Of a DNA stretch of 64,000 nt, positions 1-64,000 are shown one piece after another. The DNA comes from Gammaproteobacteria bacterium (GTDB taxonomy: Bacteria > Pseudomonadota > Gammaproteobacteria > Enterobacterales > Alteromonadaceae): the NCBI GenBank assembly GCA_018826295.1, contig JAHJZX010000021.1, positions 62,001 to 126,000 of the forward strand. Reading direction: 5' to 3'. The notes under the pieces were generated by a model. That model saw only the letters and a program-made list of their open reading frames with translations, was not told the origin of the DNA and searched no databases. Each line of letters begins with the position of its first letter. Position 1 is the stretch's first letter. Position numbers and translations under genes: made by a program.

Positions 1-93
1 AACAGTTGGCAAAAATACTGAAAAAAAAATTAACCCCTTTTATCCGGCCCGCACGTCTGAATTGATAACAACAAAAAGTACGGGAGTCACACT

Positions 94-732
94 ATGCTAG
101 CAATACCACAATACAACACTAACACTAAGCGTAGCGCCGCTGTGCTGATGGCCGGTGCCGGTGCTTTGACGATGACACTGGCATTATTTGCGGCGATGCA
201 ACAGCTGATAGCTGTAAAAGCCAGCGGGCCAAGACCAGTTGCAACCTTGCCGGTAGTGGGGCTATATGAGCCGGTAAAAGACAGCGAAACGCTGGTAAAG
301 CAGCCGCTGCCAAAGCAACCTGAGCTTAAACCGCGTGATTTACCTGTTGTAACGCCAGATCCTGCCACCACAGTGCAGCTTGAGCCGAATGGTTTTAACT
401 TTACGGCACCGCCGCTGCCCAGAAACTCCGGGCCGGGTACTATGGTTCAGGCAGAGCGCGGCGCTGCACCATTGGTGCGTATTGAACCGCGGTATCCGGT
501 TGCTGCCGCACGTGACGGTATTACCGGTTGGGTGAAACTGGGCTTTAGTATCGATGAAACCGGTGCTGTTACCGATATAGAGGTACTGGCGGCAGAACCG
601 GCCAGAACCTTCAACAAAGAAGCGGTGGCGGCATTAAAGCGCTGGAAATATCAGCCAAAACGCCAGGATGGGGTAGCAATAAAACAAACTGGTTTACAGG
701 TTCAGCTCGATTTTAGTCTGGACAACAACTAG
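94..732 (+). CDS. TonB-family energy-transducer-like protein
   Basis: The 212-residue protein has an N-terminal membrane anchor at about residues 13-38, a proline-rich periplasmic linker at about 60-125 (several Lys/Glu-Pro steps), and a C-terminal TonB fold at about 130-212. The fold shows the family pattern: a YP.. repeat, a glycine before a V-x-L-x-F strand, and a closing A..AL.RWKYQP. TonB proteins carry proton-motive energy from ExbBD to outer-membrane receptors. No exbB/exbD or receptor gene is nearby, and an ECF sigma gene follows 36 nt downstream, so this may be a signalling or M56-like TonB-domain protein rather than the main TonB. The ATG is preceded by GGGAG at a good distance. Confidence 0.8.
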   Translation: MLAIPQYNTNTKRSAAVLMAGAGALTMTLALFAAMQQLIAVKASGPRPVATLPVVGLYEPVKDSETLVKQPLPKQPELKPRDLPVVTPDPATTVQLEPNGFNFTAPPLPRNSGPGTMVQAERGAAPLVRIEPRYPVAAARDGITGWVKLGFSIDETGAVTDIEVLAAEPARTFNKEAVAALKRWKYQPKRQDGVAIKQTGLQVQLDFSLDNN

Positions 733-768
733 TCTGATCAGTAACAACGGCAGTAAAAGGAGCTTTGT

Positions 769-1344
769 ATGGCATTATCCTTTTTTTGGCAGGGCAGTAT
801 TGCGCCGGATCTGAGCGCAGAGCAACTGTATAGCCGTTATGTTCATCATGCTGACGTCAGCGCACTGGAGCAGCTGGTTAGCTTGTACGGTGATGCGCTG
901 TATCATTTTTTGCAGCGCCAGTCTGATCGGGCGCTGGCTGAAGATATCAGCCAGCAATGTTGGTTAAAATTGGTCGATCATAAAGCTGTTTTTGCCGGCC
1001 AAAGCAGTTTTAAGACCTGGCTGTTTAGCATGGCGCGGCATTGTCTGATAGATGAGCTGCGCCGGTTAAAACGCTGGCAAAGCCAGCAGTTGGCCGATGA
1101 TATCGCGCTGCAGCAATCTTGTCTGGCCGAGCAATTACAGCAATGCCGGCAAAATCAGCAGTTTGCTACGCTGATCTCGGCGCTGCCTTTTGCCCAGCGT
1201 GAAGCCTTAATGCTACAGCTGGAAGGGTTTTCATTAACAGAAATTAGCCAGATAACTGCGCAGCCGCCAGAGACGGTTAAAAGTCGGCTGCGCTACGCCC
1301 GGCAGTTTATGCAACAGCATAATGCTGTGTCTGGGCAGGAGTAA
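769..1344 (+). CDS. ECF-type RNA polymerase sigma factor
   Basis: The 191-residue protein has the two-domain architecture of sigma-70 group 4 factors. The sigma2 region at about 35-105 includes a DISQQCWLKLV segment and the region 2.4-like TWLFSMARHCLIDELRR. The sigma4 helix-turn-helix at about 130-180 includes LPFAQREALMLQLEGFS and ETVKSRLRYAR. It directs RNA polymerase to a small regulon, usually for envelope stress or iron. The start has AAAGGAG just upstream. Only 3 nt separate it from the next gene, whose product looks like a membrane-bound anti-sigma factor, so the pair is probably a co-transcribed regulator and antagonist. The target promoters are unknown. Confidence 0.88.
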   Translation: MALSFFWQGSIAPDLSAEQLYSRYVHHADVSALEQLVSLYGDALYHFLQRQSDRALAEDISQQCWLKLVDHKAVFAGQSSFKTWLFSMARHCLIDELRRLKRWQSQQLADDIALQQSCLAEQLQQCRQNQQFATLISALPFAQREALMLQLEGFSLTEISQITAQPPETVKSRLRYARQFMQQHNAVSGQE

Positions 1345-1347
1345 GCT

Positions 1348-1950
1348 ATGTCAACACCTGAGCAATTTGACCGCGAACTGCGCCAGCAGTATCAGCATGA
1401 TAAAGCGCTGCATCCGCTGCCGCAGCAGGTACACCGGGCAATACGTCAGGCAACAGCACGCCAGCGTGCCGCCGGCAAAGCCCGCAATTGGCGCTTTAGC
1501 TGGCGTAGCGCACAGCTGGCTGTTTGCAGTGCCTTGTTGTTAGTAATGGCTTACTTGTTGCAGCTGCCGCAGCCGGTCACCACGCAGTATTATCAAGTGC
1601 TGCTAAGTCATAATGAGCAGTATCGCCAGGTGCAGCAACATAGTGTCAGTACTCAGGTGGCAGCCGATACCAATGCAACTGAGTATCAGCACTATATAGC
1701 CTCAACACAGCATACTGAGCAGTTTCATCGCCAAATCGGTCTGTTACGCCAGCAGCAGCAAGAATGGCAAATCAGCGTATGTAATGACTTACTGCTAACT
1801 ATCGACACGCAATTGCTGGCTCAGCTGGCTATGCCAAAAGCCGTGCGTCAGCCGCAGCCACCGCAATGGGTTGAATTTATCAGTAATTCGCGCGGGCAAT
1901 TAGTGGCAATACAACCGGCGACACAGGCTTTGTTGTGCCCGCATAGCTAA
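1348..1950 (+). CDS. Putative single-pass membrane anti-sigma factor
   Basis: I do not recognise the family with certainty. The 200-residue protein has a charged, Gln-rich cytoplasmic N-terminus of about 48 residues, one transmembrane helix at about 53-72, and a periplasmic Gln-rich domain with two cysteines (near residues 144 and 197). This topology and its position 3 nt after an ECF sigma gene are what is seen for anti-sigma factors, which hold the sigma factor at the membrane until a signal arrives. No zinc-binding ZAS motif (HxxxCxxC) is visible, so it would be a non-ZAS type. The function is inferred from context only. Confidence 0.55.
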   Translation: MSTPEQFDRELRQQYQHDKALHPLPQQVHRAIRQATARQRAAGKARNWRFSWRSAQLAVCSALLLVMAYLLQLPQPVTTQYYQVLLSHNEQYRQVQQHSVSTQVAADTNATEYQHYIASTQHTEQFHRQIGLLRQQQQEWQISVCNDLLLTIDTQLLAQLAMPKAVRQPQPPQWVEFISNSRGQLVAIQPATQALLCPHS

Positions 1951-2015
1951 AAAAGATTGCTCTTTTTGCCAGGTAATACCGTACTATTAACAGTATTAAG
2001 ATCTGCGTAAGAGCC

Positions 2016-4679
2016 ATGACTATGAAATCGCGCTTTATACCGCCCCTTAGCATATTGACTACTTTGCTGCTGTGCAGCGCGCCGCTGGCGGCACAGCAGC
2101 GCCTGCTTATTACCGTTGCGCCCCAGCAAGCTGAACAATTGCAACGGGTACAGCGCGCCAGTACCGGCCAGCCAGCTGGCTGGCAGCGCTTTTCTCAACT
2201 GCCCGACATAATGGTTGCTGAGCTGGCACAAGGTGCAGATTTGCGCCAGGAAATGCAGCGTTTGCGCCAATTGCCCGGCGTATTAACCGTTGAGCCTGAC
2301 TTTCGGCTGCGTAAAATAGCCACACCTAATGATCCGCAGTTGAGCCAGCAATGGCATCTTAACGGCAGTTTTGGCATTAACGGAGCAGCGGCCTGGGATC
2401 TTAGTACCGGCGACAGCGAACAGGTAATAGCGGTTATCGACACCGGTGTTGATTATAACCACGCTGATCTGGCTGCCAATATCTGGCAAAACCCACAGGA
2501 AATCGCCGGCGATGCTATCGACAACGACAACAATGGCTATGTTGATGACATCTATGGCATTAATCCGGCTGATGACAATAGTGATCCAATGGATGAAGAT
2601 GGCCACGGCACTCAGGTAGCCAGCATCATGGCTGCCGTGACCGACAATGCGGTGGGGATAGCCGGTGTAAGCTGGCAGACAAAAATTTTACCCTGTCGTT
2701 TTATGGACAAAAATGGCGAGGGTTTCGTCAGTGATGCCATCGCCTGTTTGAACTATGTACTGGATTTAAAAAATAATCAGGGCGTAAATATCATCGCTAC
2801 CAATAATTCCTGGGGTAGCAGCAGCTTTTCGCAGGCACTGTATAACGCCATAGTGGCGCAGCGCGATGCGGGTATTTTGTTTATTGCCGGTGCCGGTAAT
2901 GACGGCAATTCTGCCCGCTTTTATCCAGCCGGCTACAACCTGTCTAACATCATTAGCGTGGCGGCGCATGATCAGCAAGGCGCTCTCGCCGGTTTTTCTA
3001 ACTACGGCCGGGACTGGGTACACCTGTCGGCACCCGGTGTTGCTATTGCTGCGGCGCAGACCGGCGGAGGTTATGCTACGGCCAGCGGTACCTCTATGGC
3101 GGCGCCGGTAGTTAGCGGTGTGGCTGCGTTGGTCGCGGCTTACGAGCCGGCGCTGGGCATGACAGCACTGCGCAACCGCATTTTAATAGCGGGGGCACCC
3201 GCTGATGATAGCACTATTGCAACGCAAACCATGGCCGGTCAGCGGCTGCTGGCTGCCGGTGGCGACACCCAGGGGGCCTTAGGGTGTAACGGCGGCACCT
3301 TGCAACGTAGGATTACCCCCTTAACGGACGTACTTTATCTGGAGGCCGGTGATACGGTCGATATACAAGTGCTGAGCTTGAGTTGTTTTGGCGATAGCTT
3401 ACCGGCTAGCGTCAGTGCCGGGCCCATGCAACAGGCTGTGGCAGTAAATGATGACGGCCAACAGCAAGATCAGCAGGCCGCTGATGGTATTTACAGCGGG
3501 CGTTTCCAGTTTGATGGCAACGCCACTACGTTGAATTATCCTGATGGTCAGGTGCAACTGCGCTTACGCAACAATAACTTTTGTGCCGTTAATGCTGTCA
3601 CTGAAATCCCGCTGGCAGAGTGTGATGCCTTAGTTGAGCTCTATTATGACACCCTGGGCCAGCACTGGCTTAACAACGAAAATTGGTTGTTAACCGCCAC
3701 GCCATGTAGCTGGTTTGGCGTTACCTGCAACAATGGTCAGGTTAGCGAAATTAATCTGCTGTCCAACAATCTTAATGGCCAATTGCCGGCGGCATTAAAT
3801 CAGTTATCTGCCTTAGCTGTATTTGATGTCAGTGACAATAATTTACACGGCAGTTTTCCGGCTGCGTTGTTGCAACTAACCCAGTTGCAACGGCTGGTTT
3901 TATGGCAAAACGCCTTTAGTGGGGTTTTGCCACCTGCGCTGGGTAATCTAACCAGTTTGCAGCTGCTGGATCTGTCAGAAAACCGCTTTAGTGCTGCGTT
4001 ACCCTCCGGGCTTGGCAACCTGAGTAACCTGCAACAACTTTATCTGGAAGACAATCTTTTTGAAGGCGCAGTGCCGCAGACGTTCGGTCAGCTGGCGCAG
4101 TTGCAGGTGCTGTGGCTGTTTGATAATAATTTAACCGGCACCTTGCCGCAAAGCCTGACTGGCTTAAGCCAGATGCAGGATTTTCGTTTTAATGATACCA
4201 GTGTGTGCGCGCCGGCCAATCAGGCCTTTGGCAACTGGCTGGCCGGGCTTACTACTTTGCACATTAATACCAGTTGCGCGAATACGCCGCCGACAGTGGC
4301 GGCCGGCAGCAACCAAACCGTAAACAGTGGCACAGTCGTACAGTTGCAGGCCAGCGCCAGCGATGCTGAATTTAATGCACTGAGTTACCAATGGCAGCAA
4401 ATTGCCGGCACTACGGTAGCGTTAAGTAGCCAGGATGAACTAAATCCACGTTTTACTGCACCAGCAGTAAGCAGCAACACCGTGTTGCGTTTTCGTTTTA
4501 CCGCTAACGACGGTATAAGCAGCAGCAGTGCGGAGGTGGAAATAACAGTACAGCCTTTAGCAAACAGCGGCGGCCCCGGCAATAATGCCGGCGGTGAAAG
4601 TGGCGGCGGTGCAATAGGGATAGTGGCAATGTGCGCCTTGTTGCTGTTGTGGACGCGCCGGCTTGGCAAGCGGATGTAA
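2016..4679 (+). CDS. Secreted S8 subtilisin-like protease with LRR and GlyGly-CTERM anchor
   Basis: The 887-residue protein has a signal peptide (about 1-26), an I9-type propeptide (about 28-98), and a peptidase S8 domain (about 110-400) with catalytic Asp142 (VIDTGVD), His197 (DGHGTQ) and Ser360 (GTSMAAP), plus NNSWG for the oxyanion Asn. Next come a middle region, plant-type leucine-rich repeats at about 560-715, and an Ig/PKD-like domain at about 745-840. The C-terminus is Gly-rich, then a hydrophobic helix, then RRLGKRM: the GlyGly-CTERM signal processed by rhombosortase. Proteins with this tail are usually T2SS substrates held at the cell surface. An in-frame ATG two codons further on (2022) is an alternative start. 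The LRR plus protease combination is uncommon. Confidence 0.9.
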   Translation: MTMKSRFIPPLSILTTLLLCSAPLAAQQRLLITVAPQQAEQLQRVQRASTGQPAGWQRFSQLPDIMVAELAQGADLRQEMQRLRQLPGVLTVEPDFRLRKIATPNDPQLSQQWHLNGSFGINGAAAWDLSTGDSEQVIAVIDTGVDYNHADLAANIWQNPQEIAGDAIDNDNNGYVDDIYGINPADDNSDPMDEDGHGTQVASIMAAVTDNAVGIAGVSWQTKILPCRFMDKNGEGFVSDAIACLNYVLDLKNNQGVNIIATNNSWGSSSFSQALYNAIVAQRDAGILFIAGAGNDGNSARFYPAGYNLSNIISVAAHDQQGALAGFSNYGRDWVHLSAPGVAIAAAQTGGGYATASGTSMAAPVVSGVAALVAAYEPALGMTALRNRILIAGAPADDSTIATQTMAGQRLLAAGGDTQGALGCNGGTLQRRITPLTDVLYLEAGDTVDIQVLSLSCFGDSLPASVSAGPMQQAVAVNDDGQQQDQQAADGIYSGRFQFDGNATTLNYPDGQVQLRLRNNNFCAVNAVTEIPLAECDALVELYYDTLGQHWLNNENWLLTATPCSWFGVTCNNGQVSEINLLSNNLNGQLPAALNQLSALAVFDVSDNNLHGSFPAALLQLTQLQRLVLWQNAFSGVLPPALGNLTSLQLLDLSENRFSAALPSGLGNLSNLQQLYLEDNLFEGAVPQTFGQLAQLQVLWLFDNNLTGTLPQSLTGLSQMQDFRFNDTSVCAPANQAFGNWLAGLTTLHINTSCANTPPTVAAGSNQTVNSGTVVQLQASASDAEFNALSYQWQQIAGTTVALSSQDELNPRFTAPAVSSNTVLRFRFTANDGISSSSAEVEITVQPLANSGGPGNNAGGESGGGAIGIVAMCALLLLWTRRLGKRM

Positions 4680-4739
4680 AGCCAATAGAATGGCGTCGGG
4701 CTTCGGCATCAGCGCCGTTATAACAGTAAAAGGTTTATT

Positions 4740-5894
4740 TTGAAGCAGTATATTTTGGCGTTTGCCTGCCTGACAGCAACCTGCAGCTTTGCCGCCGAGC
4801 CAGAGCTGGCTCCGCTCATTATTGATTTTGATCAGCATTATGCCAGTCAGTTGGCCGAACACGACATTCCCGGTGCCGCTTATGCCATTGTGCAGGGTAA
4901 CCGCATCATTGCCACCGCTGGTTTTGGTGTGCGCCAACGGGGAAGCGATGCGCCGGTTGATCCTTATACCGTGTTTCGTATCGCCTCAGTCTCCAAAACC
5001 TTTGCCGGCAGTCTGGCGGGTATGCTGGCGGCCGAAGGCCATTTTAGCCTGGATGATGCACTGGTCGATTATTTACCCGAGTTTTCCTTTAAAAGTAAAA
5101 AGTACAATAAGCAGCTGAAATTAAAACATTTGCTATCGCAAAGTACCGGCGTAATGCCAAATGCCTATGATAACCTGATTGAAGCCAATGTACCTTTGCA
5201 ACGCATTTTGCCGCAGTTTGGCAAAATAGACCCCTTATGCCCACCTGGACAATGCTACGGTTATCAAAATGTACTGTTTAGTCTGATTGAACCGGTAATA
5301 CAAAAGCGCACCGGTAAAAGCTACGCCGAGCAGCTGCAAGAGCGTATTTTTACCCCGTTGCAGTTACCGACGGCCTCAGTGGGGCTGGATGGCTTTTTTA
5401 GTACAGAAAATCGCGCAATGCCGCACGTGCGGGCCCGCGGCAACTGGCATCCGGTTAAAGTTGCTGAAAGCTACTATCATTTCGGCCCGGCTGCCGGCGT
5501 TAATGCCAGCGCAATAGATTTGGGCTACTGGCTCATTGCTCAGCTGGGGCATCAGCCGCAGGTATTATCAGACGAAGTGCTGCTGCGCATTACCGATAAA
5601 AATGTCAAAACCCGGCGTGATCTGCGGCGCAAAGAATGGCGTCGCTATCTGACCGATGCGCATTATGCACTGGGCTGGCGCGTGTATCAGTTTGGCCAGG
5701 ACACCTTGTTGTACCACGGCGGCTGGGTGCAGGGCTATCGCGCGGAGATTGCCTATTCGCGCGAACATCAGCTGGGCCTGGTGATGCTGATGAATGCTGA
5801 ATCAAACCTGATTAATGAATTGGGCACGTATTTTTGGTCCAGCTTTCTAACGGCTATTCGCCAGCAACAGCAAGAGCTGCCGCAAGCCGAATAA
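4740..5894 (+). CDS. Secreted serine hydrolase, class C beta-lactamase / PBP4*-like
   Basis: The 384-residue protein has a signal peptide (about 1-19) and a serine-beta-lactamase fold. The catalytic S-x-x-K motif is Ser83-Val-Ser-Lys86. A YQN triad member lies near residue 178 and an HGG triad lies in the C-terminal third (LLYHGGWVQGY). Relatives are D-aminopeptidases, esterases and peptidoglycan hydrolases as well as AmpC, and nothing here shows true beta-lactamase activity. The start is TTG, chosen because it gives a complete signal peptide and is preceded by AAAAGG about 8 nt upstream. It lies 60 nt after the protease gene and may be co-transcribed with it. Confidence 0.82.
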   Translation: MKQYILAFACLTATCSFAAEPELAPLIIDFDQHYASQLAEHDIPGAAYAIVQGNRIIATAGFGVRQRGSDAPVDPYTVFRIASVSKTFAGSLAGMLAAEGHFSLDDALVDYLPEFSFKSKKYNKQLKLKHLLSQSTGVMPNAYDNLIEANVPLQRILPQFGKIDPLCPPGQCYGYQNVLFSLIEPVIQKRTGKSYAEQLQERIFTPLQLPTASVGLDGFFSTENRAMPHVRARGNWHPVKVAESYYHFGPAAGVNASAIDLGYWLIAQLGHQPQVLSDEVLLRITDKNVKTRRDLRRKEWRRYLTDAHYALGWRVYQFGQDTLLYHGGWVQGYRAEIAYSREHQLGLVMLMNAESNLINELGTYFWSSFLTAIRQQQQELPQAE

Positions 5895-5917
5895 TCCGTA
5901 ACGGTTGGTACTGCACT

Positions 5918-6712
5918 TTAGCTTCGCCGAAATACATCCAGCATAAAATCGATACTGATGGCCGGCAGGCGCTCAGCAAACTGCTGTTTTTCTGCCGCGC
6001 TGAACTTCCACGCCAAAGGCACCATCTGCACCAGTGCCAGCAGCTGTGCCGGCTTGGTAAATTGCAGGCTAAACTGCAGCCGCTGCCGGTGCTGATGCAC
6101 AAAGCCGGCAATATTGGCTATGGCATCATCGTGTAAGCGCACCTGCTCATATATGGCTTGTTTTATTTCCAGTAAGTGTACCGGGCCGGGTGTGACGGTA
6201 ACTAAATGACCGCCAGCCTTAACTAATCTTGCAAGCTCTTCCGCTTTAGACGGCGCATAAATACGCACTATGGCATCAAAGCTGTTGTCAGCAAACGGCA
6301 ACTGGTAAGCACTGGCAACACTGAAATTAATATTATGATTGGCTTTAGCGGCAAATTTAATGGCTGCTTTGGAAATATCGACGCCATAAAACTCTGCCTG
6401 AGCCAGGGCTTGTTTAAGCTTACCGCTGTAGTAGCCTTCGCCGCAGCCCAGATCGAGTAAGCTAGCCGGTGCCAGTGGTATTAGTGTATCTGCTACCGCT
6501 TGCGCCAGTGGGGCGTACCAGCCGGCGTGCAAAAAATCACGCCGCGCTTGCATCATGTCTTTGTTGTCGCCGGGGTCTTTGGAGTTTTTCTGTTGCACCG
6601 GTAACAGGTTGACGTAGCCTTCGCGGGCGACATCAAAACTGTGGCGGTTAGTGCACTGATATTGTCTGCCGCTAAGGTTTAGCGGTTGCTGGCACAGCGG
6701 GCAAAGGTACAT
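5918..6712 (-). CDS. rlmA: 23S rRNA (guanine-N1)-methyltransferase RlmA
   Basis: The 264-residue protein matches RlmA in length and layout. Residues 1-26 form a zinc site (Cys4, Cys7, Cys20, His24). A conserved YVNLLPVQQK..DPGDNK segment follows, then a Rossmann methyltransferase domain whose SAM-binding glycine loop is LLDLGCGEGYYSG. In E. coli RlmA methylates G745 in helix 35 of 23S rRNA using S-adenosylmethionine. The gene is on the minus strand, convergent with the hydrolase gene, with only 23 nt between the stops. It is an ordinary housekeeping gene. Confidence 0.92.
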   Translation of the reverse strand: MYLCPLCQQPLNLSGRQYQCTNRHSFDVAREGYVNLLPVQQKNSKDPGDNKDMMQARRDFLHAGWYAPLAQAVADTLIPLAPASLLDLGCGEGYYSGKLKQALAQAEFYGVDISKAAIKFAAKANHNINFSVASAYQLPFADNSFDAIVRIYAPSKAEELARLVKAGGHLVTVTPGPVHLLEIKQAIYEQVRLHDDAIANIAGFVHQHRQRLQFSLQFTKPAQLLALVQMVPLAWKFSAAEKQQFAERLPAISIDFMLDVFRRS

Positions 6713-6849
6713 AGTCAGTAATGGCCGGTTTGAGGCTGGAAAAAAGGCGCTTAGTGTAGCAGCACAGCAGTGTTTTCGCCAAAGCCTTGCTATACTGGCG
6801 GCATCGCTAATTTACTACGTGTCGTTTGATAAATTGCTGACGCGAATTA

Positions 6850-6955
6850 GCAGGCCGGTTAGAACCTGTTGCACAGCCAAAGAGTGTCTGAGTGAGCGCG
6901 TTAGCGTGAACGAGTTGCTTTGGCGAGCACAACAGTGTTGTAACGCAAGGCCTGC
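6850..6955. repeat. 106-bp imperfect palindrome (possible MITE or structured RNA)
   Basis: The outer arms are GCAGGCC (6850-6856) and GGCCTGC (6949-6955). Inside them, in mirrored order, are CTGTTG (6866-6871) against CAACAG (6930-6935) and CCAAAG (6877-6882) against CTTTGG (6918-6923). A short GC-rich inner hairpin lies around 6894-6908. The arms are interrupted by mismatches. No coding sequence spans the element. It fills most of the 272-nt gap between the divergent rlmA and the small gene at 6985, where it could be a miniature inverted-repeat element or a transcribed structured leader. Copy number elsewhere in the genome is unknown. Confidence 0.6.
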
Positions 6956-6984
6956 GAATACACTTAAGTTAAATCGGAGCACCA

Positions 6985-7308
6985 ATGCAAGATTTAGAAC
7001 TGTGGACACTGGACGAACTATGTGACCATGCCTTTGATATTTTTGAAGAACTGGCAGCTGAAAACCTGTCCGCCGCCGACTATACCCTATATCAGCAGCA
7101 CTATGAAAACCGTGGTTATGTTGACTTAACACCGCCCGGTGAAGACTGGGTAGAGATTATGATGCAGGATCTTGAACCCGAGCTGCACTTTGAAGCACAA
7201 ATTGGCTTAACGGGTGAAAATGGCGAAGCAGACATGGTGCTGGCGCGGATTTTACTCAGCCGCGAAAAATATGAATCACTGTGCCATGCCCAGTGGCGTG
7301 GCCAATAA
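6985..7308 (+). CDS. Small acidic conserved-looking protein, function unknown
   Basis: I do not recognise this 107-residue protein. It is strongly acidic, with many Glu and Asp residues, and has no signal peptide or membrane helix. It appears to be a compact cytoplasmic alpha/beta domain. The ATG has a clear GGAG ribosome-binding site 8 nt upstream, and codon use matches neighbouring genes, so it is very probably real. It stands alone between the imperfect palindrome upstream and a strong hairpin terminator 20 nt downstream. Highly acidic small proteins of this size can be regulators or inhibitors, but nothing in the sequence proves that. Confidence 0.7.
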   Translation: MQDLELWTLDELCDHAFDIFEELAAENLSAADYTLYQQHYENRGYVDLTPPGEDWVEIMMQDLEPELHFEAQIGLTGENGEADMVLARILLSREKYESLCHAQWRGQ

Positions 7309-7328
7309 ATAGGCTGGTAAATGAAAAA

Positions 7329-7351
7329 CGGGGCGCAAAATAAGCGCCCCG
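7329..7351. terminator. Rho-independent terminator between convergent genes
   Basis: An 8-bp perfect stem, CGGGGCGC (7329-7336) and GCGCCCCG (7344-7351), closes a 7-nt A-rich loop. On the minus strand it is followed by TTTTTC, so it is a typical intrinsic terminator for the peptide transporter gene that ends at 7362. On the plus strand the U-tract is absent, but the stem may still help to end the small gene stopping at 7308. Confidence 0.8.
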
Positions 7352-7361
7352 CTAAACTCAG

Positions 7362-8918
7362 TTAGTGCACGCCGTGCATGCGTTTTTTCAGCCAGGGGCT
7401 GATTAACAGCATAAACACACCAACACCGACACCGACATAACATAAAAAGGTAAACAGCTCGGTATAACCGGCTAAAGCCGTACTGACTTCAACCACTTCG
7501 CCGGCAGGCACATCTATCGCCGCCAATTTAGCCAGTTGGGTAGCTAATAACTCTGAGTAAGCTGTAGCCAGGAACCAGGCACCCATCATAACGCCCACTA
7601 CCTTAGGCACTGCCAGTTTAGTAACTGCTGACAAACCTACCGGGGATAAACATAACTCGCCCATAGTGTGCAGGGCATAGGCCAGTATCATCCACCAGGC
7701 CGCCACATAACCGGCTTCATTTGGAAACATGGCACCGACAACTAAAGCGCCAAAACCTAAACCGGCCTGAATAATACCCAGGGCAAATTTAACCGGTGTA
7801 CTAGGTTCCAGGTTGCGTTTAGCCAGTGCTATCCATAACCAGGCAAACAGTGGCGCCAGTGTTATGATAAAAAACGCATTCAGCGAACCAAACTGACCGG
7901 CAGTGGCTTCATAGCCCAGTACTGTGCGATCCATTACCCGGTCAGCATATAAGGTCATTGATGATGCAGACTGCTCAAACAGGGCCCAAAACACCACTGT
8001 AGACATCGTCAGCACAATTAGCACGATCATCCGGTCGCGTTCTTCACGGGTGCACTGGGTGGTAATAAACCAAATTATTCCTACCAGTACAATAAAGGAC
8101 ATGCCCAGTAAGGTGCTGTGTACCACAGGGTTGTATTGCACTAACTGCCAGACTACGGCCAGCGCGGGCAGGGTAGCCAGGTAAATTAACCATTCGCGGT
8201 TAATGCCGGCAAAAACTTTTTCTTTTAACTTTGCCGGGTTGGCCGGTTCAGCATAGCCGAACAGGTATTTTTGGCCGGTTAAAAACACGATTAAACCCAG
8301 TACCATGCCAATACCCGCCAGGCCGAAGCCATAGCCCCAACCATAGGTTTCACCCAGGTAAGTTACGGTTAAGGTGGCAATAAAAGACCCCAGATTAATT
8401 CCCATGTAAAAGATGGTAAAGCCTGAGTCGCGCCGTGCATCTTCTTTGCCGTATAACTGACCGACAATGGTAGAAATGTTCGGCTTTAAAAAGCCCACAC
8501 CCATAATGATCAACGCCAGGGAGAAATAGAAGACCTGAATAGCGCCGGTATCCTGCACTACCACACCATCCTGTACATAGGCCTGAAAGCCCTCGTAGGC
8601 TAAACCCAGGTGGCCCATACAGAGTAAAATAGCACCAAAGGTTACCGCTTTACGCATACCCAGATAGCGGTCGGCTAACATGCCGCCGATAACCGGCATG
8701 GCGTACACTAAACCGGCATAGCTGCCTAGTACGTCCAAACCACCGGCATCGCTGAATAAGTGGTACTTTGTTAAATATAATAACAGCAGATATTTCATGC
8801 CGTAGAAGGAAAAGCGTTCCCACATTTCAGTGAGAAAGCACACATAAAGCCCGACCGGATGGCCGAGAAACTGTGGCTGATTGGCCGGCGCAGCGGCGAC
8901 AGAGCTAGATACAGTCAT
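7362..8918 (-). CDS. POT/PTR2-family proton-dependent oligopeptide transporter
   Basis: The 518-residue inner-membrane protein has 12-14 predicted helices. It carries the POT signature near its N-terminus (E-x-x-E-R-F-S-F-Y-G, the proton-coupling ExxER motif) and the second PTR2 signature FYMGINLGSF. The family takes up di- and tripeptides with protons (DtpA-D, YhiP). The start at 8918 is preferred over a longer TTG-initiated frame to 8969 because GGGGA lies 5 nt upstream of this ATG. The gene is single, with a terminator just downstream. The neighbouring secreted protease could supply peptides, but no regulatory link is visible. Confidence 0.92.
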   Translation of the reverse strand: MTVSSSVAAAPANQPQFLGHPVGLYVCFLTEMWERFSFYGMKYLLLLYLTKYHLFSDAGGLDVLGSYAGLVYAMPVIGGMLADRYLGMRKAVTFGAILLCMGHLGLAYEGFQAYVQDGVVVQDTGAIQVFYFSLALIIMGVGFLKPNISTIVGQLYGKEDARRDSGFTIFYMGINLGSFIATLTVTYLGETYGWGYGFGLAGIGMVLGLIVFLTGQKYLFGYAEPANPAKLKEKVFAGINREWLIYLATLPALAVVWQLVQYNPVVHSTLLGMSFIVLVGIIWFITTQCTREERDRMIVLIVLTMSTVVFWALFEQSASSMTLYADRVMDRTVLGYEATAGQFGSLNAFFIITLAPLFAWLWIALAKRNLEPSTPVKFALGIIQAGLGFGALVVGAMFPNEAGYVAAWWMILAYALHTMGELCLSPVGLSAVTKLAVPKVVGVMMGAWFLATAYSELLATQLAKLAAIDVPAGEVVEVSTALAGYTELFTFLCYVGVGVGVFMLLISPWLKKRMHGVH

Positions 8919-9045
8919 GGGATCCCCAGTATTATTAGAATTATCTGCTTTACCTTTTTTTACCGGCAAAGCTCAGGCGATTATGCAGATGTACGGCTAC
9001 CTTGTCATCAGCCTTGCTGGTAATAGCCGCTAAAAAGCGCAAAAA

Positions 9046-9064
9046 GCCGGTCAGAATAACCGGC
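9046..9064 (-). terminator. Rho-independent terminator of the small membrane-protein gene
   Basis: Read on the minus strand, GCCGGT pairs with ACCGGC around a 7-nt loop and is followed directly by TTTTTG. It lies 8 nt past the stop of the minus-strand gene at 9072. Confidence 0.75.
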
Positions 9065-9071
9065 ACAGACC

Positions 9072-9383
9072 TTACTGCGGGAACAATTGCTGGCGTATCT
9101 GCGGCAGCTGTTTGCGGCATAAGGCAAAGGTAAGTGGCCGGGTGATCAGTGGATAACCAATAATAAGCAGTAAGCTATAAGCTGCTATAACCCAGCCATC
9201 GTCGTTTAAAAAGGCACGTGCAAGCAATAAAAACAGCGGAAACAGGATCAGCAACTTAATAATATTAAGAGTAATTTTAGTCGGTACCGGCAGCTTGTCG
9301 GCTGCCTGACGTATTACTTGCATGCGCTGGGCAAAATTTAGCCCGGCAAGTTCCGGGATATTCTGGCTGTTTAGATATAACAT
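9072..9383 (-). CDS. Small two-helix membrane protein, function unknown
   Basis: The 103-residue protein has a soluble N-terminus of about 40 residues containing the motif IPELAGLNFAQRMQVIRQA, then two hydrophobic helices at about 41-60 and 66-88, and a basic Gln-rich tail. The N-terminal motif resembles small DUF proteins common in Alteromonadales (possibly the DUF6170 group, recalled and not checked). GGAAACC precedes the ATG. It has its own terminator and is transcribed away from the polysaccharide cluster, whose first gene starts about 100 nt to the right. Its role is not known. Confidence 0.7.
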   Translation of the reverse strand: MLYLNSQNIPELAGLNFAQRMQVIRQAADKLPVPTKITLNIIKLLILFPLFLLLARAFLNDDGWVIAAYSLLLIIGYPLITRPLTFALCRKQLPQIRQQLFPQ

Positions 9384-9484
9384 GGTGGTTTCCTTCTTTT
9401 CAGCGCGCTAGTTTAACGGTTGTCACTATCGCTTTAAAAGGGCTTTTGGTAAGCTTTACGGCAACAGCACAATAAGGATCTGTG

Positions 9485-10639
9485 ATGATTAAAGTTCTCA
9501 GCGTTTTTGGTACCCGGCCGGAGGCCATCAAGATGGCACCGCTGGTTAATCTGCTAAAGCAGCACAACGACATTGACAGCCGGGTTTGCGTCACCGGCCA
9601 GCACAGGGAAATGCTGGACCAGGTGTTAACATTGTTCGATATCAAAGCCGAGTATGATCTGGCCATTATGAAAGCCGGCCAGGACTTATATGACGTCACT
9701 ACCAGTATTTTACTGAATATCAAAACGGTACTACGTGACTTTAAACCCGACGTAGTACTGGTGCATGGCGATACCAGCACCACCTTTGCTGCCGCGCTGG
9801 CCTGCTATTATGAAAAAATTGCCGTTGGCCATGTTGAAGCCGGTTTGCGTACCGGCAATATATACAGCCCCTGGCCGGAAGAAGCTAACCGTAAGTTAAC
9901 CGGGGCTATAACCCGCTACCATTTTGCCCCGACAACAACATCACAGCAAAATCTATTGCAGGAGCAGGTACCCGCCAGCCATATTTTTGTAACCGGCAAT
10001 ACCGTTATTGATGCGCTGCTTCAAGTGGTTGAAAAAATCGACACTGACACGGCTTTACGCGACAGCTTTGCCGCTAAATTTCCCTATGGCCAGCAAGGCC
10101 GTCGGTTAATTTTGGTTACCGGCCACAGACGCGAAAGCTTTGGCGGGGGTTTTGAGAATATCTGCGCTGCGCTAAAGCAAATTGCGCAGCAATTTGCCGA
10201 TTGCGATATTGTTTATCCGGTGCATTTAAATCCTAATGTGCGCGAGCCGGTGTTCCGCTTATTATCTGACGCCCCTAATGTGCATCTTATCGAGCCGCAG
10301 GAATACCTGCCCTTTGTTTATTTGATGAGCCGCGCAACCTTAGTGCTAACGGACTCTGGTGGTATACAGGAAGAAGCACCGTCTTTAGGTAAGCCGGTAT
10401 TGGTAATGCGTGACACTACCGAGCGGCCCGAAGCGGTAACTGCCGGTACAGTAAAACTGGTTGGCACCGATCAGCATAAAATAGTGGCACAAGTCAGCCG
10501 GCTGCTTACCGATCAAGACTATTATGACAGCATGAGCTTTGCACATAACCCTTATGGCGATGGAAAGGCGTGTCAGCGCATAATTGACGTGATAAAATCC
10601 GCTGCCATCGTTTCTGATAAAAAAGATTTAACAAATTGA
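9485..10639 (+). CDS. wecB: UDP-N-acetylglucosamine 2-epimerase (non-hydrolysing)
   Basis: The 384-residue protein matches WecB throughout: [13 protein letters not shown] near the start, [24 protein letters not shown], the GHRRE loop, and the C-terminal [19 protein letters not shown] with [10 protein letters not shown]. The enzyme interconverts UDP-GlcNAc and UDP-ManNAc. The ATG at 9485 is chosen over an adjacent in-frame GTG at 9482 because AAGGAT lies at the right distance. It is the first gene of the large polysaccharide cluster and overlaps or abuts the next gene. The dehydrogenase two genes later is of TviB type, not WecC, so the product may be used as UDP-ManNAc or feed a separate pathway. 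Confidence 0.93.
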
Positions 10640-10644
10640 ATAGC

Positions 10645-11640
10645 ATGCAAACTTTACTGACAACTCAGCAACGCTGGTTAGTGACCGGCTGTGCCGGTTT
10701 TATCGGTTCTAATCTGGTTGAGACGCTGTTAAAAGCCGGCCAACTGGTAGTTGGGCTGGATAACTTTGCTACCGGCTATCAACGTAATCTGGACGAAGTA
10801 AAAGCTCTGGTTAGCCCGCAGCAGTGGGCCAATTTTCGCTTTATAAATGCTGATATCCGTGACCTTGACGCATGCCAGCAAGCCTGCAGCGGGGTTGATT
10901 TTGTGCTTCACCAGGCCGCACTTGGCTCAGTACCACGCTCCATCGCCGACCCGGTAACCAGCAATGCCACTAACATCAGTGGTTTTTTAAATATGCTACT
11001 GGCCGCGCGCGATGCCGGTGTTAGGCGCTTTGTTTATGCAGCGTCCAGCTCAACCTATGGTGACCACCCGGCCTTACCTAAAGTAGAAGATGTTATAGGT
11101 AAGCCTTTGTCACCTTATGCCATTACCAAATACGTCAACGAGCTGTATGCTGATGTATTCTCCCGCAGCTATGGCTTTCACAGTATAGGTTTGCGTTATT
11201 TTAATGTGTTTGGCCCACGTCAGGACCCCAACGGCGCTTATGCCGCGGTGATCCCGAAATGGACTGCCGCCATGATTGCTAATCAGGATGTGCAGATAAA
11301 CGGTGATGGTGAAACCAGCCGTGATTTTTGCTTTGTAGCAAACGCGGTAGAAGCCAATATTAAAGCCGCACTGGCCGATATTAAGCAGAGTGAAGTATTT
11401 AACGTGGCGCTGGGCGATCGTACAACATTAAACGAGCTGTTTGCTGCTATTGCGCAAAACCTGGCAGATAACGGCGTAGAGTACAGCAAATCACCGGTAT
11501 ATGGCGGGTTTCGTCAGGGCGATGTGCGGCATTCGCAGGCTGATATCAGCAAAGCACAACAATTGCTGGGCTATGCGCCGAAGTACCGCTTACGCGATGG
11601 TTTAGCGCTGGCAATGCCATGGTATTTGCAACAGCAATAA
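10645..11640 (+). CDS. wbpP: UDP-GlcNAc / UDP-GlcNAcA C4-epimerase, WbpP/TviC type
   Basis: The 331-residue short-chain dehydrogenase has the NAD loop [10 protein letters not shown], the SSSTYGD serine motif and YAITKY (YxxxK). It closely follows the recalled sequences of Pseudomonas WbpP and Salmonella TviC, including [11 protein letters not shown] and the region around [20 protein letters not shown]. These enzymes make UDP-GalNAc or UDP-GalNAcA. The start is uncertain: ATG at 10645 or TTG at 10636, the latter overlapping the wecB stop. Together with the TviB-like dehydrogenase that follows it predicts UDP-GalNAcA, as in Vi antigen and P. aeruginosa O6. Confidence 0.92.
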
Positions 11641-11709
11641 GTTGCGTTTTCAGGCCACCACAATATTGAACAATAATCAGGGTAAAAGGACTTACACAGG
11701 ATATTTAGC

Positions 11710-12987
11710 ATGTCACAGTTAACCGATACAAAAATCGCCATTATTGGCCTGGGCTATGTGGGCCTGCCGCTGGCAGTAGAATTTGGTAAGCATTATCCAA
11801 CACTGGGTTTTGATATTAATCAGGCGCGGATCAGCGAATTAAAGCAAGGCCAGGACCATACGCTGGAAGTGAGCAAAGAAGAGCTGCAACAAGCAGAGCA
11901 ACTGCGCTACAGCAGCAACCTGGACGATTTACGCCAGGCCAATGTGTACATTGTTACCGTGCCGACTCCAATCGATCAGCACCGCCAGCCTGATTTAACT
12001 CCTTTGATTAAAGCCTCTGAAACGCTGGGCAAGGTTATTAAACAAGGTGATATCGTTATTTACGAATCAACTGTGTATCCGGGCGCGACTGAAGATGATT
12101 GTATTCCGGTGATCGAGCGGATCAGCGGGCTTAGATACAATGTTGATTTTTATGCCGGTTATAGCCCGGAGCGTATTAATCCGGGTGATAAAGAGCACCG
12201 GGTTACCACCATTAAAAAGGTGACGTCAGGCTCGACGCCGGACATTGCTGAGGTGGTAGACAACCTGTACGCCAGTATCATTACAGCTGGCACATACAAA
12301 GCCAGCTCAATTCGCGTAGCAGAAGCAGCCAAAGTGATCGAAAACACCCAGCGCGATTTAAATATTGCGCTGATAAACGAGCTGGCGGTGATTTTCAATA
12401 AGCTGGGTATCGATACCGAAGAAGTCTTGCTGGCTGCCGGCACCAAGTGGAACTTTTTACCCTTTCGCCCGGGTTTGGTCGGCGGCCACTGTATAGGTGT
12501 TGACCCTTACTATCTGACTCATAAAGCCCAGTCTATTGGTTATAACCCCGAGGTTATTCTGGCAGGCCGTCGTATCAACGACAGCATGGGCCGTTATGTG
12601 GTTAGCGAGCTGGTTAAAGCCATGATAAAGCGTCGCATTCAGGTAAGCGGTGCCAAAGTGCTGGTGATGGGCTTAACTTTTAAAGAAAACTGCCCGGATA
12701 TCCGTAACACTAAGGTTGTGGATATCCTCAACGAATTTACCGAGTACGGCATCAGCGCCGACGTATTTGACCCCTGGGTCGATGCTACCGAAGCTCAACA
12801 TGAATATGGCATCAATCTTACGGCTAAGCCAGAGCAGGCAAGTTACGATGCGATTATTCTGGCGGTAGGGCACCAGCAATTCCGCCAGCTTGGCGCAGCG
12901 GGAGTGCGGGCTTTTGGTAAGCCAGACAGCGTGCTGTACGATTTAAAATACGTACTGGACAAAGCTGATACCGATTTACGCTTATAA
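11710..12987 (+). CDS. tviB: UDP-N-acetylglucosamine 6-dehydrogenase, TviB/WbpO type
   Basis: The 425-residue protein has all UDP-sugar dehydrogenase landmarks: the NAD loop [10 protein letters not shown] at residues 13-22, [10 protein letters not shown], the SPERINPGD strip, and catalytic Cys261 in [14 protein letters not shown]. The C-terminal [15 protein letters not shown] is the UDP-binding domain. It is close to TviB and WbpO in recalled sequence, which oxidise UDP-GlcNAc or UDP-GalNAc at C6 to the uronic acid with two NAD+. An AGGA site precedes the ATG. With the preceding C4-epimerase it gives UDP-GalNAcA, which the amidotransferases of the cluster could later amidate (inference). Confidence 0.93.
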
Positions 12988-12996
12988 AGTGTTCAG

Positions 12997-13014
12997 GCCC
13001 CTGGTAACAGGGGC
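12997..13014 (+). other. GC-rich hairpin between tviB and rmlC
   Basis: A perfect 7-bp stem, GCCCCTG and CAGGGGC, closes a GTAA tetraloop 9 nt after the tviB stop. The downstream bases are TAGGCAAAAAAC, so there is no U-tract and it is not a standard intrinsic terminator. It may protect the upstream mRNA 3' end or reduce read-through into rmlC. Confidence 0.5.
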
Positions 13015-13049
13015 TAGGCAAAAAACAATTTATCCTGACACGCAGACAA

Positions 13050-13583
13050 ATGAGAATATTCCCAGCCAGATTGCCAGATTGTCTGATACTGCAGCCGCAA
13101 CGCTATCAGGACAACCGCGGTTTTTTTCAGGAAACCTTTCGTGCTGCTGACTACGCCAAGGCTGGGATCAGCGAACCCCTGGTACAGGATAACTGGTCCC
13201 GCTCGGTAAAAGGGGTTTTACGGGGGATGCATTTTCAGCGCCAGGCACCTCAGGGCAAGCTGGTGAGTGTGCTGCGTGGTGAAATATACGATGTTGCGGT
13301 AGATATCCGCCCCGGTTCAGCCAGCTTTGGTCAGTGGCAGGGCGAAGTGTTAAGCGAGCACAATGGCCATCAGCTGTGGTTGCCGCCTGGTTTTGCGCAT
13401 GGTTTTTTGGTGTTGTCGGATGTGGCAGATGTCATTTATAAAACCTCGTCGTATTATCAGGCTGACGATGAAGGCAGTTTTTGCTGCTTTTCTGCCGAGC
13501 TGAATATTCATTGGCCTGTCACAGACGTTATACGCTCGGCAAAAGATGCCGGCGCGCCTGATTTTTCGACGGTTTTACCATGA
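13050..13583 (+). CDS. rmlC: dTDP-4-dehydrorhamnose 3,5-epimerase RmlC
   Basis: The 177-residue cupin matches RmlC in length and order of motifs: RYQDNRGFFQETF, QDNWSRS, VLRGMHFQ with active-site His61, GKLVSVLRGEIYDVAVDIR, and LWLPPGFAHGF. It converts dTDP-4-keto-6-deoxyglucose to the L-lyxo ketosugar in dTDP-L-rhamnose synthesis. Its stop overlaps the rmlD start by 4 nt (ATGA). The rml genes are split: rmlCD here and rmlBA after the export genes at 18.3 kb. Confidence 0.95.
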   Translation: MRIFPARLPDCLILQPQRYQDNRGFFQETFRAADYAKAGISEPLVQDNWSRSVKGVLRGMHFQRQAPQGKLVSVLRGEIYDVAVDIRPGSASFGQWQGEVLSEHNGHQLWLPPGFAHGFLVLSDVADVIYKTSSYYQADDEGSFCCFSAELNIHWPVTDVIRSAKDAGAPDFSTVLP

Positions 13584-14452
13584 TCAAGGTGCTGCTTAGT
13601 GGCAGCGACGGTCAGCTGGGCCAGCTGGTACAGCAGCAATTTGCCACTATGCCGCGCTTTAACCTGCTTGCCTGCAACAAGGCGGCACTGGACATTACCA
13701 ACACTGCTGCCGTTAGTCAGCTGTTTGCCGCTTTTCAGCCGGCCATCGTGATTAATTGTGCCGCTTACACCGCAGTAGATCAGGCTGAGCGTAACAGCCT
13801 GCAGTGTCACAGTGTTAATGCCAGTGCCGTTACGCAACTGGCACAACTGTGCCGCAGCTTCGACAGCTTATTTATCAGTATTTCTACCGACTATGTATTT
13901 GACGGCTCAGGGCGGCGTCCTTACACCGAGCGCGATATTATCGCGCCGCTCAATCAGTATGGTTTAGCAAAACAACAGGCCGAACGGGCAGCAGAGCAGG
14001 CAATAAAATACATTACGCTGCGTACCAGTTGGCTGTTTAGCGAACTGGGAGCGAACTTTGTCAGCAGGATCTGCCAGCAGGCACAAAGCGGCGATGTAAC
14101 CCGGGTGGTGCAGGATCAATACGGCAACCCGACACCGGCACGGGCTTTGGCGCAAGCTATTGGCCAGCTGGCGCACCAATATGTGCAAGACGGCCAATTA
14201 CCTTACGGCCTGTATCATTTTGCTGGCTACCCCTGTTGTAGCTGGTATCAGTTTGCTACCGCCATTTACCAACTGGTGGCACCGCAGCATTTGCATAAGT
14301 TGCAGGGAATAGCCAGTCCGTTTCCGGGGGCCTTAGCCCGGCGTCCGGCTTATTCCTGTCTGGATATGAGCCTGTTTCAGCAGCAATTCAGCCTGAGTGC
14401 GCCACCCTGGCAGACTGAGTTAGCAGTAGTTGTAAAAAAATTGGCTGAATAA
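13580..14452 (+). CDS. rmlD: dTDP-4-dehydrorhamnose reductase RmlD
   Basis: The 290-residue SDR protein has the glycine loop GSDGQLGQLV, NCAAYTAVDQAE, STDYVFDG and YGLAKQQAE, which is typical RmlD. It reduces the RmlC product to dTDP-L-rhamnose with NAD(P)H. The start codon overlaps the rmlC stop. It is the last gene before a 165-nt gap leading to the export genes, so a transcript may end or restart there. Confidence 0.94.
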   Translation: MIKVLLSGSDGQLGQLVQQQFATMPRFNLLACNKAALDITNTAAVSQLFAAFQPAIVINCAAYTAVDQAERNSLQCHSVNASAVTQLAQLCRSFDSLFISISTDYVFDGSGRRPYTERDIIAPLNQYGLAKQQAERAAEQAIKYITLRTSWLFSELGANFVSRICQQAQSGDVTRVVQDQYGNPTPARALAQAIGQLAHQYVQDGQLPYGLYHFAGYPCCSWYQFATAIYQLVAPQHLHKLQGIASPFPGALARRPAYSCLDMSLFQQQFSLSAPPWQTELAVVVKKLAE

Positions 14453-14617
14453 ACAATTCTTGACACTATTGCCGGTAAAAAAAGTTCGATAATCAGCAAC
14501 AAAGCCGATAGAATTCACAACTTGGCCTGGCCTGATAGCACGTACAGAAATAAGGATAAATTTTCTGTTTCAGGCTCACTGCAGAGCACTATAAATTTAT
14601 AAGAACCGGAGCGACGA
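14453..14617 (+). promoter_or_regulatory. 165-nt intergenic region before the export genes, tentative promoter
   Basis: A perfect TTGACA -35 box lies at 14460-14465. The best downstream -10 candidates are TTCGAT (14485-14490, 19-nt spacer) and GATAAT (14488-14493, 22-nt spacer). Neither spacing is ideal, so the promoter is tentative. There is no obvious terminator for rmlD. No ops/JUMPstart element (GGCGGTAGC) was seen here. Confidence 0.3.
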
Positions 14618-17365
14618 GTGGTTAATATCGTTAAATATTTAACATTTTTCTTGTTTTTTGCTTTGCCACTGTATTCGGCAGCGCAAACCGTCACCCCCGC
14701 CATGATGGAACAATTTAAACAGTTGCCTAAAGCGCAACAAGAGCAATTGGCAAAGCAATACGGTATTGATCTGAGCGAACTGGGTTTGGACGGCGCTTCG
14801 CAATCTGATACCGACGACACTGACGCCGGGCAGAGCAACCGCGCACAGCGCAGAAAGCAACAACAAGACAAGAAAAAGCCAGAAGACGACGGTAAACCCA
14901 AACGCTTTGGTTTAAATATGTTTGACGAAGCCAGTTCGGTTTTTGCGCCGGTAAAAAATTTGCCGGTACCAGATAACTATATCCTCGGCCCTGGCGACAC
15001 CTTATTGCTACAACTGTTTGGCAAACTCAACCGTGAGTTGAAAGCTGAAGTAAATCGCGATGGTAATGTCAATATCGTTGAAATGGGTTCGGTTGCCGTG
15101 TCCGGTCTGCGCTATGCTGATGCCCGTAAACTCATTATTCAGCGCGTTCGTCAGCAGTTACTGGGTACAGATGTTGCTGTCAGTATGGGTAAGCTGCGCA
15201 GTATTAACGTGTTAATTGCCGGTGAGGCGAAATATCCGGGCTCTTATAACCTGCCAGCGTTAAGTTCGGTTACCCATGCGCTTTATGCTGCAGGCGGTGT
15301 TAGCGATATAGGTAGTTTGCGTAACATCTCGGTGCAACGCGGTGGGCAAAATGCCGCTAGTTTTGACTTGTATGCTTTGCTGTTAAAAGGTGATGCCAGA
15401 GTTAATTTGCATTTAAAAGACGGTGATGTGGTTTTTGTTGCGCCGGTAAGTGCCATTGCAGAAGTCGCCGGTGAAGTACACCGGCCAGCGTTGTACGAAG
15501 TAACAGCGCAAGATACCTTACTTGACTTACTTAATATGGCTGGCGGTGCTAAACCGGGGGCCTATCCGCAACAAGCGGTGTTACAGCGCTTTAATGCGCA
15601 AAACCTGCGCGACTTTCAAAGTGTTGACTTAACCGATAAAGCCCAGCAACAGCAATTGGCCCGTGCCGGTGATGTATTGCGTGTAGGTGCGACCTCTCCG
15701 CAGGTGAAAAACTCGGTGACGCTGGCCGGTGCAGTGGCAAGGCCGGGTATTCACGCCTGGCGCCAGGGCTTGCGCATTACCGATTTACTTGGTTCACGCT
15801 GGTCTGACTTACAGCGCACAGCCGATCTGAACTACGGCATAGTGCTGCGCGAAGTCAACGCCCTTGGCGAGCTGGAGGTGCTGCAGTTCCGTCTGGCAGA
15901 TGCGATAAACACGCCGCAGGGCACGGAGAACATTGCGCTGCAAGCGCGTGATACGGTAATTGTTTTTCACCAGGCGCTGCAAACCTATCAGCGCTCAGCG
16001 CTGAATAAGTACTTACATGATGCGCTGGAAAAACGCTTTGATATTGCTGTCGAGCTGCGCTGGTTAAATCAGCTGGATTTAGCCGAAGAAGGCTTTCGTT
16101 TAATGTCGGAAAAAGACGAGCTGACGGAAGAGCGCTTAGCTGAAGATATTAAAGCGTTAAAAAATACCGGCTCACATTTGTTCCCGGAAGATATCGCCAA
16201 ACCTGATCAGCAAAAAGCGTTGAAGGAAAACTTCAGTTACCTGTTACAACACGTATTGGATGATCCAGAGCTGATAAAACTAACACCGCACCTTACCCGT
16301 ACCGAATTATTGCATCCGGTGTTAGAGAAATTGCGGCTACAGGCCCGTAATGGTGCTGAACCCCTGCTGGTCAGTGTCAGTGGTGAAGTATTAGTGGAAG
16401 GCGAATACCCGCTGGCTAAAAATGGCGATGTACGTGACTTAATTGATGCAGCCGGAGGCCTTAAAGACTCGGCATTTTTGCGCCGCGCCGAGTTGTCACG
16501 CGCTCAGGCCCGCAGCGATCTAAGCCGCGGCCTGCATGTTGAGCACTCAACGGTAGATTTAGCTGCCATTTTAGCCGGTGAACAAAGCTTGGTCCTGACC
16601 AGCCGTGACCGGTTGAATGTGTTCCCGGTACCGCAGTGGGATCTGGACCGCACCATCGAACTTAGCGGCGAAGTGCGCTTTCCCGGCATTTACACTATTC
16701 AACAGGGTGAAATGCTGTCTGACGTGTTAAAACGCGCCGGTGGCGTTACCAGTAATGCCTTTGTTGATGGCCCGCTTTTTACCCGCGAGCAAATTCGCGA
16801 GCGTGAAACCCAGCAACTGAAAAAGCTGACCGAACAATTGCGCTCGGACATAGCTGCCAAATCGTTATCCAGTGAAACAGTACGTATTTCGCCGGAAGAC
16901 GCCATTGCCATGATAAGCGAAATTGAAAAAGTTAAACCGGTTGGTCGTCTGGTTATTAATCTGCCGCTGGTGATGGCCGGCGATCCGGCCGCTGATTTAG
17001 CTGTAGAAGACGGCGACGTGCTGCATATTCCGCGGGTTAATAACACTATCGCTATTGTTGGTGAAGTGCAGCATCCGAGTAGCCACCGTTTTGCGTCTGG
17101 TCTGATGTTGGATGACTATTTAAAACTGGCCGGTGGCTTTCGTAAACGCGCCGATAAAGATCGGGTTTATGTGATCCGGGCCGATGGTTCAGTCATGGTG
17201 CCAGAGAGCAACTGGTTTAGCGTCAGTAAAAACAACCTTAAGGCTGGCGATACTATAGTGGCGCCACTAGACACAGAATATAAAGACAACTTAACTCTGT
17301 GGGCGCAAGTAACACAAATTTTCTATCAGAGTGCGGTTGCGTTAGCAGCGCTGAACAACTTCTAG
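14618..17365 (+). CDS. Multi-SLBB polysaccharide export protein, Wza-like
   Basis: The 915-residue protein has a signal peptide (about 1-22, ending SAAQT, not a lipobox), a Gln/Lys-rich region to about 100, and a Poly_export domain at about 115-200 beginning DNYILGPGDTLLLQLFG. Several SLBB domains follow, each recognisable by a GEV..PG.Y or GEVQHPSSHRF start. A helical insert spans about 470-570. Wza-type proteins form the outer-membrane channel for capsule or exopolysaccharide; this long multi-SLBB form is common in Alteromonadales. Unlike E. coli Wza it lacks a lipidation Cys. The start is GTG with GGAG 7 nt upstream. No Wzc kinase or Wzb phosphatase gene accompanies it. Confidence 0.88.
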   Translation: MVNIVKYLTFFLFFALPLYSAAQTVTPAMMEQFKQLPKAQQEQLAKQYGIDLSELGLDGASQSDTDDTDAGQSNRAQRRKQQQDKKKPEDDGKPKRFGLNMFDEASSVFAPVKNLPVPDNYILGPGDTLLLQLFGKLNRELKAEVNRDGNVNIVEMGSVAVSGLRYADARKLIIQRVRQQLLGTDVAVSMGKLRSINVLIAGEAKYPGSYNLPALSSVTHALYAAGGVSDIGSLRNISVQRGGQNAASFDLYALLLKGDARVNLHLKDGDVVFVAPVSAIAEVAGEVHRPALYEVTAQDTLLDLLNMAGGAKPGAYPQQAVLQRFNAQNLRDFQSVDLTDKAQQQQLARAGDVLRVGATSPQVKNSVTLAGAVARPGIHAWRQGLRITDLLGSRWSDLQRTADLNYGIVLREVNALGELEVLQFRLADAINTPQGTENIALQARDTVIVFHQALQTYQRSALNKYLHDALEKRFDIAVELRWLNQLDLAEEGFRLMSEKDELTEERLAEDIKALKNTGSHLFPEDIAKPDQQKALKENFSYLLQHVLDDPELIKLTPHLTRTELLHPVLEKLRLQARNGAEPLLVSVSGEVLVEGEYPLAKNGDVRDLIDAAGGLKDSAFLRRAELSRAQARSDLSRGLHVEHSTVDLAAILAGEQSLVLTSRDRLNVFPVPQWDLDRTIELSGEVRFPGIYTIQQGEMLSDVLKRAGGVTSNAFVDGPLFTREQIRERETQQLKKLTEQLRSDIAAKSLSSETVRISPEDAIAMISEIEKVKPVGRLVINLPLVMAGDPAADLAVEDGDVLHIPRVNNTIAIVGEVQHPSSHRFASGLMLDDYLKLAGGFRKRADKDRVYVIRADGSVMVPESNWFSVSKNNLKAGDTIVAPLDTEYKDNLTLWAQVTQIFYQSAVALAALNNF

Positions 17366-17379
17366 CAGACGGAACAGCA

Positions 17380-18306
17380 ATGAATAACGAGTTAAGCACT
17401 GCAGCCGATGAAATCGGCCTGAACGAACTGATAGTCGAAATCTGGCGCAATAAAATCTGGCTGTTTGGCGCCTCGTTTTTGGTAGCCGTTGCCATGGCAT
17501 TTTATAGCCTGACGTTACCCAATATTTACCGTGCCGAAGCCCTGGTTACCCCGGTTACAGAGGGGGCCGGCGGTAAGCTTGGCAGCCTGGCTGGCCAGTT
17601 AGGTGGCCTGGCGTCGTTGGCAGGCGTTAGCCTGGGTAAAGGTGATAATAATAAAACTGCAATTGCGCTGGAAAAGCTAAAGTCGCGCGAGTTCTTTTTT
17701 AAGTTTGCCGAAAAATACCAGATTTTGGTGCCGCTGATGGCGGTGGAAGGCTGGCAGCCGGAAGACGATAAGCTGGTACTGGACGCCGATATATACAATG
17801 CCGACACCGGTGAATGGGTGCGTGAGGTTAAATGGCCAAAGCAGCCTAAGCCTAGTTTGCTTGAAGCTCACGAAGTGTTTCTGGAAAACCTTATCGTTAA
17901 TCAGGACAAGACCAGCGGTATGATTAAAATTGCTTATCAGCACGTTTCGCCTGCCTTATCGCAACAGTGGGTCAGCGCCATCGTTGCTGAGCTAAACGAA
18001 GATATGCGCCAGCGTGATATCAGGGAAGCCCAGTCCAGCATCAGTTATCTGGAGCAGCAAGTGGCGGATACTAAGATCACTGAAATTAAAACCGTGCTGT
18101 ATCAGTTAATTGAAGAGCAAACCAAAACCCTGATGCTGGCCAATGTGAAACCGGAATACATTCTGGAAACCGTAGATGCAGCCGTGGTACCTGAGAAAAA
18201 GTACAAACCGGGCCGTGCCATTATGGTAATAGCTGCAGGGCTGGTAATTTTTATCGCCGGTGTCGGCTTTCTGATGATCAGACTGGTAATGAAGAAAGAA
18301 CAATGA
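17380..18306 (+). CDS. Wzz-type chain-length determinant / polysaccharide co-polymerase
   Basis: The 308-residue protein has the Wzz layout: a short cytoplasmic N-terminus, TM1 at about 26-46 followed by [13 protein letters not shown], a long helical periplasmic domain with a Gly/Leu-rich segment, a PxxP-like region ([12 protein letters not shown]) and TM2 at about 280-302. It sets glycan length together with Wzy. It has no C-terminal tyrosine-kinase domain. The ATG at 17380 has GACGGAAC upstream and is preferred over a longer GTG frame that would start inside the preceding gene. Its stop overlaps the rmlB start by 4 nt. Confidence 0.88.
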
Positions 18307-19385
18307 AAGTGTTACTAACAGGTGGGGCCGGCTTTATCGGCTCAGCAGTGGTGCGGCATATTATTGGCGAAACACAGGCCAGTGTCGTCAATGTAGATAA
18401 ACTAACCTATGCCGGCAATTTGGGCTCTGTTGCGTCGGTAGCGGATAATGCACGCTACAGTTTTGCACAGGTCGATATTTGTAACCGCACAGAATTAGAG
18501 CGGGTTTTTGCCACGCATCAGCCCGATGTGGTGATGCACCTTGCGGCAGAAAGTCATGTTGATCGCTCAATAGATGGCCCGGCGGCCTTTATCGAAACCA
18601 ATATTGTTGGCACCTATACTCTTTTAGAAGTCGCCCGCAGCTACTGGAATGGCCTGGATGTTGCGCGCAAAGCCGCGTTTCGTTTTCATCATATTTCTAC
18701 CGATGAAGTATTCGGTGACTTGCATGGCACTGATGACTTATTTACAGAAACCACGCCCTATGCACCCAGTAGCCCTTACTCTGCCAGCAAGGCCAGCTCA
18801 GATCATTTAGTGCGGGCCTGGCACCGTACTTATGGCTTACCCGTGCTGGTAACGAATTGCTCTAATAATTACGGCCCTTATCATTTCCCGGAAAAGCTGA
18901 TCCCACTAATGATATTAAACGCATTAGCCGGTAAACCCCTGCCGGTATATGGTAAAGGTAATCAGATCCGAGACTGGCTGTATGTCGAAGATCATGCCCG
19001 GGCGTTATACAAGGTGGTAACCGAGGGCAAGGTAGGCGAAACCTACAATATTGGCGGCCATAACGAAAAACAAAATATTGAAGTGGTGCACGCCATTTGT
19101 GAGTTGATGGACGAGCTGGCCCCAATGCATCAGCGTGGCTACCCACTCAACGCTAAGCACTCAACACTAATCACTTATGTTAAAGATCGCCCAGGTCACG
19201 ACTTACGCTATGCTATAGACGCCAGTAAAATAGAGCGCGAACTAGGTTGGAAGCCACAAGAAAATTTCGACAGTGGCCTGCGCAAAACGGTGCAGTGGTT
19301 TTTAGCAAATCAAGCCTGGTGGCAGGCCGTACTGGATGGTAGTTACACCATGGAGCGTTTAGGGCAGGGGAGCTCAGACAAATGA
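18303..19385 (+). CDS. rmlB: dTDP-glucose 4,6-dehydratase RmlB
   Basis: The 360-residue protein shows all RmlB motifs: [38 protein letters not shown] with the catalytic Thr-Asp-Glu, and [14 protein letters not shown] (Tyr/Lys pair), then [15 protein letters not shown]. It makes dTDP-4-keto-6-deoxyglucose from dTDP-glucose. This ketosugar is the branch point: RmlCD take it to rhamnose and the VioA-like aminotransferase just downstream can take it to dTDP-Qui4N. The gene overlaps its neighbours by 4 nt at both ends (ATGA), suggesting translational coupling. Confidence 0.96.
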
Positions 19386-20251
19386 AAGGCATAATACTAG
19401 CCGGCGGTTCGGGCACCCGCTTGTACCCGATTACCCGTGGTGTATCGAAACAGCTACTGCCGGTATATGACAAGCCGATGATTTACTATCCGCTGTCGGT
19501 ATTAATGCTGGCCGGTATCCGCGATATTTTAATTATCACCACACCGGAAGATCAGCCGGCTTTTCAGCGTTTGCTCGGCGATGGTACTGATTTTGGTATT
19601 CACCTAAGCTATGCCATCCAGCACACCCCGGATGGTTTGGCACAGGCGTTTATTATTGGTGAAGAATTTATTGGTAAAGACAGTGTTTGTCTGGTGCTTG
19701 GCGATAATATTTTTTATGGCCAGGGCTTTAGCCCAAAGCTAAAACAAGCCGCGGCCAGGACAACCGGTGCGACAGTATTTGGCTATCAGGTGCGCGATCC
19801 TGAACGATTTGGCGTGGTAGAGTTTGATGAAAACCGTAAAGCCATCTCAATTGAGGAAAAACCGCACCGGCCAAAATCAAATTATGCTGTCACTGGCCTT
19901 TATTTTTATGACAATGACGTAATTAACGTCGCCAAAAGCATCCAACCATCGCATCGCGGCGAATTGGAGATTACCTGTGTTAATCGCGAGTATCTCAGGC
20001 GTGGCCAATTACAGGTTGAAATGCTGGGCCGGGGTTTTGCGTGGCTGGACACCGGTACCTACGACAGTTTGCTTGAAGCATCATCATTTGTACAAACTAT
20101 CGAGCATCGGCAAGGATTTAAGGTAGCGGTGTTAGAAGAAATTGCCTACCTCAATGGCTGGCTAACGGCAGATGATATCGCACGTATCGCCGGCACTATG
20201 GCGAAAAACAGTTATGGCCAGTATCTGGCAGAGTTGGTTAAAACGACATGA
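19382..20251 (+). CDS. rmlA: Glucose-1-phosphate thymidylyltransferase RmlA
   Basis: The 289-residue nucleotidyltransferase begins with [16 protein letters not shown] and [16 protein letters not shown], the nucleotide-binding signature, and has [28 protein letters not shown] and [12 protein letters not shown]. It forms dTDP-glucose from glucose-1-phosphate and dTTP, the entry step for the dTDP-sugars in this cluster. It sits between rmlB and the aminotransferase gene with 4-nt overlaps on both sides. Confidence 0.96.
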
Positions 20252-21345
20252 TCCCAGTAAACAAACCCTATTTACCAGCGTTTAGCAAATACACGCAATA
20301 TCTTGAACGGGTTTATGCAAAAGCCTGGCTTACAAACAATGGCCCTATGGTGCAAGAGCTAAAATTGCGTTTAGAAGAGTATCTTGGCGTAAAAAATCTG
20401 TTGCCGGTGGCAAATGGAACCCTGGCAATGCAGCTGGCCTATAAAGTGTTTGACTTGCAAGGCGAAGCAGTAACAACGCCGTTTACCTTTATTGCCAGCA
20501 GCAGCAGTTTAGCCTGGGAAGGGATTACGCCGCGGTTTGCTGATGTTGATACACAAAGCTATAACCTGTGTCCGTTGGCGACAGCCAGGGCTATATCGGA
20601 TCGCACGTCGGCTATCGTACCGGTGCATGTTTATGGTAATCCGTGTGATGTTCATGCTTTTGCGGAGCTTGGACAGCAACACAAACTAAAAGTTATCTAT
20701 GATGCCGCCCACGCGTTTGGTATTAAGGTTGGCGGGCAAAGCGTGCTAAATTTCGGTGATGCTGCGACATTAAGTTTTCATGCGACCAAGGTGTTTCATA
20801 GTGTTGAGGGCGGCGCAGTTATTTTTAATAGTAGCGACGATTACGAACGCGCCGTGCTAATGACCAATTTTGGTATAGATACCAAAACCGGACAGATTGC
20901 TGACAGTGGTATCAATACTAAGCTTAGCGAAATGCATGCTGCTATGGGACTTGCTGTGTTGGATAATATAGACGCTATCATGCAGCACAGAGTGGCGTTA
21001 TTTGAGCAATACTGCCATCAGTTAAAAGATGTTGTAGTGCAGCCTGCGTGGCACCAGCAAGCAACAACCAACGGCGCCTATATGCCGGTTACTTTTGACG
21101 ATGCGACGCAAAGCAGCATTGTACTGGATGGCCTGGCTCGTCAAGGCATTATCGCCCGACGCTATTTCTCGCCGTCGTTAAATCAGTTACCGCAATATAC
21201 TCAACGGTTTACTGATCCATGTCCGGTATCTGAATCGCTCGCTAGCCGTACTTTGTGTTTGCCGCTGTATTACGATTTGTCTGCTACAGACGTCACCACA
21301 ATAACCGATGCAGTTAAACAGGCGTTGTATGGCACTGCTAACTGA
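20248..21345 (+). CDS. vioA: dTDP-4-amino-4,6-dideoxyglucose aminotransferase, VioA-like (DegT/DnrJ family)
   Basis: The 365-residue PLP-dependent sugar aminotransferase has the DegT layout: [13 protein letters not shown] near the N-terminus, NGTLAMQLA (phosphate cup), [30 protein letters not shown] and the Schiff-base Lys181 in [10 protein letters not shown]. The overall pattern recalls VioA of Shigella dysenteriae type 7 / E. coli O7, which aminates dTDP-4-keto-6-deoxyglucose at C4. No FdtA/QdtA-type 3,4-ketoisomerase gene is present, which argues for a 4-amino rather than 3-amino sugar. Coupling to rmlA and to the acetyltransferase gene supports a dTDP-Qui4NAc branch. The exact product is inferred. 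Confidence 0.78.
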
Positions 21346-21913
21346 GCAGCAACTGCAGGCCTTGGGTTTTAAAGCCCTGGGGCGCAACGTGCGTATCTCA
21401 GATAAAGCCAGCATTTATAATGCTGGCAATATTAGCATTGGTGACAATGTCCGTATTGATGACTTTGTTGTGCTTTCCGCCGGCAGTGGTGGCATAACAC
21501 TGGGCAGTCACATTCACATCGCGGTCTATACCAGCCTGATCGGCGCAGGCGCAATTACCATCGGAGACTTTGCTAATTTATCGTCAAGAGTATCGGTTTA
21601 CAGCTCTTCAGATGATTATTCTGGCGAGTCAATGACAAACCCTTGTGTGCCAGATGAATATAAAAACGTTACGCACGCAGATGTAGTAGCTGAAAAACAC
21701 GTTATTGTCGGTTGTGGTAGCGTTATTTTACCTGGTGTTACCTTGCATGAAGGTGTGGCTGTTGGTGCGCTTAGTTTGGTAACCAAAAGTTGCCCACCTT
21801 TTGGTATCTATGCCGGCGCACCTGCCAGGTTCATCAGGGAACGCAGTAACAATGTGCTCAATATGGAACATCGTTACGTCAATGCCATCAATTCAAGTAA
21901 CCCTGATAAGTGA
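21329..21913 (+). CDS. Left-handed beta-helix sugar O/N-acetyltransferase, VioB-like
   Basis: The 194-residue protein is built of hexapeptide repeats ([LIV]-G-x-x-x-x) in the middle, such as ISIGDNVRIDDF and ITLGSHIHIA, and ends with the acetyl-CoA binding region VIVGCGSVILPGVTLHEG and the usual GIYAGAPARFIRER. It most likely N-acetylates the amino group made by the VioA-like enzyme, giving dTDP-4-acetamido-4,6-dideoxyglucose. O-acetylation cannot be excluded. The ATG at 21329 overlaps the aminotransferase gene by 17 nt and follows AGGCG; an in-frame ATG at 21308 is less likely. From here the GC content falls, as is common in O-antigen regions. Confidence 0.8.
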   Translation: MALLTEQQLQALGFKALGRNVRISDKASIYNAGNISIGDNVRIDDFVVLSAGSGGITLGSHIHIAVYTSLIGAGAITIGDFANLSSRVSVYSSSDDYSGESMTNPCVPDEYKNVTHADVVAEKHVIVGCGSVILPGVTLHEGVAVGALSLVTKSCPPFGIYAGAPARFIRERSNNVLNMEHRYVNAINSSNPDK

Positions 21914-23439
21914 TATCAATGTTTAAATCGGCCGGTTGGAACTGGTTTAGCCAGCTTTATATAGCAATTGCCGGAATTGCGGTAATACCGGTTTATATTA
22001 AGTATTTTGGTGCCGAAGTATACGGGCTGATAGCATTTATGCTGACATTACAAATGCTGATGTCATTATTAGACGTAGGTTTTTCGGCATCGTTATCAAG
22101 AGAGGCCAGCCGATACCGCGCAGGAGCGAGTGAGCTTCGCTTTTTCCATTCTTTTTTGGCTATTATCTTACGAGTATTTCTGTGTAGTGGGATTGTGCTG
22201 GCGTTTAGCATCTTCTTTGCCGCTTCGTTTCTGGCTACCCAATGGCTTGAAGTCAATGAACTGGATTTAAACTTAGTCACCTATCTGCTTCAGATTAGTG
22301 CTCTGACAATTTTTTGTCGTTGGTTAGCCACATTTTTTCGTTCGGTATTGTTTGGCTATGAAGATATTATCTGGTTAGCTAAATTCACCACTGTCGTCGC
22401 GACCTTACGTTTTCTATTGGTAGTGCCACTTATCGTTTATTGGCAAATCGATGTTGAATTCTATTTTTATTATCAGTTCTTCGTGCAGTTATTTGAGTTG
22501 TTGGTTTTGGTTGGCCGCAAACATAAATTGCTGCCTGTTGCCAAAGAAACTGTAACAATGTCATTGTTTGATGAAGCCTTTAAAGCTCCGGTAAAATTCA
22601 CACTTGCTGCCGGTGGCGCCACTATACTTTGGTTACTCATTTCACAGGCTGACAAATTCTTCGCTTCAACATTTTTAAGCCTTGCTGATTATGGTTATTT
22701 TCATGTGGCAGTTATGGCGGCCGGCTTGATTACGCTAATCACCGCGCCGTTAGTTCAAGCTATGCAGCCCAGAGTGACAACTTTTCTGGCAACAGGTGAT
22801 CTAGACTCCGCGTTAAATATCGTTCGGCAACTATTTGACTTTATGACGGTTATGTCAGTGTCTACTGTGCTTGTGGTGTACATTTTTGGTTTTAGCCTGT
22901 TGAGAGCCTGGTATGGTGAATCGGGTTTCGCTGAGCGTACATATCAGGTGTTTTTGATCTACAGTGCAGCTACCGCAGTCCTGGCAATTAATTCGTGTTC
23001 CTATATTCTCGATTATGCTGCGGGTAAAATCAGGCTGCGTAATTACTTTAGCCTAGCAATGTTGCTTCTGCTTTTGGTTGCTTATCCATTGAGCTTTTAT
23101 TATTTCTCGTCTGTTGGTGCGGCGTTTGTATGGTTAGGTATTAATGTCCTGTATTTTATTGTCGCCCAGCCGCTACTCTTGTCCCAACACAGCTCTGCGC
23201 TGTATCCAAATCTTGTCCAACGTACAATACTGCCGCGCATACTGCTATGTATATGTCTGGCTGCCGCGTGTTTTGTTCTGGATTTGCCAGCAGTGTTTCA
23301 ATTAATTGAGAGCAGGATCGGCCTATTTGTAATGGCAGGGTTCAGTTGGATTATTCTGATTGTTATTTTTTTGTTGGCAAAAGCTGAGCCAAGGGCTTTT
23401 TTACTAAATAAATTAAGTGATTATTATGAGCGTACCTAA
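21910..23439 (+). CDS. wzx: Wzx-type lipid-linked oligosaccharide flippase
   Basis: The 509-residue, very hydrophobic protein has about 12-14 transmembrane helices. It begins with FKSAGWNWFSQLYIAIAGIAVIPVYIKYFGAE (given here as its general character: the MATE/Wzx-like opening with a Gly near a Y-x-Y-F-G-A-E turn). Such proteins flip undecaprenyl-PP-linked repeat units across the inner membrane. The GTG at 21910 overlaps the previous stop (GTGA); ATG at 21919 is the alternative start. Base composition is clearly more AT-rich than in the rml genes. It is one of three flippase-like genes in the window. Confidence 0.85.
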   Translation: MISMFKSAGWNWFSQLYIAIAGIAVIPVYIKYFGAEVYGLIAFMLTLQMLMSLLDVGFSASLSREASRYRAGASELRFFHSFLAIILRVFLCSGIVLAFSIFFAASFLATQWLEVNELDLNLVTYLLQISALTIFCRWLATFFRSVLFGYEDIIWLAKFTTVVATLRFLLVVPLIVYWQIDVEFYFYYQFFVQLFELLVLVGRKHKLLPVAKETVTMSLFDEAFKAPVKFTLAAGGATILWLLISQADKFFASTFLSLADYGYFHVAVMAAGLITLITAPLVQAMQPRVTTFLATGDLDSALNIVRQLFDFMTVMSVSTVLVVYIFGFSLLRAWYGESGFAERTYQVFLIYSAATAVLAINSCSYILDYAAGKIRLRNYFSLAMLLLLLVAYPLSFYYFSSVGAAFVWLGINVLYFIVAQPLLLSQHSSALYPNLVQRTILPRILLCICLAAACFVLDLPAVFQLIESRIGLFVMAGFSWIILIVIFLLAKAEPRAFLLNKLSDYYERT

Positions 23440-24376
23440 GATAAGCGTGTGTGTCGTAACTTATAACCAGGTTCACTATATTCGCAAGTGTGTTGAGAGT
23501 ATTTTACAACAACAGGTCGATTGTGATTTTGAACTTATTGTTGCGGACGATTGCTCAACAGACGGCACCCGTGAAGTCCTGCTTGATTTGCAGCAGCACT
23601 ATTCAGATCAGCTCAAGTTAGTGCTACACGAAAAAAATGTTGGGCCAATAAATAATTACTTTTCTGTACATAACCTGGCACAAGGCGAATACATCAGCCA
23701 CCTTGACGGCGATGATTATGCGTTGCCAGGTAAACTTCAGGTGTTGAAAGACTTTTTAGATGAAAACGACGATTGCCAGATAGTTTGGCATCGTATGGTT
23801 ATTTTGAATGAAAAAGGCGAGACTGCGGTCGGCATGCCGGTCCAACCTGTCGATGAACTATTGGGTATAAATAAGTTTTATCTAGCTGATTTAGCAAAAT
23901 ATTACGGTCTGACAGGTTGCCATTCAGGCAGTATGTATCGGAAATCTGCCAAAAAACTGACTGCTTATGATAAACCTACTATTGATTATTATATGACGCT
24001 GACTTTTGTCCAGAATGGCGGATATGCCGCTTATATTAATCAACCTTACGGAGTGTACCGCTTTTTTAAGCAAGATAAGACTTTAACCCGACAAAAAGGC
24101 AACATGTATGTCGGACTAGCCAAGCTTGATTTTATTGAGCGCATGCTAACGGAGAATGTGCCGGTGCGCAGGGAGTTTGCAGCTCAGCTTATTTTTGAAA
24201 TTTTCACCCGAGCTTACTTACGTCATCCGCTTAAATGGCGGTTTTTTAAGCTGCTTTTAAAATGTCGGGCATTGCCCAGAATGCGGGATCTGCTAATCAT
24301 ATGGAAAGTGTTCAACGCCAGTCGCCACAGTAATCTTGTTGCTGCATTTGAACGCGGGTACTCAGGACAAATTTAA
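23426..24376 (+). CDS. Family 2 glycosyltransferase
   Basis: The 316-residue GT-A protein opens with the strand ISVCVVTYNQVHYIRKCVESIL, then VADDCSTDGT (first Asp pair), HLDGDDYALPGK (DxD-like metal and donor site) and a C-terminal region with MYRKSAKKL and a helical tail. It transfers one sugar of the repeat unit from a nucleotide donor at the cytoplasmic face. The donor cannot be named from sequence. It overlaps wzx by 14 nt when starting at ATG 23426 (AAGTGA upstream); a GTG nine bases earlier is possible. Confidence 0.85.
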   Translation: MSVPKISVCVVTYNQVHYIRKCVESILQQQVDCDFELIVADDCSTDGTREVLLDLQQHYSDQLKLVLHEKNVGPINNYFSVHNLAQGEYISHLDGDDYALPGKLQVLKDFLDENDDCQIVWHRMVILNEKGETAVGMPVQPVDELLGINKFYLADLAKYYGLTGCHSGSMYRKSAKKLTAYDKPTIDYYMTLTFVQNGGYAAYINQPYGVYRFFKQDKTLTRQKGNMYVGLAKLDFIERMLTENVPVRREFAAQLIFEIFTRAYLRHPLKWRFFKLLLKCRALPRMRDLLIIWKVFNASRHSNLVAAFERGYSGQI

Positions 24377-24397
24377 AAAGTAGAAGGAAAGCTAAAC

Positions 24398-26329
24398 GTG
24401 TGCGGATTTGCAGGTATTCTGGCTGAACAACAAGCATTGGCGGTTAATACAGCCCTACTGCAGAAAATGGGCGATAGCATAGTGCATCGTGGGCCGGATG
24501 ATCACGGCATATATACTTCGCCTGACAACTGTCTGGGTTTTGTGCATCGACGACTGGCTATTCTGGATTTATCAGAGGCAGGCCATCAGCCAATGGCTTC
24601 AAACGATACGCGCTATGTTATCGCGTATAACGGCGAAATATATAACCATCTCGAGCTAAGGCGTGAACTGGAACAACAGTTTGACAGCCAGTGGCGAGGA
24701 CACTCTGATACCGAAACCCTGTTAGAAGGTATTAGGTGCTGGGGTATTGAGCCAACCGTATCACGCTGTGTGGGTATGTTTGCTTTTGCATTGTGGGATA
24801 ACACAGAGCGTACTTTGACACTAGGACGTGACAGAGTGGGAGAGAAGCCACTCTATTATGGCTTTTGCAACGGCGTATTTTTATTCGGCTCTGAGCTTAA
24901 AGCATTAAAAGCCCACCCGGCTTTTGATAGCCGTATTAACATTGCTGCCGTGGCGCTGATGTTGCGGCATAAATATATACCGGCGCCACACACTATATAT
25001 CAGCAGTTATTTAAACTATTACCAGGAAGCTTATTAACGCTGCAAGCTGATAAGCTTCAGCAAGGCGCAGATATACAGCCGTACTGGAGTTTTACAACAG
25101 CTGCGGCAAAAGCAAGCAGTAACCCGTTTAACGGTACAGAGCAAGAGGCATTGGATGCTGCAGAAAACCAGCTTAAACAGGCTGTCAGTGAACAAATGCT
25201 GGCCGATGTGCCGTTGGGCGCATTCTTATCTGGCGGTACCGACTCGTCTTTAATAGCAGCATTAATGCAAGCTCAGTCGACCAAACCGATACGCACTTTT
25301 ACTGTAGGTTTTAACGTACCGGAATATAACGAAGCTGAGCATGCCAAAGCTGTAGCGGCGCATTTGGGTACTGATCATACTGAAATTTATGTTGGTGAAC
25401 AGGACGCGCTGAATGTAGTACCTAAGCTGGTTACTACGTATGACGAGCCCTTTGCTGACAGTTCGCAAATTCCGACTTACCTAATTGCTGCTGAAGCACG
25501 TAAGCATGTAACGGTTGCGTTGTCTGGTGACGCCGGAGATGAGCTATTTGGCGGTTACAGCCGTTATTTTGATTGTGTGCGTAAGGCTGATAAATTATCG
25601 GCGCTGCCACAAGCATTTTTCTCCCTGCTGGGATGGTGCCAACCCTTGCTGAACGCTGATGTCTGGCAGCAGCTTGATCGTATGGCCGGGCAAACTCACC
25701 GCGGTCTTTTTTCCAATACCTTTGGCCGTGCTGCAGATCTCTCTCAATTAAATGATTTTTCGGCGTTATATCGTTATATGGTGTCAGATTGGAAGCATCC
25801 GTCAGACGTGCTAATGTCTGCTGCTGAGCCTACAACTTTACTTAACCTTAAGGTTATAGCCGAGTCAGAAGAGCGCTTTAACTGGATGATGCTGGCTGAT
25901 AGCCAAACCTATTTGCCCGATGATGTTCTGGTGAAGGTCGATCGAGCTGCTATGGCTGCGTCATTGGAAACACGGGTGCCAATGCTGGATCACCGCTTTA
26001 TTGAACTGGCGCTGGCGTTGCCGCTGAACCTGAAAATTCGTGGTGGTACGGGTAAATGGGCACTAAAACAGATACTGTATAAATATGTACCCAAACCATT
26101 ACTGGATAGGCCAAAAACTGGCTTCGGTGTCCCGGTAGACCATTGGCTCAGAGGTCCTTTACGTGACTGGGCTGAAGCCTTACTGGACGAGCATAAACTA
26201 AGCCAACAAGGTCTGTTTAACGTAGCCACGGTTAAAAAATACTGGCATGAACATTTAAGCGGTGGCCGTAACTGGCAGTATCCGCTGTGGAACCTGCTTA
26301 TGTTTCAAAGCTGGCTGCAGGAGCAATAA
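24398..26329 (+). CDS. asnB: Asparagine synthase-type glutamine amidotransferase (first copy)
   Basis: The 643-residue protein has an Ntn glutaminase domain with the nucleophile Cys2 (start MCGFAGI), HRRLAILDLSEAGHQPM, YNGEIYNH and GHSDTETLL. The ATP-pyrophosphatase synthetase domain has the P-loop LSGGTDSSLIAAL and GDAGDELFGGYSRY. In sugar clusters these proteins amidate uronic acids (compare WbpS) rather than make free asparagine, which fits the HexNAcA pathway here. The GTG start follows AGAAGGAA. A second, similar gene lies at 29.8 kb, so two different carboxyl groups may be amidated, or one copy is redundant. The sugar role is inferred. Confidence 0.88.
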   Translation: MCGFAGILAEQQALAVNTALLQKMGDSIVHRGPDDHGIYTSPDNCLGFVHRRLAILDLSEAGHQPMASNDTRYVIAYNGEIYNHLELRRELEQQFDSQWRGHSDTETLLEGIRCWGIEPTVSRCVGMFAFALWDNTERTLTLGRDRVGEKPLYYGFCNGVFLFGSELKALKAHPAFDSRINIAAVALMLRHKYIPAPHTIYQQLFKLLPGSLLTLQADKLQQGADIQPYWSFTTAAAKASSNPFNGTEQEALDAAENQLKQAVSEQMLADVPLGAFLSGGTDSSLIAALMQAQSTKPIRTFTVGFNVPEYNEAEHAKAVAAHLGTDHTEIYVGEQDALNVVPKLVTTYDEPFADSSQIPTYLIAAEARKHVTVALSGDAGDELFGGYSRYFDCVRKADKLSALPQAFFSLLGWCQPLLNADVWQQLDRMAGQTHRGLFSNTFGRAADLSQLNDFSALYRYMVSDWKHPSDVLMSAAEPTTLLNLKVIAESEERFNWMMLADSQTYLPDDVLVKVDRAAMAASLETRVPMLDHRFIELALALPLNLKIRGGTGKWALKQILYKYVPKPLLDRPKTGFGVPVDHWLRGPLRDWAEALLDEHKLSQQGLFNVATVKKYWHEHLSGGRNWQYPLWNLLMFQSWLQEQ

Positions 26330-26379
26330 GCGGTGAACTCTATTGCAAACAAGCAACATCTTAAAGCCGTGCTAACAGA

Positions 26380-27369
26380 GTGTTGGTCTCTATGCTAGTG
26401 TCTCAGCAAGCCGCAAACGTAAACCAGTTGCAAAAGTTTGCCTGTTTTCTGGTGGCTTTGCTTTATGCGGCTTTGCTGTGCAGCTTTCCGATGGAGGGCG
26501 TAATAGACAGAGCAAACTATCTGGAAATGGCGCGGGTGTCACCGCTTATCATGGCGCGGCATCTGGGACAGGGGTTGCATTCGCTGTTTGCCAATGAGCC
26601 GGTGTGGTTGGCACTTAATTCTGTGCTGGGTTTATTGTTTGACGATACCGTTGTTGTGCGCATTATTGTTTTTTTCAGCGCCTTTGTCGTGTCGTACTTG
26701 CTGCTGCTAAATAACCCAAAAAACTTCTTTTGGCTGATGTTAGTGCTGGTTTTTCCGCAGGTAATGAAAAATTTTGTTATCCACATCCGGCAGGGGCTGG
26801 CAATAGCGGTATTTTTGTTGGGTTGGTTTAGTGCCGGGAACAAAAAACGGTTATTTTTTATTGGCTTATCACCGTTTATTCATTCCAGCTTTTTTATCAT
26901 TATTGCCATAATGCTCGGCGGCTGGTTGCTGAAAAAGCTCAGAACTGCGCCGGACATCAAGCTGCTGTTGTATTTTTGTGTGTCTCTGTCTTTAGCGTTG
27001 CTGGTAGCGCAATTGGCCGCCATAGTCGGGGCAAGGCAAGCGACCACTACGGCGATAACAGCGGAAGCGGCTTCAGGTATTGGTTTTTTATTCTGGACTA
27101 TGATGCTGGTGCTAATGCTGCTGCAGGGCCGGCGTTTTTTGCATCAGTATACCGTTGCCAGTGGAGTATTAATTTTCTATCTGGCAGCCTACTTTTTTAC
27201 ACCCATTGCTGGGCGGGTATTTGAAAGTGGTGTGCTGCTGGTGTTACTGGCTTTACTGGCCATCACGGGCTGGCGGCGCATTATTATGCTTACCACCATA
27301 TTGGCATTTAATGCTGCGTTAATGCTGGTAAGTTATACCCAACCACTTATGGGCTTTGCTGAAAATTAA
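26380..27369 (+). CDS. wzy: EpsG-family polymerase, probable Wzy
   Basis: The 329-residue (or 325 with ATG 26392) integral membrane protein has about 9-10 helices. It carries the EpsG/Wzy features of a periplasmic loop near the N-terminus with D-R-x-N-Y, a central IRQGLA motif and a later FIHSSFF motif. The Arg and His residues of these are conserved in the family. It is the only polymerase candidate in the cluster, as expected for a Wzx/Wzy-dependent pathway, and would join repeat units at the periplasmic face. The start is uncertain between GTG 26380 and ATG 26392, and neither has a strong ribosome-binding site. Confidence 0.75.
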   Translation: MLVSMLVSQQAANVNQLQKFACFLVALLYAALLCSFPMEGVIDRANYLEMARVSPLIMARHLGQGLHSLFANEPVWLALNSVLGLLFDDTVVVRIIVFFSAFVVSYLLLLNNPKNFFWLMLVLVFPQVMKNFVIHIRQGLAIAVFLLGWFSAGNKKRLFFIGLSPFIHSSFFIIIAIMLGGWLLKKLRTAPDIKLLLYFCVSLSLALLVAQLAAIVGARQATTTAITAEAASGIGFLFWTMMLVLMLLQGRRFLHQYTVASGVLIFYLAAYFFTPIAGRVFESGVLLVLLALLAITGWRRIIMLTTILAFNAALMLVSYTQPLMGFAEN

Positions 27370-27399
27370 GCACTCAATTGAATACTGTAAAGACAGAAA

Positions 27400-28536
27400 A
27401 TGACAACAGATAGCGAAAAACTAAAACCCCATAAGCAAAAATGCAGCTTGCTAATTTCGTCTCTTAGCGGTGGCGGGGCTGAGGGTGTGTGTGTCACTGT
27501 GGCTAATGGGTTGGCGGAGCTGGGCTGGCAGGTTGAGCTGGTGGTACTGCATTTAAACGATGCGGTGCATTTAGCCCGTGTTTCTGACCAGGTTACATTG
27601 GTAAATCTTAATGTGTTACAGGCACGCTATGTGTTTAAACCGTTAAGGCAGTATCTGCGTATTGCAGCACCGGATAAAGTACTGGCGTTTAACTATGAGT
27701 TAACTATGGCTACCGTGTTAATACGTGGGCTTTATGGTTTTAAATTTGACTTAATAGCGAGAAATATCAACACTATATCGCGAAATATGCAGTCTTACGG
27801 ACGTTCGCTTAAAGGCAAAATATTTAGTATTTTGTTGAAGTCGCTGTATAAAAAAGCCGACTTTGTTATTAACCAAAGCCAAGGTATGCAGCAGGACTTA
27901 CTTGCTTGTATGCCGCAGTTTGCCGGCCGGTGCAATGTTATTAATAACCCTGTGTCACCGATATATGAACACTTGTCCGATGATTTTTTACTCAGTGATA
28001 AAGCCGCTGAACATTATATTTTATGTGTCGGCAGGCTGGAGCAACAAAAAGCGTTTCACCAGGCTATTTCTGCTTTTAGCGAAATAGCCGCCGAATTTCC
28101 TCTGCTCAGGCTTAAATTTGTTGGTAAAGGCAGTTTAGAACAAGCATTACAGCTGCAAGCGCAACAGTTGGGAATAGTTGACCGTGTCGATTTCGCCGGT
28201 TTTCATCAGCAGCTGCTGCCATTTTATAAAAATGCCCAACTTACGTTATTAACATCGTTGTACGAGGGGTTTCCAAATGTCTTGGTCGAGTCTATTAGTT
28301 GTGGCACTGCGGTGGTATCGGTTGACTGCCCAAGTGGTCCGGCAGAGATTATTCAGCCAGGCATCAACGGGGCTTTGGTTCGTAAAGGTGAGTCAATAGC
28401 TCAGGCACTGCGCACTGTTTTGCAGCAGCCGTGCTACACTGATGCGTTAAAAATTAAAGCAACGGCTCTGCCTTTCACTCAAATAGCCATTTTGCAGCGC
28501 TATGAGCAGGTATTAACTGATGTGAATAGCAGATAA
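27400..28536 (+). CDS. Family 4 glycosyltransferase
   Basis: The 378-residue GT-B protein has an N-terminal SLSGGGAEGVCVTVANGLA loop typical of GalNAc/PglJ-like GT4 enzymes, a C-terminal nucleotide-sugar site beginning ILCVGRLEQQKAFHQAI, and the E-x7-E element in YEGFPNVLVESISCG. It is a retaining transferase acting at the cytoplasmic membrane surface. Two to three residues around the E-x7-E are intact, so it should be active. Donor and linkage are unknown. Downstream is a 129-nt AT-rich gap with no clear promoter. Confidence 0.87.
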   Translation: MTTDSEKLKPHKQKCSLLISSLSGGGAEGVCVTVANGLAELGWQVELVVLHLNDAVHLARVSDQVTLVNLNVLQARYVFKPLRQYLRIAAPDKVLAFNYELTMATVLIRGLYGFKFDLIARNINTISRNMQSYGRSLKGKIFSILLKSLYKKADFVINQSQGMQQDLLACMPQFAGRCNVINNPVSPIYEHLSDDFLLSDKAAEHYILCVGRLEQQKAFHQAISAFSEIAAEFPLLRLKFVGKGSLEQALQLQAQQLGIVDRVDFAGFHQQLLPFYKNAQLTLLTSLYEGFPNVLVESISCGTAVVSVDCPSGPAEIIQPGINGALVRKGESIAQALRTVLQQPCYTDALKIKATALPFTQIAILQRYEQVLTDVNSR

Positions 28537-28665
28537 AGGCTCGTTTGGGGCATTTATGTCTAAACAAATTTATGGCTTAATTAAATCGCTTAGTACAGGT
28601 TCATTTTTTTAACTACTTAGCTAGTCACCTACGTTCCTCATTAATCTAATATTTCAGGATACCGT

Positions 28666-29787
28666 TTGAAAGTCTGTCATGTAATCACTTCTCTTGATAT
28701 TGGTGGCGCTGAACTGGTGCTTTACCGCCTGTTATCAGCGCAGCTTGTTAGTGCCAAAGACATATCTGTTATATCTTTACGGCCAGAGGGTGTACTGGCG
28801 GCTAAGCTCAGAGAGGCTGGATTTAAGGTGTATTCGCTCAACGTCAGTGGGCTGTTTTCATTAGTGTTTGCAATAGGTAAACTGGTTAAGCTACTTAAAG
28901 TTATCAAGCCTGATGTTGTGCAGAGCTGGTTGTATCATGCTGATTTTATAACGTCTATGAGTTCGTTTTGGCTGCAGAACATTCGTTATGTATGGGGAAT
29001 ACATACCTGCCAGCTACCTAAAGGTAAGCCAGCAACCTGGCTGATTATGAAATGCTGTGCATTTTTGTCGTACCGCGTGCCAGATAAAATAGTGTGCGTG
29101 GCACAGGCTGCACAGCAATTACATGTACGTAGTGGTTATGCAGCGGACAAAATTACCGTTATCCCTAATGGGTTTGCAGTCTCTGAATATGCACCAGTGC
29201 CAGACTTACGGCGGGCTTTGCGCCGGGAATTGCAATTGCCGTTGTCTGCTGTCACCGTCGGAATAATAGCCCGTTGGCACGTTGATAAAGGACAGGATGT
29301 GATGCTGCAGGCAATACAGAGTGTCCAGGTAGCTAACCCAGAAGTGACTTTCTTATTTGTCGGTAGAGGCTGTGATGCAGATAACAAGGCTATGACGCGG
29401 CTAATTAACGCTTGTCCGTATCCAGAGAAAATACTTGCTCTAGGTGAGCGTTCTGATATTCCAGCTTTGCTCAATGCTATTGATGTTTTTTGTATGCCGT
29501 CGCGCACTGAGGCATTTCCGTTGGCTTTAGGCGAGGCTATGTGCGCAGCTTTGCCTGTTGTGGCAACCAATGTTGGCGACGTAGAATATATGACGGGTAA
29601 TTTAGTTACATTAGCAAATCCTGCTGACAGTGCGTCGTTGGCAGAGTGTTTGTCGAGTGTACTGGCTAACTCTGCAGAATATCGAGCACAGTTGGGACAG
29701 AATTTACATAAACGGGTGTCTGAACACTTCTCTATAGATCAAATGGTTAAGCGTTATCAGCGATTGTACACTAGTTTACAAAACTGA
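28666..29787 (+). CDS. Family 4 glycosyltransferase
   Basis: The 373-residue GT-B protein begins HVITSLDIGGAELVLYRLL, has WLYHADF, and in its C-terminal domain IIARWHVDKGQDVMLQAI and the E-x7-E element EAFPLALGEAM. It resembles PelF/PglA-type GT4 enzymes of O-antigen clusters. The TTG start is chosen because CAGGAT lies 7 nt upstream and the GGAEL loop then sits at the expected distance from the N-terminus. Codon use and GC are lower than in the rml block, as for the whole 21.9-29.8 kb stretch. Confidence 0.87.
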   Translation: MKVCHVITSLDIGGAELVLYRLLSAQLVSAKDISVISLRPEGVLAAKLREAGFKVYSLNVSGLFSLVFAIGKLVKLLKVIKPDVVQSWLYHADFITSMSSFWLQNIRYVWGIHTCQLPKGKPATWLIMKCCAFLSYRVPDKIVCVAQAAQQLHVRSGYAADKITVIPNGFAVSEYAPVPDLRRALRRELQLPLSAVTVGIIARWHVDKGQDVMLQAIQSVQVANPEVTFLFVGRGCDADNKAMTRLINACPYPEKILALGERSDIPALLNAIDVFCMPSRTEAFPLALGEAMCAALPVVATNVGDVEYMTGNLVTLANPADSASLAECLSSVLANSAEYRAQLGQNLHKRVSEHFSIDQMVKRYQRLYTSLQN

Positions 29788-29835
29788 TTTTTAACGGCTA
29801 GTAATGCCCGTTGCAGTTATAAAGGAATTTTAATA

Positions 29836-31761
29836 ATGTGTGGATTTGCCGGAGTCATAGCACCAGACGGTAATCTGTTGTCGCAGCAACTAGTCGCCAT
29901 GGCGGATGCTATTACGCATCGCGGGCCGGATAGCGCGGGCTATTGGACCAATGAATTTAATACGGTGGGCTTGGTGCATCGCCGTCTGGCTATCGTTGAT
30001 TTATCAGAGGCTGGTCATCAGCCGATGGCTTCTGGTTCTAGCCGCTATATGCTGGCTTACAACGGTGAAGTGTATAACCACCAGACATTACGTAACGAGC
30101 TGGAGCAAATTAGTCCGCGGCATTGGCGTGGCCACTCGGATACCGAAACGCTGTTAGCGGCGATAGAGCAGTGGGGCCTTAAGCTTACGTTGCAAAAAGC
30201 TACAGGTATGTTTGCGCTGGCGCTATGGGACAATCAGACTAAACAACTACAATTGGCCCGTGACCGTTTTGGCGAAAAGCCGTTGTATTATGGCTGGCAG
30301 CAGGATTGTTTTCTGTTCGGTTCACAACTTAATGCACTGCGCGCGCATCCGGCATTTGCACCGGAAATTAACCGCAATGCTATAGCCTTATTGTTGCGCC
30401 ATAACTATATTCCGGCGCCGTACTCAATTTATCTGCAAATCTATAAACTCTTACCTGGCACCATACTGAGCCTCAACGCTGATCAGCAGCTGCACACCGA
30501 GAGCTATTGGTCAGTACGTGATGCGATGGCGCAAGCTGCAGCTAACCCCGATACTGCGCCGACTGATCTGCAAGTTGCCGCGTTAGAGCAGACACTTAAA
30601 CAGGCAGTTGCCGGACAGATGATGGCTGATGTGCCTTTGGGCGCATTTTTATCCGGCGGCGTAGATTCGTCACTGATTGTCGCCTTGATGCAGGCCCAAT
30701 CGGCAAAGCCAGTTAAGACATTTTCAATTGGCTTTGATGACCCACGTTTTAACGAAGCTGAATTTGCCAAGGCAGTAGCAAAGCATTTGGGCACAGAGCA
30801 TACTGAGCTGTATGTCACAGCAGACGACGCTCTGGCTGTAGTGCCTAAGCTGGCAGAAATATACGATGAACCGTTTTCAGATTCGTCACAAATACCTACT
30901 TATTTGGTATCTCAAATTGCCCGTCAGCACGTTACGGTGTCGCTATCAGGCGATGCCGGTGATGAATTATTTTGTGGTTACAATCGTTACCTGTTAACGG
31001 CCCGTCTGTGGCATAAACTTAACCGGGTGCCGGTGTTGTTGCGAAAAATGCTCGCAGGCGTGATGACAGCAATACCGGTTAAAGGCTGGAATGCATTAGC
31101 TAAGGTGCTACCGGCGCGCGCTCAGCTAAGTAATTTAGGTGATAAGCTACACAAGGCCGCTGCAGTACTAGCTTGTCGAGATGCCGAGCAATTGTATCTG
31201 GGGCTGGTGTCACACTGGCAAAACCCTGAGCAGGTGGTACTGGGTAGCAAAGAGCCTGCTACTGTGCTGACAGATGAACAGCGTAAAGCCCGTTTTGCCG
31301 ACCCTATTTTACAAATGATGGCGCAGGATACTTTGAGCTATTTACCGGATGATATTCTGGTAAAAGTCGATCGTGCTGCGATGGCCGTGTCACTGGAAAC
31401 CCGGGTGCCATTTTTGGATCATAGCGTGCTTGAGCATGCCTGGCGTTTACCGAAAGAGCTTAAGCTAAAAGATGGTCAGTCTAAATGGTGTTTACGGCAG
31501 GTTTTGTATAAATATGTGCCGAAAGAGCTGATTGAACGGCCGAAAATGGGCTTTGCTGTACCTCTAGATGCCTGGTTGCGTGGGCCACTGCAACAATGGG
31601 CCGAAGCTTTGCTGGCAGAGCAGCGTTTAGCAAGCGAAGGCTTTTTCGACGTCGCTATAGTGCGAAATATGTGGCAGGAACACTTGTCAGGTAAGCGTAA
31701 CTGGCAGTATCAGCTGTGGGATATTCTGATGTTCCAGGCCTGGTACCAGAGATACCATTAA
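29836..31761 (+). CDS. asnB: Asparagine synthase-type glutamine amidotransferase (second copy)
   Basis: The 641-residue paralogue of the protein encoded at 24.4 kb has the same architecture: Cys2 nucleophile (MCGFAGV), HRRLAIVDLSEAGHQPM, YNGEVYNH, P-loop LSGGVDSSLIVAL and GDAGDELFCGYNRY. The two align along their whole length, so they arose by duplication or were acquired together. It has AAAGGAA before the ATG and its stop overlaps the next start (TAATG). It probably amidates a uronic-acid residue of the repeat unit. Free asparagine synthesis cannot be excluded. Confidence 0.88.
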   Translation: MCGFAGVIAPDGNLLSQQLVAMADAITHRGPDSAGYWTNEFNTVGLVHRRLAIVDLSEAGHQPMASGSSRYMLAYNGEVYNHQTLRNELEQISPRHWRGHSDTETLLAAIEQWGLKLTLQKATGMFALALWDNQTKQLQLARDRFGEKPLYYGWQQDCFLFGSQLNALRAHPAFAPEINRNAIALLLRHNYIPAPYSIYLQIYKLLPGTILSLNADQQLHTESYWSVRDAMAQAAANPDTAPTDLQVAALEQTLKQAVAGQMMADVPLGAFLSGGVDSSLIVALMQAQSAKPVKTFSIGFDDPRFNEAEFAKAVAKHLGTEHTELYVTADDALAVVPKLAEIYDEPFSDSSQIPTYLVSQIARQHVTVSLSGDAGDELFCGYNRYLLTARLWHKLNRVPVLLRKMLAGVMTAIPVKGWNALAKVLPARAQLSNLGDKLHKAAAVLACRDAEQLYLGLVSHWQNPEQVVLGSKEPATVLTDEQRKARFADPILQMMAQDTLSYLPDDILVKVDRAAMAVSLETRVPFLDHSVLEHAWRLPKELKLKDGQSKWCLRQVLYKYVPKELIERPKMGFAVPLDAWLRGPLQQWAEALLAEQRLASEGFFDVAIVRNMWQEHLSGKRNWQYQLWDILMFQAWYQRYH

Positions 31762-34007
31762 TGCAGAAAAAGCTACTTTTTGTTGTCAACGTCGATTGGT
31801 TTTTTGTCTCGCACCGCTTACCTATTGCCCTGTCCGCGCAGCAGCAGGGTTATGAAGTGCATGTTGCCTGCTCTTTTACCGATCAGGCAGATTACCTACG
31901 CCAGCTGGGTTTTATTTTACACCCGGTTGAATTGTCCCGCAGCGGTACCCGACTTTGGTCAGAACTTGGATCTTTTGCCAGTATTTTTAAGGTGTTACGC
32001 CAGATAAGGCCTGATATCGTGCATTTGGTGACGATAAAGCCGGTATTGTATGGTGGCCTTGCCAGCCGTTTACTGGGCATCCGCCAGCGCGTAGCGTCGA
32101 TTTCCGGGCTTGGTTACATCTTTATCGCCCGTGGTGTTAAGGCGTCAGTGTTACGGTTTTTTGTATCCCTGATGTACCGGCTGGCGCTGCGTAGTGACAA
32201 AACCAAAGTTATTTTTCAAAATCCGGATGACCGGCAATTGCTGCTGGATATGGGGGCGATAGCGCCTGATCAGGCAGTGATGATCCGCGGTTCTGGTGTA
32301 AATCTTAGTATGTATCAGGTGCAACCAGAGCCAGAACAGACACCGGTGGTCATGCTGGTAGCCAGACTTTTAATTGACAAAGGTGTGCTGGAGTTTATTG
32401 AAGCGGCAAAACAATTAAAACAGCAGGGCGAGTCGGTGCGAATGGTGCTGGTCGGTGACACTGATGATGGTAACCCCAAGTCGGTAAGCAATGCCGATAT
32501 TGAGCAGTGGGTACAGCAAGGGATTGTCGAGCACTGGGGTTATCAGAAAGATATTAATAGCACTATGGCGCAGGCCAATATTATAGTGTTGCCGTCTTAT
32601 CGCGAAGGCCTGCCAAAATGTTTAATCGAAGCTGCGGCCTGCGGCCGCGCAGTGATTACCACTGATGTGCCGGGTTGCCGCGACGCCATCACACCCAATG
32701 AAACCGGGTTATTGGTACCGGTGAAAGAATCCGACGGACTGGTGTCCGCGATTAAACAATTGGTGCACAACCCGGCTCAGCGCCAACAGTTAGCCCATGC
32801 TGGTCGGCAATTGGCAGAGCAGGCGTTTGATATCAACCAGGTTGTTGCCAGCCATCTTAACATCTATGCCGGCGAAAAACCTTGTATGGTGTTTGTGGTG
32901 AATATCGCCAAATTCTTTTTATCGCACTGGCTGCCTGAAGCGTTGGAGGCAAAAGCCCGGGGTTACAGGGTGCATGTTGCTACCATGCCAGGAGACGAAG
33001 TGCAGCAGATAGAAGCGCAAGGTTTGCACCATCATGTGATACCGCTTAGTCGCAGTGGTAAAAATATTTTTTCTGAGCTGCGCTCGTTTTTCAGCATTGT
33101 CCGGTTGTTCCGCCGCTTGCGGCCTGAACTTGTGCATTTAATGACAATAAAACCGGTGATATACGGCGGTTTAGCGGCCCGGCTTACCCGGGTGCCCAGT
33201 GTGCTGGCGGTAGTTACTGGTTTGGGTTATGTATTTATTCATCAGGGAATGCGGGCGTTTTTTGTGCGCTCCATTGTATCTAAGCTGTATAAAGCGGTAT
33301 TTGCCCACCCCAATTTATTGGCGGTGTTTGAGAATGAATCCGATAAAGAAAACTTTTTAACTGATGGTATTGTCAGTGCTTCAAAATCGCGCGTTATCGA
33401 TGGTGCCGGTGTTGAGCTGAGTTTATACCAGGCTAAACCGGAACCCGCTGAGCCGCTGATTTTTGTCTTTGCTGCCCGTTTATTAGTCGATAAAGGTTTC
33501 GGCGAGTATGTAGCCGCTGCTGCAAGTGTTAAACAGCAGTATCCGCAAACACGGTTTTGGGTGGCGGGTGATATTGATGAAGGTAACCCGGCATCAGTAA
33601 CAAAGCAGCAGATCCAGCAATTAGCCTTGCAGGAAGGAGTGGAGTTTCTTGGCTTCAGAGAGGATATGCCTGCAGTGTTTGCCCAGAGTCATGTTGTGGT
33701 GTTGCCGTCGTACCGGGAGGGCTTGCCGAAAGTGCTGATTGAAGCTGCCGCCTGTGGCCGGCCGGTGATTACTACCGATGTGCCGGGCTGTCGCCATGCT
33801 GTTATCGCTGGCGAAACGGCGTTGTTAGTGCCGGTTAAAAGTATCCCCGCTTTGGCCAACGCTATGATTAGACTGATTGAACAACCTGCACTTCGTCAAC
33901 AGCTTGGTCAGGCCGGGCGTAAGCTGGCTGAGCAACGCTTTAGTATTGAGCAAACGGTGGCGGCTTATTTTAATTTGTATAACGAGCTTGGCAGAACTCG
34001 ACAATGA
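31761..34007 (+). CDS. Tandem fusion of two family 4 glycosyltransferases
   Basis: The 748-residue protein consists of two complete, related GT4 modules, at about 1-373 and 374-748. Each has its own start-like strand (LLFVVNVDWFFVSHRLP; CMVFVVNIAKFFLSHWLP), an HL-TIKPV-YGGLA core, a GLGY-FI strand, the ARLL-DKG donor site and the E-x7-E element EGLPK-LIEAAACGR followed by VITTDVPGCR. Both modules retain all these residues, so both should be active and the protein may add two sugars in succession. Single-module relatives (PglA, WbpX-like) are about 370 residues. The start at 31761 shares one base with the preceding stop. Confidence 0.88.
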   Translation: MQKKLLFVVNVDWFFVSHRLPIALSAQQQGYEVHVACSFTDQADYLRQLGFILHPVELSRSGTRLWSELGSFASIFKVLRQIRPDIVHLVTIKPVLYGGLASRLLGIRQRVASISGLGYIFIARGVKASVLRFFVSLMYRLALRSDKTKVIFQNPDDRQLLLDMGAIAPDQAVMIRGSGVNLSMYQVQPEPEQTPVVMLVARLLIDKGVLEFIEAAKQLKQQGESVRMVLVGDTDDGNPKSVSNADIEQWVQQGIVEHWGYQKDINSTMAQANIIVLPSYREGLPKCLIEAAACGRAVITTDVPGCRDAITPNETGLLVPVKESDGLVSAIKQLVHNPAQRQQLAHAGRQLAEQAFDINQVVASHLNIYAGEKPCMVFVVNIAKFFLSHWLPEALEAKARGYRVHVATMPGDEVQQIEAQGLHHHVIPLSRSGKNIFSELRSFFSIVRLFRRLRPELVHLMTIKPVIYGGLAARLTRVPSVLAVVTGLGYVFIHQGMRAFFVRSIVSKLYKAVFAHPNLLAVFENESDKENFLTDGIVSASKSRVIDGAGVELSLYQAKPEPAEPLIFVFAARLLVDKGFGEYVAAAASVKQQYPQTRFWVAGDIDEGNPASVTKQQIQQLALQEGVEFLGFREDMPAVFAQSHVVVLPSYREGLPKVLIEAAACGRPVITTDVPGCRHAVIAGETALLVPVKSIPALANAMIRLIEQPALRQQLGQAGRKLAEQRFSIEQTVAAYFNLYNELGRTRQ

Positions 34008-34942
34008 CCCAACCAGAAAAGATTTTACTTACCGGTGCTTCCGGTTTTGTCGGCCAGGCAGTACTAAAAGCTATCAGGGATTTTGAGGTCATTAGCGTAG
34101 GGCGACGTGCACCAGATACGCCAAGCCGCTTTTTTCAGGCTGAACTGACTGATAATACAGATTTTCAGCCGGCATTAACCGGCGTAACGGTCGTTATTCA
34201 CGCTGCTGCCCGCGCGCATATTATGCACGACGAAGTTGTCGATCCGTTGGCCGAGTACCGCAAAGTGAATGTAGCGGCAACGCTAAATCTGGCCAGGCAG
34301 GCCGCAGCTGCCGGGGTGAAGCGCTTTATCTTTATCAGCTCGATAAAAGTAAACGGTGAGCAAACCTTAGTTGGCCAAGCGTTCACTGCCCAACAACCAC
34401 CAGAGCCGCAGGATGCCTATGGCATTTCTAAGGCAGAAGCGGAAGCCGGATTAAAGCAAATAGCCGGGCAAAGCGGCATGGAGTTAATTATTATTCGGCC
34501 GCCACTGGTTTATGGCCCCGGCGTAAAAGGCAATTTTGCTACGTTGCTAAAAATAGCGCAAAAAAACCTGCCATTACCACTTGGCGCTATTGCTAATAAA
34601 CGTAGCCTGGTGGCGTTGGATAATCTGGTTGATTTAATTGTGACCTGTATAACGCACCCCAAAGCAGCCAATCAGACGTTTTTAGTCAGTGATGACAAAG
34701 ATATCTCTACCACTGAACTACTGAAATTGCTTACCATAGCCGCCGGAAACAAGCCCTGCTTGCTGCCAGTACCGGTAAGCTGGCTACAATTAGTGGCAAA
34801 ACTAACCGGTAAGCAGGCAGTGGTATCAAGGTTATGCGGTGATTTGCAGCTGGATATTAGCCATACTAAGACGACCTTAGGCTGGGTGCCTCCGCTGTCG
34901 GTTGAAGACGGGATTAAGCGTTGCTTCGCTGCGAAAGAATAA
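34004..34942 (+). CDS. wbpV: NAD-dependent UDP-4-keto-sugar reductase/epimerase, WbpV/WreQ-like
   Basis: The 312-residue SDR protein has the cofactor loop LTGASGFVGQAV, HAAARAHIM (a feature of WbpV/WreQ-type proteins), FISSIKVNGE and YGISKAEAE (YxxxK). Proteins of this type reduce UDP-4-keto-6-deoxy-GlcNAc, made by a WbpM-type dehydratase, to UDP-QuiNAc or UDP-FucNAc. A WbpM-like gene lies at 38.1 kb and a small initiating transferase directly follows, the same trio as in Rhizobium wreVQU and Pseudomonas wbpMVL. It overlaps the fused GT gene by 4 nt. Which 4-epimer is made cannot be told from sequence. Confidence 0.8.
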   Translation: MTQPEKILLTGASGFVGQAVLKAIRDFEVISVGRRAPDTPSRFFQAELTDNTDFQPALTGVTVVIHAAARAHIMHDEVVDPLAEYRKVNVAATLNLARQAAAAGVKRFIFISSIKVNGEQTLVGQAFTAQQPPEPQDAYGISKAEAEAGLKQIAGQSGMELIIIRPPLVYGPGVKGNFATLLKIAQKNLPLPLGAIANKRSLVALDNLVDLIVTCITHPKAANQTFLVSDDKDISTTELLKLLTIAAGNKPCLLPVPVSWLQLVAKLTGKQAVVSRLCGDLQLDISHTKTTLGWVPPLSVEDGIKRCFAAKE

Positions 34943-34962
34943 GAGTTTAGTTTAGAGGTTAT

Positions 34963-35520
34963 ATGTTAATTCGGCTGTTAGATATTGTGTTTGCCTTGTG
35001 TGGCTTGTTATTCGGTTTTCCGGTGTTGGTTATACTGACGCTGATTGGTTTGTTTGATACCGGCTCACCGATTTTTCGCCAGCAGCGGGTGGGGCGCAAT
35101 AAAAAGCCGTTTACGCTGGTAAAATTTCGTACCATGCAGCCAGACACGGCCCATGTTGCCAGCCATTTGGCCAGTAGCAGTGCTATTACGCCGTTTGGCG
35201 GCTTTTTACGTAAAACCAAGTTAGACGAGTTGCCACAACTGTGGAATGTATTGTGGGGCGACATGAGTTTAGTTGGCCCACGGCCATGTTTGTTTAACCA
35301 GCACGAGTTAATCGCAGAACGTGAGCAGCGCGGTGTGCTAACAGCCCGCCCCGGTATTACCGGCCTGGCGCAGGTAAATGAAATTGATATGTCAACGCCG
35401 GTGTTACTGGCCGAAACCGATGCAAAAATGCTGCACAACCTGACGCTAGCGCATTACTTTAAGTATATTTTTATGACTGTAGCCGGAAAGGGTAGTGGGG
35501 ATCGAATAACAAAGGATTAA
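34963..35520 (+). CDS. Initiating sugar-1-phosphate transferase, PglC/WreU-like small type
   Basis: The 185-residue monotopic phosphoglycosyltransferase has an N-terminal re-entrant helix (about 5-30), then the family signature SPIFRQQRVGRNKKPF and LVKFRTMQPD, the catalytic Asp-Glu pair in KTKLDELPQLWNVL, and VGPRP plus ARPGITGLAQVN. It lacks the large N-terminal membrane domain of WcaJ/WbaP, so it is of PglC size. It starts the repeat unit by moving a sugar-1-phosphate, probably QuiNAc or FucNAc given its neighbours, to undecaprenyl phosphate. A weak GAGG site precedes the ATG. Confidence 0.88.
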   Translation: MLIRLLDIVFALCGLLFGFPVLVILTLIGLFDTGSPIFRQQRVGRNKKPFTLVKFRTMQPDTAHVASHLASSSAITPFGGFLRKTKLDELPQLWNVLWGDMSLVGPRPCLFNQHELIAEREQRGVLTARPGITGLAQVNEIDMSTPVLLAETDAKMLHNLTLAHYFKYIFMTVAGKGSGDRITKD

Positions 35521-35533
35521 AACAGGAGACAGG

Positions 35534-36946
35534 ATGTCGACGTTATATATCAAACCTGAGTTTGTTCACCATGGTGCCGTTGATGGCGTGACGGGCTCTT
35601 GTCACGAATACCGCATTAGCGATGATTATGGCCTGTTGATCGATTGCGGCTTGTTTCAGGGGGCAGAAGTCTCTGCCAGCGGTTCAGCGACAACGCCGCA
35701 AATACAGTTTGCTATCAGCCATATTCAGGCACTTATTGTTACCCATGTACATATCGACCATGTTGGCCGGCTGCCTTACCTGTTAGCCGCCGGTTTTAAC
35801 GGGCCGGTTTATTGCACACAAGCATCGGCTGTGCTACTGCCGCTGGTAATAGAAGATGCGGTAAAAATGGGCATTAGCCGTGATGAGAAACTGGTGCGGG
35901 CTGTGCTTAGCAAGTTGCGCCGCCAGCTGGTGCCTTGCGTTTTTAACCGTTGGCTAGCCTTGCCGGCACACCTGGGCGCTAAGCCGATGCTGCGGTTTCA
36001 GCCTGCCGGCCATATCCTCGGCTCGGCCTATGTTGAGTTACGTCATAATACACCGACAAAAGCGGGTTATAAGACGGTATTTTCCGGTGATTTAGGTGCA
36101 CCCTATGCACCGCTGCTTCCAGCGCCCAAACCACCTTATGCCGCTGATGAGGTGGTAATAGAAAGTACCTACGGTGATAGAGTGCACGACAACCGCCGGG
36201 AGCGGATTAAGCGGCTGGAGCAGGTATTACTGCATGCCTTGCAGGATAACGGCACTGTGCTATTTCCAGCCTTCAGCATTGGCCGTACCCAGGAGCTGCT
36301 GTATGAGCTTGAAGCTATCGTCCATCGTTTGCGCGGGCAACATATTCACCGCACGCTGCGCTGGGATCAACTGCAAATTATTGTTGATTCGCCACTGGCC
36401 GCACGCTTCACTGAAACTTACAATGCACTGCAGCCTTTTTGGGATAACGAAGCAAAATCCCGGCTGAAACAGGGACGGCATCCACTGAGTTTTAGCCAGC
36501 TACATACTGTTGACAGCCATGCGCAACATACAGATTTGGTGCAATTTTTAGCCCGGACCAGGCAACCGGCTATCGTCATCGCTGCCAGTGGTATGTGCGA
36601 GGGTGGCCGGGTGGTGAATTATTTAAAAGCGCTGTTGGGTGACAGGGCGCATCAGATAGTGTTTGTCGGTTATCAGGCGCGCGGCACCCTGGGGGCAGCA
36701 ATTCAGCGCTATGGCCCTGATAACGGTTATGTTGATATTGACGGCGATCGCATTAGTATTGCAGCGGAAATTATTACGTTAAGCGGCTATTCAGCCCATG
36801 CTGATAAAACAGGCTTATTTAACTTTGTAGCCCGTATGCAGCGCAAACCAAAGCAGGTACGCATAGTACATGGCGACAAAGACGCAAAACAAGCGCTGCA
36901 GGCAGCTTTTTTGTCAGCCGGTATTAATGCTATGATTGCCAGTTGA
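35534..36946 (+). CDS. Metallo-beta-lactamase fold beta-CASP / RMMBL hydrolase
   Basis: The 470-residue protein has the zinc-binding HVHIDH at His71-His76 (usual form HxHxDH), GHILGSAYVEL (later His), FSGDLG (bridging Asp), then a beta-CASP domain with FPAFSIGRTQELLYEL and ASGMCEGGRV, and the terminal RMMBL motif GYSAHADK and VHGD. The family includes CPSF73-like and archaeal RNases. No sugar-related activity is established for it. It lies 13 nt after the initiating transferase with an AGGAG site, so it is part of the polysaccharide operon by position. Its job there is unknown; RNA processing or a housekeeping role are both possible. Confidence 0.85.
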   Translation: MSTLYIKPEFVHHGAVDGVTGSCHEYRISDDYGLLIDCGLFQGAEVSASGSATTPQIQFAISHIQALIVTHVHIDHVGRLPYLLAAGFNGPVYCTQASAVLLPLVIEDAVKMGISRDEKLVRAVLSKLRRQLVPCVFNRWLALPAHLGAKPMLRFQPAGHILGSAYVELRHNTPTKAGYKTVFSGDLGAPYAPLLPAPKPPYAADEVVIESTYGDRVHDNRRERIKRLEQVLLHALQDNGTVLFPAFSIGRTQELLYELEAIVHRLRGQHIHRTLRWDQLQIIVDSPLAARFTETYNALQPFWDNEAKSRLKQGRHPLSFSQLHTVDSHAQHTDLVQFLARTRQPAIVIAASGMCEGGRVVNYLKALLGDRAHQIVFVGYQARGTLGAAIQRYGPDNGYVDIDGDRISIAAEIITLSGYSAHADKTGLFNFVARMQRKPKQVRIVHGDKDAKQALQAAFLSAGINAMIAS

Positions 36947-36962
36947 GTTGTGCTTATTATGG

Positions 36963-36982
36963 AAACGAAAACCGTCGTTTTT
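36963..36982 (+). terminator. Weak possible terminator after the beta-CASP gene
   Basis: AAACGA (36963-36968) and TCGTTT (36975-36980) form a 6-bp stem with a 6-nt loop and a short T-run (36978-36982). The stem is AT-rich and weak, so the call is tentative, but a candidate promoter follows directly, consistent with a transcript boundary. Confidence 0.35.
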
Positions 36983-36990
36983 AATTAATG

Positions 36991-37017
36991 TTGAGTGTTT
37001 AGGGCTAAATGTATAGT
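36991..37017 (+). promoter_or_regulatory. Candidate sigma-70 promoter for galU
   Basis: TTGAGT (36991-36996) and TATAGT (37012-37017) are separated by 15 nt, a short spacer. They lie about 60 nt before the galU start. The boxes are good but the spacing makes this only moderately likely. Confidence 0.4.
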
Positions 37018-37075
37018 GTTTGCTGCTTAACTAAATATGCGACACTTAGCAGGCCAAGGTCGGGACTGGAACAAC

Positions 37076-37981
37076 ATGCAAAATAATAAGGTGTACAAGG
37101 CGGTTATTCCTGTTGCGGGTTTGGGTACTCGCATGCTGCCGGCAACTAAGGCAATACCGAAAGAAATGCTGCCAGTGGCAGATAAACCGCTTATTCAGTA
37201 TGTGGTTAATGAGTGCATTGCCGCCGGTATTAAACAAATTGTGCTGGTAACGCATTCGTCGAAAAACTCAATTGAAAACCACTTCGATAAGAGCTTCGAG
37301 CTCGAGTCCATGCTGGAAAAGCGGGTAAAACGCCAGCTACTGGATGAAGTGCAGGCTATTTGCCCAAAAGATGTCACCATTATGCATGTACGCCAGGGCG
37401 AAGCCAAAGGCTTGGGCCACGCTGTACTGTGTGCATTACCTTTGGTAGGCGAAGCGCCATTTTGCGTGGTACTGCCGGATGTTTTAATTGATGGTTACGA
37501 CAGCGATCTGACGCAGGATAACTTAGCTGAAATGGTACGAATGTATCACCAAAGTGGCGTCAGCCAGGTGATGGTAGAAGCCGTACCACAACAGCAGGTA
37601 CATAACTATGGTGTGGTGGACATTAGCGGAAAAGCTATGCAGCCGGGAGATTCAGCGGCGATGTCGGCCATAGTGGAAAAGCCCGACGCAGAGCAAGCAC
37701 CATCCAACCTTGCTGTGGTGGGCCGTTATGTGTTCAGCTCACAGATTTGGCGCTGCCTTAAGCGCACACCTATAGGTGCCGGCGATGAGATCCAACTAAC
37801 CGATGCCATAGCACTGCTAATGGAAGCTGAACAAGTCAACGCCTACCAGATTAAAGGCCGTAGCCATGATTGCGGCAGTAAGCTGGGTTATATGCAGGCA
37901 TTTGTTGAATATGGGTTAAGAGATAAGCAGTTAGGGGCAGAATTTCGTAAATGCCTTAATGCTATTATGCAAAAACAATAA
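37076..37981 (+). CDS. galU: UTP-glucose-1-phosphate uridylyltransferase GalU
   Basis: The 301-residue nucleotidyltransferase opens with [26 protein letters not shown], the GalU signature (positions 8-33), then [34 protein letters not shown] and [19 protein letters not shown]. It makes UDP-glucose from glucose-1-phosphate and UTP. The ATG at 37076 with GGACTGGA upstream is preferred over an in-frame upstream ATG at 37037, because the GalU sequence begins there. It is a housekeeping enzyme often placed at the edge of O-antigen clusters. Confidence 0.95.
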
Positions 37982-38018
37982 AAGCGCCGGTTTTAGCCAT
38001 AGTGCTTATAGCAGGCAG

Positions 38019-38027
38019 TGCTATAAT
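38019..38027 (+). promoter_or_regulatory. Extended -10 promoter before wbpM
   Basis: TGCTATAAT is a perfect extended -10 element (TG-n-TATAAT) about 57 nt before the wbpM start. No convincing -35 box is present, which extended -10 promoters do not need. It lies within the gap after galU. Confidence 0.5.
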
Positions 38028-38083
38028 CGCTGGGTTTTATGCGCACAAGCCGGTGTGATGCCGGCAGGCAAGTGGAGTTTCAA

Positions 38084-40009
38084 ATGCTAACCTGGATGCT
38101 GGGGTTACCCCGTTCCGTTAAACGTTTATTGTCAGTATTTGCTGATATTGGCTTTTTAATAAGTTCGTTATTTGCTGCTTTTTTTCTTACCCAGCAGAAT
38201 GGCCAAACTGACATTTCGCAAATTGCCATCTCTTTTGCTATCACCTTACCTATCACACTGCTTATTTTTACCAAGCTGGGGTTGTACCGCGCCGTTATCC
38301 GCTACATTGGCCAGCACGCACTGGGCGCCGTACTTACCGGTATAGTTAGCAGCGCCTTTGTATTAATGTTGCTGTTCAGTATTACCGGAGTGCATGACAA
38401 AGGTAATCTGATATTTGTCTATGCAGTACTGGCTATGTTGACCTCTGGCGGGTTACGCCTGTTAGCCCGGATGTTTTTGGGCCAGCGCAATAATGGCCAC
38501 AAAGAGCGGGTATTAATATACGGCGCCGGCTCATCGGGCCGCCAGTTGGCGCAGGCGCTAATGAATGGCGAGCAGTACAACCCGGTGGTATTTGTTGATG
38601 ACGATACTACGCTGCAGCGCTCTACTATTCTGGGTATTCCGGTGGGTGCCCCCAGCCAAATCAGCAGCCAGATTAAAGCGTTTAATATCAGTCGTATTTT
38701 ATTGGCGGTACCCTCTGCCAGCCGCGCACGGCGGCGCGAAGTACTAGACACCTTGGAAGAGCTGCCAATACCAGTACAGTCGGTGCCAGGTATGAGCGAT
38801 TTAGTTAGCGGCACCATGCGTATCGACGAACTGCAGGACGTTAAAATTGAAGATTTGCTTGGTCGCGACCCGGTTAACCCGTCTGATCGGTTAATTAAAG
38901 CCAATACCCAGGACAAAGTGGTCATGGTAACCGGTGCCGGCGGTTCTATCGGCTCAGAATTGTGCCGGCAGATAGTTATCTGTCAGCCAAAAGCACTGGT
39001 GCTGTTTGAATTGTCAGAATTTGCCTTGTACAACATAGAGCAGGAACTAAAAGCGCTGGTTGCGCAGCGCAGCCCGCATACCCGTATAGTACCGGTACTG
39101 GGGTCAGCGCAGGATTTAAACCGGCTGCAATCGGTAATGGCCAGTTTTAACGTTACCACTGTTTATCATGCCGCGGCCTATAAACATGTACCCCTGGTTG
39201 AATTTAACGTCGCTGAAGGTGTACGAAATAACGTATTTGGCACCTGGCATGCGGCAGAGGCGGCTATTAATGCCGGAGTTGACACCTTTGTATTAATTTC
39301 TACTGACAAGGCTGTGCGGCCGACCAATATCATGGGTGCCAGTAAGCGCCTGGCTGAATTAGTGCTGCAAGCTTTGTCACTGCGCCAAAGCGGCACCCGC
39401 TTTTGCATGGTGCGTTTTGGTAATGTGCTGGGTTCCAGTGGCTCGGTGGTGCCGCTGTTTCGTGAGCAAATCCGCCGTGGCGGCCCGGTAACGGTTACCC
39501 ACAAAGATATAATCCGCTATTTTATGACCATACCCGAAGCCGCACAGTTGGTGATCCAGGCCGGCGCTATGGGCAAGGGTGGTGATGTGTTTGTGCTGGA
39601 TATGGGCGAGCCGGTAAAAATTGCCGACCTGGCCAGACGAATGATCCACCTGATGGGGCTGGAAGTAAAAGACGACATTCACCCTAACGGTGATATCGAA
39701 ATTCATTTTACCGGTTTAAGGCCTGGTGAAAAACTGTACGAAGAATTGCTGATTGGCGGCGAAGAGTTGCCAACAGAACATCCGCGTATTATGAAAGCTA
39801 ATGAGTCGGCACTTGACTGGCCACAAATGCAGCAGCTATTGCAAGTGATGCACAGTGCCTGTGATGCTTACGATATTAATGCGATTCGTGATTTGCTGTT
39901 AAACAGCCATATTGCTTTTGCACCATCCGATGAAAACTGTGATCTGGTTGCGCTATCGCAATTGGCATTAACAGATAGCGGCAATAACAAGATTAAGCGT
40001 GTTGTTTAA
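38084..40009 (+). CDS. wbpM: UDP-GlcNAc 4,6-dehydratase, WbpM/PglF type
   Basis: The 641-residue inner-membrane protein has four N-terminal transmembrane helices (about 12-120), a CoA-binding-like Rossmann domain with YGAGSSGRQLAQAL, and a C-terminal SDR domain with VTGAGGSIGSELCRQI, YHAAAYKHVPL, STDKAVRPTNIMGASKR (the Ser-Met-Lys catalytic variant of WbpM) and GLRPGEKLYEEL. It converts UDP-GlcNAc to UDP-4-keto-6-deoxy-GlcNAc, the precursor of QuiNAc and FucNAc. The ATG with TGGAG upstream is preferred to an in-frame ATG at 38039, which would place the start next to the promoter. It works with the WbpV-like reductase at 34.0 kb. Confidence 0.93.
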   Translation: MLTWMLGLPRSVKRLLSVFADIGFLISSLFAAFFLTQQNGQTDISQIAISFAITLPITLLIFTKLGLYRAVIRYIGQHALGAVLTGIVSSAFVLMLLFSITGVHDKGNLIFVYAVLAMLTSGGLRLLARMFLGQRNNGHKERVLIYGAGSSGRQLAQALMNGEQYNPVVFVDDDTTLQRSTILGIPVGAPSQISSQIKAFNISRILLAVPSASRARRREVLDTLEELPIPVQSVPGMSDLVSGTMRIDELQDVKIEDLLGRDPVNPSDRLIKANTQDKVVMVTGAGGSIGSELCRQIVICQPKALVLFELSEFALYNIEQELKALVAQRSPHTRIVPVLGSAQDLNRLQSVMASFNVTTVYHAAAYKHVPLVEFNVAEGVRNNVFGTWHAAEAAINAGVDTFVLISTDKAVRPTNIMGASKRLAELVLQALSLRQSGTRFCMVRFGNVLGSSGSVVPLFREQIRRGGPVTVTHKDIIRYFMTIPEAAQLVIQAGAMGKGGDVFVLDMGEPVKIADLARRMIHLMGLEVKDDIHPNGDIEIHFTGLRPGEKLYEELLIGGEELPTEHPRIMKANESALDWPQMQQLLQVMHSACDAYDINAIRDLLLNSHIAFAPSDENCDLVALSQLALTDSGNNKIKRVV

Positions 40010-40904
40010 AGCGACAGTGTCGGAAACTACCTTGCCTGGCCAGCAGCCACTGGTCAGTATTTATATAGCAACGCAAAACCGTCCACTGCTGTTAGCAAGG
40101 GCTATCAGCAGCTGTGTGGCGCAAAGTTATCCTAATATTGAAATTATCGTTGTTGACGATGGTTCAAAAGCCGAGCTGGCGGCGCAAAACCAACAGTTAC
40201 TTCGCCTATATCCGCAAATAAACTATGTGTACTTGCCACAGCCTTCAGGTGCGCCGGCGGCAAGAAACACAGCTATTAAGATGGCACTGGGCGAGTTTAT
40301 TACCGGGCTGGATGATGACGATGAATTTACGCCACAGCGAATAAGTGACTTTGTCAGGCACTGGCAGCTGCTCGATAACTACGCGTTTTTGTGCAGTGGT
40401 TATCGTGTGGTTACGTCAGACAAACGGCGGCATGACTTCGGCCGCAAAGCCACTGTAATTACCCAGCAACAGTTATTGTATGCCAATTTGGTCGGTAATC
40501 AGGTTTTTACTACTACCGAAAAGCTGCGGACTATAGGCGGCTTTGATAACAGGCTGCCCAGCTGTCAGGACTATGATACCTGGCTGCGCTTAGCCGAGAC
40601 TTTTGGCAAGGGTTATCGTATTGCCGGTTGTAGCTATATTTTGCATCAGGATCATGCATTTGCACGTATTTCTGCCTCAGAGCGGCGTGAGCAAGGCTAT
40701 CAAATGTTGCTGCAAAAACACCGCCATCTTATGAACCGCGCTCAGCTGGCCAGTCAGCAGGTTAACTTCGCGCTGTTTAACGATAAAGCCATGCCCTGGC
40801 ATGCGTTCTGGCGTTTACCAGTACTGCAGTATCCGAGGGTGCTAAAAATTGTTTTGTTGCAGCTATGGGCGCGTTGGCGGGCACAGAGCGGAGCTAGAGC
40901 ATGA
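39999..40904 (+). CDS. Family 2 glycosyltransferase
   Basis: The 301-residue GT-A enzyme has VSIYIATQNRPLLLARAI, IIVVDDGSKAEL, GAPAARNTAIKMALGEFITGLDDDDE (the metal-binding Asp run) and a C-terminal PSCQDYDTWLRLAE, the pattern of many O-antigen GT2 proteins. It overlaps the wbpM gene by 11 nt if the GTG at 39999 is used; a GTG at 40017 is an alternative. The next gene overlaps it by 4 nt, so the two are probably co-translated. Confidence 0.85.
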   Translation: MLFKATVSETTLPGQQPLVSIYIATQNRPLLLARAISSCVAQSYPNIEIIVVDDGSKAELAAQNQQLLRLYPQINYVYLPQPSGAPAARNTAIKMALGEFITGLDDDDEFTPQRISDFVRHWQLLDNYAFLCSGYRVVTSDKRRHDFGRKATVITQQQLLYANLVGNQVFTTTEKLRTIGGFDNRLPSCQDYDTWLRLAETFGKGYRIAGCSYILHQDHAFARISASERREQGYQMLLQKHRHLMNRAQLASQQVNFALFNDKAMPWHAFWRLPVLQYPRVLKIVLLQLWARWRAQSGARA

Positions 40905-41779
40905 AATCTTTGTGTTTTGTGCATCAGGGCAAGGCGCAGTTACCGGAAATTCGGGCTTATTGCGACTATTTCTCCGGCCGCTATCAGGTTAGTGTGGCAA
41001 ACTCTGTAGCAGATTTGCACCGCTACGATATTATCTGGTTTTTTATGGGCTGCTATCGCTATCGGCCTCTGCCGCATCAGTTTATGGTGCATGAATACGC
41101 TTCTTTATCAACGCCGCCTTTTGCCAGACTAAAAGATCAGGTTAAACAATGGTGCAATAGCACACCGCAGCTGCGGGTATTTCAAAATCCTCAACAAAGC
41201 GAGCAGCTTAGCTTCAACGATAATATACCGCAACGCTACCGTGATATGGGGATAGCCGGCCATTTTTCCGCAGAACCAGATTGTGAAAAGCGTTGTGACC
41301 TGATTTACACCGGTACCATGGACAAAAGCCGTCAGCTACATATCGCGTTAGATCTGTTGCTAGAACTTAATCCGCTAGCCAGTATCTGGTTGGTAGGGCA
41401 GCCGTCGGCATATCTGCAACGTCGTTACAAAAGTTATACTAATGTGCGTTTTCTCGGGTCTGTCGAAAACAGCCAGATACCAGAGTTATTAAGCCAAGCC
41501 CGCTTTGGTCTGAACTTTATTCCGGATGTTTATCCTTACCAGTTACAAACTTCAACCAAGTTATTGGAATACGCTGCCTGTGGTTTGCCGGTTATCGGAA
41601 ATAAAACAGCCTGGCTGAAGCAGTTTCTCCTTGATCAGCCTTTAGCATATCATGACATATTTGAATTGCGCAGTTGGCCGACAGCACAACAGATAAATTT
41701 AACTGAGCAAACCCTTAATAGTTGGCATTGGCAAAATCGCATAGTGAACGCTGGTTTTGAAACTATTTTGCCAGAATAA
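40901..41779 (+). CDS. Glycosyltransferase, GT-B fold, family 1/4-like
   Basis: The 292-residue protein is shorter than usual GT4 enzymes (about 370). The C-terminal half is recognisable: CDLIYTGTMDKSRQLHIAL, VRFLGSVENSQIPELLSQARFGLNF and TSTKLLEYAACGLPVI, a donor-binding region in which a Lys-Leu-Leu-Glu replaces the usual E-x7-E. The N-terminal half is weakly conserved and reduced. It may use a lipid-linked acceptor added by the preceding GT2, with which it overlaps by 4 nt. The activity is inferred from fold and context. Confidence 0.72.
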   Translation: MKSLCFVHQGKAQLPEIRAYCDYFSGRYQVSVANSVADLHRYDIIWFFMGCYRYRPLPHQFMVHEYASLSTPPFARLKDQVKQWCNSTPQLRVFQNPQQSEQLSFNDNIPQRYRDMGIAGHFSAEPDCEKRCDLIYTGTMDKSRQLHIALDLLLELNPLASIWLVGQPSAYLQRRYKSYTNVRFLGSVENSQIPELLSQARFGLNFIPDVYPYQLQTSTKLLEYAACGLPVIGNKTAWLKQFLLDQPLAYHDIFELRSWPTAQQINLTEQTLNSWHWQNRIVNAGFETILPE

Positions 41780-41880
41780 GCATATAGTGCCGCTCTGTAT
41801 CATTGTCTGTAGGCTATAGCTACAGTAAGCTTGTTTTACTTTAAATAAATCCTAGTGCCGTATAACGAATTACTATCACT

Positions 41881-43296
41881 ATGTCTTCATTATTCCGCCA
41901 TCAGTTTTACATTGCTACTAAAGAGGACTCTCTGACTTGTAAGACACACTTCAGGACGTATTATTTAGGCGCATATTGCGTTGCTGTTACGCCCGATTTA
42001 CCAGTAATAAAGCTACTCTCAGCTGATACAACGGTTAGTGGCTATATTCTTGGTTGGTCAATGCGGGATGGCCAGTTATTAGAAAAAGACATGCAATTAC
42101 CGGTAGAAGCCGAATCAAGCGCTGAAGAGCTAGAGTCGTGGCTATATACTTTGTCCGGGCGCTGGATAGCGATTATCTGTTTGGCGGATATACAACGTGT
42201 ATATATGGATACGTTGGCGTCCCACAGTCTGGTTTATCATCCAGAGCTACGTCGTCTTGCATCCACTCCTGGCCTTATTGATGCGAAACTGCAACCGCTA
42301 TTTACCGCCACACAGCTTATCGAACGAGATTATTGGTACCCTGCCGGTTGCACGGCCTACCAGGGGGTATCCAGATTACTGGCAAATCACTATCTGGATT
42401 TGGCTACTTTTGAGAGTATCCGTCACTGGCCACTATCAAACAGCAACTTAGAAGTAGCTGGTAACTGGGTAGACAATATTCCTGTGCTGGCAACGTTAAT
42501 GCGGCAGCAGTTTGGTGCTTGTGCAACCAGAATGCCGGTGCGTATCGGCTTAACGGCGGGGTTGGAAAGCCGGGTAATGCTGGCTTGTAGTAAAGATATT
42601 CAGCCTGCGCCATTGTATTGGACCCGCAGTGATAAATCAGCAAGTAAGTATCAGGATATTAAAACTGCCTCAGTATTAGCCCACCGTTTTGCTTTACAAC
42701 ATGTCACCTTGCCTTTTACGTCCGAGTTCAATTGCGATGACGCCGACATCGAACAATTTCTGCTGAACACCGGATATTGTGTTGGTGGCTCACCGTTGAA
42801 AAGTCACAAGCTAATTGATAGTGCAGGACCTTGTTTTGCCTTTAGCGGCATTGGTGGTGAGGTTGCCCGGGATTTTTACAATGCAGCTAAAGTTGGCAGT
42901 GCATTATCAGCAAGGAATTTGCTCCAGCTAACCGGATTGCCTGAACTACCGCAGCTTGTCGTTGCAATTGAACGCTATCTCGACAACTTACCAAAGCTTG
43001 AGCCGCAGCAACAATTGGCGCTGTTTTATCTGGAAAACAGAGTCTCAGCTTTTGGCGCTGTGCATCGGTATGCATACCAAAGTGGTATAGTGCTGTTATC
43101 ACCATTCTCACATCGGGCTATTGTACATTGTATGCTGACAGTGCCGTTAGCGGCGCAAATTGATGCGCAATTTCATAAAGCCCTGATAAAGGCCTGCTGG
43201 CCGGCGTTGCTAGCTTTGCCGTTTAATGAGCCATTGGATTTAAAAGATAAATTACATTTGTTGTATCAGCGAGTGAACAGGCGGTTGTTTAACTGA
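41881..43296 (+). CDS. Degenerate asparagine-synthase-like protein
   Basis: The 471-residue protein has the overall asparagine synthase shape but lacks the N-terminal Cys2 nucleophile (it begins MSSLF). The P-loop is altered: IGLTAGLESRVMLA replaces SGG-x-DS, with Gly and Asp changed to Ala and Glu. The second motif SGIGGEVARDF is partly retained. It probably does not use glutamine as the amide donor. Similar proteins occur in polysaccharide and lasso-peptide clusters, where roles vary. It has no clear ribosome-binding site, so the start is uncertain. It is convergent with the minus-strand module, with only 11 nt between the stops, and is preceded by a 100-nt gap with an inverted CTGTAG/CTACAG repeat at 41807-41825. 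Confidence 0.7.
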   Translation: MSSLFRHQFYIATKEDSLTCKTHFRTYYLGAYCVAVTPDLPVIKLLSADTTVSGYILGWSMRDGQLLEKDMQLPVEAESSAEELESWLYTLSGRWIAIICLADIQRVYMDTLASHSLVYHPELRRLASTPGLIDAKLQPLFTATQLIERDYWYPAGCTAYQGVSRLLANHYLDLATFESIRHWPLSNSNLEVAGNWVDNIPVLATLMRQQFGACATRMPVRIGLTAGLESRVMLACSKDIQPAPLYWTRSDKSASKYQDIKTASVLAHRFALQHVTLPFTSEFNCDDADIEQFLLNTGYCVGGSPLKSHKLIDSAGPCFAFSGIGGEVARDFYNAAKVGSALSARNLLQLTGLPELPQLVVAIERYLDNLPKLEPQQQLALFYLENRVSAFGAVHRYAYQSGIVLLSPFSHRAIVHCMLTVPLAAQIDAQFHKALIKACWPALLALPFNEPLDLKDKLHLLYQRVNRRLFN

Positions 43297-43307
43297 CAGT
43301 TGTTGTG

Positions 43308-44618
43308 CTAATCCCAATATAGCCAAAAAGCAGCAACGCTAGTTGTTAACATTATTAATACCGGATATTTGCTGAGTGTAATAAATCTGACGTCCTGTAA
43401 TACGGGAATAAAATGGCGGAAGTAGTAAAATCCGACATAGGTCATCGCAATCTGAACAAGTGCCAAAGTCGCAGCTGTCAGGGGTAATGAGTAAGATAAT
43501 GCACCAAACCAAATTGCCGGTGCCATCACCAGCGTGGCAATGATGTTCCAGTAGAACTCCAGATCAGACCGGCCCCTGGCTTGAGCAAGGCTGACATAAG
43601 CGGCACCTATAGTTCGCATTACACCATAAGCGCAAAGTATACTAACTATCGCAGCAGCAGTCTGATAGTCGCTACCGTACAGCAAATTAACCAGCGGGCC
43701 TGCACATAGCGCTAATGCGGAATAAATGACCAGATTGCTCCAGGCGATACTTTTTATCGCGTAGTCAAAAAGCTGTTGCTGTTGTGCAGCGTGTTGCTGC
43801 AGGGCGGCAAGCCGTGGAAACAGAATATTCTGGATCAGTGGAGTAATAAATTTTGTCGGCTGTGCTGTGAGTTCTTTTGCCAGGCTATAAATCGCTAACA
43901 ACTCCATGCCTAACAACTTACCTATTATCAACTGATCTAAACGTGTGCGAAGCTGATTAAGTAACAATGCCAGAGTTTGGAAAATACCAAAGTGCATTGC
44001 AGGCGCAATAATTGCAAAATCCGGCTTTAGGCAGGGTTGTCTGTGTTTTGGCGTAAGGTAGCTCAGTAACAATAACCGGCAGACTGCTGCACATAACGCA
44101 GCAAGCAGAGCACTCATAATGCCAAGGTTAAACACATAAAGTAATATTGCTGCAAGTACTATAGCAGCTAGCCTGCTTGCTATATCGGTTTTAGCTAAGG
44201 CAATTTGCCGCTGATCCACCAGCATCGTCGCCTGATAAGGAGTTATTACGCTATTTATCAATAAGGTAAGTGCAATAACCGGCATCAGGGCTGTTAGTTC
44301 CTGCTGCTGATACCATTGAGCCAGCCAACCGGCCGCTAATAATAAAACAACCGCGCTACTCAGGCCCAAACTTATACTCAGTATGAAAATACTGGTATAT
44401 TGCGGCCGACTCAGTGTCTGGCGGTGTACGATATAATTTGCCAATCCTCCATCTTGCAGCACTGCAGCAACGGCGCTGAACACCAGTAATAAACTATAAA
44501 GCCCTAAATCTTCAGTACTGACAACTCTGGACATGATTACTATAAGAACCAGTTGGTAAATCGCAGCGGTTAAGGCTGCATAGAATATCCAACCAGGGCC
44601 AGAGTTAAGCCGTTTCAT
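43308..44618 (-). CDS. Oligosaccharide flippase, polysaccharide biosynthesis (Wzx/RfbX-like)
   Basis: The 436-residue protein has about 12 transmembrane helices and the MVF/PST-type opening SSGLYSLLL-like turn (here MSRVVSTEDLGLYSLLLVFSAVAAV, a conserved Gly-Leu-Tyr-Ser segment). It contains the family feature of a Gln/Arg-rich loop between helices 6 and 7 (LLNQLRTRLDQLIIG). It exports lipid-linked sugar units. It is the last gene of a three-gene minus-strand operon and overlaps the upstream GT4 gene by 14 nt. A second flippase besides that at 21.9 kb suggests a second glycan. Confidence 0.85.
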   Translation of the reverse strand: MKRLNSGPGWIFYAALTAAIYQLVLIVIMSRVVSTEDLGLYSLLLVFSAVAAVLQDGGLANYIVHRQTLSRPQYTSIFILSISLGLSSAVVLLLAAGWLAQWYQQQELTALMPVIALTLLINSVITPYQATMLVDQRQIALAKTDIASRLAAIVLAAILLYVFNLGIMSALLAALCAAVCRLLLLSYLTPKHRQPCLKPDFAIIAPAMHFGIFQTLALLLNQLRTRLDQLIIGKLLGMELLAIYSLAKELTAQPTKFITPLIQNILFPRLAALQQHAAQQQQLFDYAIKSIAWSNLVIYSALALCAGPLVNLLYGSDYQTAAAIVSILCAYGVMRTIGAAYVSLAQARGRSDLEFYWNIIATLVMAPAIWFGALSYSLPLTAATLALVQIAMTYVGFYYFRHFIPVLQDVRFITLSKYPVLIMLTTSVAAFWLYWD

Positions 44619-45822
44619 GCAAATGGCGTAGTGTAGTGAGTAATTGCTGGTTTAGCAGAGATTGATTAAAATCTGCTTCGACCCTCTGCCTGGCATTTAG
44701 TCTGATCTGAACGATGTCTGTTTCTGTGGCAACATTTTTGATTAGGGCTGCCAGTTGTTCTGGCGAGCGCTCTTGCGCAAGAAAGCCACTGTGTGCATGG
44801 CGAATTAGCTCTGCAATGCCACTGTGATGAGTACTGATGACAATTAAGCCTCTGGCCATGGCTTCCATTAATGATACTGGTATTCCTTCCATATCGCCAT
44901 TGCTTGCCGTTTTACTTGGCAATAGAAAGATATCGCAATCTTGCAGCATTTGCCTTACCTGCTGATGTGCTAAGGCACCGGTTAATTCAACACAATCGTT
45001 AAGCTCCTGCTCGGCTATTTGCCTGTCAAGCGCAGTTTTAAGCGGGCCGTCTCCAACAATTTTCAGTGTCGCAGCATGTCCTGATTGCGTTAATAACGCT
45101 ATCGCGGCGATGGCATCGTCAAGCCCTTTTTTCTCAACCAGCCTGGCGACACTAAGCAAGCGCAAGGGTTTATGCAGCGGCCGTGTCGGTTCTAACATGG
45201 TAAAGCTATCTGGATAAATTCCCATATGATGTACTTTAATCTTGTCTGCAGAGCAGCCTAATGCAAGCAGTCGTTCAGCCCAAAGTTGGCTTACCGGCAT
45301 ACAAAGCGCACTTAAACTAAACAATGCACGATAGGCGGCGCTGTAGCGCTTCAGAATGCTATGTTCTGACAACTCAAAACCATGAAACACAGTAACTAGC
45401 TTGCCTTTTAACAGCCCCAGTTCTATTAGCATTGCGGCTGTTACACCAGTAGTACCAAAATGTGCCAGGATGATGTCTGTGTCAATACGGTTGAACTTGC
45501 GCTGCCATTGCGATGCCAGGGCAGGTAGAAACAGACCTGAGCGCAACAGCCGGAATTTTTGCTGCCATAAGCTGCGCTGAACACTCTTTAGTCTTAGTCC
45601 CAGCATTACCGACCAACAACGTTGTAATAAGGTGATAAACTTACCCTGCCTGTGAGTGTAAATGGCGTTTACCTTAATATTTGCTGTTTCGGGTAAATCA
45701 GTGTCAGAAAATAGCGTAATAATATTTACTTGCACACCAGCAAGGGCTAAACCGTCAATCTGGCTTTGGATAAAGGTTTCGGAATAGCACGGATATTTAT
45801 CTACAAAAAATGTTACTTGCAT
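44605..45822 (-). CDS. Family 4 glycosyltransferase
   Basis: The 405-residue GT-B enzyme starts VTFFVDKYPCYSETFIQSQI, the opening of colanic-acid-type WcaL/AmsK-like enzymes (PxxSETFI), then VFHGFELSEH, and the C-terminal donor site LLSVARLVEKKGLDDAIAAI with E-x7-E in EGIPVSLMEAMARG. It acts on a growing lipid-linked glycan. It overlaps the pyruvyl transferase gene by 10 nt and the flippase gene by 14 nt. Its WcaL-like start and its neighbour support a pyruvylated, colanic-acid-like exopolysaccharide module. Confidence 0.88.
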   Translation of the reverse strand: MQVTFFVDKYPCYSETFIQSQIDGLALAGVQVNIITLFSDTDLPETANIKVNAIYTHRQGKFITLLQRCWSVMLGLRLKSVQRSLWQQKFRLLRSGLFLPALASQWQRKFNRIDTDIILAHFGTTGVTAAMLIELGLLKGKLVTVFHGFELSEHSILKRYSAAYRALFSLSALCMPVSQLWAERLLALGCSADKIKVHHMGIYPDSFTMLEPTRPLHKPLRLLSVARLVEKKGLDDAIAAIALLTQSGHAATLKIVGDGPLKTALDRQIAEQELNDCVELTGALAHQQVRQMLQDCDIFLLPSKTASNGDMEGIPVSLMEAMARGLIVISTHHSGIAELIRHAHSGFLAQERSPEQLAALIKNVATETDIVQIRLNARQRVEADFNQSLLNQQLLTTLRHLHETA

Positions 45823-47048
45823 CCGCTAAGCTCCAGGCTGTGCTTCAGCATGTCAGCCATAAATCGCTGCGCTGTGTTGCGCTGTTGTTGCACCGCGTGC
45901 GCAAAAGTGGCATCAAGCTGCTCACCAGCTAGAGCCTGACTAACGGCTTGCACAACCTGACCATTTTTAACTGCTGCCATATCAAAAGCATAGCTGGCCA
46001 GACCCATATCAGTGTAAATGCCGGCAGATTTGTGCTCGTAATTTATCGCGATAGCTGCTGTACCAAAGTTCATCGAAATAATTGCGCTATGTAGGCGGGT
46101 GGCCACAGTAAGCCGACAAGATGCCAACTGCATTCCCAGCTCAACGTCGTTTAGTTCGCGCATCTCTACATCCGGCAATGGCAATTGCTGACATAAGTTG
46201 CGTATCCGCCAGGCGACCATGCGATCATCATTAGCATAACCGTCAATACCTGTGCAGGTAGAGTAAAAAGTAACCTGGTAATTCTGTGATATCAGCGAAT
46301 CTGCCAACATAGCTAAAGCCGTTTCGTACTCCTGTTGACTGATCCCCAGTCGCTGGCAAAATGGTGTTATGTCACGTACCGTTATAGCTATAGTGTTGGT
46401 TTTGTCAGGGGGGATAGTTGGTGTAGGTACCAACCAGGCAGTATCAGCCCCTATGACCGGATTGTTCAGCGATATTGCCGCCTGAGCTGCCCGACTGGCG
46501 CTAAGTTGCTCTCGCAATCCGCACCAGCTAGTATGTTTAAATATAAATTGGCTGAATATTCGGTACGCACGGCCGTTGAAAGGTCCGATACTGTGTCCGG
46601 CCAGATAAAGCGGCTTACCGGCTGCTATGGCGCATAGGGCATCTTCGAATTGAATTGTGCCGTAAATATCAACAAAAAATGAACCGCCAACCTGAATAAC
46701 CGCATCATAGGCTGCCAATTGTTCCACCTGCCGGCGCATATAACCGGGCAACCAACGTTTAATTTCCCGTGGTTTATTGTCGAATAAGGTAATTAGCAAC
46801 ACCAAATAATATGGCTGTAAGCGCCAATATATTTTTTGCCATATTGTGATGCGATGAGTTTTTCGATGCTGATACAGGGTGTCTGTCTGTGCTTTTTTCT
46901 GCAGAAAGAAGCTGGCGCTATCGGGATGACGGCTGCTGAATTCATAAGTTATATCGGGTTGGTTATCTAAAAAGTGCAGTAAACCACGTAAGATGGCAGC
47001 GTCACCCCGGTTAGCACAGGCATGGTTGCCTGTTATCAGATATTTCAC
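45813..47048 (-). CDS. Polysaccharide pyruvyl transferase family protein (WcaK-like)
   Basis: The 411-residue protein has the PS_pyruv_trans pattern: an N-terminal GNHACANRGDAAILRGLL loop (Gly-Asp-x-Ala-Ile), a glycan-strand QVGGSFFVD and later LAGHSIGPFNG, and a C-terminal RLHSAIISMNFGTAAIAINYEHK. Such enzymes move a ketal-linked pyruvate from phosphoenolpyruvate to a sugar (WcaK, CsaB, SpsM-like). Placed as the first gene of the minus-strand operon, divergent from the secretion operon by 136 nt. In Gram-positives a pyruvylated cell-wall glycan anchors SLH-type S-layers; any such link here is only a hypothesis. Confidence 0.85.
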   Translation of the reverse strand: MKYLITGNHACANRGDAAILRGLLHFLDNQPDITYEFSSRHPDSASFFLQKKAQTDTLYQHRKTHRITIWQKIYWRLQPYYLVLLITLFDNKPREIKRWLPGYMRRQVEQLAAYDAVIQVGGSFFVDIYGTIQFEDALCAIAAGKPLYLAGHSIGPFNGRAYRIFSQFIFKHTSWCGLREQLSASRAAQAAISLNNPVIGADTAWLVPTPTIPPDKTNTIAITVRDITPFCQRLGISQQEYETALAMLADSLISQNYQVTFYSTCTGIDGYANDDRMVAWRIRNLCQQLPLPDVEMRELNDVELGMQLASCRLTVATRLHSAIISMNFGTAAIAINYEHKSAGIYTDMGLASYAFDMAAVKNGQVVQAVSQALAGEQLDATFAHAVQQQRNTAQRFMADMLKHSLELSGCK

Positions 47049-47117
47049 TTTGTCATACCTGCAGTAAATCGCGCCAGTGTAAGGTTATGGTTATAACTAT
47101 TCAAGTCCGAGTATCAT

Positions 47118-47146
47118 TTGCATAGCGTTGGTGCTTTGGGCATAAT
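47118..47146 (+). promoter_or_regulatory. Candidate promoter of the secretion operon
   Basis: TTGCAT (47118-47123) and CATAAT (47141-47146) are separated by exactly 17 nt, 39 nt before the GTG start of the first gene. The -35 is weak. The 136-nt gap also holds the divergent promoter of the pyruvyl transferase operon, which was not resolved. Confidence 0.4.
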
Positions 47147-47184
47147 TGCCGGCAATATTTATCTGCAGTAAACAGGAGGTAACG

Positions 47185-47589
47185 GTGCGTTTACCGGCAA
47201 GAGTTCAGACAGGTTTTACGTTAATTGAATTATTGATCGTTATGGTGATTTTAGGTTTGTTGGCCTCGTTGGTCGCGCCTACCATGTTTTCAAAAGTTGA
47301 CTCGTCAAAACGTAATACAGCCGTTGCGCAAATGCAAATGTTGGCAACATCTTTAGACGCGTTTCGCCTTGATGTCGGTAAATATCCGGATAACCTGGAT
47401 GAGCTACTACGTTCTGACAGACGCGGTTGGGATGGCCCCTATTTACCAAGAGAATTACCACTGGATCCTTGGGGCACACCTTACGTATATCGTTTCCCTG
47501 GGCAAGATACAGCCTATGACTTGTTAAGCCTGGGTGCAGATGGCCAGGAAGGTGGCGAAGAAGACAATGCTGACATTATCAACCGATAG
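47185..47589 (+). CDS. gspG: Type II secretion-like major pseudopilin (GspG)
   Basis: The 134-residue protein has a prepilin leader ending at Gly10 and a mature start FTLIELLIVMVILG with Glu at +5, then the pseudopilin body DVGKYPDNLDELL, GWDGPYLPRELPLDPWGTPYVYRFP and DLLSLGADGQEGGEEDNADI, which is the calcium-binding GspG C-terminus. It forms the helical pseudopilus that pushes substrates through the secretin. The GTG is preceded by a perfect AGGAGG ribosome-binding site at 47174-47179, showing high translation. It is the first gene of an eleven-gene operon and overlaps gspE by 23 nt. No prepilin peptidase gene is present, so PilD would be needed from elsewhere. Confidence 0.93.
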   Translation: MRLPARVQTGFTLIELLIVMVILGLLASLVAPTMFSKVDSSKRNTAVAQMQMLATSLDAFRLDVGKYPDNLDELLRSDRRGWDGPYLPRELPLDPWGTPYVYRFPGQDTAYDLLSLGADGQEGGEEDNADIINR

Positions 47590-49288
47590 TCAGGTCTCAA
47601 ATACTGTGCACAAAGTCCAACTAGCTAAGCCCGCGGGGATCGCCGAGCATATTTTAAGCTTGGCGCTGGTGTCTGATGTGCAGTTAAAACGGGCACTGGA
47701 CTATCAAAAGCAACTTGGCGGCAGAATCGAGCATATCCTGGTAAACCTGGGGATAGTGCAAAAAGATGACCTGGTCGATATCTACGCTTCCTATCTGAAA
47801 TTGCCGGTATTTGAATCCTTAACCGAGCAATCTGAATTGCCGGTAGAGTTTCTGCATAGTTTTGATTTAGATGCCAGCTTTAAAGCTGGAGCTCTGCCGT
47901 TTTCTCTGGATAGTGCAGAGTTGCACCTGGCGGTTACTGATCCTTTCGATTTGGCGGTATACAGTTTGTGGCCGGCGTCAGAGCATAATCTGGCTATACA
48001 TCTATGCAAACAATCTCAGTTAGATGCGCTACGGGCGCAGTTACTGGCAAAAAAGTTATCTGAACAACATCAAACCCATGACTCCGGATCCGAACTGGAA
48101 CGGCTACGTGAGCTGGCTTTTGGCGCGCCGACAGTTAATCTGGTAAATAGCCTAATAGTACGCGGTATTAAAATGCGTGCTTCAGATATGCACATCGAGC
48201 CACTAAATGGCCGTTATAGGGTGCGATACCGGGTTGATGGCATCTTACATTTAAGCGACACCATACCACTGGATTTACAGTTAGGCGTTGTGTCGCGGAT
48301 TAAAATTCTGGCGGGTATGGACATTGCCGAGCGGCGTAAGCCACAAGATGGCAAAATAGAAACAAGTGTTGCCGGTAAAGAGTTAGATATACGTGTATCG
48401 TCGTTACCATTGGGTGAAGGCGAAAGCATGGTAATGCGTTTCCTATTAAAAGAATCGGTAAATTTTTCTCTTGAATCAATTGGTTATGAACCAGACTTAA
48501 TTGAGCTGATCAACCAGGATTTAAAGCGCACTACCGGCGTTATTTTAATGACCGGCCCGACCGGCTCAGGTAAAACCACCAGTCTGTATTCGTTTTTAGC
48601 CAAACTTAACCAGCCATCAGTAAAAATAATAACGCTGGAAGATCCGATAGAATATCAACTATCCGGTATTAATCAGGTGCAGGTAAATAGTGAAATTGGC
48701 TTTGATTTTTCGCGCGGTTTACGCAGTATCGTGCGACAAGACCCTGACATTATTATGGTGGGCGAAATTCGGGATCAGGAGACGGCCCGCATTGCGATGC
48801 AATCATCACTTACCGGCCACCTGGTGTTTAGTACCGTGCACACTAACGATGCACCAACCACTTTTACCCGTCTTATAGATCTGGGCGTAGAAGAGTTCTT
48901 GCTAAATGCTTCAGTTATTTCTGTCATGGCGCAGCGTCTGGTGCGAACTGTGTGCCAGCACTGTAAAGTACCTGATGAAAACACGGGGCTAATCATTCAG
49001 CATCCAGAAGTACAACAAATGCTTAGTACCCTAAATGCCGAGCCACAAATCTGTGTCGGTAAAGGCTGTGAGCGCTGTGGCGGTACCGGTTACCTGGGGC
49101 GGGTGGCGATTTTAGAATATTTACCAAACGATTATGAAATTCAATCCTTTGCTAAAGATCAGCAGTTTCTGCAGTCCGTCCGCGAATACCGCCAGCGCAA
49201 AGGCTTACGAACTCTGAAGCAGGACGGTCTGTTAAAAGTGTTGCGGGGCATTACTACTTTTGACGAAGTCATGCGGGTAGCAGGCTAA
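47567..49288 (+). CDS. gspE: Type II secretion-like assembly ATPase (GspE)
   Basis: The 573-residue ATPase has an N-terminal MshEN/GspE_N domain (about 20-170), the central domain with MHIEP, the Walker A GPTGSGKTTSLY, the Asp box with LEDPIEYQL, Walker B DPDIIMVGEIRD, the His box STVHTNDAPTT and a zinc-binding C-terminal segment (CQHC ... CERCGGTGY). It powers pseudopilus assembly on the cytoplasmic face of the platform protein. The ATG at 47567 with GAAGAAG upstream is preferred to a GTG at 47534. Its stop shares a base with the gspF start. Confidence 0.95.
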   Translation: MLTLSTDSQVSNTVHKVQLAKPAGIAEHILSLALVSDVQLKRALDYQKQLGGRIEHILVNLGIVQKDDLVDIYASYLKLPVFESLTEQSELPVEFLHSFDLDASFKAGALPFSLDSAELHLAVTDPFDLAVYSLWPASEHNLAIHLCKQSQLDALRAQLLAKKLSEQHQTHDSGSELERLRELAFGAPTVNLVNSLIVRGIKMRASDMHIEPLNGRYRVRYRVDGILHLSDTIPLDLQLGVVSRIKILAGMDIAERRKPQDGKIETSVAGKELDIRVSSLPLGEGESMVMRFLLKESVNFSLESIGYEPDLIELINQDLKRTTGVILMTGPTGSGKTTSLYSFLAKLNQPSVKIITLEDPIEYQLSGINQVQVNSEIGFDFSRGLRSIVRQDPDIIMVGEIRDQETARIAMQSSLTGHLVFSTVHTNDAPTTFTRLIDLGVEEFLLNASVISVMAQRLVRTVCQHCKVPDENTGLIIQHPEVQQMLSTLNAEPQICVGKGCERCGGTGYLGRVAILEYLPNDYEIQSFAKDQQFLQSVREYRQRKGLRTLKQDGLLKVLRGITTFDEVMRVAG

Positions 49289-50478
49289 TGCTAAGCTGGG
49301 AATTCGAAGCCATTGACGGCCAGGGCTCGCGGGTTAAAGGCCGTATCAGAGCCTTATCTGAGGCCGAAGCGTTGGCGATGGTTATTGCAAAGCAGCTATC
49401 GCCACTGCAGGTTAAACAGCTTAAACCGGATGCAGGTATATTCAATAGCATATCTGCAGCCGACTTAGAGCAACTGACAACGGAGCTATCGCTGCTACTG
49501 CGCAACGGCGTACAGCTGGACAGAGCGCTGGATATGATGTCACAGGCCAACCCCAATCCGGTAGCCGCTGAGATGCTGGGCGCAATGACCGAGCAAGTTC
49601 GAGGGGGTAACCCGCTGCATACTGCCTTTGCGCAGTTTCCGCGTTACTTCAATACCCTATACTGTGAAATGGTGCGCATTGGTGAAGAGTCCGGCCAGTT
49701 AGCGGTGACGCTGGAACGGCTGGGCCACAACCAAAAGTTTCAAAATGATCTAAAAGGCAAAGTTAACCAGGCGATGATTTATCCGGCATTTATCTTTGCA
49801 GTATGTCTGGTGGCTTTATTTGCTATTTTCAATTTTATTGTGCCAAGCATGGAAGGCTTGTTTGCCAATATGAAGGATATACCAGCGTATACTGCATTTT
49901 TGCTCGATAGCAGTGCCTGGATGCGACAAAATCAGTTAACGCTACTGATATTTGTCGCCGGTTTGATATTGCTCATTATGACGTCCTGGCGTAAGCCTTG
50001 GTTTCAAAGTCTGCTTTCATCAGTATTAAGGCGTACTCCACTCATTAAAAATGGCTTGCTGTTAAGTGAACGTATCCGTTTTATTTCAGCGATGCAGTTA
50101 ATGCTGCAAAGTGGTCTGCCGCTGGCTCAGGCGTTAGGTTTCTCAGTGGCCATCGCCAACGATAATAAAATCCAGGGCCAGTTAAAGCGCGTTAGAGATG
50201 AAGTATCTCAGGGTAAAATGTTGTCAGACTCACTAGCGGCAACCGACATTCTTGAACCTGTTATGCTGTCGCTGGTAAAAGTAGGTGAAGAGGGCGGTAA
50301 TCTTGACGTGGTATTTGGCGAAATGAGCGAGCGGGCGCGCTGGCGTTTTGAACAATGGGCAATGAAACTAACCAGTATGTTAGAGCCACTGTTGATTATC
50401 GTCATGGGCGGCTTAGTCGGCTCAGTAGTCGTCACCATGTTACTGAGTATAGTGTCAACGTCCGATGTACCTTTCTAA
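49288..50478 (+). CDS. gspF: Type II secretion-like inner-membrane platform protein (GspF)
   Basis: The 396-residue protein has two GspF/PilC repeats, each with a cytoplasmic helical bundle and membrane helices. The first contains LLLRNGVQLDRALDMM and RIGEESGQLAVTLERL, the second MLQSGLPLAQALGFS and VGEEGGNLDVVFGEM. Transmembrane helices are near 168-190, 215-235 and 365-390. It couples GspE to the pseudopilus. Its translation start shares one base with the gspE stop (TAATG). Confidence 0.94.
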   Translation: MLSWEFEAIDGQGSRVKGRIRALSEAEALAMVIAKQLSPLQVKQLKPDAGIFNSISAADLEQLTTELSLLLRNGVQLDRALDMMSQANPNPVAAEMLGAMTEQVRGGNPLHTAFAQFPRYFNTLYCEMVRIGEESGQLAVTLERLGHNQKFQNDLKGKVNQAMIYPAFIFAVCLVALFAIFNFIVPSMEGLFANMKDIPAYTAFLLDSSAWMRQNQLTLLIFVAGLILLIMTSWRKPWFQSLLSSVLRRTPLIKNGLLLSERIRFISAMQLMLQSGLPLAQALGFSVAIANDNKIQGQLKRVRDEVSQGKMLSDSLAATDILEPVMLSLVKVGEEGGNLDVVFGEMSERARWRFEQWAMKLTSMLEPLLIIVMGGLVGSVVVTMLLSIVSTSDVPF

Positions 50479-50872
50479 AGCTAAAGGCTTTACCCTTATC
50501 GAATTGTTGGTTGTGATGGTGCTGATGTCACTAAGCCTGAGCATTGTATTACCCATAACGGTAAATCAGGTTGATGCAGCGCGCCAACGCGCCGAGCGCC
50601 AGCTCTGTGCGATGTTTTTTCAGCAGGTACATAACAGTAGCTTCTTTTTAGCCCGTCCTATTGAAGTTACTGCAAGCGGCAGGATGCTAACCGCCACCGC
50701 CAAAGATTACCAAAAGCAGTTGGCGCTTGAATACACCGCCTTTACCGAGCAGACAGTTATTATTATGCCCGGTGGTTTGGCAGAACCCTTATCTTTAAAG
50801 GCTTATATTAATGAAAAAGCCTGGCAACTGGTAATAGATAATGAACAAGCAGCATGGTCTGACGCTGATTGA
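50465..50872 (+). CDS. gspH: Minor pseudopilin (GspH-like)
   Basis: The 135-residue protein has a prepilin leader cleaved after Gly8, mature FTLIELLVVMVLMSLSL with Glu at +5, and a short beta domain with GRMLTATAKDYQKQL. The conserved pseudopilin N-helix gives its class; the H assignment rests on position and length. The start overlaps gspF by 14 nt. It and the next two pseudopilins would form the tip of the pseudopilus with GspK. Confidence 0.78.
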   Translation: MYLSKAKGFTLIELLVVMVLMSLSLSIVLPITVNQVDAARQRAERQLCAMFFQQVHNSSFFLARPIEVTASGRMLTATAKDYQKQLALEYTAFTEQTVIIMPGGLAEPLSLKAYINEKAWQLVIDNEQAAWSDAD

Positions 50873-51245
50873 AGTGCTGATAGCGTCAATCATTTTGTTT
50901 ATGACATTAGGGTTAGTGGCAGTGGTGTTTCAACAAAACTTTGCAACCCAGATTCAGGCAGGCAAGTACATAACGTCACTGGCTGATTACAATTCGTTGC
51001 AGGCGCAAATTCGGTATGAACTAGAGCAGGGCCGTGTTAAAGGCAGCATAACCACTGCCAATAGTAACTACAGTTGGGAAGCGAAAAAGCTTAAGCAAGG
51101 TCCTGAGTTATTGGGGTTTAGCCCCGAAACCGGCAATGCTGAAACGGCAATAGGCGTATTAACCTTATTTAATGTCATTGTCAGCAATGAATCCGCATTA
51201 ACCTATGAGTTCAGGCAAACTATATGGCAAATCAGCGCGGACTAA
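50841..51245 (+). CDS. gspI: Minor pseudopilin (GspI-like)
   Basis: The 134-residue protein has a very short leader (cleavage after Gly6) and a mature N-helix LTLIEVLIASIILFMTLGL with Glu at +5, typical of GspI. Its start lies 32 nt inside the end of gspH in another frame, so the genes are translationally coupled. Known partners are J and K at the pseudopilus tip. The C-terminal domain is not well conserved. Confidence 0.82.
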   Translation: MNKQHGLTLIEVLIASIILFMTLGLVAVVFQQNFATQIQAGKYITSLADYNSLQAQIRYELEQGRVKGSITTANSNYSWEAKKLKQGPELLGFSPETGNAETAIGVLTLFNVIVSNESALTYEFRQTIWQISAD

Positions 51246-51916
51246 CCTTGTTAGAAATGCTTATCGCAACACTGATCTTAACCGCGGTGTTGTCTTTGGC
51301 CAGTAGTGCTTACTCGTATTACGTAGCGGGTTTTAATAAATCACAAGACCGTATTGCATTGCAGTTGCGACAAGCCAAAGCTGACCTTTCCTGGCAGGAA
51401 CAACTATCAGCAGCATTTGACTACAACATTAAAATCGATCGATACAACTACAAGCCCTGGTTTAAAGGTGGCAATGACAGTCTGTCCTGGGTGGCTACCA
51501 CCAGTATGCAGCAGCCTGGCAAAGCAGCTGTCGCCTGGTTGGGCGTGAAAGATAATAGCTTAATGTATTGTGAGCGCTTACTAGAGCAGGCGTTATTTAC
51601 CCGGGCTGATTTACAACCAGAAACCTTATGCAACACCTATAGCAACAATATAAAGCCAGTTAGCAAAATGACTGTTCAGTACTACAGCTGGCCTACGTTA
51701 GCAGACCGGCAAAATGCTATGTCAGAATCTTACCCTGGCATGCAAATTCAACCGGCAGCCTGGTTTAACCAATTTGATAGCTTTGTAACCGGTGTTTTAC
51801 CGCTGTTTATCAAAATAAGCTTAGATACTGACGAAACTTCAGCCGAGTACTGGGTGCGGTTAGAAAACATCGATCTACAGCGTTTGGGTATTTTTATGAG
51901 TGAAAACAATGGTTAA
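51224..51916 (+). CDS. gspJ: Minor pseudopilin (GspJ-like)
   Basis: The 230-residue protein has a leader cleaved after Gly6 and mature LTLLEMLIATLILTAVLSL with Glu at +5. The extended beta-rich C-terminal domain and length of about 220 mature residues fit GspJ. It overlaps gspI by 22 nt. Two cysteines near residues 109 and 128 could form a disulfide. Confidence 0.8.
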   Translation: MANQRGLTLLEMLIATLILTAVLSLASSAYSYYVAGFNKSQDRIALQLRQAKADLSWQEQLSAAFDYNIKIDRYNYKPWFKGGNDSLSWVATTSMQQPGKAAVAWLGVKDNSLMYCERLLEQALFTRADLQPETLCNTYSNNIKPVSKMTVQYYSWPTLADRQNAMSESYPGMQIQPAAWFNQFDSFVTGVLPLFIKISLDTDETSAEYWVRLENIDLQRLGIFMSENNG

Positions 51917-52820
51917 TGCCGCAGCAAAGCATGGCTCACAGCGTGGCATTGCTCTGATAATGGTGCTGATGCTGGCCGCTGTTATCTCTACCGTTATTAC
52001 CGTATATCAGTATAAGAGCCGGGCAAATATCACTACGGCGCAACAGGCAAAAAATAACCTGCTGGCACGGGCTGCGGTCGAATCGGTAAAAGAAGAGCTG
52101 GTATTTGAACTAATGACTACTCCACTATGGGTAGAACGGCCAAACAAGGCCCGCATTGCTGAGCTTGGACTACCTGAGAGTTTTAATTTTTGGGGGCGTC
52201 CCTTCACATGGCAAAACGCGACCATTCAAATTTATGACACCTCTGGTATGATCTCGGTGCATCCGTTTGAACCCAGGGTATGGTTAAATTTTCTAACCAG
52301 TTTTAACGTAACAGAGCCTGACCATGTGGTTGCCGCATTGCAGGATTGGTTCGACGAAGACGATTTTTTACACCTCAATGGCGCAGAAAAACAAGATTAT
52401 GCGCAAGAGGGTTTACCCAGAAATGGTTTGCCACAAACTGCAGACGAATTGGCGCTGGTAAAAGGGCTGGATAAAGACTGGCAACGCCTTGCACCCTATA
52501 TTACTTTCCTTGGCTCCTCTGTGATAAACTTCGATTTTTCGCCTGCTGGATTATTACCTACTTTGCTGGGGGATTACCGGGCTGAACAGTTTATCGCTAT
52601 TCGTGACGGTGCTGAGCCAGATGCAACTAATGATCTGATGATCGAACGGGCAGAAGAAATGGCTGTCTATTTAAGCCGCAGGCTAAAAATAACAATTGAT
52701 ATCACAATAGAAAATGCTGCTTACCGGCAGTCATTCGTATTAATTAAAAGCAATAGCGCTAAACGCGTAAGTTATATCGCGGAAAAACAGCCTGGGTATA
52801 TAGGAACTGAAACCAAGTGA
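51909..52820 (+). CDS. gspK: Minor pseudopilin tip protein (GspK-like)
   Basis: The protein is about 303 residues (306 from the alternative GTG at 51900). The leader ends QRG and the mature start IALIMVLMLAAVIS has Met in place of the usual Glu at +5, the hallmark of GspK. The large C-terminal domain contains WFDEDD, NGAEKQDYAQEG and NFDFSPAGLLPTLL, as in GspK alpha domains. It caps the pseudopilus. The start overlaps gspJ by 8 nt. Confidence 0.88.
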   Translation: MVNAAAKHGSQRGIALIMVLMLAAVISTVITVYQYKSRANITTAQQAKNNLLARAAVESVKEELVFELMTTPLWVERPNKARIAELGLPESFNFWGRPFTWQNATIQIYDTSGMISVHPFEPRVWLNFLTSFNVTEPDHVVAALQDWFDEDDFLHLNGAEKQDYAQEGLPRNGLPQTADELALVKGLDKDWQRLAPYITFLGSSVINFDFSPAGLLPTLLGDYRAEQFIAIRDGAEPDATNDLMIERAEEMAVYLSRRLKITIDITIENAAYRQSFVLIKSNSAKRVSYIAEKQPGYIGTETK

Positions 52821-53902
52821 AAGCATTAACCCAAGTGTTCCAAAGGCCGGTATGGCTGGATAATACATTAAAAGGTACAGCACCTTCATTAAAGCAACGT
52901 CAACCTATGTTGGTGTTGCCCAAAGAGCATTACTCTGAGTTTCAACGTAGCTACAAGGCTGCGTTAACCGATTTACCCAAACTTATCCGTAACGAACTAA
53001 AAGTGTTGTCTGCTGCCGGCAACAAAGCCATCTGGAAAGTGCAGGGAAATGATAATGGCCGTTATCAGGTATTGTTTGCTGTGATCCCGGCTTCAACCTT
53101 GTCGCTACTTGCTCCGGGCTGGTGTTTACTGATCCCGGAAACCTGGATACTTTACCGGCTGTTATCAAAGCGCACACTGTACAAAGTGCAGGCAGACACG
53201 CCGTACTGGGCCTGGCTTACCGAAGCCAATGTGCTACACCTTACTCAAATTCAGGGATTGATGGCTAATTCCGCCTTTTTTCTCGACGCTTTAGGTGAAA
53301 ATAGTGAGGGTGTCACTATTGAAGCCCTGTCATTAAAGCAGAAGTTACAACAGCAAAAACTGCCACTGAAATGGTGGGAACTGGCCGGTTGCTTAATATA
53401 CGTTGCGGCACAGCATACTAAACCAAATACCAACTACAAAAAACTGGCGATCTTTGCTGGCGCTGCAGCGACAGCCTATATGTTGGTGCTATCGTCATTC
53501 TTGGCATGGCAGGAGTCAAGTTTGCAAGCCAGCGTGCAGCAGTTGCAGGCCGAAGCCAGTACCTTGTTTGATCAGCAGCAGGCATTGGATAAAAAGGCCG
53601 ATGTAATAGCTCAGTATCATGCGCTTTACCAACGTTTTCCCGCTTCTGGCATCATACTTCATCAGTTAAGCAGCCAACTGACAGAAGATATTGTGTTGGA
53701 GAACATCCAGCTAAGCGGGCCATTAATGCAAATTCGTGGTGTATCTACCTCAGCTATAAATGTGTTGGCCAAGTTAACCGGCGACAGCACCTGGAAAGAG
53801 GTAAAGTTTGATCGCAATATCCAAAAAGTAAGTAACGGCGAAAGCTTTACCATTAGTCTGGTTTTTAACGACGACAAAGCAGGAGCCGGTAATGAAGAAT
53901 AA
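52817..53902 (+). CDS. gspL: GspL/PilN-like inner-membrane protein
   Basis: The 361-residue protein has a cytoplasmic part (about 1-212) that is poorly conserved, a single transmembrane helix at about 214-236 (IFAGAAATAYMLVLSSFLAW), then a coiled-coil and ferredoxin-like periplasmic domain with LHQLSSQLTEDIVLENI. This is the GspL or PilN+PilM-like layout; the actin-like fold is not obvious, so the family call rests on topology and position. The GTG start overlaps the gspK stop by 4 nt. Confidence 0.7.
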   Translation: MKALTQVFQRPVWLDNTLKGTAPSLKQRQPMLVLPKEHYSEFQRSYKAALTDLPKLIRNELKVLSAAGNKAIWKVQGNDNGRYQVLFAVIPASTLSLLAPGWCLLIPETWILYRLLSKRTLYKVQADTPYWAWLTEANVLHLTQIQGLMANSAFFLDALGENSEGVTIEALSLKQKLQQQKLPLKWWELAGCLIYVAAQHTKPNTNYKKLAIFAGAAATAYMLVLSSFLAWQESSLQASVQQLQAEASTLFDQQQALDKKADVIAQYHALYQRFPASGIILHQLSSQLTEDIVLENIQLSGPLMQIRGVSTSAINVLAKLTGDSTWKEVKFDRNIQKVSNGESFTISLVFNDDKAGAGNEE

Positions 53903-54422
53903 GCCACTTTTACTGGCACTGCTGGCGATATTGCTGGTGGCGAAGTTTGTACTGGTGCCCTGGCTGGAGTGGGTAAGCCAGAAAACTGCCACGATAAATC
54001 AGTTAAAGCTTAGCGAAATGCGCTTGTCTAATGTGCAGCAACGCTCTGCACAATTATTGGCTCAGCAAAAAGCCATCGACGAAAACTATGCCAGCTTAGA
54101 GTCAGTTTGGTTAACGGTACCGCAAAGCCAACGTACTATTCAGATACTCAAACATCTGGAAACTGAAGCCAAACAGGCCAATGTAGAACTGAATGCCCGC
54201 AATACCGGTCAGGTTGATGAGCGCGATGCCATCACTATACCAGCTAGTGTTTTCGTCAGGGGAACTCCGCAAAATATATACCGTTTAATAGCGCAGTTAG
54301 AATCGGGTTCGCCGCGTATCTTGTTTTCCGGTGTTCGTTTGGTTAAAGCCAATGCTGCCGCCGGCGAAATTACCGGTACCCTGGATCTGTTGGTGCCATT
54401 GGCACCGGGAGACGTTAAATGA
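53892..54422 (+). CDS. gspM: GspM/PilO-like inner-membrane protein
   Basis: The 176-residue protein has a short N-terminus, one transmembrane helix at about 6-23, a coiled coil at about 35-65 and a periplasmic ferredoxin-like domain with FVRGTPQNIYRLIAQLESGSPRILFSGVRL. It pairs with the GspL-like protein to hold the platform. It overlaps its upstream gene by 11 nt, with AGGAG just before the ATG, and the downstream gene by 4 nt. Confidence 0.75.
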   Translation: MKNKPLLLALLAILLVAKFVLVPWLEWVSQKTATINQLKLSEMRLSNVQQRSAQLLAQQKAIDENYASLESVWLTVPQSQRTIQILKHLETEAKQANVELNARNTGQVDERDAITIPASVFVRGTPQNIYRLIAQLESGSPRILFSGVRLVKANAAAGEITGTLDLLVPLAPGDVK

Positions 54423-54922
54423 TAAATCAGTTAAGCCGGCAAGAAAAAATGCTGTACGCAGTGGTGGTGCTGGCGTTAATCAGCCATTTTGTCGCCACAC
54501 TTCGGCAAACCTATGTTAAACCGCTTACTGCACGCAAGGTAGAGAGCAGTGTTGCTACACCCATGCCACAGCGCAGCGTGGCGGAACAGCAAACCAGCAG
54601 TGAGGCATTCAGCAACTTATTTGGTGTAAAGCCGCAAACGCCGCAGCAGGACGAGCAACAGCCTAAAGCGCCTGAAACGCTAATAGATATGCAACCTAAG
54701 TTACTGGCTATAGACGCAGTAGATGGCAAACTGACAGCCAGGCTTTGGTTGAATAATATGCAGGGCTCTAAATTGTTATCGGCATCGGTTGGTGATGCGA
54801 TGCACAGTTATACCCTGAGTGCATTGTCGTCATCAACAGCAGAATTTACGCATAACGCCCAACCAGATGAGCAGCCACTGCCAGCAATAAAACTGCAGTT
54901 GTTTAAAGCCCGGTCTGAGTAA
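54419..54922 (+). CDS. gspC: GspC-like inner-membrane protein without PDZ domain
   Basis: The 167-residue protein has one transmembrane helix at about 12-29, a Gln/Pro-rich linker, and a homology-region-like domain at about 90-160 (LLAIDAVDGKLTARLWLNN, VGDAMHSYTLSAL) that binds the secretin N0 domain in GspC. It lacks the C-terminal PDZ or coiled-coil domain of standard GspC (about 270-300 residues), so substrate recognition must reside elsewhere. The position next to the secretin supports the assignment. The start overlaps gspM by 4 nt. Confidence 0.68.
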   Translation: MINQLSRQEKMLYAVVVLALISHFVATLRQTYVKPLTARKVESSVATPMPQRSVAEQQTSSEAFSNLFGVKPQTPQQDEQQPKAPETLIDMQPKLLAIDAVDGKLTARLWLNNMQGSKLLSASVGDAMHSYTLSALSSSTAEFTHNAQPDEQPLPAIKLQLFKARSE

Positions 54923-54956
54923 TGTTTCACTCTTTTATTTACAGGCATAGTAATTA

Positions 54957-56990
54957 ATGATAACTACAAAACGTCTAACCAAGCCGCTTGTTACCTTAAC
55001 TCTGGCTGCATTTACCGTATCTTGCGCATCTATGGCGCCGGGCGAGCGCAAAAAGGAGTTTACCGAGAATTATCAAGTTCCGTCTTCATTTCTTAAACAG
55101 GAGCAGATATTACAGCAGCGCGATGCTGTTGCAGAAACTGAGGAACCGGCTAAGCAGTTTCAGGAAGGCCGTATAGACAGTATGGCAACGATAAAGCGTG
55201 GCTCACCCTTACTTACCCAGCTACCACATTTTGCCAATAGTAATCCTATTAAAGTAGCGGTTGACGAAATGGAAGTGCCGCAACTGGCGCACTATGTGTT
55301 TGGTGAGCTACTGTCATTAAGCTATGTGTTGTCGTCTGACGTAGAGCGCATGCGCGAAAAGCTGGCCTTGAATATTCAGCAGGATATCAGCCCGCAAGAG
55401 CTGTTTCAGTTAACCCGTCAGGTACTAAGCCAACAAAATGTTGAGGTTTACAGCAAAGACAACATTATCTATGTCAACAAGGCATCTAACCGCATTCTGG
55501 ACCGCTCTATCGGTATCGGCCGGGAGCTTGAGGATTTGCCCGAGTCTGGCGACGATATTATTCAGTTAGTGCCATACGTTTATAACTCGTCGCGCTCTAT
55601 CATCAGCATTATAAGTAAGCTGTCCAATGCCCAGGCCTATCCGGACAACACTAACCGCTTACTGGTAATGGAGGGCAAACGTGCCGATATTGAACGGGCT
55701 TTGCAAATTGTAAACATGTTAGACGTACCGCATGCCCGTGGCCGGGACATTCGTATGCTTAGCATGGTGTATTTATCTCCTGAAGCCATGATTGCGCAAA
55801 TGCAAACTCTAATGACGGCTGAAGGCATTCAAATTGGTGAAGACATCGCTCTGGTACCCATTAACCGTTTAAACGCCGTGGTAGTGTATTCGGGTAATAA
55901 AACCCTGGGTGACAGGGTAAGTATGTGGGCCCGTATGCTGGATGTTGCTACCGGGGGTGAAGTTGAGCGGATGTATGTATACCGGCCCAACTTTGCCAAG
56001 GCCGCCGATTTGGTAAAAAGCCTTAAAGTCGTGCTGGGGCCAACTACATCGGCCCAACAAGATGACCAGCCTGCAAGTAGCCCATCTTCAACCGGCCGTG
56101 CTTCCGGCGGGCAAAGCACTTCCGCCAGTGGCGCCGGGGTAAAGGTTACCGCCGACGAAAGCCAGAATGCACTGGTTATTAATGCTTCACCCAGCAAATA
56201 CCAGGAGATACTGGGCTTGCTCGAACAATTAGACCGTTTACCAGGCCAGGTCGCATTACAGGTTATAGTGGCCGAGGTAGATCTTACCGATAACGTATCA
56301 TCCGGTATCGACTGGTTTTACAGCTCGGGTAATAACTTCGCCAAATCGGCCAGCTTAGATTTAAAATCCAGCACCGGCAGTATTTCCTTCAGCGGTTTTA
56401 ACGGTGACTGGCGCGTTGCATTGCAAATGCTGGCCAGTAAAACCAACACCCGGGTATTATCACGGCCTTATTTAGTGGTGCGCGATGGCGAAAGCGCCAG
56501 CATTAACTCTGGTGAGCAGGTGCCTATTATTACTGAGTTTCGCGATTCAGATAATTCCGATACGGTGCGCACCAGTGTGCAGTACCGCTCTACCGGTATT
56601 AGCTTATCGGTAACACCAATAATAAATGCTGATGGCTTGGTTAGCCTGCAAATTTCGCAGGAAACCTCCAAAAGTTCACCTAATACTACTTCAGATATTT
56701 CATCACCTACTATTTCATCACGCAGTTTAAGCACCAGCGTGCTGGCGGCTAACGGCCAAACAGTAGTGCTGGGCGGCCTGATAAAAGAAGATTTAACCGA
56801 TAGTGACTCGCGCGTGCCAATTTTAGGTGACTTACCTATACTGGGTAATTTATTTAAAACCAAGGGTAATAATTTTGCCCGCACAGAATTAATGATACTG
56901 ATTACGCCAAGAATAATCAGAGATACCACAGAGTTAGACGAGTTTGGTCGTAAGCTGTCTGAGCTCTACAGTTTTCCGGTACAGCCATAA
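54957..56990 (+). CDS. gspD: Type II secretion-like outer-membrane secretin (GspD)
   Basis: The 677-residue protein has a signal peptide with a possible lipobox ending TVSC (Cys23), N0 domain at about 95-170 (VDEMEVPQLAHYVFG), N1-N2 repeats (DDIIQLVPYVYNSSR; LDVPHARGRDIRM), a Ser/Gln/Gly-rich linker at about 365-395, N3 (NALVINASPSKYQEI), and the secretin core: LQVIVAEVDLTDNVSSGIDW, LSRPYLVVRDGESASINSGEQVPI and QTVVLGGLIKEDLTDSDSRVPILGDLPILGNLF. It forms the outer-membrane gate. The lipoprotein form would not need a separate pilotin. It is the last gene of the operon, directly before the abundant secreted protein. Confidence 0.94.
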   Translation: MITTKRLTKPLVTLTLAAFTVSCASMAPGERKKEFTENYQVPSSFLKQEQILQQRDAVAETEEPAKQFQEGRIDSMATIKRGSPLLTQLPHFANSNPIKVAVDEMEVPQLAHYVFGELLSLSYVLSSDVERMREKLALNIQQDISPQELFQLTRQVLSQQNVEVYSKDNIIYVNKASNRILDRSIGIGRELEDLPESGDDIIQLVPYVYNSSRSIISIISKLSNAQAYPDNTNRLLVMEGKRADIERALQIVNMLDVPHARGRDIRMLSMVYLSPEAMIAQMQTLMTAEGIQIGEDIALVPINRLNAVVVYSGNKTLGDRVSMWARMLDVATGGEVERMYVYRPNFAKAADLVKSLKVVLGPTTSAQQDDQPASSPSSTGRASGGQSTSASGAGVKVTADESQNALVINASPSKYQEILGLLEQLDRLPGQVALQVIVAEVDLTDNVSSGIDWFYSSGNNFAKSASLDLKSSTGSISFSGFNGDWRVALQMLASKTNTRVLSRPYLVVRDGESASINSGEQVPIITEFRDSDNSDTVRTSVQYRSTGISLSVTPIINADGLVSLQISQETSKSSPNTTSDISSPTISSRSLSTSVLAANGQTVVLGGLIKEDLTDSDSRVPILGDLPILGNLFKTKGNNFARTELMILITPRIIRDTTELDEFGRKLSELYSFPVQP

Positions 56991-57046
56991 TATTGATGTT
57001 TGATAAAAAAATGAGCAATTACAAAGATTTTTTTAAAACATTAGTG

Positions 57047-57076
57047 TTGACTGTGTATGACAAACATAGCTATGAT
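57047..57076 (+). promoter_or_regulatory. Strong sigma-70 promoter for the S-layer-like gene
   Basis: TTGACT (57047-57052) and TATGAT (57071-57076) are separated by 18 nt, a near-consensus arrangement. Transcription would start at about 57083, giving a leader of about 180 nt. Confidence 0.7.
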
Positions 57077-57172
57077 TCGACACGTTGAATACGCTTCGGT
57101 GGCTTTTGCAGGTGGTGAACGCATGCAAGCGCCGGCTGCTGTACTAAAGTCGCAGTTGGATTCAATGCCTTA

Positions 57173-57242
57173 GGCAGGTTCTTAATAAAAGTCATTACCT
57201 GCCAAAGGAACACGTGTTCCAGTAAGCAGTAAATTGCTGCTT
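57173..57242 (+). promoter_or_regulatory. Structured 5' leader with three consecutive inverted repeats
   Basis: In order: GGCAGGT (57173-57179) with ACCTGCC (57197-57203), a 7-bp stem with a 17-nt loop; GGAACACGTGTTCC (57207-57220), a perfect 14-base palindrome; AAGCAG (57224-57229) with CTGCTT (57237-57242). The last stem ends 11 nt before the ribosome-binding site GGAG at 57253. They lie in the 5' leader of a very highly expressed gene and may stabilise its mRNA, as long leaders do for other S-layer genes, or the palindrome may be an operator. Confidence 0.55.
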
Positions 57243-57265
57243 GAAAATTGACGGAGAAAGATGGA

Positions 57266-59083
57266 ATGAAAAAACTTAATAAAGCGCTTATTTCTACTGC
57301 AGTATTAGCGGGCTTATATGCTGGCAATGCGTTCGCAGGTACAGAAGCGTGTTTTGAAATTTACAAAGGTGCACCAGAAACTAACCACACTAACGGCTCG
57401 TTCGGTGGCGCTGACTGTTACACTACTGCTGCTACTCCTGCTCGTGTTGCTGGCTTAGCCGCTATCGTACCAGGTAGTGTTGCTTATGAGCTGACTAAAG
57501 GCGGTGCTAACGGTTTTCAAATTGACCTGAATAACGTTGCTTTCCGTGCCGTTCCAGGTGATGCATTTGAAGGCGTTCAAATCGTTTATATCCCAACGAC
57601 TGACATCCCAGGTGCTTCACGCATCAAGGTTGCTTTATCAGGTGCTGAGTTCTTCGGTAACTCTAACCAGATTTTCCTGTTAAGCCCAGCTGGTGATATT
57701 CTGGCAACGTCTGATGGCGTAGTTGACGGTAAAACTGAAGTTGAGTTCCTGACTCAGTCAGGCGTTACTATCCCAGCCGGTACCCGTATGCTGTTCTCTA
57801 AAACGAACGGTTTAACTTCTGCTGGTGCAACTCTGGTTCCAGCTGAGTACGCAACTCACGTACCAGTAGGTATCCGTACTACAAACACAGCTTGTGTTGA
57901 TGGCGATTCTAAGCGTTCTATCACTATCCAGGCTACTGCTGCCCGCACAGATGGTGGTTCAAGCATCATCGGTGGTGTATCACGTGCTGAGAAGTTAATT
58001 GATATCTCTCCACAGTTCTACACCTTCTTAGGTACAGCAACTGTTGGTCAGGTTAACGCTCAAACTAAGAACTTTGATGAAGCAACTATTGTTGCCCGTA
58101 GCGAGTTCGTGTTTGACGGAGCTGGTAACACTGGTCTGAAACTGCGTAAAACTGAACTGGTAGCACCGTTTACTTTCGTAGACCGTGGTTTAGCAACAGC
58201 TCCTGCTGCTCAGGTTATTGATCTGAAGCACACTCTGGTTGCTGCTGATAAACTGAACGTTAAGTTCTCTACTACTGGTGATGCTGGTTCTTCTGCTCGT
58301 TTCTACTTCTACAACGACCAGGACAACACCGCTGGTGCCACTAAAGGTGCACTGGCAGATGCTATCACTCTGGGTGCTAACACTCACGGTGTGTTAGACA
58401 CTAACTACGTTAAAGACGCGTCTCTGTTCTTTACTCGTAACGAGTTTGCAGCAGATGCAGAAGACGGTTTTGTACCTGCTTCTTTCGGTGCTTTAGCGCC
58501 GGACGCAGCGTCTAACACTGTATTTGTTACTGTTGTTCAGTCAGACACTACAGATCCAATCACTCCACTGGGCTTTAACTACAACGTCAATGTTGAAAGC
58601 ATGTTAGACCTGGATGGTTCAACTCTGTTGGATCACTGTACTAAAACTACTACTACGCACAACGTAGGTATCAACGGTGCAGTATTAAAAGTGCCTTACT
58701 CTGTATCTGGTGCTGGTAACTTCGTACGTATTACGAACGAGCACAACCAGGAAGCAGAAGTAACTGTAGACGTATTCGGTGAGTCTGTAGATGGTACTGT
58801 TGGCGCACGTCACGCTACTGCGGTACGTTTAGCTAACATCCCAGCGAAGTCTTCTTACGTTTACTTCGTACCAGAAATCATCGACGCTGCAGTAGCTCAG
58901 AAGAACTACTCTGGTGCAGATGGCGCAGCTCAAACTGCTAACACTGGTAACCCACTGCGTCACACTCTGACATTCGCAGTAACTGCTCCTAAAGATACTG
59001 TACACGGTGTAACTGTACAGCGTCTGTCAACTGGTAACGACCGCGTTATGCCAGTTCTGGACCAGAATACTTGGGCACAGTAA
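57266..59083 (+). CDS. Very highly expressed exported protein, probable S-layer subunit (Slr4-like)
   Basis: The 605-residue protein has a signal peptide MKKLNKALISTAVLAGLYAG plus NAFA (cleavage after about residue 24), then an acidic Ala/Thr/Val/Asn-rich beta-structured chain with four cysteines (ACFE, DCYT, ACVD, DHCTK). Codon use differs sharply from neighbours: GGT, GCT, GTT, AAC, CTG and CGT dominate, as in ribosomal-protein genes. It follows a near-consensus promoter and is ended by a perfect terminator. Position directly after an eleven-gene T2SS-like operon suggests it is the substrate. The whole pattern resembles Slr4, the S-layer protein known from Pseudoalteromonas tunicata (recalled resemblance, not aligned). 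Alternatives: a biofilm matrix or fibre protein. The ATG at 57266 has GGAG 9 nt upstream. Confidence 0.65.
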   Translation: MKKLNKALISTAVLAGLYAGNAFAGTEACFEIYKGAPETNHTNGSFGGADCYTTAATPARVAGLAAIVPGSVAYELTKGGANGFQIDLNNVAFRAVPGDAFEGVQIVYIPTTDIPGASRIKVALSGAEFFGNSNQIFLLSPAGDILATSDGVVDGKTEVEFLTQSGVTIPAGTRMLFSKTNGLTSAGATLVPAEYATHVPVGIRTTNTACVDGDSKRSITIQATAARTDGGSSIIGGVSRAEKLIDISPQFYTFLGTATVGQVNAQTKNFDEATIVARSEFVFDGAGNTGLKLRKTELVAPFTFVDRGLATAPAAQVIDLKHTLVAADKLNVKFSTTGDAGSSARFYFYNDQDNTAGATKGALADAITLGANTHGVLDTNYVKDASLFFTRNEFAADAEDGFVPASFGALAPDAASNTVFVTVVQSDTTDPITPLGFNYNVNVESMLDLDGSTLLDHCTKTTTTHNVGINGAVLKVPYSVSGAGNFVRITNEHNQEAEVTVDVFGESVDGTVGARHATAVRLANIPAKSSYVYFVPEIIDAAVAQKNYSGADGAAQTANTGNPLRHTLTFAVTAPKDTVHGVTVQRLSTGNDRVMPVLDQNTWAQ

Positions 59084-59110
59084 TTCATTACTGAGTTAAG
59101 TTAATAAAAA

Positions 59111-59133
59111 CCCTCGCTTGCGAGGGTTTTTTT
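59111..59133 (+). terminator. Strong rho-independent terminator of the S-layer-like gene
   Basis: CCCTCGC (59111-59117), a TT loop and GCGAGGG (59120-59126) are followed by seven Ts. The stem is extended by flanking A/T pairs. It is a textbook terminator 27 nt after the stop. Confidence 0.92.
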
Positions 59134-59145
59134 ATCGGAGTAGCT

Positions 59146-59859
59146 ATGAAGTTTTTACTACCGGGCCTGCTGTTGGCCTTATTGGCTGGCTGTACCGGCG
59201 ACAAACAGCAGCAAGCAGAAATAGCCCAACTGCGCGCTGAGCTGGAGCAGGTTAAAAGCCTGCAAACCACCATTGCCCGCCGTGTTGGCATGGGCGAGCT
59301 GGTGCGCCCCGACGCTATCGAGTTTCATGAAGGTGAAAAAGTTGGTAGCGAAGACGCGGCATTAGTTATTGTTGAATTTACCGACTTACATTGCCCGTTT
59401 TGTGCCCGTTTTCACAACGAGGTATATCCGCAATTAAAAGAGCAGTTTATCGACACCGGTAAAGTGTTGTTTGTTGGCCGCGAATTACCACTGTTAAGCA
59501 TTCACCAGCAGGCCGGATTTGCCGCGGTAGCACTGCGCTGCGCATCTGCCCAGCAGCAATATAGTGCGGCTAAAGATAGCCTGTTTAACAGCTCAAAAGG
59601 CTTTACCGCTGAGTATATGGAGCAGTTACCAGTTGCTCTTGGGGTAGATGCTGAACAATTTAATACCTGTTTGCAAGATGCTGCAGTGCATCAGACGGTT
59701 AGCAAGTCTATTAGTTATGCACAAGAGCTGGGCTTTAAGTCTACTCCAACTTTTATTGTTGGCCGCAAGCAAGGCAATACTGTAGTTGATTACACCGTAT
59801 TAACCGGTGCCAAAGATCTGGCTGCTTTTACATCGGTATTTGATAGTCTGACGCAGTAA
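59146..59859 (+). CDS. DsbA-like thioredoxin-fold lipoprotein
   Basis: The 237-residue protein has a lipoprotein signal with lipobox LAGC (Cys16), a heptad-like coiled-coil stretch at about 22-48, and a DsbA-type thioredoxin domain at about 70-235 with the redox motif CPFC (after FTDLH), ELPLLSIH, and the cis-proline region STPTFIVGR. It would catalyse disulfide formation or isomerisation in the periplasm, tethered to a membrane. It lies just after the terminator of the S-layer-like gene, whose product has four cysteines, so a dedicated folding role is plausible. There is GGAG 9 nt before the ATG but no clear separate promoter, so it may rely on read-through. Confidence 0.88.
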   Translation: MKFLLPGLLLALLAGCTGDKQQQAEIAQLRAELEQVKSLQTTIARRVGMGELVRPDAIEFHEGEKVGSEDAALVIVEFTDLHCPFCARFHNEVYPQLKEQFIDTGKVLFVGRELPLLSIHQQAGFAAVALRCASAQQQYSAAKDSLFNSSKGFTAEYMEQLPVALGVDAEQFNTCLQDAAVHQTVSKSISYAQELGFKSTPTFIVGRKQGNTVVDYTVLTGAKDLAAFTSVFDSLTQ

Positions 59860-59885
59860 TTTTATTTTGAGCAGGCTATACGTGA

Positions 59886-59909
59886 GCGGGCATTAGGCCC
59901 GCTTTTTTT
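59886..59909 (+). terminator. Rho-independent terminator after the DsbA-like gene
   Basis: GCGGGC (59886-59891), an ATTAG loop and GCCCGC (59897-59902) are followed by TTTTTTT. Confidence 0.9.
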
Positions 59910-59989
59910 ATGTTTAACCTTTGACGGTGCTTTTGCGCCTGGCGCTCAGTGGTATACTGACGGGCAATTTTGGCATATCAGGTGTTGCG

Positions 59990-61288
59990 GTGATCAAATC
60001 TTTGCTGGCAAATAAATTAGTGCGCCAGGTGTCGTTGTTGCTCAGTGGCACTTTACTGGTGCAGCTAATTAACTTTGGCTTTATGCCGCTGGTGTTACGT
60101 ATATACGGTCCTGCAGAATTTGGTGAGCTAGGTGCGTTTAATGCGCTATTGCTGCTGCTGTTCCCGCTGGCGGCGTTGTGCTTGCCGATGGCGGTCGTGC
60201 AAGGGCGTAACCGCACTGAATGCCGCTATATCGCCAGCACAGCCTGGGCAGTGGCGGTTGGCTTTAGCCTGCTGCTCTTTTTATTGCTGCTGCTATTTAA
60301 ACAATCACTGTTAACCTTGTTGTCGGTACAAAGTATTGGCAATCTGGTGTTTTTATTACCACTGGCGATGTTGTTTGCCGCACGGTTACAAATTAGCCAG
60401 CAACTGCTGATAAAACAACAGCAGTTTAAAGTGCTGGCCAAGGCAGATGTGTTGCAGGCACTTATTGTTAATCTGGCCCGGTTGCTAATGGGCCTGTGGC
60501 AGAGTGTCGCCGCTGTACTGGTAACCATAGCGTCATTTGCGTATTTATTGCACAGTGTTTTATTGCGGTTGTTGGCCGGACAGCCACTACGCCATTGGCA
60601 ACCACTAAGTGTCTGGCGACATATGATGTCACGCCGCTACTGGCTGAGACTAAATCGCACCTTAGTTAAATTTCGCGCCTTTGTATTGTTTCAAACCCCG
60701 CAGGCACTGCTAAACGCTGCCGCCCAAAGTGCCCCTGTGTTGGTACTGGCGGCTACCTTTGGCAGCGCCGCAGCTGGTTTTTACACCCTGGCCAAGGCGA
60801 TACTGGCATTGCCCGCTATGTTACTGGGCCGGGCAGTAGGTGATGTGTTTTACCCGCATTTTACAGCGGCCTATCAACAACAAAAGCCGCTGGTCGCTAT
60901 TTTAGCTAAAGCCAGTCTGAGCCTGGCAGCAATAGGGCTGCTGCCTTTTAGTGTGTTTATCATTGCCGGGCCCTGGTTATTCGCTTTGGTATTTGGCCAA
61001 GAATGGTACGCCAGTGGCGAATATGCGCGCTGGATGGCTGTGTGGCTGTATTGTGCCTTTGTAAACACGCCCAGCGTTAAAGCGGTTATGGTTTTGCAAG
61101 TACAACACTGGGCAATAGCACTAAATGTTGTGACATTAAGTTTACGTTTGGCCCTGTTATGGTTGGTTGGCAGCTATACCGCAGATCCTATTAAGGCGAT
61201 TGCGGCTTTTGCTATGGTTGGCGTTGCGCACAGCAGTATATTTACTTTAATGGCGTTGTATTTCAGTAAAGCCCGACAGCGCTATTAG
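59990..61288 (+). CDS. Wzx-type polysaccharide flippase (third copy)
   Basis: The 432-residue protein has about 12 transmembrane helices and the usual family opening (VRQVSLLLSGTLLVQLINFGFMPLVLRIYGPAEFGEL, quoted only as its general form: Tyr-Gly-Pro-x-x-Phe-Gly). The GTG at 59990 is preferred to an earlier in-frame TTG at 59921 because the latter would overlap a TATACT box (59953-59958), while GTG has AGGTG upstream. It is the third flippase-like gene in the window. Downstream lies the yjbEFGH-type operon with its own promoter. What it translocates is unknown. Confidence 0.82.
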   Translation: MIKSLLANKLVRQVSLLLSGTLLVQLINFGFMPLVLRIYGPAEFGELGAFNALLLLLFPLAALCLPMAVVQGRNRTECRYIASTAWAVAVGFSLLLFLLLLLFKQSLLTLLSVQSIGNLVFLLPLAMLFAARLQISQQLLIKQQQFKVLAKADVLQALIVNLARLLMGLWQSVAAVLVTIASFAYLLHSVLLRLLAGQPLRHWQPLSVWRHMMSRRYWLRLNRTLVKFRAFVLFQTPQALLNAAAQSAPVLVLAATFGSAAAGFYTLAKAILALPAMLLGRAVGDVFYPHFTAAYQQQKPLVAILAKASLSLAAIGLLPFSVFIIAGPWLFALVFGQEWYASGEYARWMAVWLYCAFVNTPSVKAVMVLQVQHWAIALNVVTLSLRLALLWLVGSYTADPIKAIAAFAMVGVAHSSIFTLMALYFSKARQRY

Positions 61289-61333
61289 CTGGTGCAGTTT
61301 GACCTTGTTAACTAAATGATGGATATTTAGTGC

Positions 61334-61361
61334 TTGATGTTTGGCAGTATTTTGGTATAGT
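61334..61361 (+). promoter_or_regulatory. Promoter of the yjbE-like gene
   Basis: TTGATG (61334-61339) and TATAGT (61356-61361) with a 16-nt spacer; TGG directly before the -10 makes it also an extended -10 element. It is about 43 nt before the yjbE-like start. Confidence 0.65.
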
Positions 61362-61403
61362 CTTGGATAAATTTTTTACACAATGTCTTTTAAAGGAATG
61401 ACT

Positions 61404-61721
61404 ATGAAAAAATTATTAGTTGCTGCGGCAGCGTTAGCTTTTGCTGTTAACGTAAATGCTCAGGAAAGCGCAGGTGGTTACGGTACTATCGGCGGTGTTG
61501 CTACTACTACTGTAGCAGCTGGTGTAGTTGGTGTTGCAGTTGCTGCTGCTATCATCTCTAACAACCGTGGTTCTTCAGTTAAAATAGAGCCACCAAAAGA
61601 ACAAGTGTGTAACGCTGGTGACGGCGCGCCGGTAAACGGCGTTTGTACTGGTGTGCAGGTTACTGGCACTGGTACTATGACCGCTACTGCAACTTACACT
61701 TACGCTGCAACTCTGCAGTAA
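61404..61721 (+). CDS. yjbE: YjbE/GfcA-like small secreted Thr-rich protein
   Basis: The 105-residue protein has a signal peptide (about 1-19, ending NAQ), a Gly/Ala/Val-rich hydrophobic central stretch (about 24-52), a CNAGDGAPVNGVC loop that could form a disulfide, and a Thr/Ala-rich tail. This matches YjbE/GfcA of E. coli in size, place and character, though sequence identity is low. The role of YjbE in exopolysaccharide output is unknown. Codon use is of the highly expressed type (GGT, GCT, GTT). The ATG at 61404 has AAAGGA at the right distance; earlier in-frame ATGs at 61383 and 61398 are not suitable. A terminator follows at once. Confidence 0.72.
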   Translation: MKKLLVAAAALAFAVNVNAQESAGGYGTIGGVATTTVAAGVVGVAVAAAIISNNRGSSVKIEPPKEQVCNAGDGAPVNGVCTGVQVTGTGTMTATATYTYAATLQ

Positions 61722-61739
61722 GTTTAAGTTTGCTATAAA

Positions 61740-61761
61740 GCCGCCTGCTGGCGGCTTTTTT
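61740..61761 (+). terminator. Terminator or attenuator after the yjbE-like gene
   Basis: GCCGCC (61740-61745), a TGCT loop and GGCGGC (61750-61755) are followed by a TTTTTT run. It separates the strongly expressed small gene from yjbFGH, so partial read-through may set their ratio. Confidence 0.88.
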
Positions 61762-61847
61762 ATTGCTGCAGGCTTTTGCCGTTGTTTTTTCTCTGCGTTT
61801 ATCTGACACGGCATGCCGGTTTACTCAAACAACATGAGCCTTAATTT

Positions 61848-62567
61848 GTGAATACAGCGATAAAGCCGTTTTTTGCTGCCGGTGTACTGCTGGCACTAAG
61901 TGCGTGTTCCGGTACTTATAATTCTTATCTCGATACGTTGCAGCTGGCGTTTACTACGCCCGATGACGTTGAACTTAGCCTGCAGCAGGTGCGTGAGGCA
62001 CGCTCAGATTTAATGTATGTGCGCCACGGTGAGCGCAGCCAGGCGGCGATGGCGCTGCTACGTTTAGAAGCCGGCCAGCACAAATGGGTATCTGCCGATA
62101 ATGCGCTGCTGATTATGCAGCAGGGCCGTATAGTGCGTACTGTTGGCTTTAGTAACGACTTACTGTATTTAACCAATACACAGGCTGATCAGCTTCGCCA
62201 GCCTGAGGCAATTAATCCTGCTATCGAATGGCTGCGCCTGGCCGATTGGCAAAACGGCGAATACGGCTATGCGCTTAGCTCGCGTTTTAGTGTGCAGCCA
62301 AATCAGCCACTGCGTTATTTTGGCCATAGCTTTAATACTACCCAGATTACCGAACAGGTTAGCTACGTCAGCCCGGCCAACTACCTGCGTTTAGATAAGC
62401 AGTGGCAAAACACCTTTTGGTTTGATAGCCAAACCGGTACTTTGCTTAAAAGCGTGCAGCAACTGGCCCCCTTTGCCGAGCGATTTGAAATGACCTATAT
62501 CAGCCGTATTGCCCGCTTGATCCCGGCTGACGCTGTAACCGCTGACGCAGGAGGTGATAGTGAATAA
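61848..62567 (+). CDS. yjbF: YjbF/GfcB-type outer-membrane lipoprotein
   Basis: The 239-residue protein has a lipoprotein signal with lipobox LSAC (Cys20), then YNSYLDTLQLAFTTPDDVELSLQQV and the body of the YjbF/GfcB family, including WVSADNALLIMQQGRIVRT and FWFDSQTGTLLKSVQQL. In E. coli these proteins belong to the yjbEFGH and group 4 capsule operons and assist glycan export. The GTG start gives the full lipoprotein signal. The stop overlaps the next gene by 8 nt. Confidence 0.88.
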   Translation: MNTAIKPFFAAGVLLALSACSGTYNSYLDTLQLAFTTPDDVELSLQQVREARSDLMYVRHGERSQAAMALLRLEAGQHKWVSADNALLIMQQGRIVRTVGFSNDLLYLTNTQADQLRQPEAINPAIEWLRLADWQNGEYGYALSSRFSVQPNQPLRYFGHSFNTTQITEQVSYVSPANYLRLDKQWQNTFWFDSQTGTLLKSVQQLAPFAERFEMTYISRIARLIPADAVTADAGGDSE

Positions 62568-63291
62568 GCCTTTATTGTTCACACTTGGCCTGTTGTTTTG
62601 CAGCAACCTGAGCCTGGCAAAAGTAACTGTTGATGTAAACGGTGAGCGCCGGCAATACAGCGAAGCACCACGTCTGGCTGAGGTGTTACAGCCTTATGCC
62701 TTAAAACAGCAATGGTATTGGCCAGCAGCCGCGCTGTATCGTACCGATAGTCAGTATGCGCATAGCTTGCGTCGTGAGCTGATTAGTCTGGCCGCTGAAA
62801 TTGCCCAGCAAACCGATGATAAGTCACTTAGCGACGCCCTGGCGTTAATGCAGGCACAGGTAAATCAATGGCAGCTGGCTGAGCGCATTGCGATGCCGCT
62901 GGACTACGATGCGGCGACGGTGCAGGCAGCGCTTAACCCGCGGTTTGATGCTGGCGACTACCGTATTGTGTTAGGCCGCCGCCCTGGTGTGGTGCATATC
63001 GCCGGTGCCGTAAAGCGGGCACTTAGCGTGCCGCACAACAGTGCCAGCCATGTCGCTGTTTATGCCCAGCCAGATCATTTTAGTTATGCCGCTGATAGCA
63101 GCAAGCTGGCGGTGGTACAACCGGATGGCCGCATTGTTATTGCCGGCATCAGCAGCTGGAACAGTCAGCATGTGGAAGCTATGCCCGGTGCTCAGCTTCT
63201 GGTGCTGTTTACCGAGCCGTTACTGGACAAACGCTTTGCAAGATTAAATACCTTGCTGCAACAACTGGCTGTTCACAGGATTTTGCCATGA
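62560..63291 (+). CDS. yjbG: YjbG/GfcC-type periplasmic protein
   Basis: The 243-residue protein has a signal peptide (about 1-20, ending LAKV) and the GfcC fold: a SLBB-like beta-grasp domain with VTVDVNGERRQYSEAPRLAEVL, then a helix-rich region and later HIAGAVKRALSVPHNSASH and VVQPDGRIVIAGISSWNSQHVEA. The GTG at 62560 is preceded by a perfect AGGAGGTGA ribosome-binding site. It overlaps yjbF by 8 nt and the next gene by 4 nt. It probably works with the YjbF and YjbH proteins in glycan export. Confidence 0.88.
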   Translation: MNKPLLFTLGLLFCSNLSLAKVTVDVNGERRQYSEAPRLAEVLQPYALKQQWYWPAAALYRTDSQYAHSLRRELISLAAEIAQQTDDKSLSDALALMQAQVNQWQLAERIAMPLDYDAATVQAALNPRFDAGDYRIVLGRRPGVVHIAGAVKRALSVPHNSASHVAVYAQPDHFSYAADSSKLAVVQPDGRIVIAGISSWNSQHVEAMPGAQLLVLFTEPLLDKRFARLNTLLQQLAVHRILP

Positions 63292-64000
63292 CGCTGTTTC
63301 GTTTACCTTTTCGCTTATCGATACTATCACTGTTGTTAATGCCTGCTGCAGTCTGTGCCAGCGACCTTAGCAATTGGCAATTGCCGCCTGCAGGGGCATC
63401 ACAAATGGCACATGGTGGTGTGGGTCTGATCCAGACGCCAACCGCCCGCATGGCGCCGGCCGGTGATTTGAGTATGAACTATACCGACAACGAAGAATAC
63501 CGGCTGTGGTCGGTAAGTATTCAGTTGTTTGACTGGATGGAGTCGACCATTCGTTATACTGATGTGCGCACCAGGCTGTACAGCGACGATCCAAGTTTCA
63601 GCGGTGATCAAACCTATAAAGATAAAGGCATAGATGTTAAGTTTCGTCTGCTGCAAGAAAGCAGCTACCTGCCGCAAGTGTCTTTAGGTATTCGCGATTT
63701 TGGCGGTACCGGTTTATTTGAAAGTGAATATCTGACGCTGAGTAAAAAATGGCATAATCTGGATTTTCACCTTGGCATAGGCTGGGGCTACCTGGGGCAG
63801 GACGGTAATATCACAAACCCGTTTTGTCAGCTGCGTGACAGTTTTTGCAACCGGCCAGAGGGTTACGGCGGCCGGGGCGGTAAGGTAGATTACGATCAGT
63901 TTTTTAAAGGCCCGGCGTCGCTGTTTGGCGGTATAGAATACCAGACACCCTGGCAGCCACTGCGGCTAAAACTGGAGTACGAAGGCAATAATTATCAGCA
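63288..64000 (+). CDS. yjbH: YjbH/GfcD-type outer-membrane protein (truncated by window end)
   Basis: The frame is open to the window edge, giving 237 residues. It starts ATGA, overlapping the yjbG stop. It shows a signal peptide (about 1-24, ending VCAS), then GGVGLIQTPTARMAPAGDLSM and the YjbH opening with tyrosine-rich beta strands (RLWSVSIQLFDWMESTIRY; LGIRDFGGTGLF), as in the beta-barrel YjbH/GfcD family of about 700 residues. It probably forms an outer-membrane part of the exopolysaccharide export system. The C-terminal two thirds lie outside the window. Confidence 0.9.
   Translation, partial: MTLFRLPFRLSILSLLLMPAAVCASDLSNWQLPPAGASQMAHGGVGLIQTPTARMAPAGDLSMNYTDNEEYRLWSVSIQLFDWMESTIRYTDVRTRLYSDDPSFSGDQTYKDKGIDVKFRLLQESSYLPQVSLGIRDFGGTGLFESEYLTLSKKWHNLDFHLGIGWGYLGQDGNITNPFCQLRDSFCNRPEGYGGRGGKVDYDQFFKGPASLFGGIEYQTPWQPLRLKLEYEGNNYQ

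Follow-up and report, generated by a model that had tools for sequence, protein, structure and literature searches.

Within a 64,000-nt stretch of DNA (the window), from a genome that appears to be a Rheinheimera, a divergent type II secretion system (T2SS) operon, the gene of an abundant exported protein (slp), a DsbA-like lipoprotein gene and polysaccharide genes form a block that we read, at a probability of roughly 70%, as a surface-layer (S-layer) biogenesis island, with a dedicated T2SS, an abundant Slp, a disulfide helper and a polysaccharide anchor. In the proposed mechanism, Slp would be made in bulk and exported through Sec; as it folds in the periplasm, the DsbA-like lipoprotein would oxidise or isomerise its four conserved cysteines. 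The dedicated T2SS would then move folded Slp across the outer membrane, using a secretin that carries its own lipoprotein signal and may need no separate pilotin, and at the surface Slp would assemble as an S-layer held by polysaccharide from the flanking genes. Linkage of T2SS and S-layer genes has been published since 2020, and a T2SS beside an S-layer gene is known for Slr4 (PMC7821379), NpdA (PMC10765051) and VapA (PMC4483657). Apparently new are a DsbA/four-cysteine subtype of such islands, paired secretin-substrate lineages, lipoprotein secretins, frequent pyruvyl-transferase neighbours and a common C-terminal domain.

The T2SS-like operon and its neighbour slp

The original prediction placed a T2SS-like operon with its core parts, in the order gspG-E-F-H-I-J-K-L-M-C-D, directly before slp, and open reading frames and profile matches agree on this arrangement, every ORF being confirmed at its coordinates. 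Genes were identified with Pfam/NCBIfam profiles, applying NCBI equivalog cut-offs, and all lie on the + strand. The major pseudopilin gene gspG (47185..47589; T2SSG E 4.1e-31; TIGR01710 137 bits, above cut-off) has an inferred start, its ORF beginning at 47146 and the query used spanning 47197-47586. It is followed by the ATPase gene gspE (47534..49288; TIGR02533 521 bits, cut-off 630), whose product has a degenerate MshEN-like N-terminal domain (residues 41-84; NF053729 35.2 bits, cut-off 38), and by gspF for the inner-membrane platform (49288..50478; TIGR02120 260 bits, cut-off 424). Three minor pseudopilin genes, gspH-like (50465..50872), gspI-like (50841..51245) and gspJ-like (51224..51916), were assigned from N_methyl matches and their place in the conserved order. 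Next come gspK (51900..52820; T2SSK_1st E 5.8e-12), a gspL-like gene with a PilN-type domain (52817..53902; PF05137 26.6 bits, above cut-off), and gspM-like (53892..54422; NF040576 E 1.8e-9) and gspC-like (54419..54922; T2SSC E 0.031) genes, these two with scores under cut-off and named also from position. The operon ends with the secretin gene gspD (54957..56990; TIGR02517 344 bits, cut-off 351; Secretin above cut-off), whose product has a lipoprotein-like signal with a cysteine (Cys23) that is invariant in 11 of 11 aligned sequences. Pfam/NCBIfam recognise GspG, E, F, K and D, among them the T2SS core of secretin, ATPase, platform and major pseudopilin (GspD, E, F and G); GspE, F, K and D fall short of the equivalog cut-offs and are therefore divergent.

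As predicted, the 167-aa GspC-like protein has no PDZ match in Pfam/NCBIfam, and the HR-plus-PDZ combination that serves as a criterion for GspC was not found in it. Some accepted GspC proteins likewise lack a PDZ domain, so its loss counts only against the label of canonical T2SS. The core T2SS genes are all present, but the biogenesis locus may not be complete as predicted, GspN and a prepilin peptidase being absent from the operon. Besides this operon, the 4.57-Mb genome has a canonical T2SS, the GspD of which is 28% identical to that of the operon over 522 columns. A plain canonical T2SS operon, lying next to a gene unrelated to it, would account for the core gene complement, but it is contradicted by this low identity, the gene order, the conserved neighbour and the GspD tree (see below), and we give it a negligible probability.

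Directly downstream, slp (57266..59083, + strand) encodes a 605-aa protein that we presume to be an S-layer protein. The predicted features of this exported protein, namely a signal peptide, highly expressed codons and four cysteines, were all recovered. A Sec/SPI-type signal peptide, MKKLNKALISTAVLAGLYAGNAFA, is followed by GTEA (read by eye), giving a mature protein of 581 aa, 60.5 kDa and pI 4.9. The effective codon number of 32.9 is the lowest of the 53 window genes computed (next, 40.6; median of the 50 genes longer than 150 codons, 51.4), and CGT is the codon for 84% of its arginines (mean, 27%), a bias consistent with great abundance. The 5′ leader (57207..57242, + strand) contains the palindrome GGAACACGTGTTCC (57207-57220), then another hairpin at 57224-57242, both predicted (folding z -2.96) and followed by GGAG at 57253; an intrinsic terminator, seen by eye and not listed by the terminator scan, lies in the gap before the DsbA-like gene (59111..59133, + strand). 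Slp had no match among Pfam, NCBIfam or PDB sequences. Its AlphaFold model (pLDDT 65) looks like Ig-like proteins in general and like no specific S-layer fold, which counts against the S-layer reading.

Conserved linkage and paired secretin-substrate lineages

Twenty-one further genomes contain the block, a count that does not include the degraded copies of G575 (L033) and G777 (L070), and all 21 have a full-length slp adjoining a T2SS of this type, either immediately or separated from it by dsbA; the association with the operon is thus the rule among orthologues and not the rarity that would have told against the prediction. Two layouts occur, T2SS-slp-dsbA and slp-dsbA-T2SS, the latter with dsbA adjoining gspG, and in these layouts no gene but dsbA turns up repeatedly between slp and the T2SS. 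In a sister type of this T2SS, a different exported protein follows gspD (27/27 loci read). Among Pseudoalteromonas GspD matches lacking slp (n = 35), 21 were read (including G734) and 14 left out.

GspD was recovered at 45 of the 49 loci, those of G109, G079, ALOHA and E2M01 lying outside the fetched stretches. In the resulting tree, one clade (SH-aLRT 100) unites the 18 window-type rows and another (SH-aLRT 100) holds 24 of the 27 sister rows; the canonical GspD of the same genome as the window falls outside both. Rheinheimera window-type GspD is 35.7% identical to its Pseudoalteromonas window-type counterpart, as against 31.0% to the Rheinheimera sister type, so GspD groups by substrate type and not by genus. 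Distances among secretins and among their substrates are correlated (r 0.60 and 0.83, uncorrected for relatedness), a level that none of 2000 permutations reached.

A similar machine has been described in Shewanella vesiculosa HM13, where P49 is encoded 3′ of a T2SS-like cluster, gspD2 and P49 being separated by a single hypothetical gene; disruption of gspD2 removes P49 from vesicles although a canonical T2SS is present, and some P49 is still extracellular in the mutant (PMC6971210). Given that the canonical T2SS in the present genome could also act on Slp, which counts against a dedicated machine, it might be the exporter, with the divergent operon serving another substrate or building a pseudopilus. 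The residual extracellular P49 would fit such a division of labour. Against it stand the linkage of slp to the operon in 21/21 genomes and two gene orders, the recurrence of only dsbA between them, and the paired divergence of secretin and substrate, and we regard it as very improbable.

A putative disulfide helper and the polysaccharide surroundings

The predicted DsbA-like lipoprotein gene after slp (59146..59859, + strand) is borne out by a Thioredoxin_4 match (E 2.1e-28) and by a CPFC active site and a lipobox, both read by eye; intact copies inspected among relatives carry CPFC or CPYC, likewise by eye. The gene adjoins slp in 19/21 relatives. Counting a gene as absent when it is absent from the fetched stretch, mostly of ~20 kb, for DsbA and pyruvyl transferase alike, the DsbA-like gene occurs at 20/22 window-type loci versus 0/27 sister loci. 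Mature Slp has exactly four cysteines at 20/22 loci, and the six-cysteine forms are confined to R. baltica and R. maricola, the same two loci at which no DsbA gene was found in the fetched stretch; sister-type substrates have 0-4 cysteines (27 loci). The cysteines of Slp would be paired in the proposed mechanism; that two relatives retain cysteines but have no DsbA gene in the fetched stretch counts against it. Alternatively, the lipoprotein may serve a T2SS part (the secretin or a minor pseudopilin) or envelope quality control at large, as its position next to gspG in one layout, besides that next to slp, and the two slp genomes without a nearby DsbA might suggest. This is quite unlikely in our view, since the 27 sister stretches devoid of the gene encode the same T2SS parts and differ in having substrates without the four-cysteine set.

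The polysaccharide context that had been predicted is likewise present. Divergent from gspG lies a polysaccharide pyruvyl transferase gene (45813..47048, - strand; PF04230 E 4.9e-26), homologues of which occur in 16/49 island stretches, adjoined on the same strand (43308..45822) by genes for a flippase (43308-44618) and a group 1 glycosyltransferase (44605-45822). The surrounding polysaccharide locus includes, on the + strand (14618..18306), genes for a Wza-like SLBB export protein (14618-17365) and a Wzz-like protein (17299-18306). A Polysacc_synt_2 nucleotide-sugar enzyme (38039..40009, + strand), which we take to be of the WbpM type, has homologues directly 3′ of dsbA in 4Y26, UBA8519 and G575. 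On the other side of the island, flippase, YjbE-like, YjbF and GfcC genes (59921..63291, + strand; YjbE labelled by position and inspection) point to a surface polysaccharide.

A C-terminal domain and the relation to Slr4 and P49

Slr4 of Pseudoalteromonas tunicata D2 assembles into a p4 lattice, and its locus resembles the window in that an abundant Sec-exported protein directly follows a T2SS cluster (T2SG, E, F, K, D and others) (PMC7821379). The substrate at locus L118 fits the published Slr4 data (1737 bp, 59 kDa, mature ~57 kDa, cleavage 23/24) and, from length, mass and signal cleavage, is probably Slr4. The secretin of L118 falls in the sister clade and the substrate appears, through intermediates, to have a C-terminal domain in common with Slp (residues ~458-596), and such a probable lattice former in the same slot counts for the S-layer reading of Slp. 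In other respects L118 differs from the window, having two cysteines, no DsbA gene in the fetched stretch and a sequence unlike Slp outside the C-terminal domain.

The predicted resemblance to Slr4 became apparent only by way of intermediates. In direct hhalign comparisons the window family alone reached 20% against the Slr4 group (E 1.1e-3, not significant) and 5.8% against the short group. Adding L104 to the profile gave 60% against the Slr4 group, 79.6% against Slr4 plus short, and 9.9% against the short group alone, where the best match was the signal peptide. With L103, L104 and L071 added, the C-terminal domain scored 96.2% (E 2.1e-9) when compared with the Slr4 group and a probability of 97.8 (E 1.2e-12) when compared with Slr4 plus short; column-shuffled controls refer to the window-plus-L104 profile and not to this larger one. 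Profile comparisons thus suggest that Slp and the Slr4 group have a remote common C-terminal domain, and no alignment to an unrelated family, which would have spoken against the prediction, emerged.

The P49 system, compared by locus description, is like the window in cluster order, in being a second T2SS besides a canonical one and in its Wza/WecA/Wzx neighbours (PMC6971210). Differences are a Table 1 without a DsbA gene and the authors' statement that the cluster lacks GspC, L, M, H, I and J, equivalents of which are present but divergent in the window (PMC6971210). P49 is presented there as the substrate of a vesicle-cargo loader, and the main text leaves S-layers unmentioned (PMC6971210). 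Slp could accordingly be a plentiful surface or vesicle cargo protein, bound to polysaccharide, that the same T2SS exports and that forms no lattice. We consider this unlikely, as the probable Slr4 in the same slot of the sister machine does form one (PMC7821379), and the accessible part of the P49 account describes no lattice test, so that cargo and S-layer readings may be one (PMC6971210). No paper in the literature searched connects the Slr4 S-layer with P49 vesicle cargo.

Returning to the S-layer island, we tentatively entertain a broader possibility, itself doubtful, that Slr4, Slp, probably P49 and perhaps NpdA constitute one surface-array superfamily. One co-evolving T2SS with a lipoprotein secretin would recognise a C-terminal domain common to them, every clade of the machine being locked to its own substrate class and having class-specific accessory parts (such as DsbA with four cysteines), and the array would be anchored on an often-pyruvylated polysaccharide, a Gram-negative parallel to the CsaB/SLH anchoring of Gram-positive S-layers. 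T2SS substrate recognition is a long-standing question, for which co-diverged single-substrate pairs with a common C-terminal domain would offer a clean test system: the machine apparently has one substrate, and domain swaps could probe recognition. This reading would also unite the Slr4 S-layer and P49 vesicle-cargo literatures, identify, for a bacterial S-layer protein, a disulfide helper of its own and hint at which polysaccharide such layers hold on to.

NpdA of Paracidovorax/Delftia resembles the window in having a gsp cluster upstream of the S-layer protein gene (PMC10765051); the unnamed candidates L172, L179 and L184, compared in place of NpdA itself, showed only a weak, profile-dependent C-terminal link. 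The VapA A-layer and Sps T2SS of Aeromonas salmonicida, compared by description, likewise combine a dedicated T2SS with an S-layer gene in an O-antigen locus, although the Sps table starts E-F-G, unlike the window, and the paper names DsbA only in a reference title (PMC4483657). Finally, unlike the window leader, that of L118 carries the palindrome GTTTCATGAAAC.

Layout of the island and its relatives

The island proposed in the original prediction was borne out, with gene content at 47185–59859 as described there. Eleven close-packed genes (gspG-E-F-H-I-J-K-L-M-C-D; 47185–56990, + strand) are followed, after a 275-base gap, by slp (57266–59083), which encodes the 605-aa presumed S-layer protein. 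Downstream of slp lie a terminator and a gene for a DsbA-like lipoprotein (59146–59859). GspG, GspE, GspF, GspK and GspD were recognized in the operon (E, F, K and D scoring under NCBI equivalog cut-offs); pseudopilins are also encoded by gspH, gspI and gspJ, and L contains a PilN domain; M and C were identified solely via sub-threshold matches and position. Neither GspN nor a prepilin peptidase was found within the operon block. A surface-polysaccharide locus encoding a Wza-like SLBB protein, Wzz, flippases, glycosyltransferases, sugar enzymes, a pyruvyl transferase and YjbF/GfcC surrounds it. Residues 41–84 of GspE (47534–49288) resemble a degenerate MshEN c-di-GMP-type domain (35.2 bits; cut-off 38); the GspE adjoining the probable slr4 gene passes this cut-off (39.4).

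Counting the source genome (4.57 Mb) wherever it belongs to the set, slp occurred in 7/196 genomes of the family, 4/31 of the genus and 4/394 of the order. A Pseudoalteromonas set centred on genome G678 yielded eight full-length copies among 108 genomes, plus two partial ones; among named genomes, scanning turned up 14 loci, in Rheinheimera, Pseudoalteromonas, Pseudocolwellia, Paraglaciecola and Colwellia. Once duplicates were merged, 21 distinct relatives carried full slp. In line with the original prediction, slp adjoins this T2SS type in 21/21; a DsbA-like gene lies next to slp in 19. The order is T2SS–slp in Rheinheimera-named genomes, G575 and G514, and slp–dsbA–T2SS in Pseudoalteromonas, Colwellia, Paraglaciecola and others.

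Besides an intact island, G575 holds a decayed second copy of slp, dsbA and a sugar-enzyme gene (L033, G575:C1:1–19900, ~7600–9900, − strand), flanked by YjbE/YjbF/GfcC homologues. In G777 (stretch L070), an slp signal-peptide relic containing stops remains (~8900–9200, − strand); slp, dsbA and the T2SS are gone, and glycosyltransferases and Wza-, Wzz- and ligase-like genes (so labelled from their similarity to those of stretch L041) are kept. Here, the island seems to have been lost as one block.

Secretin lineages and their substrates

A GspD profile search detected this T2SS class in 43/108 Pseudoalteromonas genomes (E 1e-120) and in 10/31 genomes of the source genus, every one at 4.6e-159 or better, with no match in the genus between that value and the cut-off of 1e-60. 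Four of these ten carry slp (window type), and another exported protein occupies the same slot in the other six (sister type). Among the 35 Pseudoalteromonas hits without slp, 21 were read, all with a 438–735-aa ORF with a signal-like start after gspD. Together with the six loci from the source genus, a candidate substrate thus follows gspD in 27/27 sister-type loci read. These exported proteins vary greatly among species (438–663 aa in 26; L103–L122, L133–L138), a spread that suggests rapid surface-protein diversification.

In a GspD tree, built by a quick method and having long outgroup branches, the 18 window-type rows formed one clade (SH-aLRT 100) and 24 of the 27 sister rows a separate one (SH-aLRT 100), with sister rows L071, L103 and L104 outside both. 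The comparison with canonical T2SS called for in the original prediction placed the canonical GspD of the source genome outside both clades and all rows. Secretin grouping follows substrate class, not genus: window-type GspD of Rheinheimera is 35.7% identical to that of Pseudoalteromonas versus 31.0% to sister-type GspD of Rheinheimera; identity is 36.6% for sister-type GspD across the two genera and 27.5% between the two types within Pseudoalteromonas. Within each class, secretin distances correlate with substrate distances. A lipobox-like cysteine was present in 45/45 GspD recovered (N-termini inspected by eye); none occurs in the first 60 residues of the canonical GspD of the source genome.

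Probable link to Slr4, and P49 as a precedent

The function originally predicted, biogenesis of an S-layer, is likely right in outline, with a lattice as its predicted product. Much of this outline of island and function is already in print for Slr4, the S-layer protein of Pseudoalteromonas tunicata; added here are a DsbA-equipped class with four cysteines, a measured pairing of secretin lineages with substrate lineages, a C-terminal domain in common and a connection with the P49 mutant.

Read from an internal ATG, the sister-type substrate L118 comprises 579 aa (1737 bp; 59.2 kDa, mature 56.9 kDa), with predicted cleavage after residue 23. For Slr4, the published values are a coding region of 1,737 bp, a mass of ~59 kDa with a band at 57 kDa, and cleavage between residues 23 and 24 (PMC7821379). 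Because length, mass and cleavage agree, and none of the other sister-type substrates (27 read including L118) fits the length, we infer L118 to be slr4.

Profile comparison matched the window family to the sister substrate L104 (98.1%, E 1.3e-13, columns 79–571). Directly against the Slr4 group the match was weak (20%, E 1.1e-3) and fell in the same C-terminal region; the two remaining sister groups gave 25.7% and 5.8%. With L104 added, the window family reached 98.4% (E 5.5e-15) against 18 pooled sister substrates, 60% against the Slr4 group alone and 9.9% against the short group alone; further addition of L103 and L071 raised the Slr4 group to 96.2% (E 2.1e-9) and Slr4 plus short to 97.8% (E 1.2e-12). 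Column-shuffled controls of the window-plus-L104 profile stayed at ≤0.1% in ten comparisons and reversed profiles at ≤2.7%. The region in common corresponds to about residues 458–596 of slp. A similar, weak profile signal was seen for candidates elsewhere in the class. Within the class, T2SS loci L172, L179 and L184 have 474–594-aa S-layer-like proteins nearby, possibly of the type of NpdA, another S-layer protein.

P49 is the major vesicle protein of Shewanella vesiculosa; its gene lies downstream of a T2SS-like cluster in a wza/wecA/wzx locus, and gspD2 disruption removed P49 from vesicles (PMC6971210). The cluster order given there is that of the window. GspC, GspH–J, GspL and GspM are treated as missing in that paper; judged from the window operon, they probably correspond to the listed prepilin-type and hypothetical genes. 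The main text of PMC6971210 makes no mention of an S-layer, and the literature searched yielded no paper containing both Slr4 and P49.

Cysteines, expression and a possible anchor

The cysteine count of mature slp is exactly four in 20/22 loci, with the cysteines aligned in the 15 rows of an slp protein alignment (A3). It is six in R. baltica and in R. maricola, which are also the only two loci without an adjoining DsbA. Sister substrates contain 0–4 (27 loci), and a DsbA-like gene occurs in 20/22 window-type versus 0/27 sister-type loci. In the accessible main texts, text searches found neither thioredoxin nor DsbA in the Slr4 and AnnoView papers and neither disulfide nor cysteine in the Slr4 and NpdA papers; in the Aeromonas A-layer paper, DsbA appears once, in the title of a cited reference. 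Among the matches listed, judged by title and abstract opening, none reported on an S-layer together with type II secretion and disulfides or DsbA.

That the exported-protein gene carries the strongest expression signals, as originally predicted, agrees with its effective codon number of 32.9, the lowest among 53 window genes computed (median 51.4 for the 50 genes >150 codons). Two hairpins are predicted in its leader, immediately 5′ of the ribosome site. The 60-base slp leaders were more stable than shuffles (mean z −1.68, 22 loci; 17/22 below −1), as were those of sister substrates (−1.47, 27) and dsbA (−2.12, 20), compared with gspG (−0.35, 46), gspF (−0.12, 48), gspK (−0.07, 37) and gspL (−0.33, 8); since leader rows are related, some nearly identical, this comparison is descriptive. 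The palindrome GTTTCATGAAAC or ATTTCATGAAAT, absent from the window, adjoins the ribosome site in 23/27 sister-type substrate leaders (L105–L138), often 3′ of a variable hairpin, as a candidate regulator site or mRNA element.

In Gram-positives, SLH domains are bound by pyruvylated polysaccharide (CsaB). A pyruvylated-polysaccharide anchor is a lead here, not a result. A polysaccharide pyruvyl transferase homologue was detected in 16/49 island stretches (5/22 window-type, 11/27 sister-type). The HMM used for this was derived from 12 of the homologues themselves; Pfam checks covered nine of them and the window's gene. In nine it abuts the T2SS operon directly, in either gene order, with gaps of ≤111 bases and one overlap of the computed span: the window (45813–47048), G575 (L036), L014, L064, L067, L105, L108, L115 and L122.
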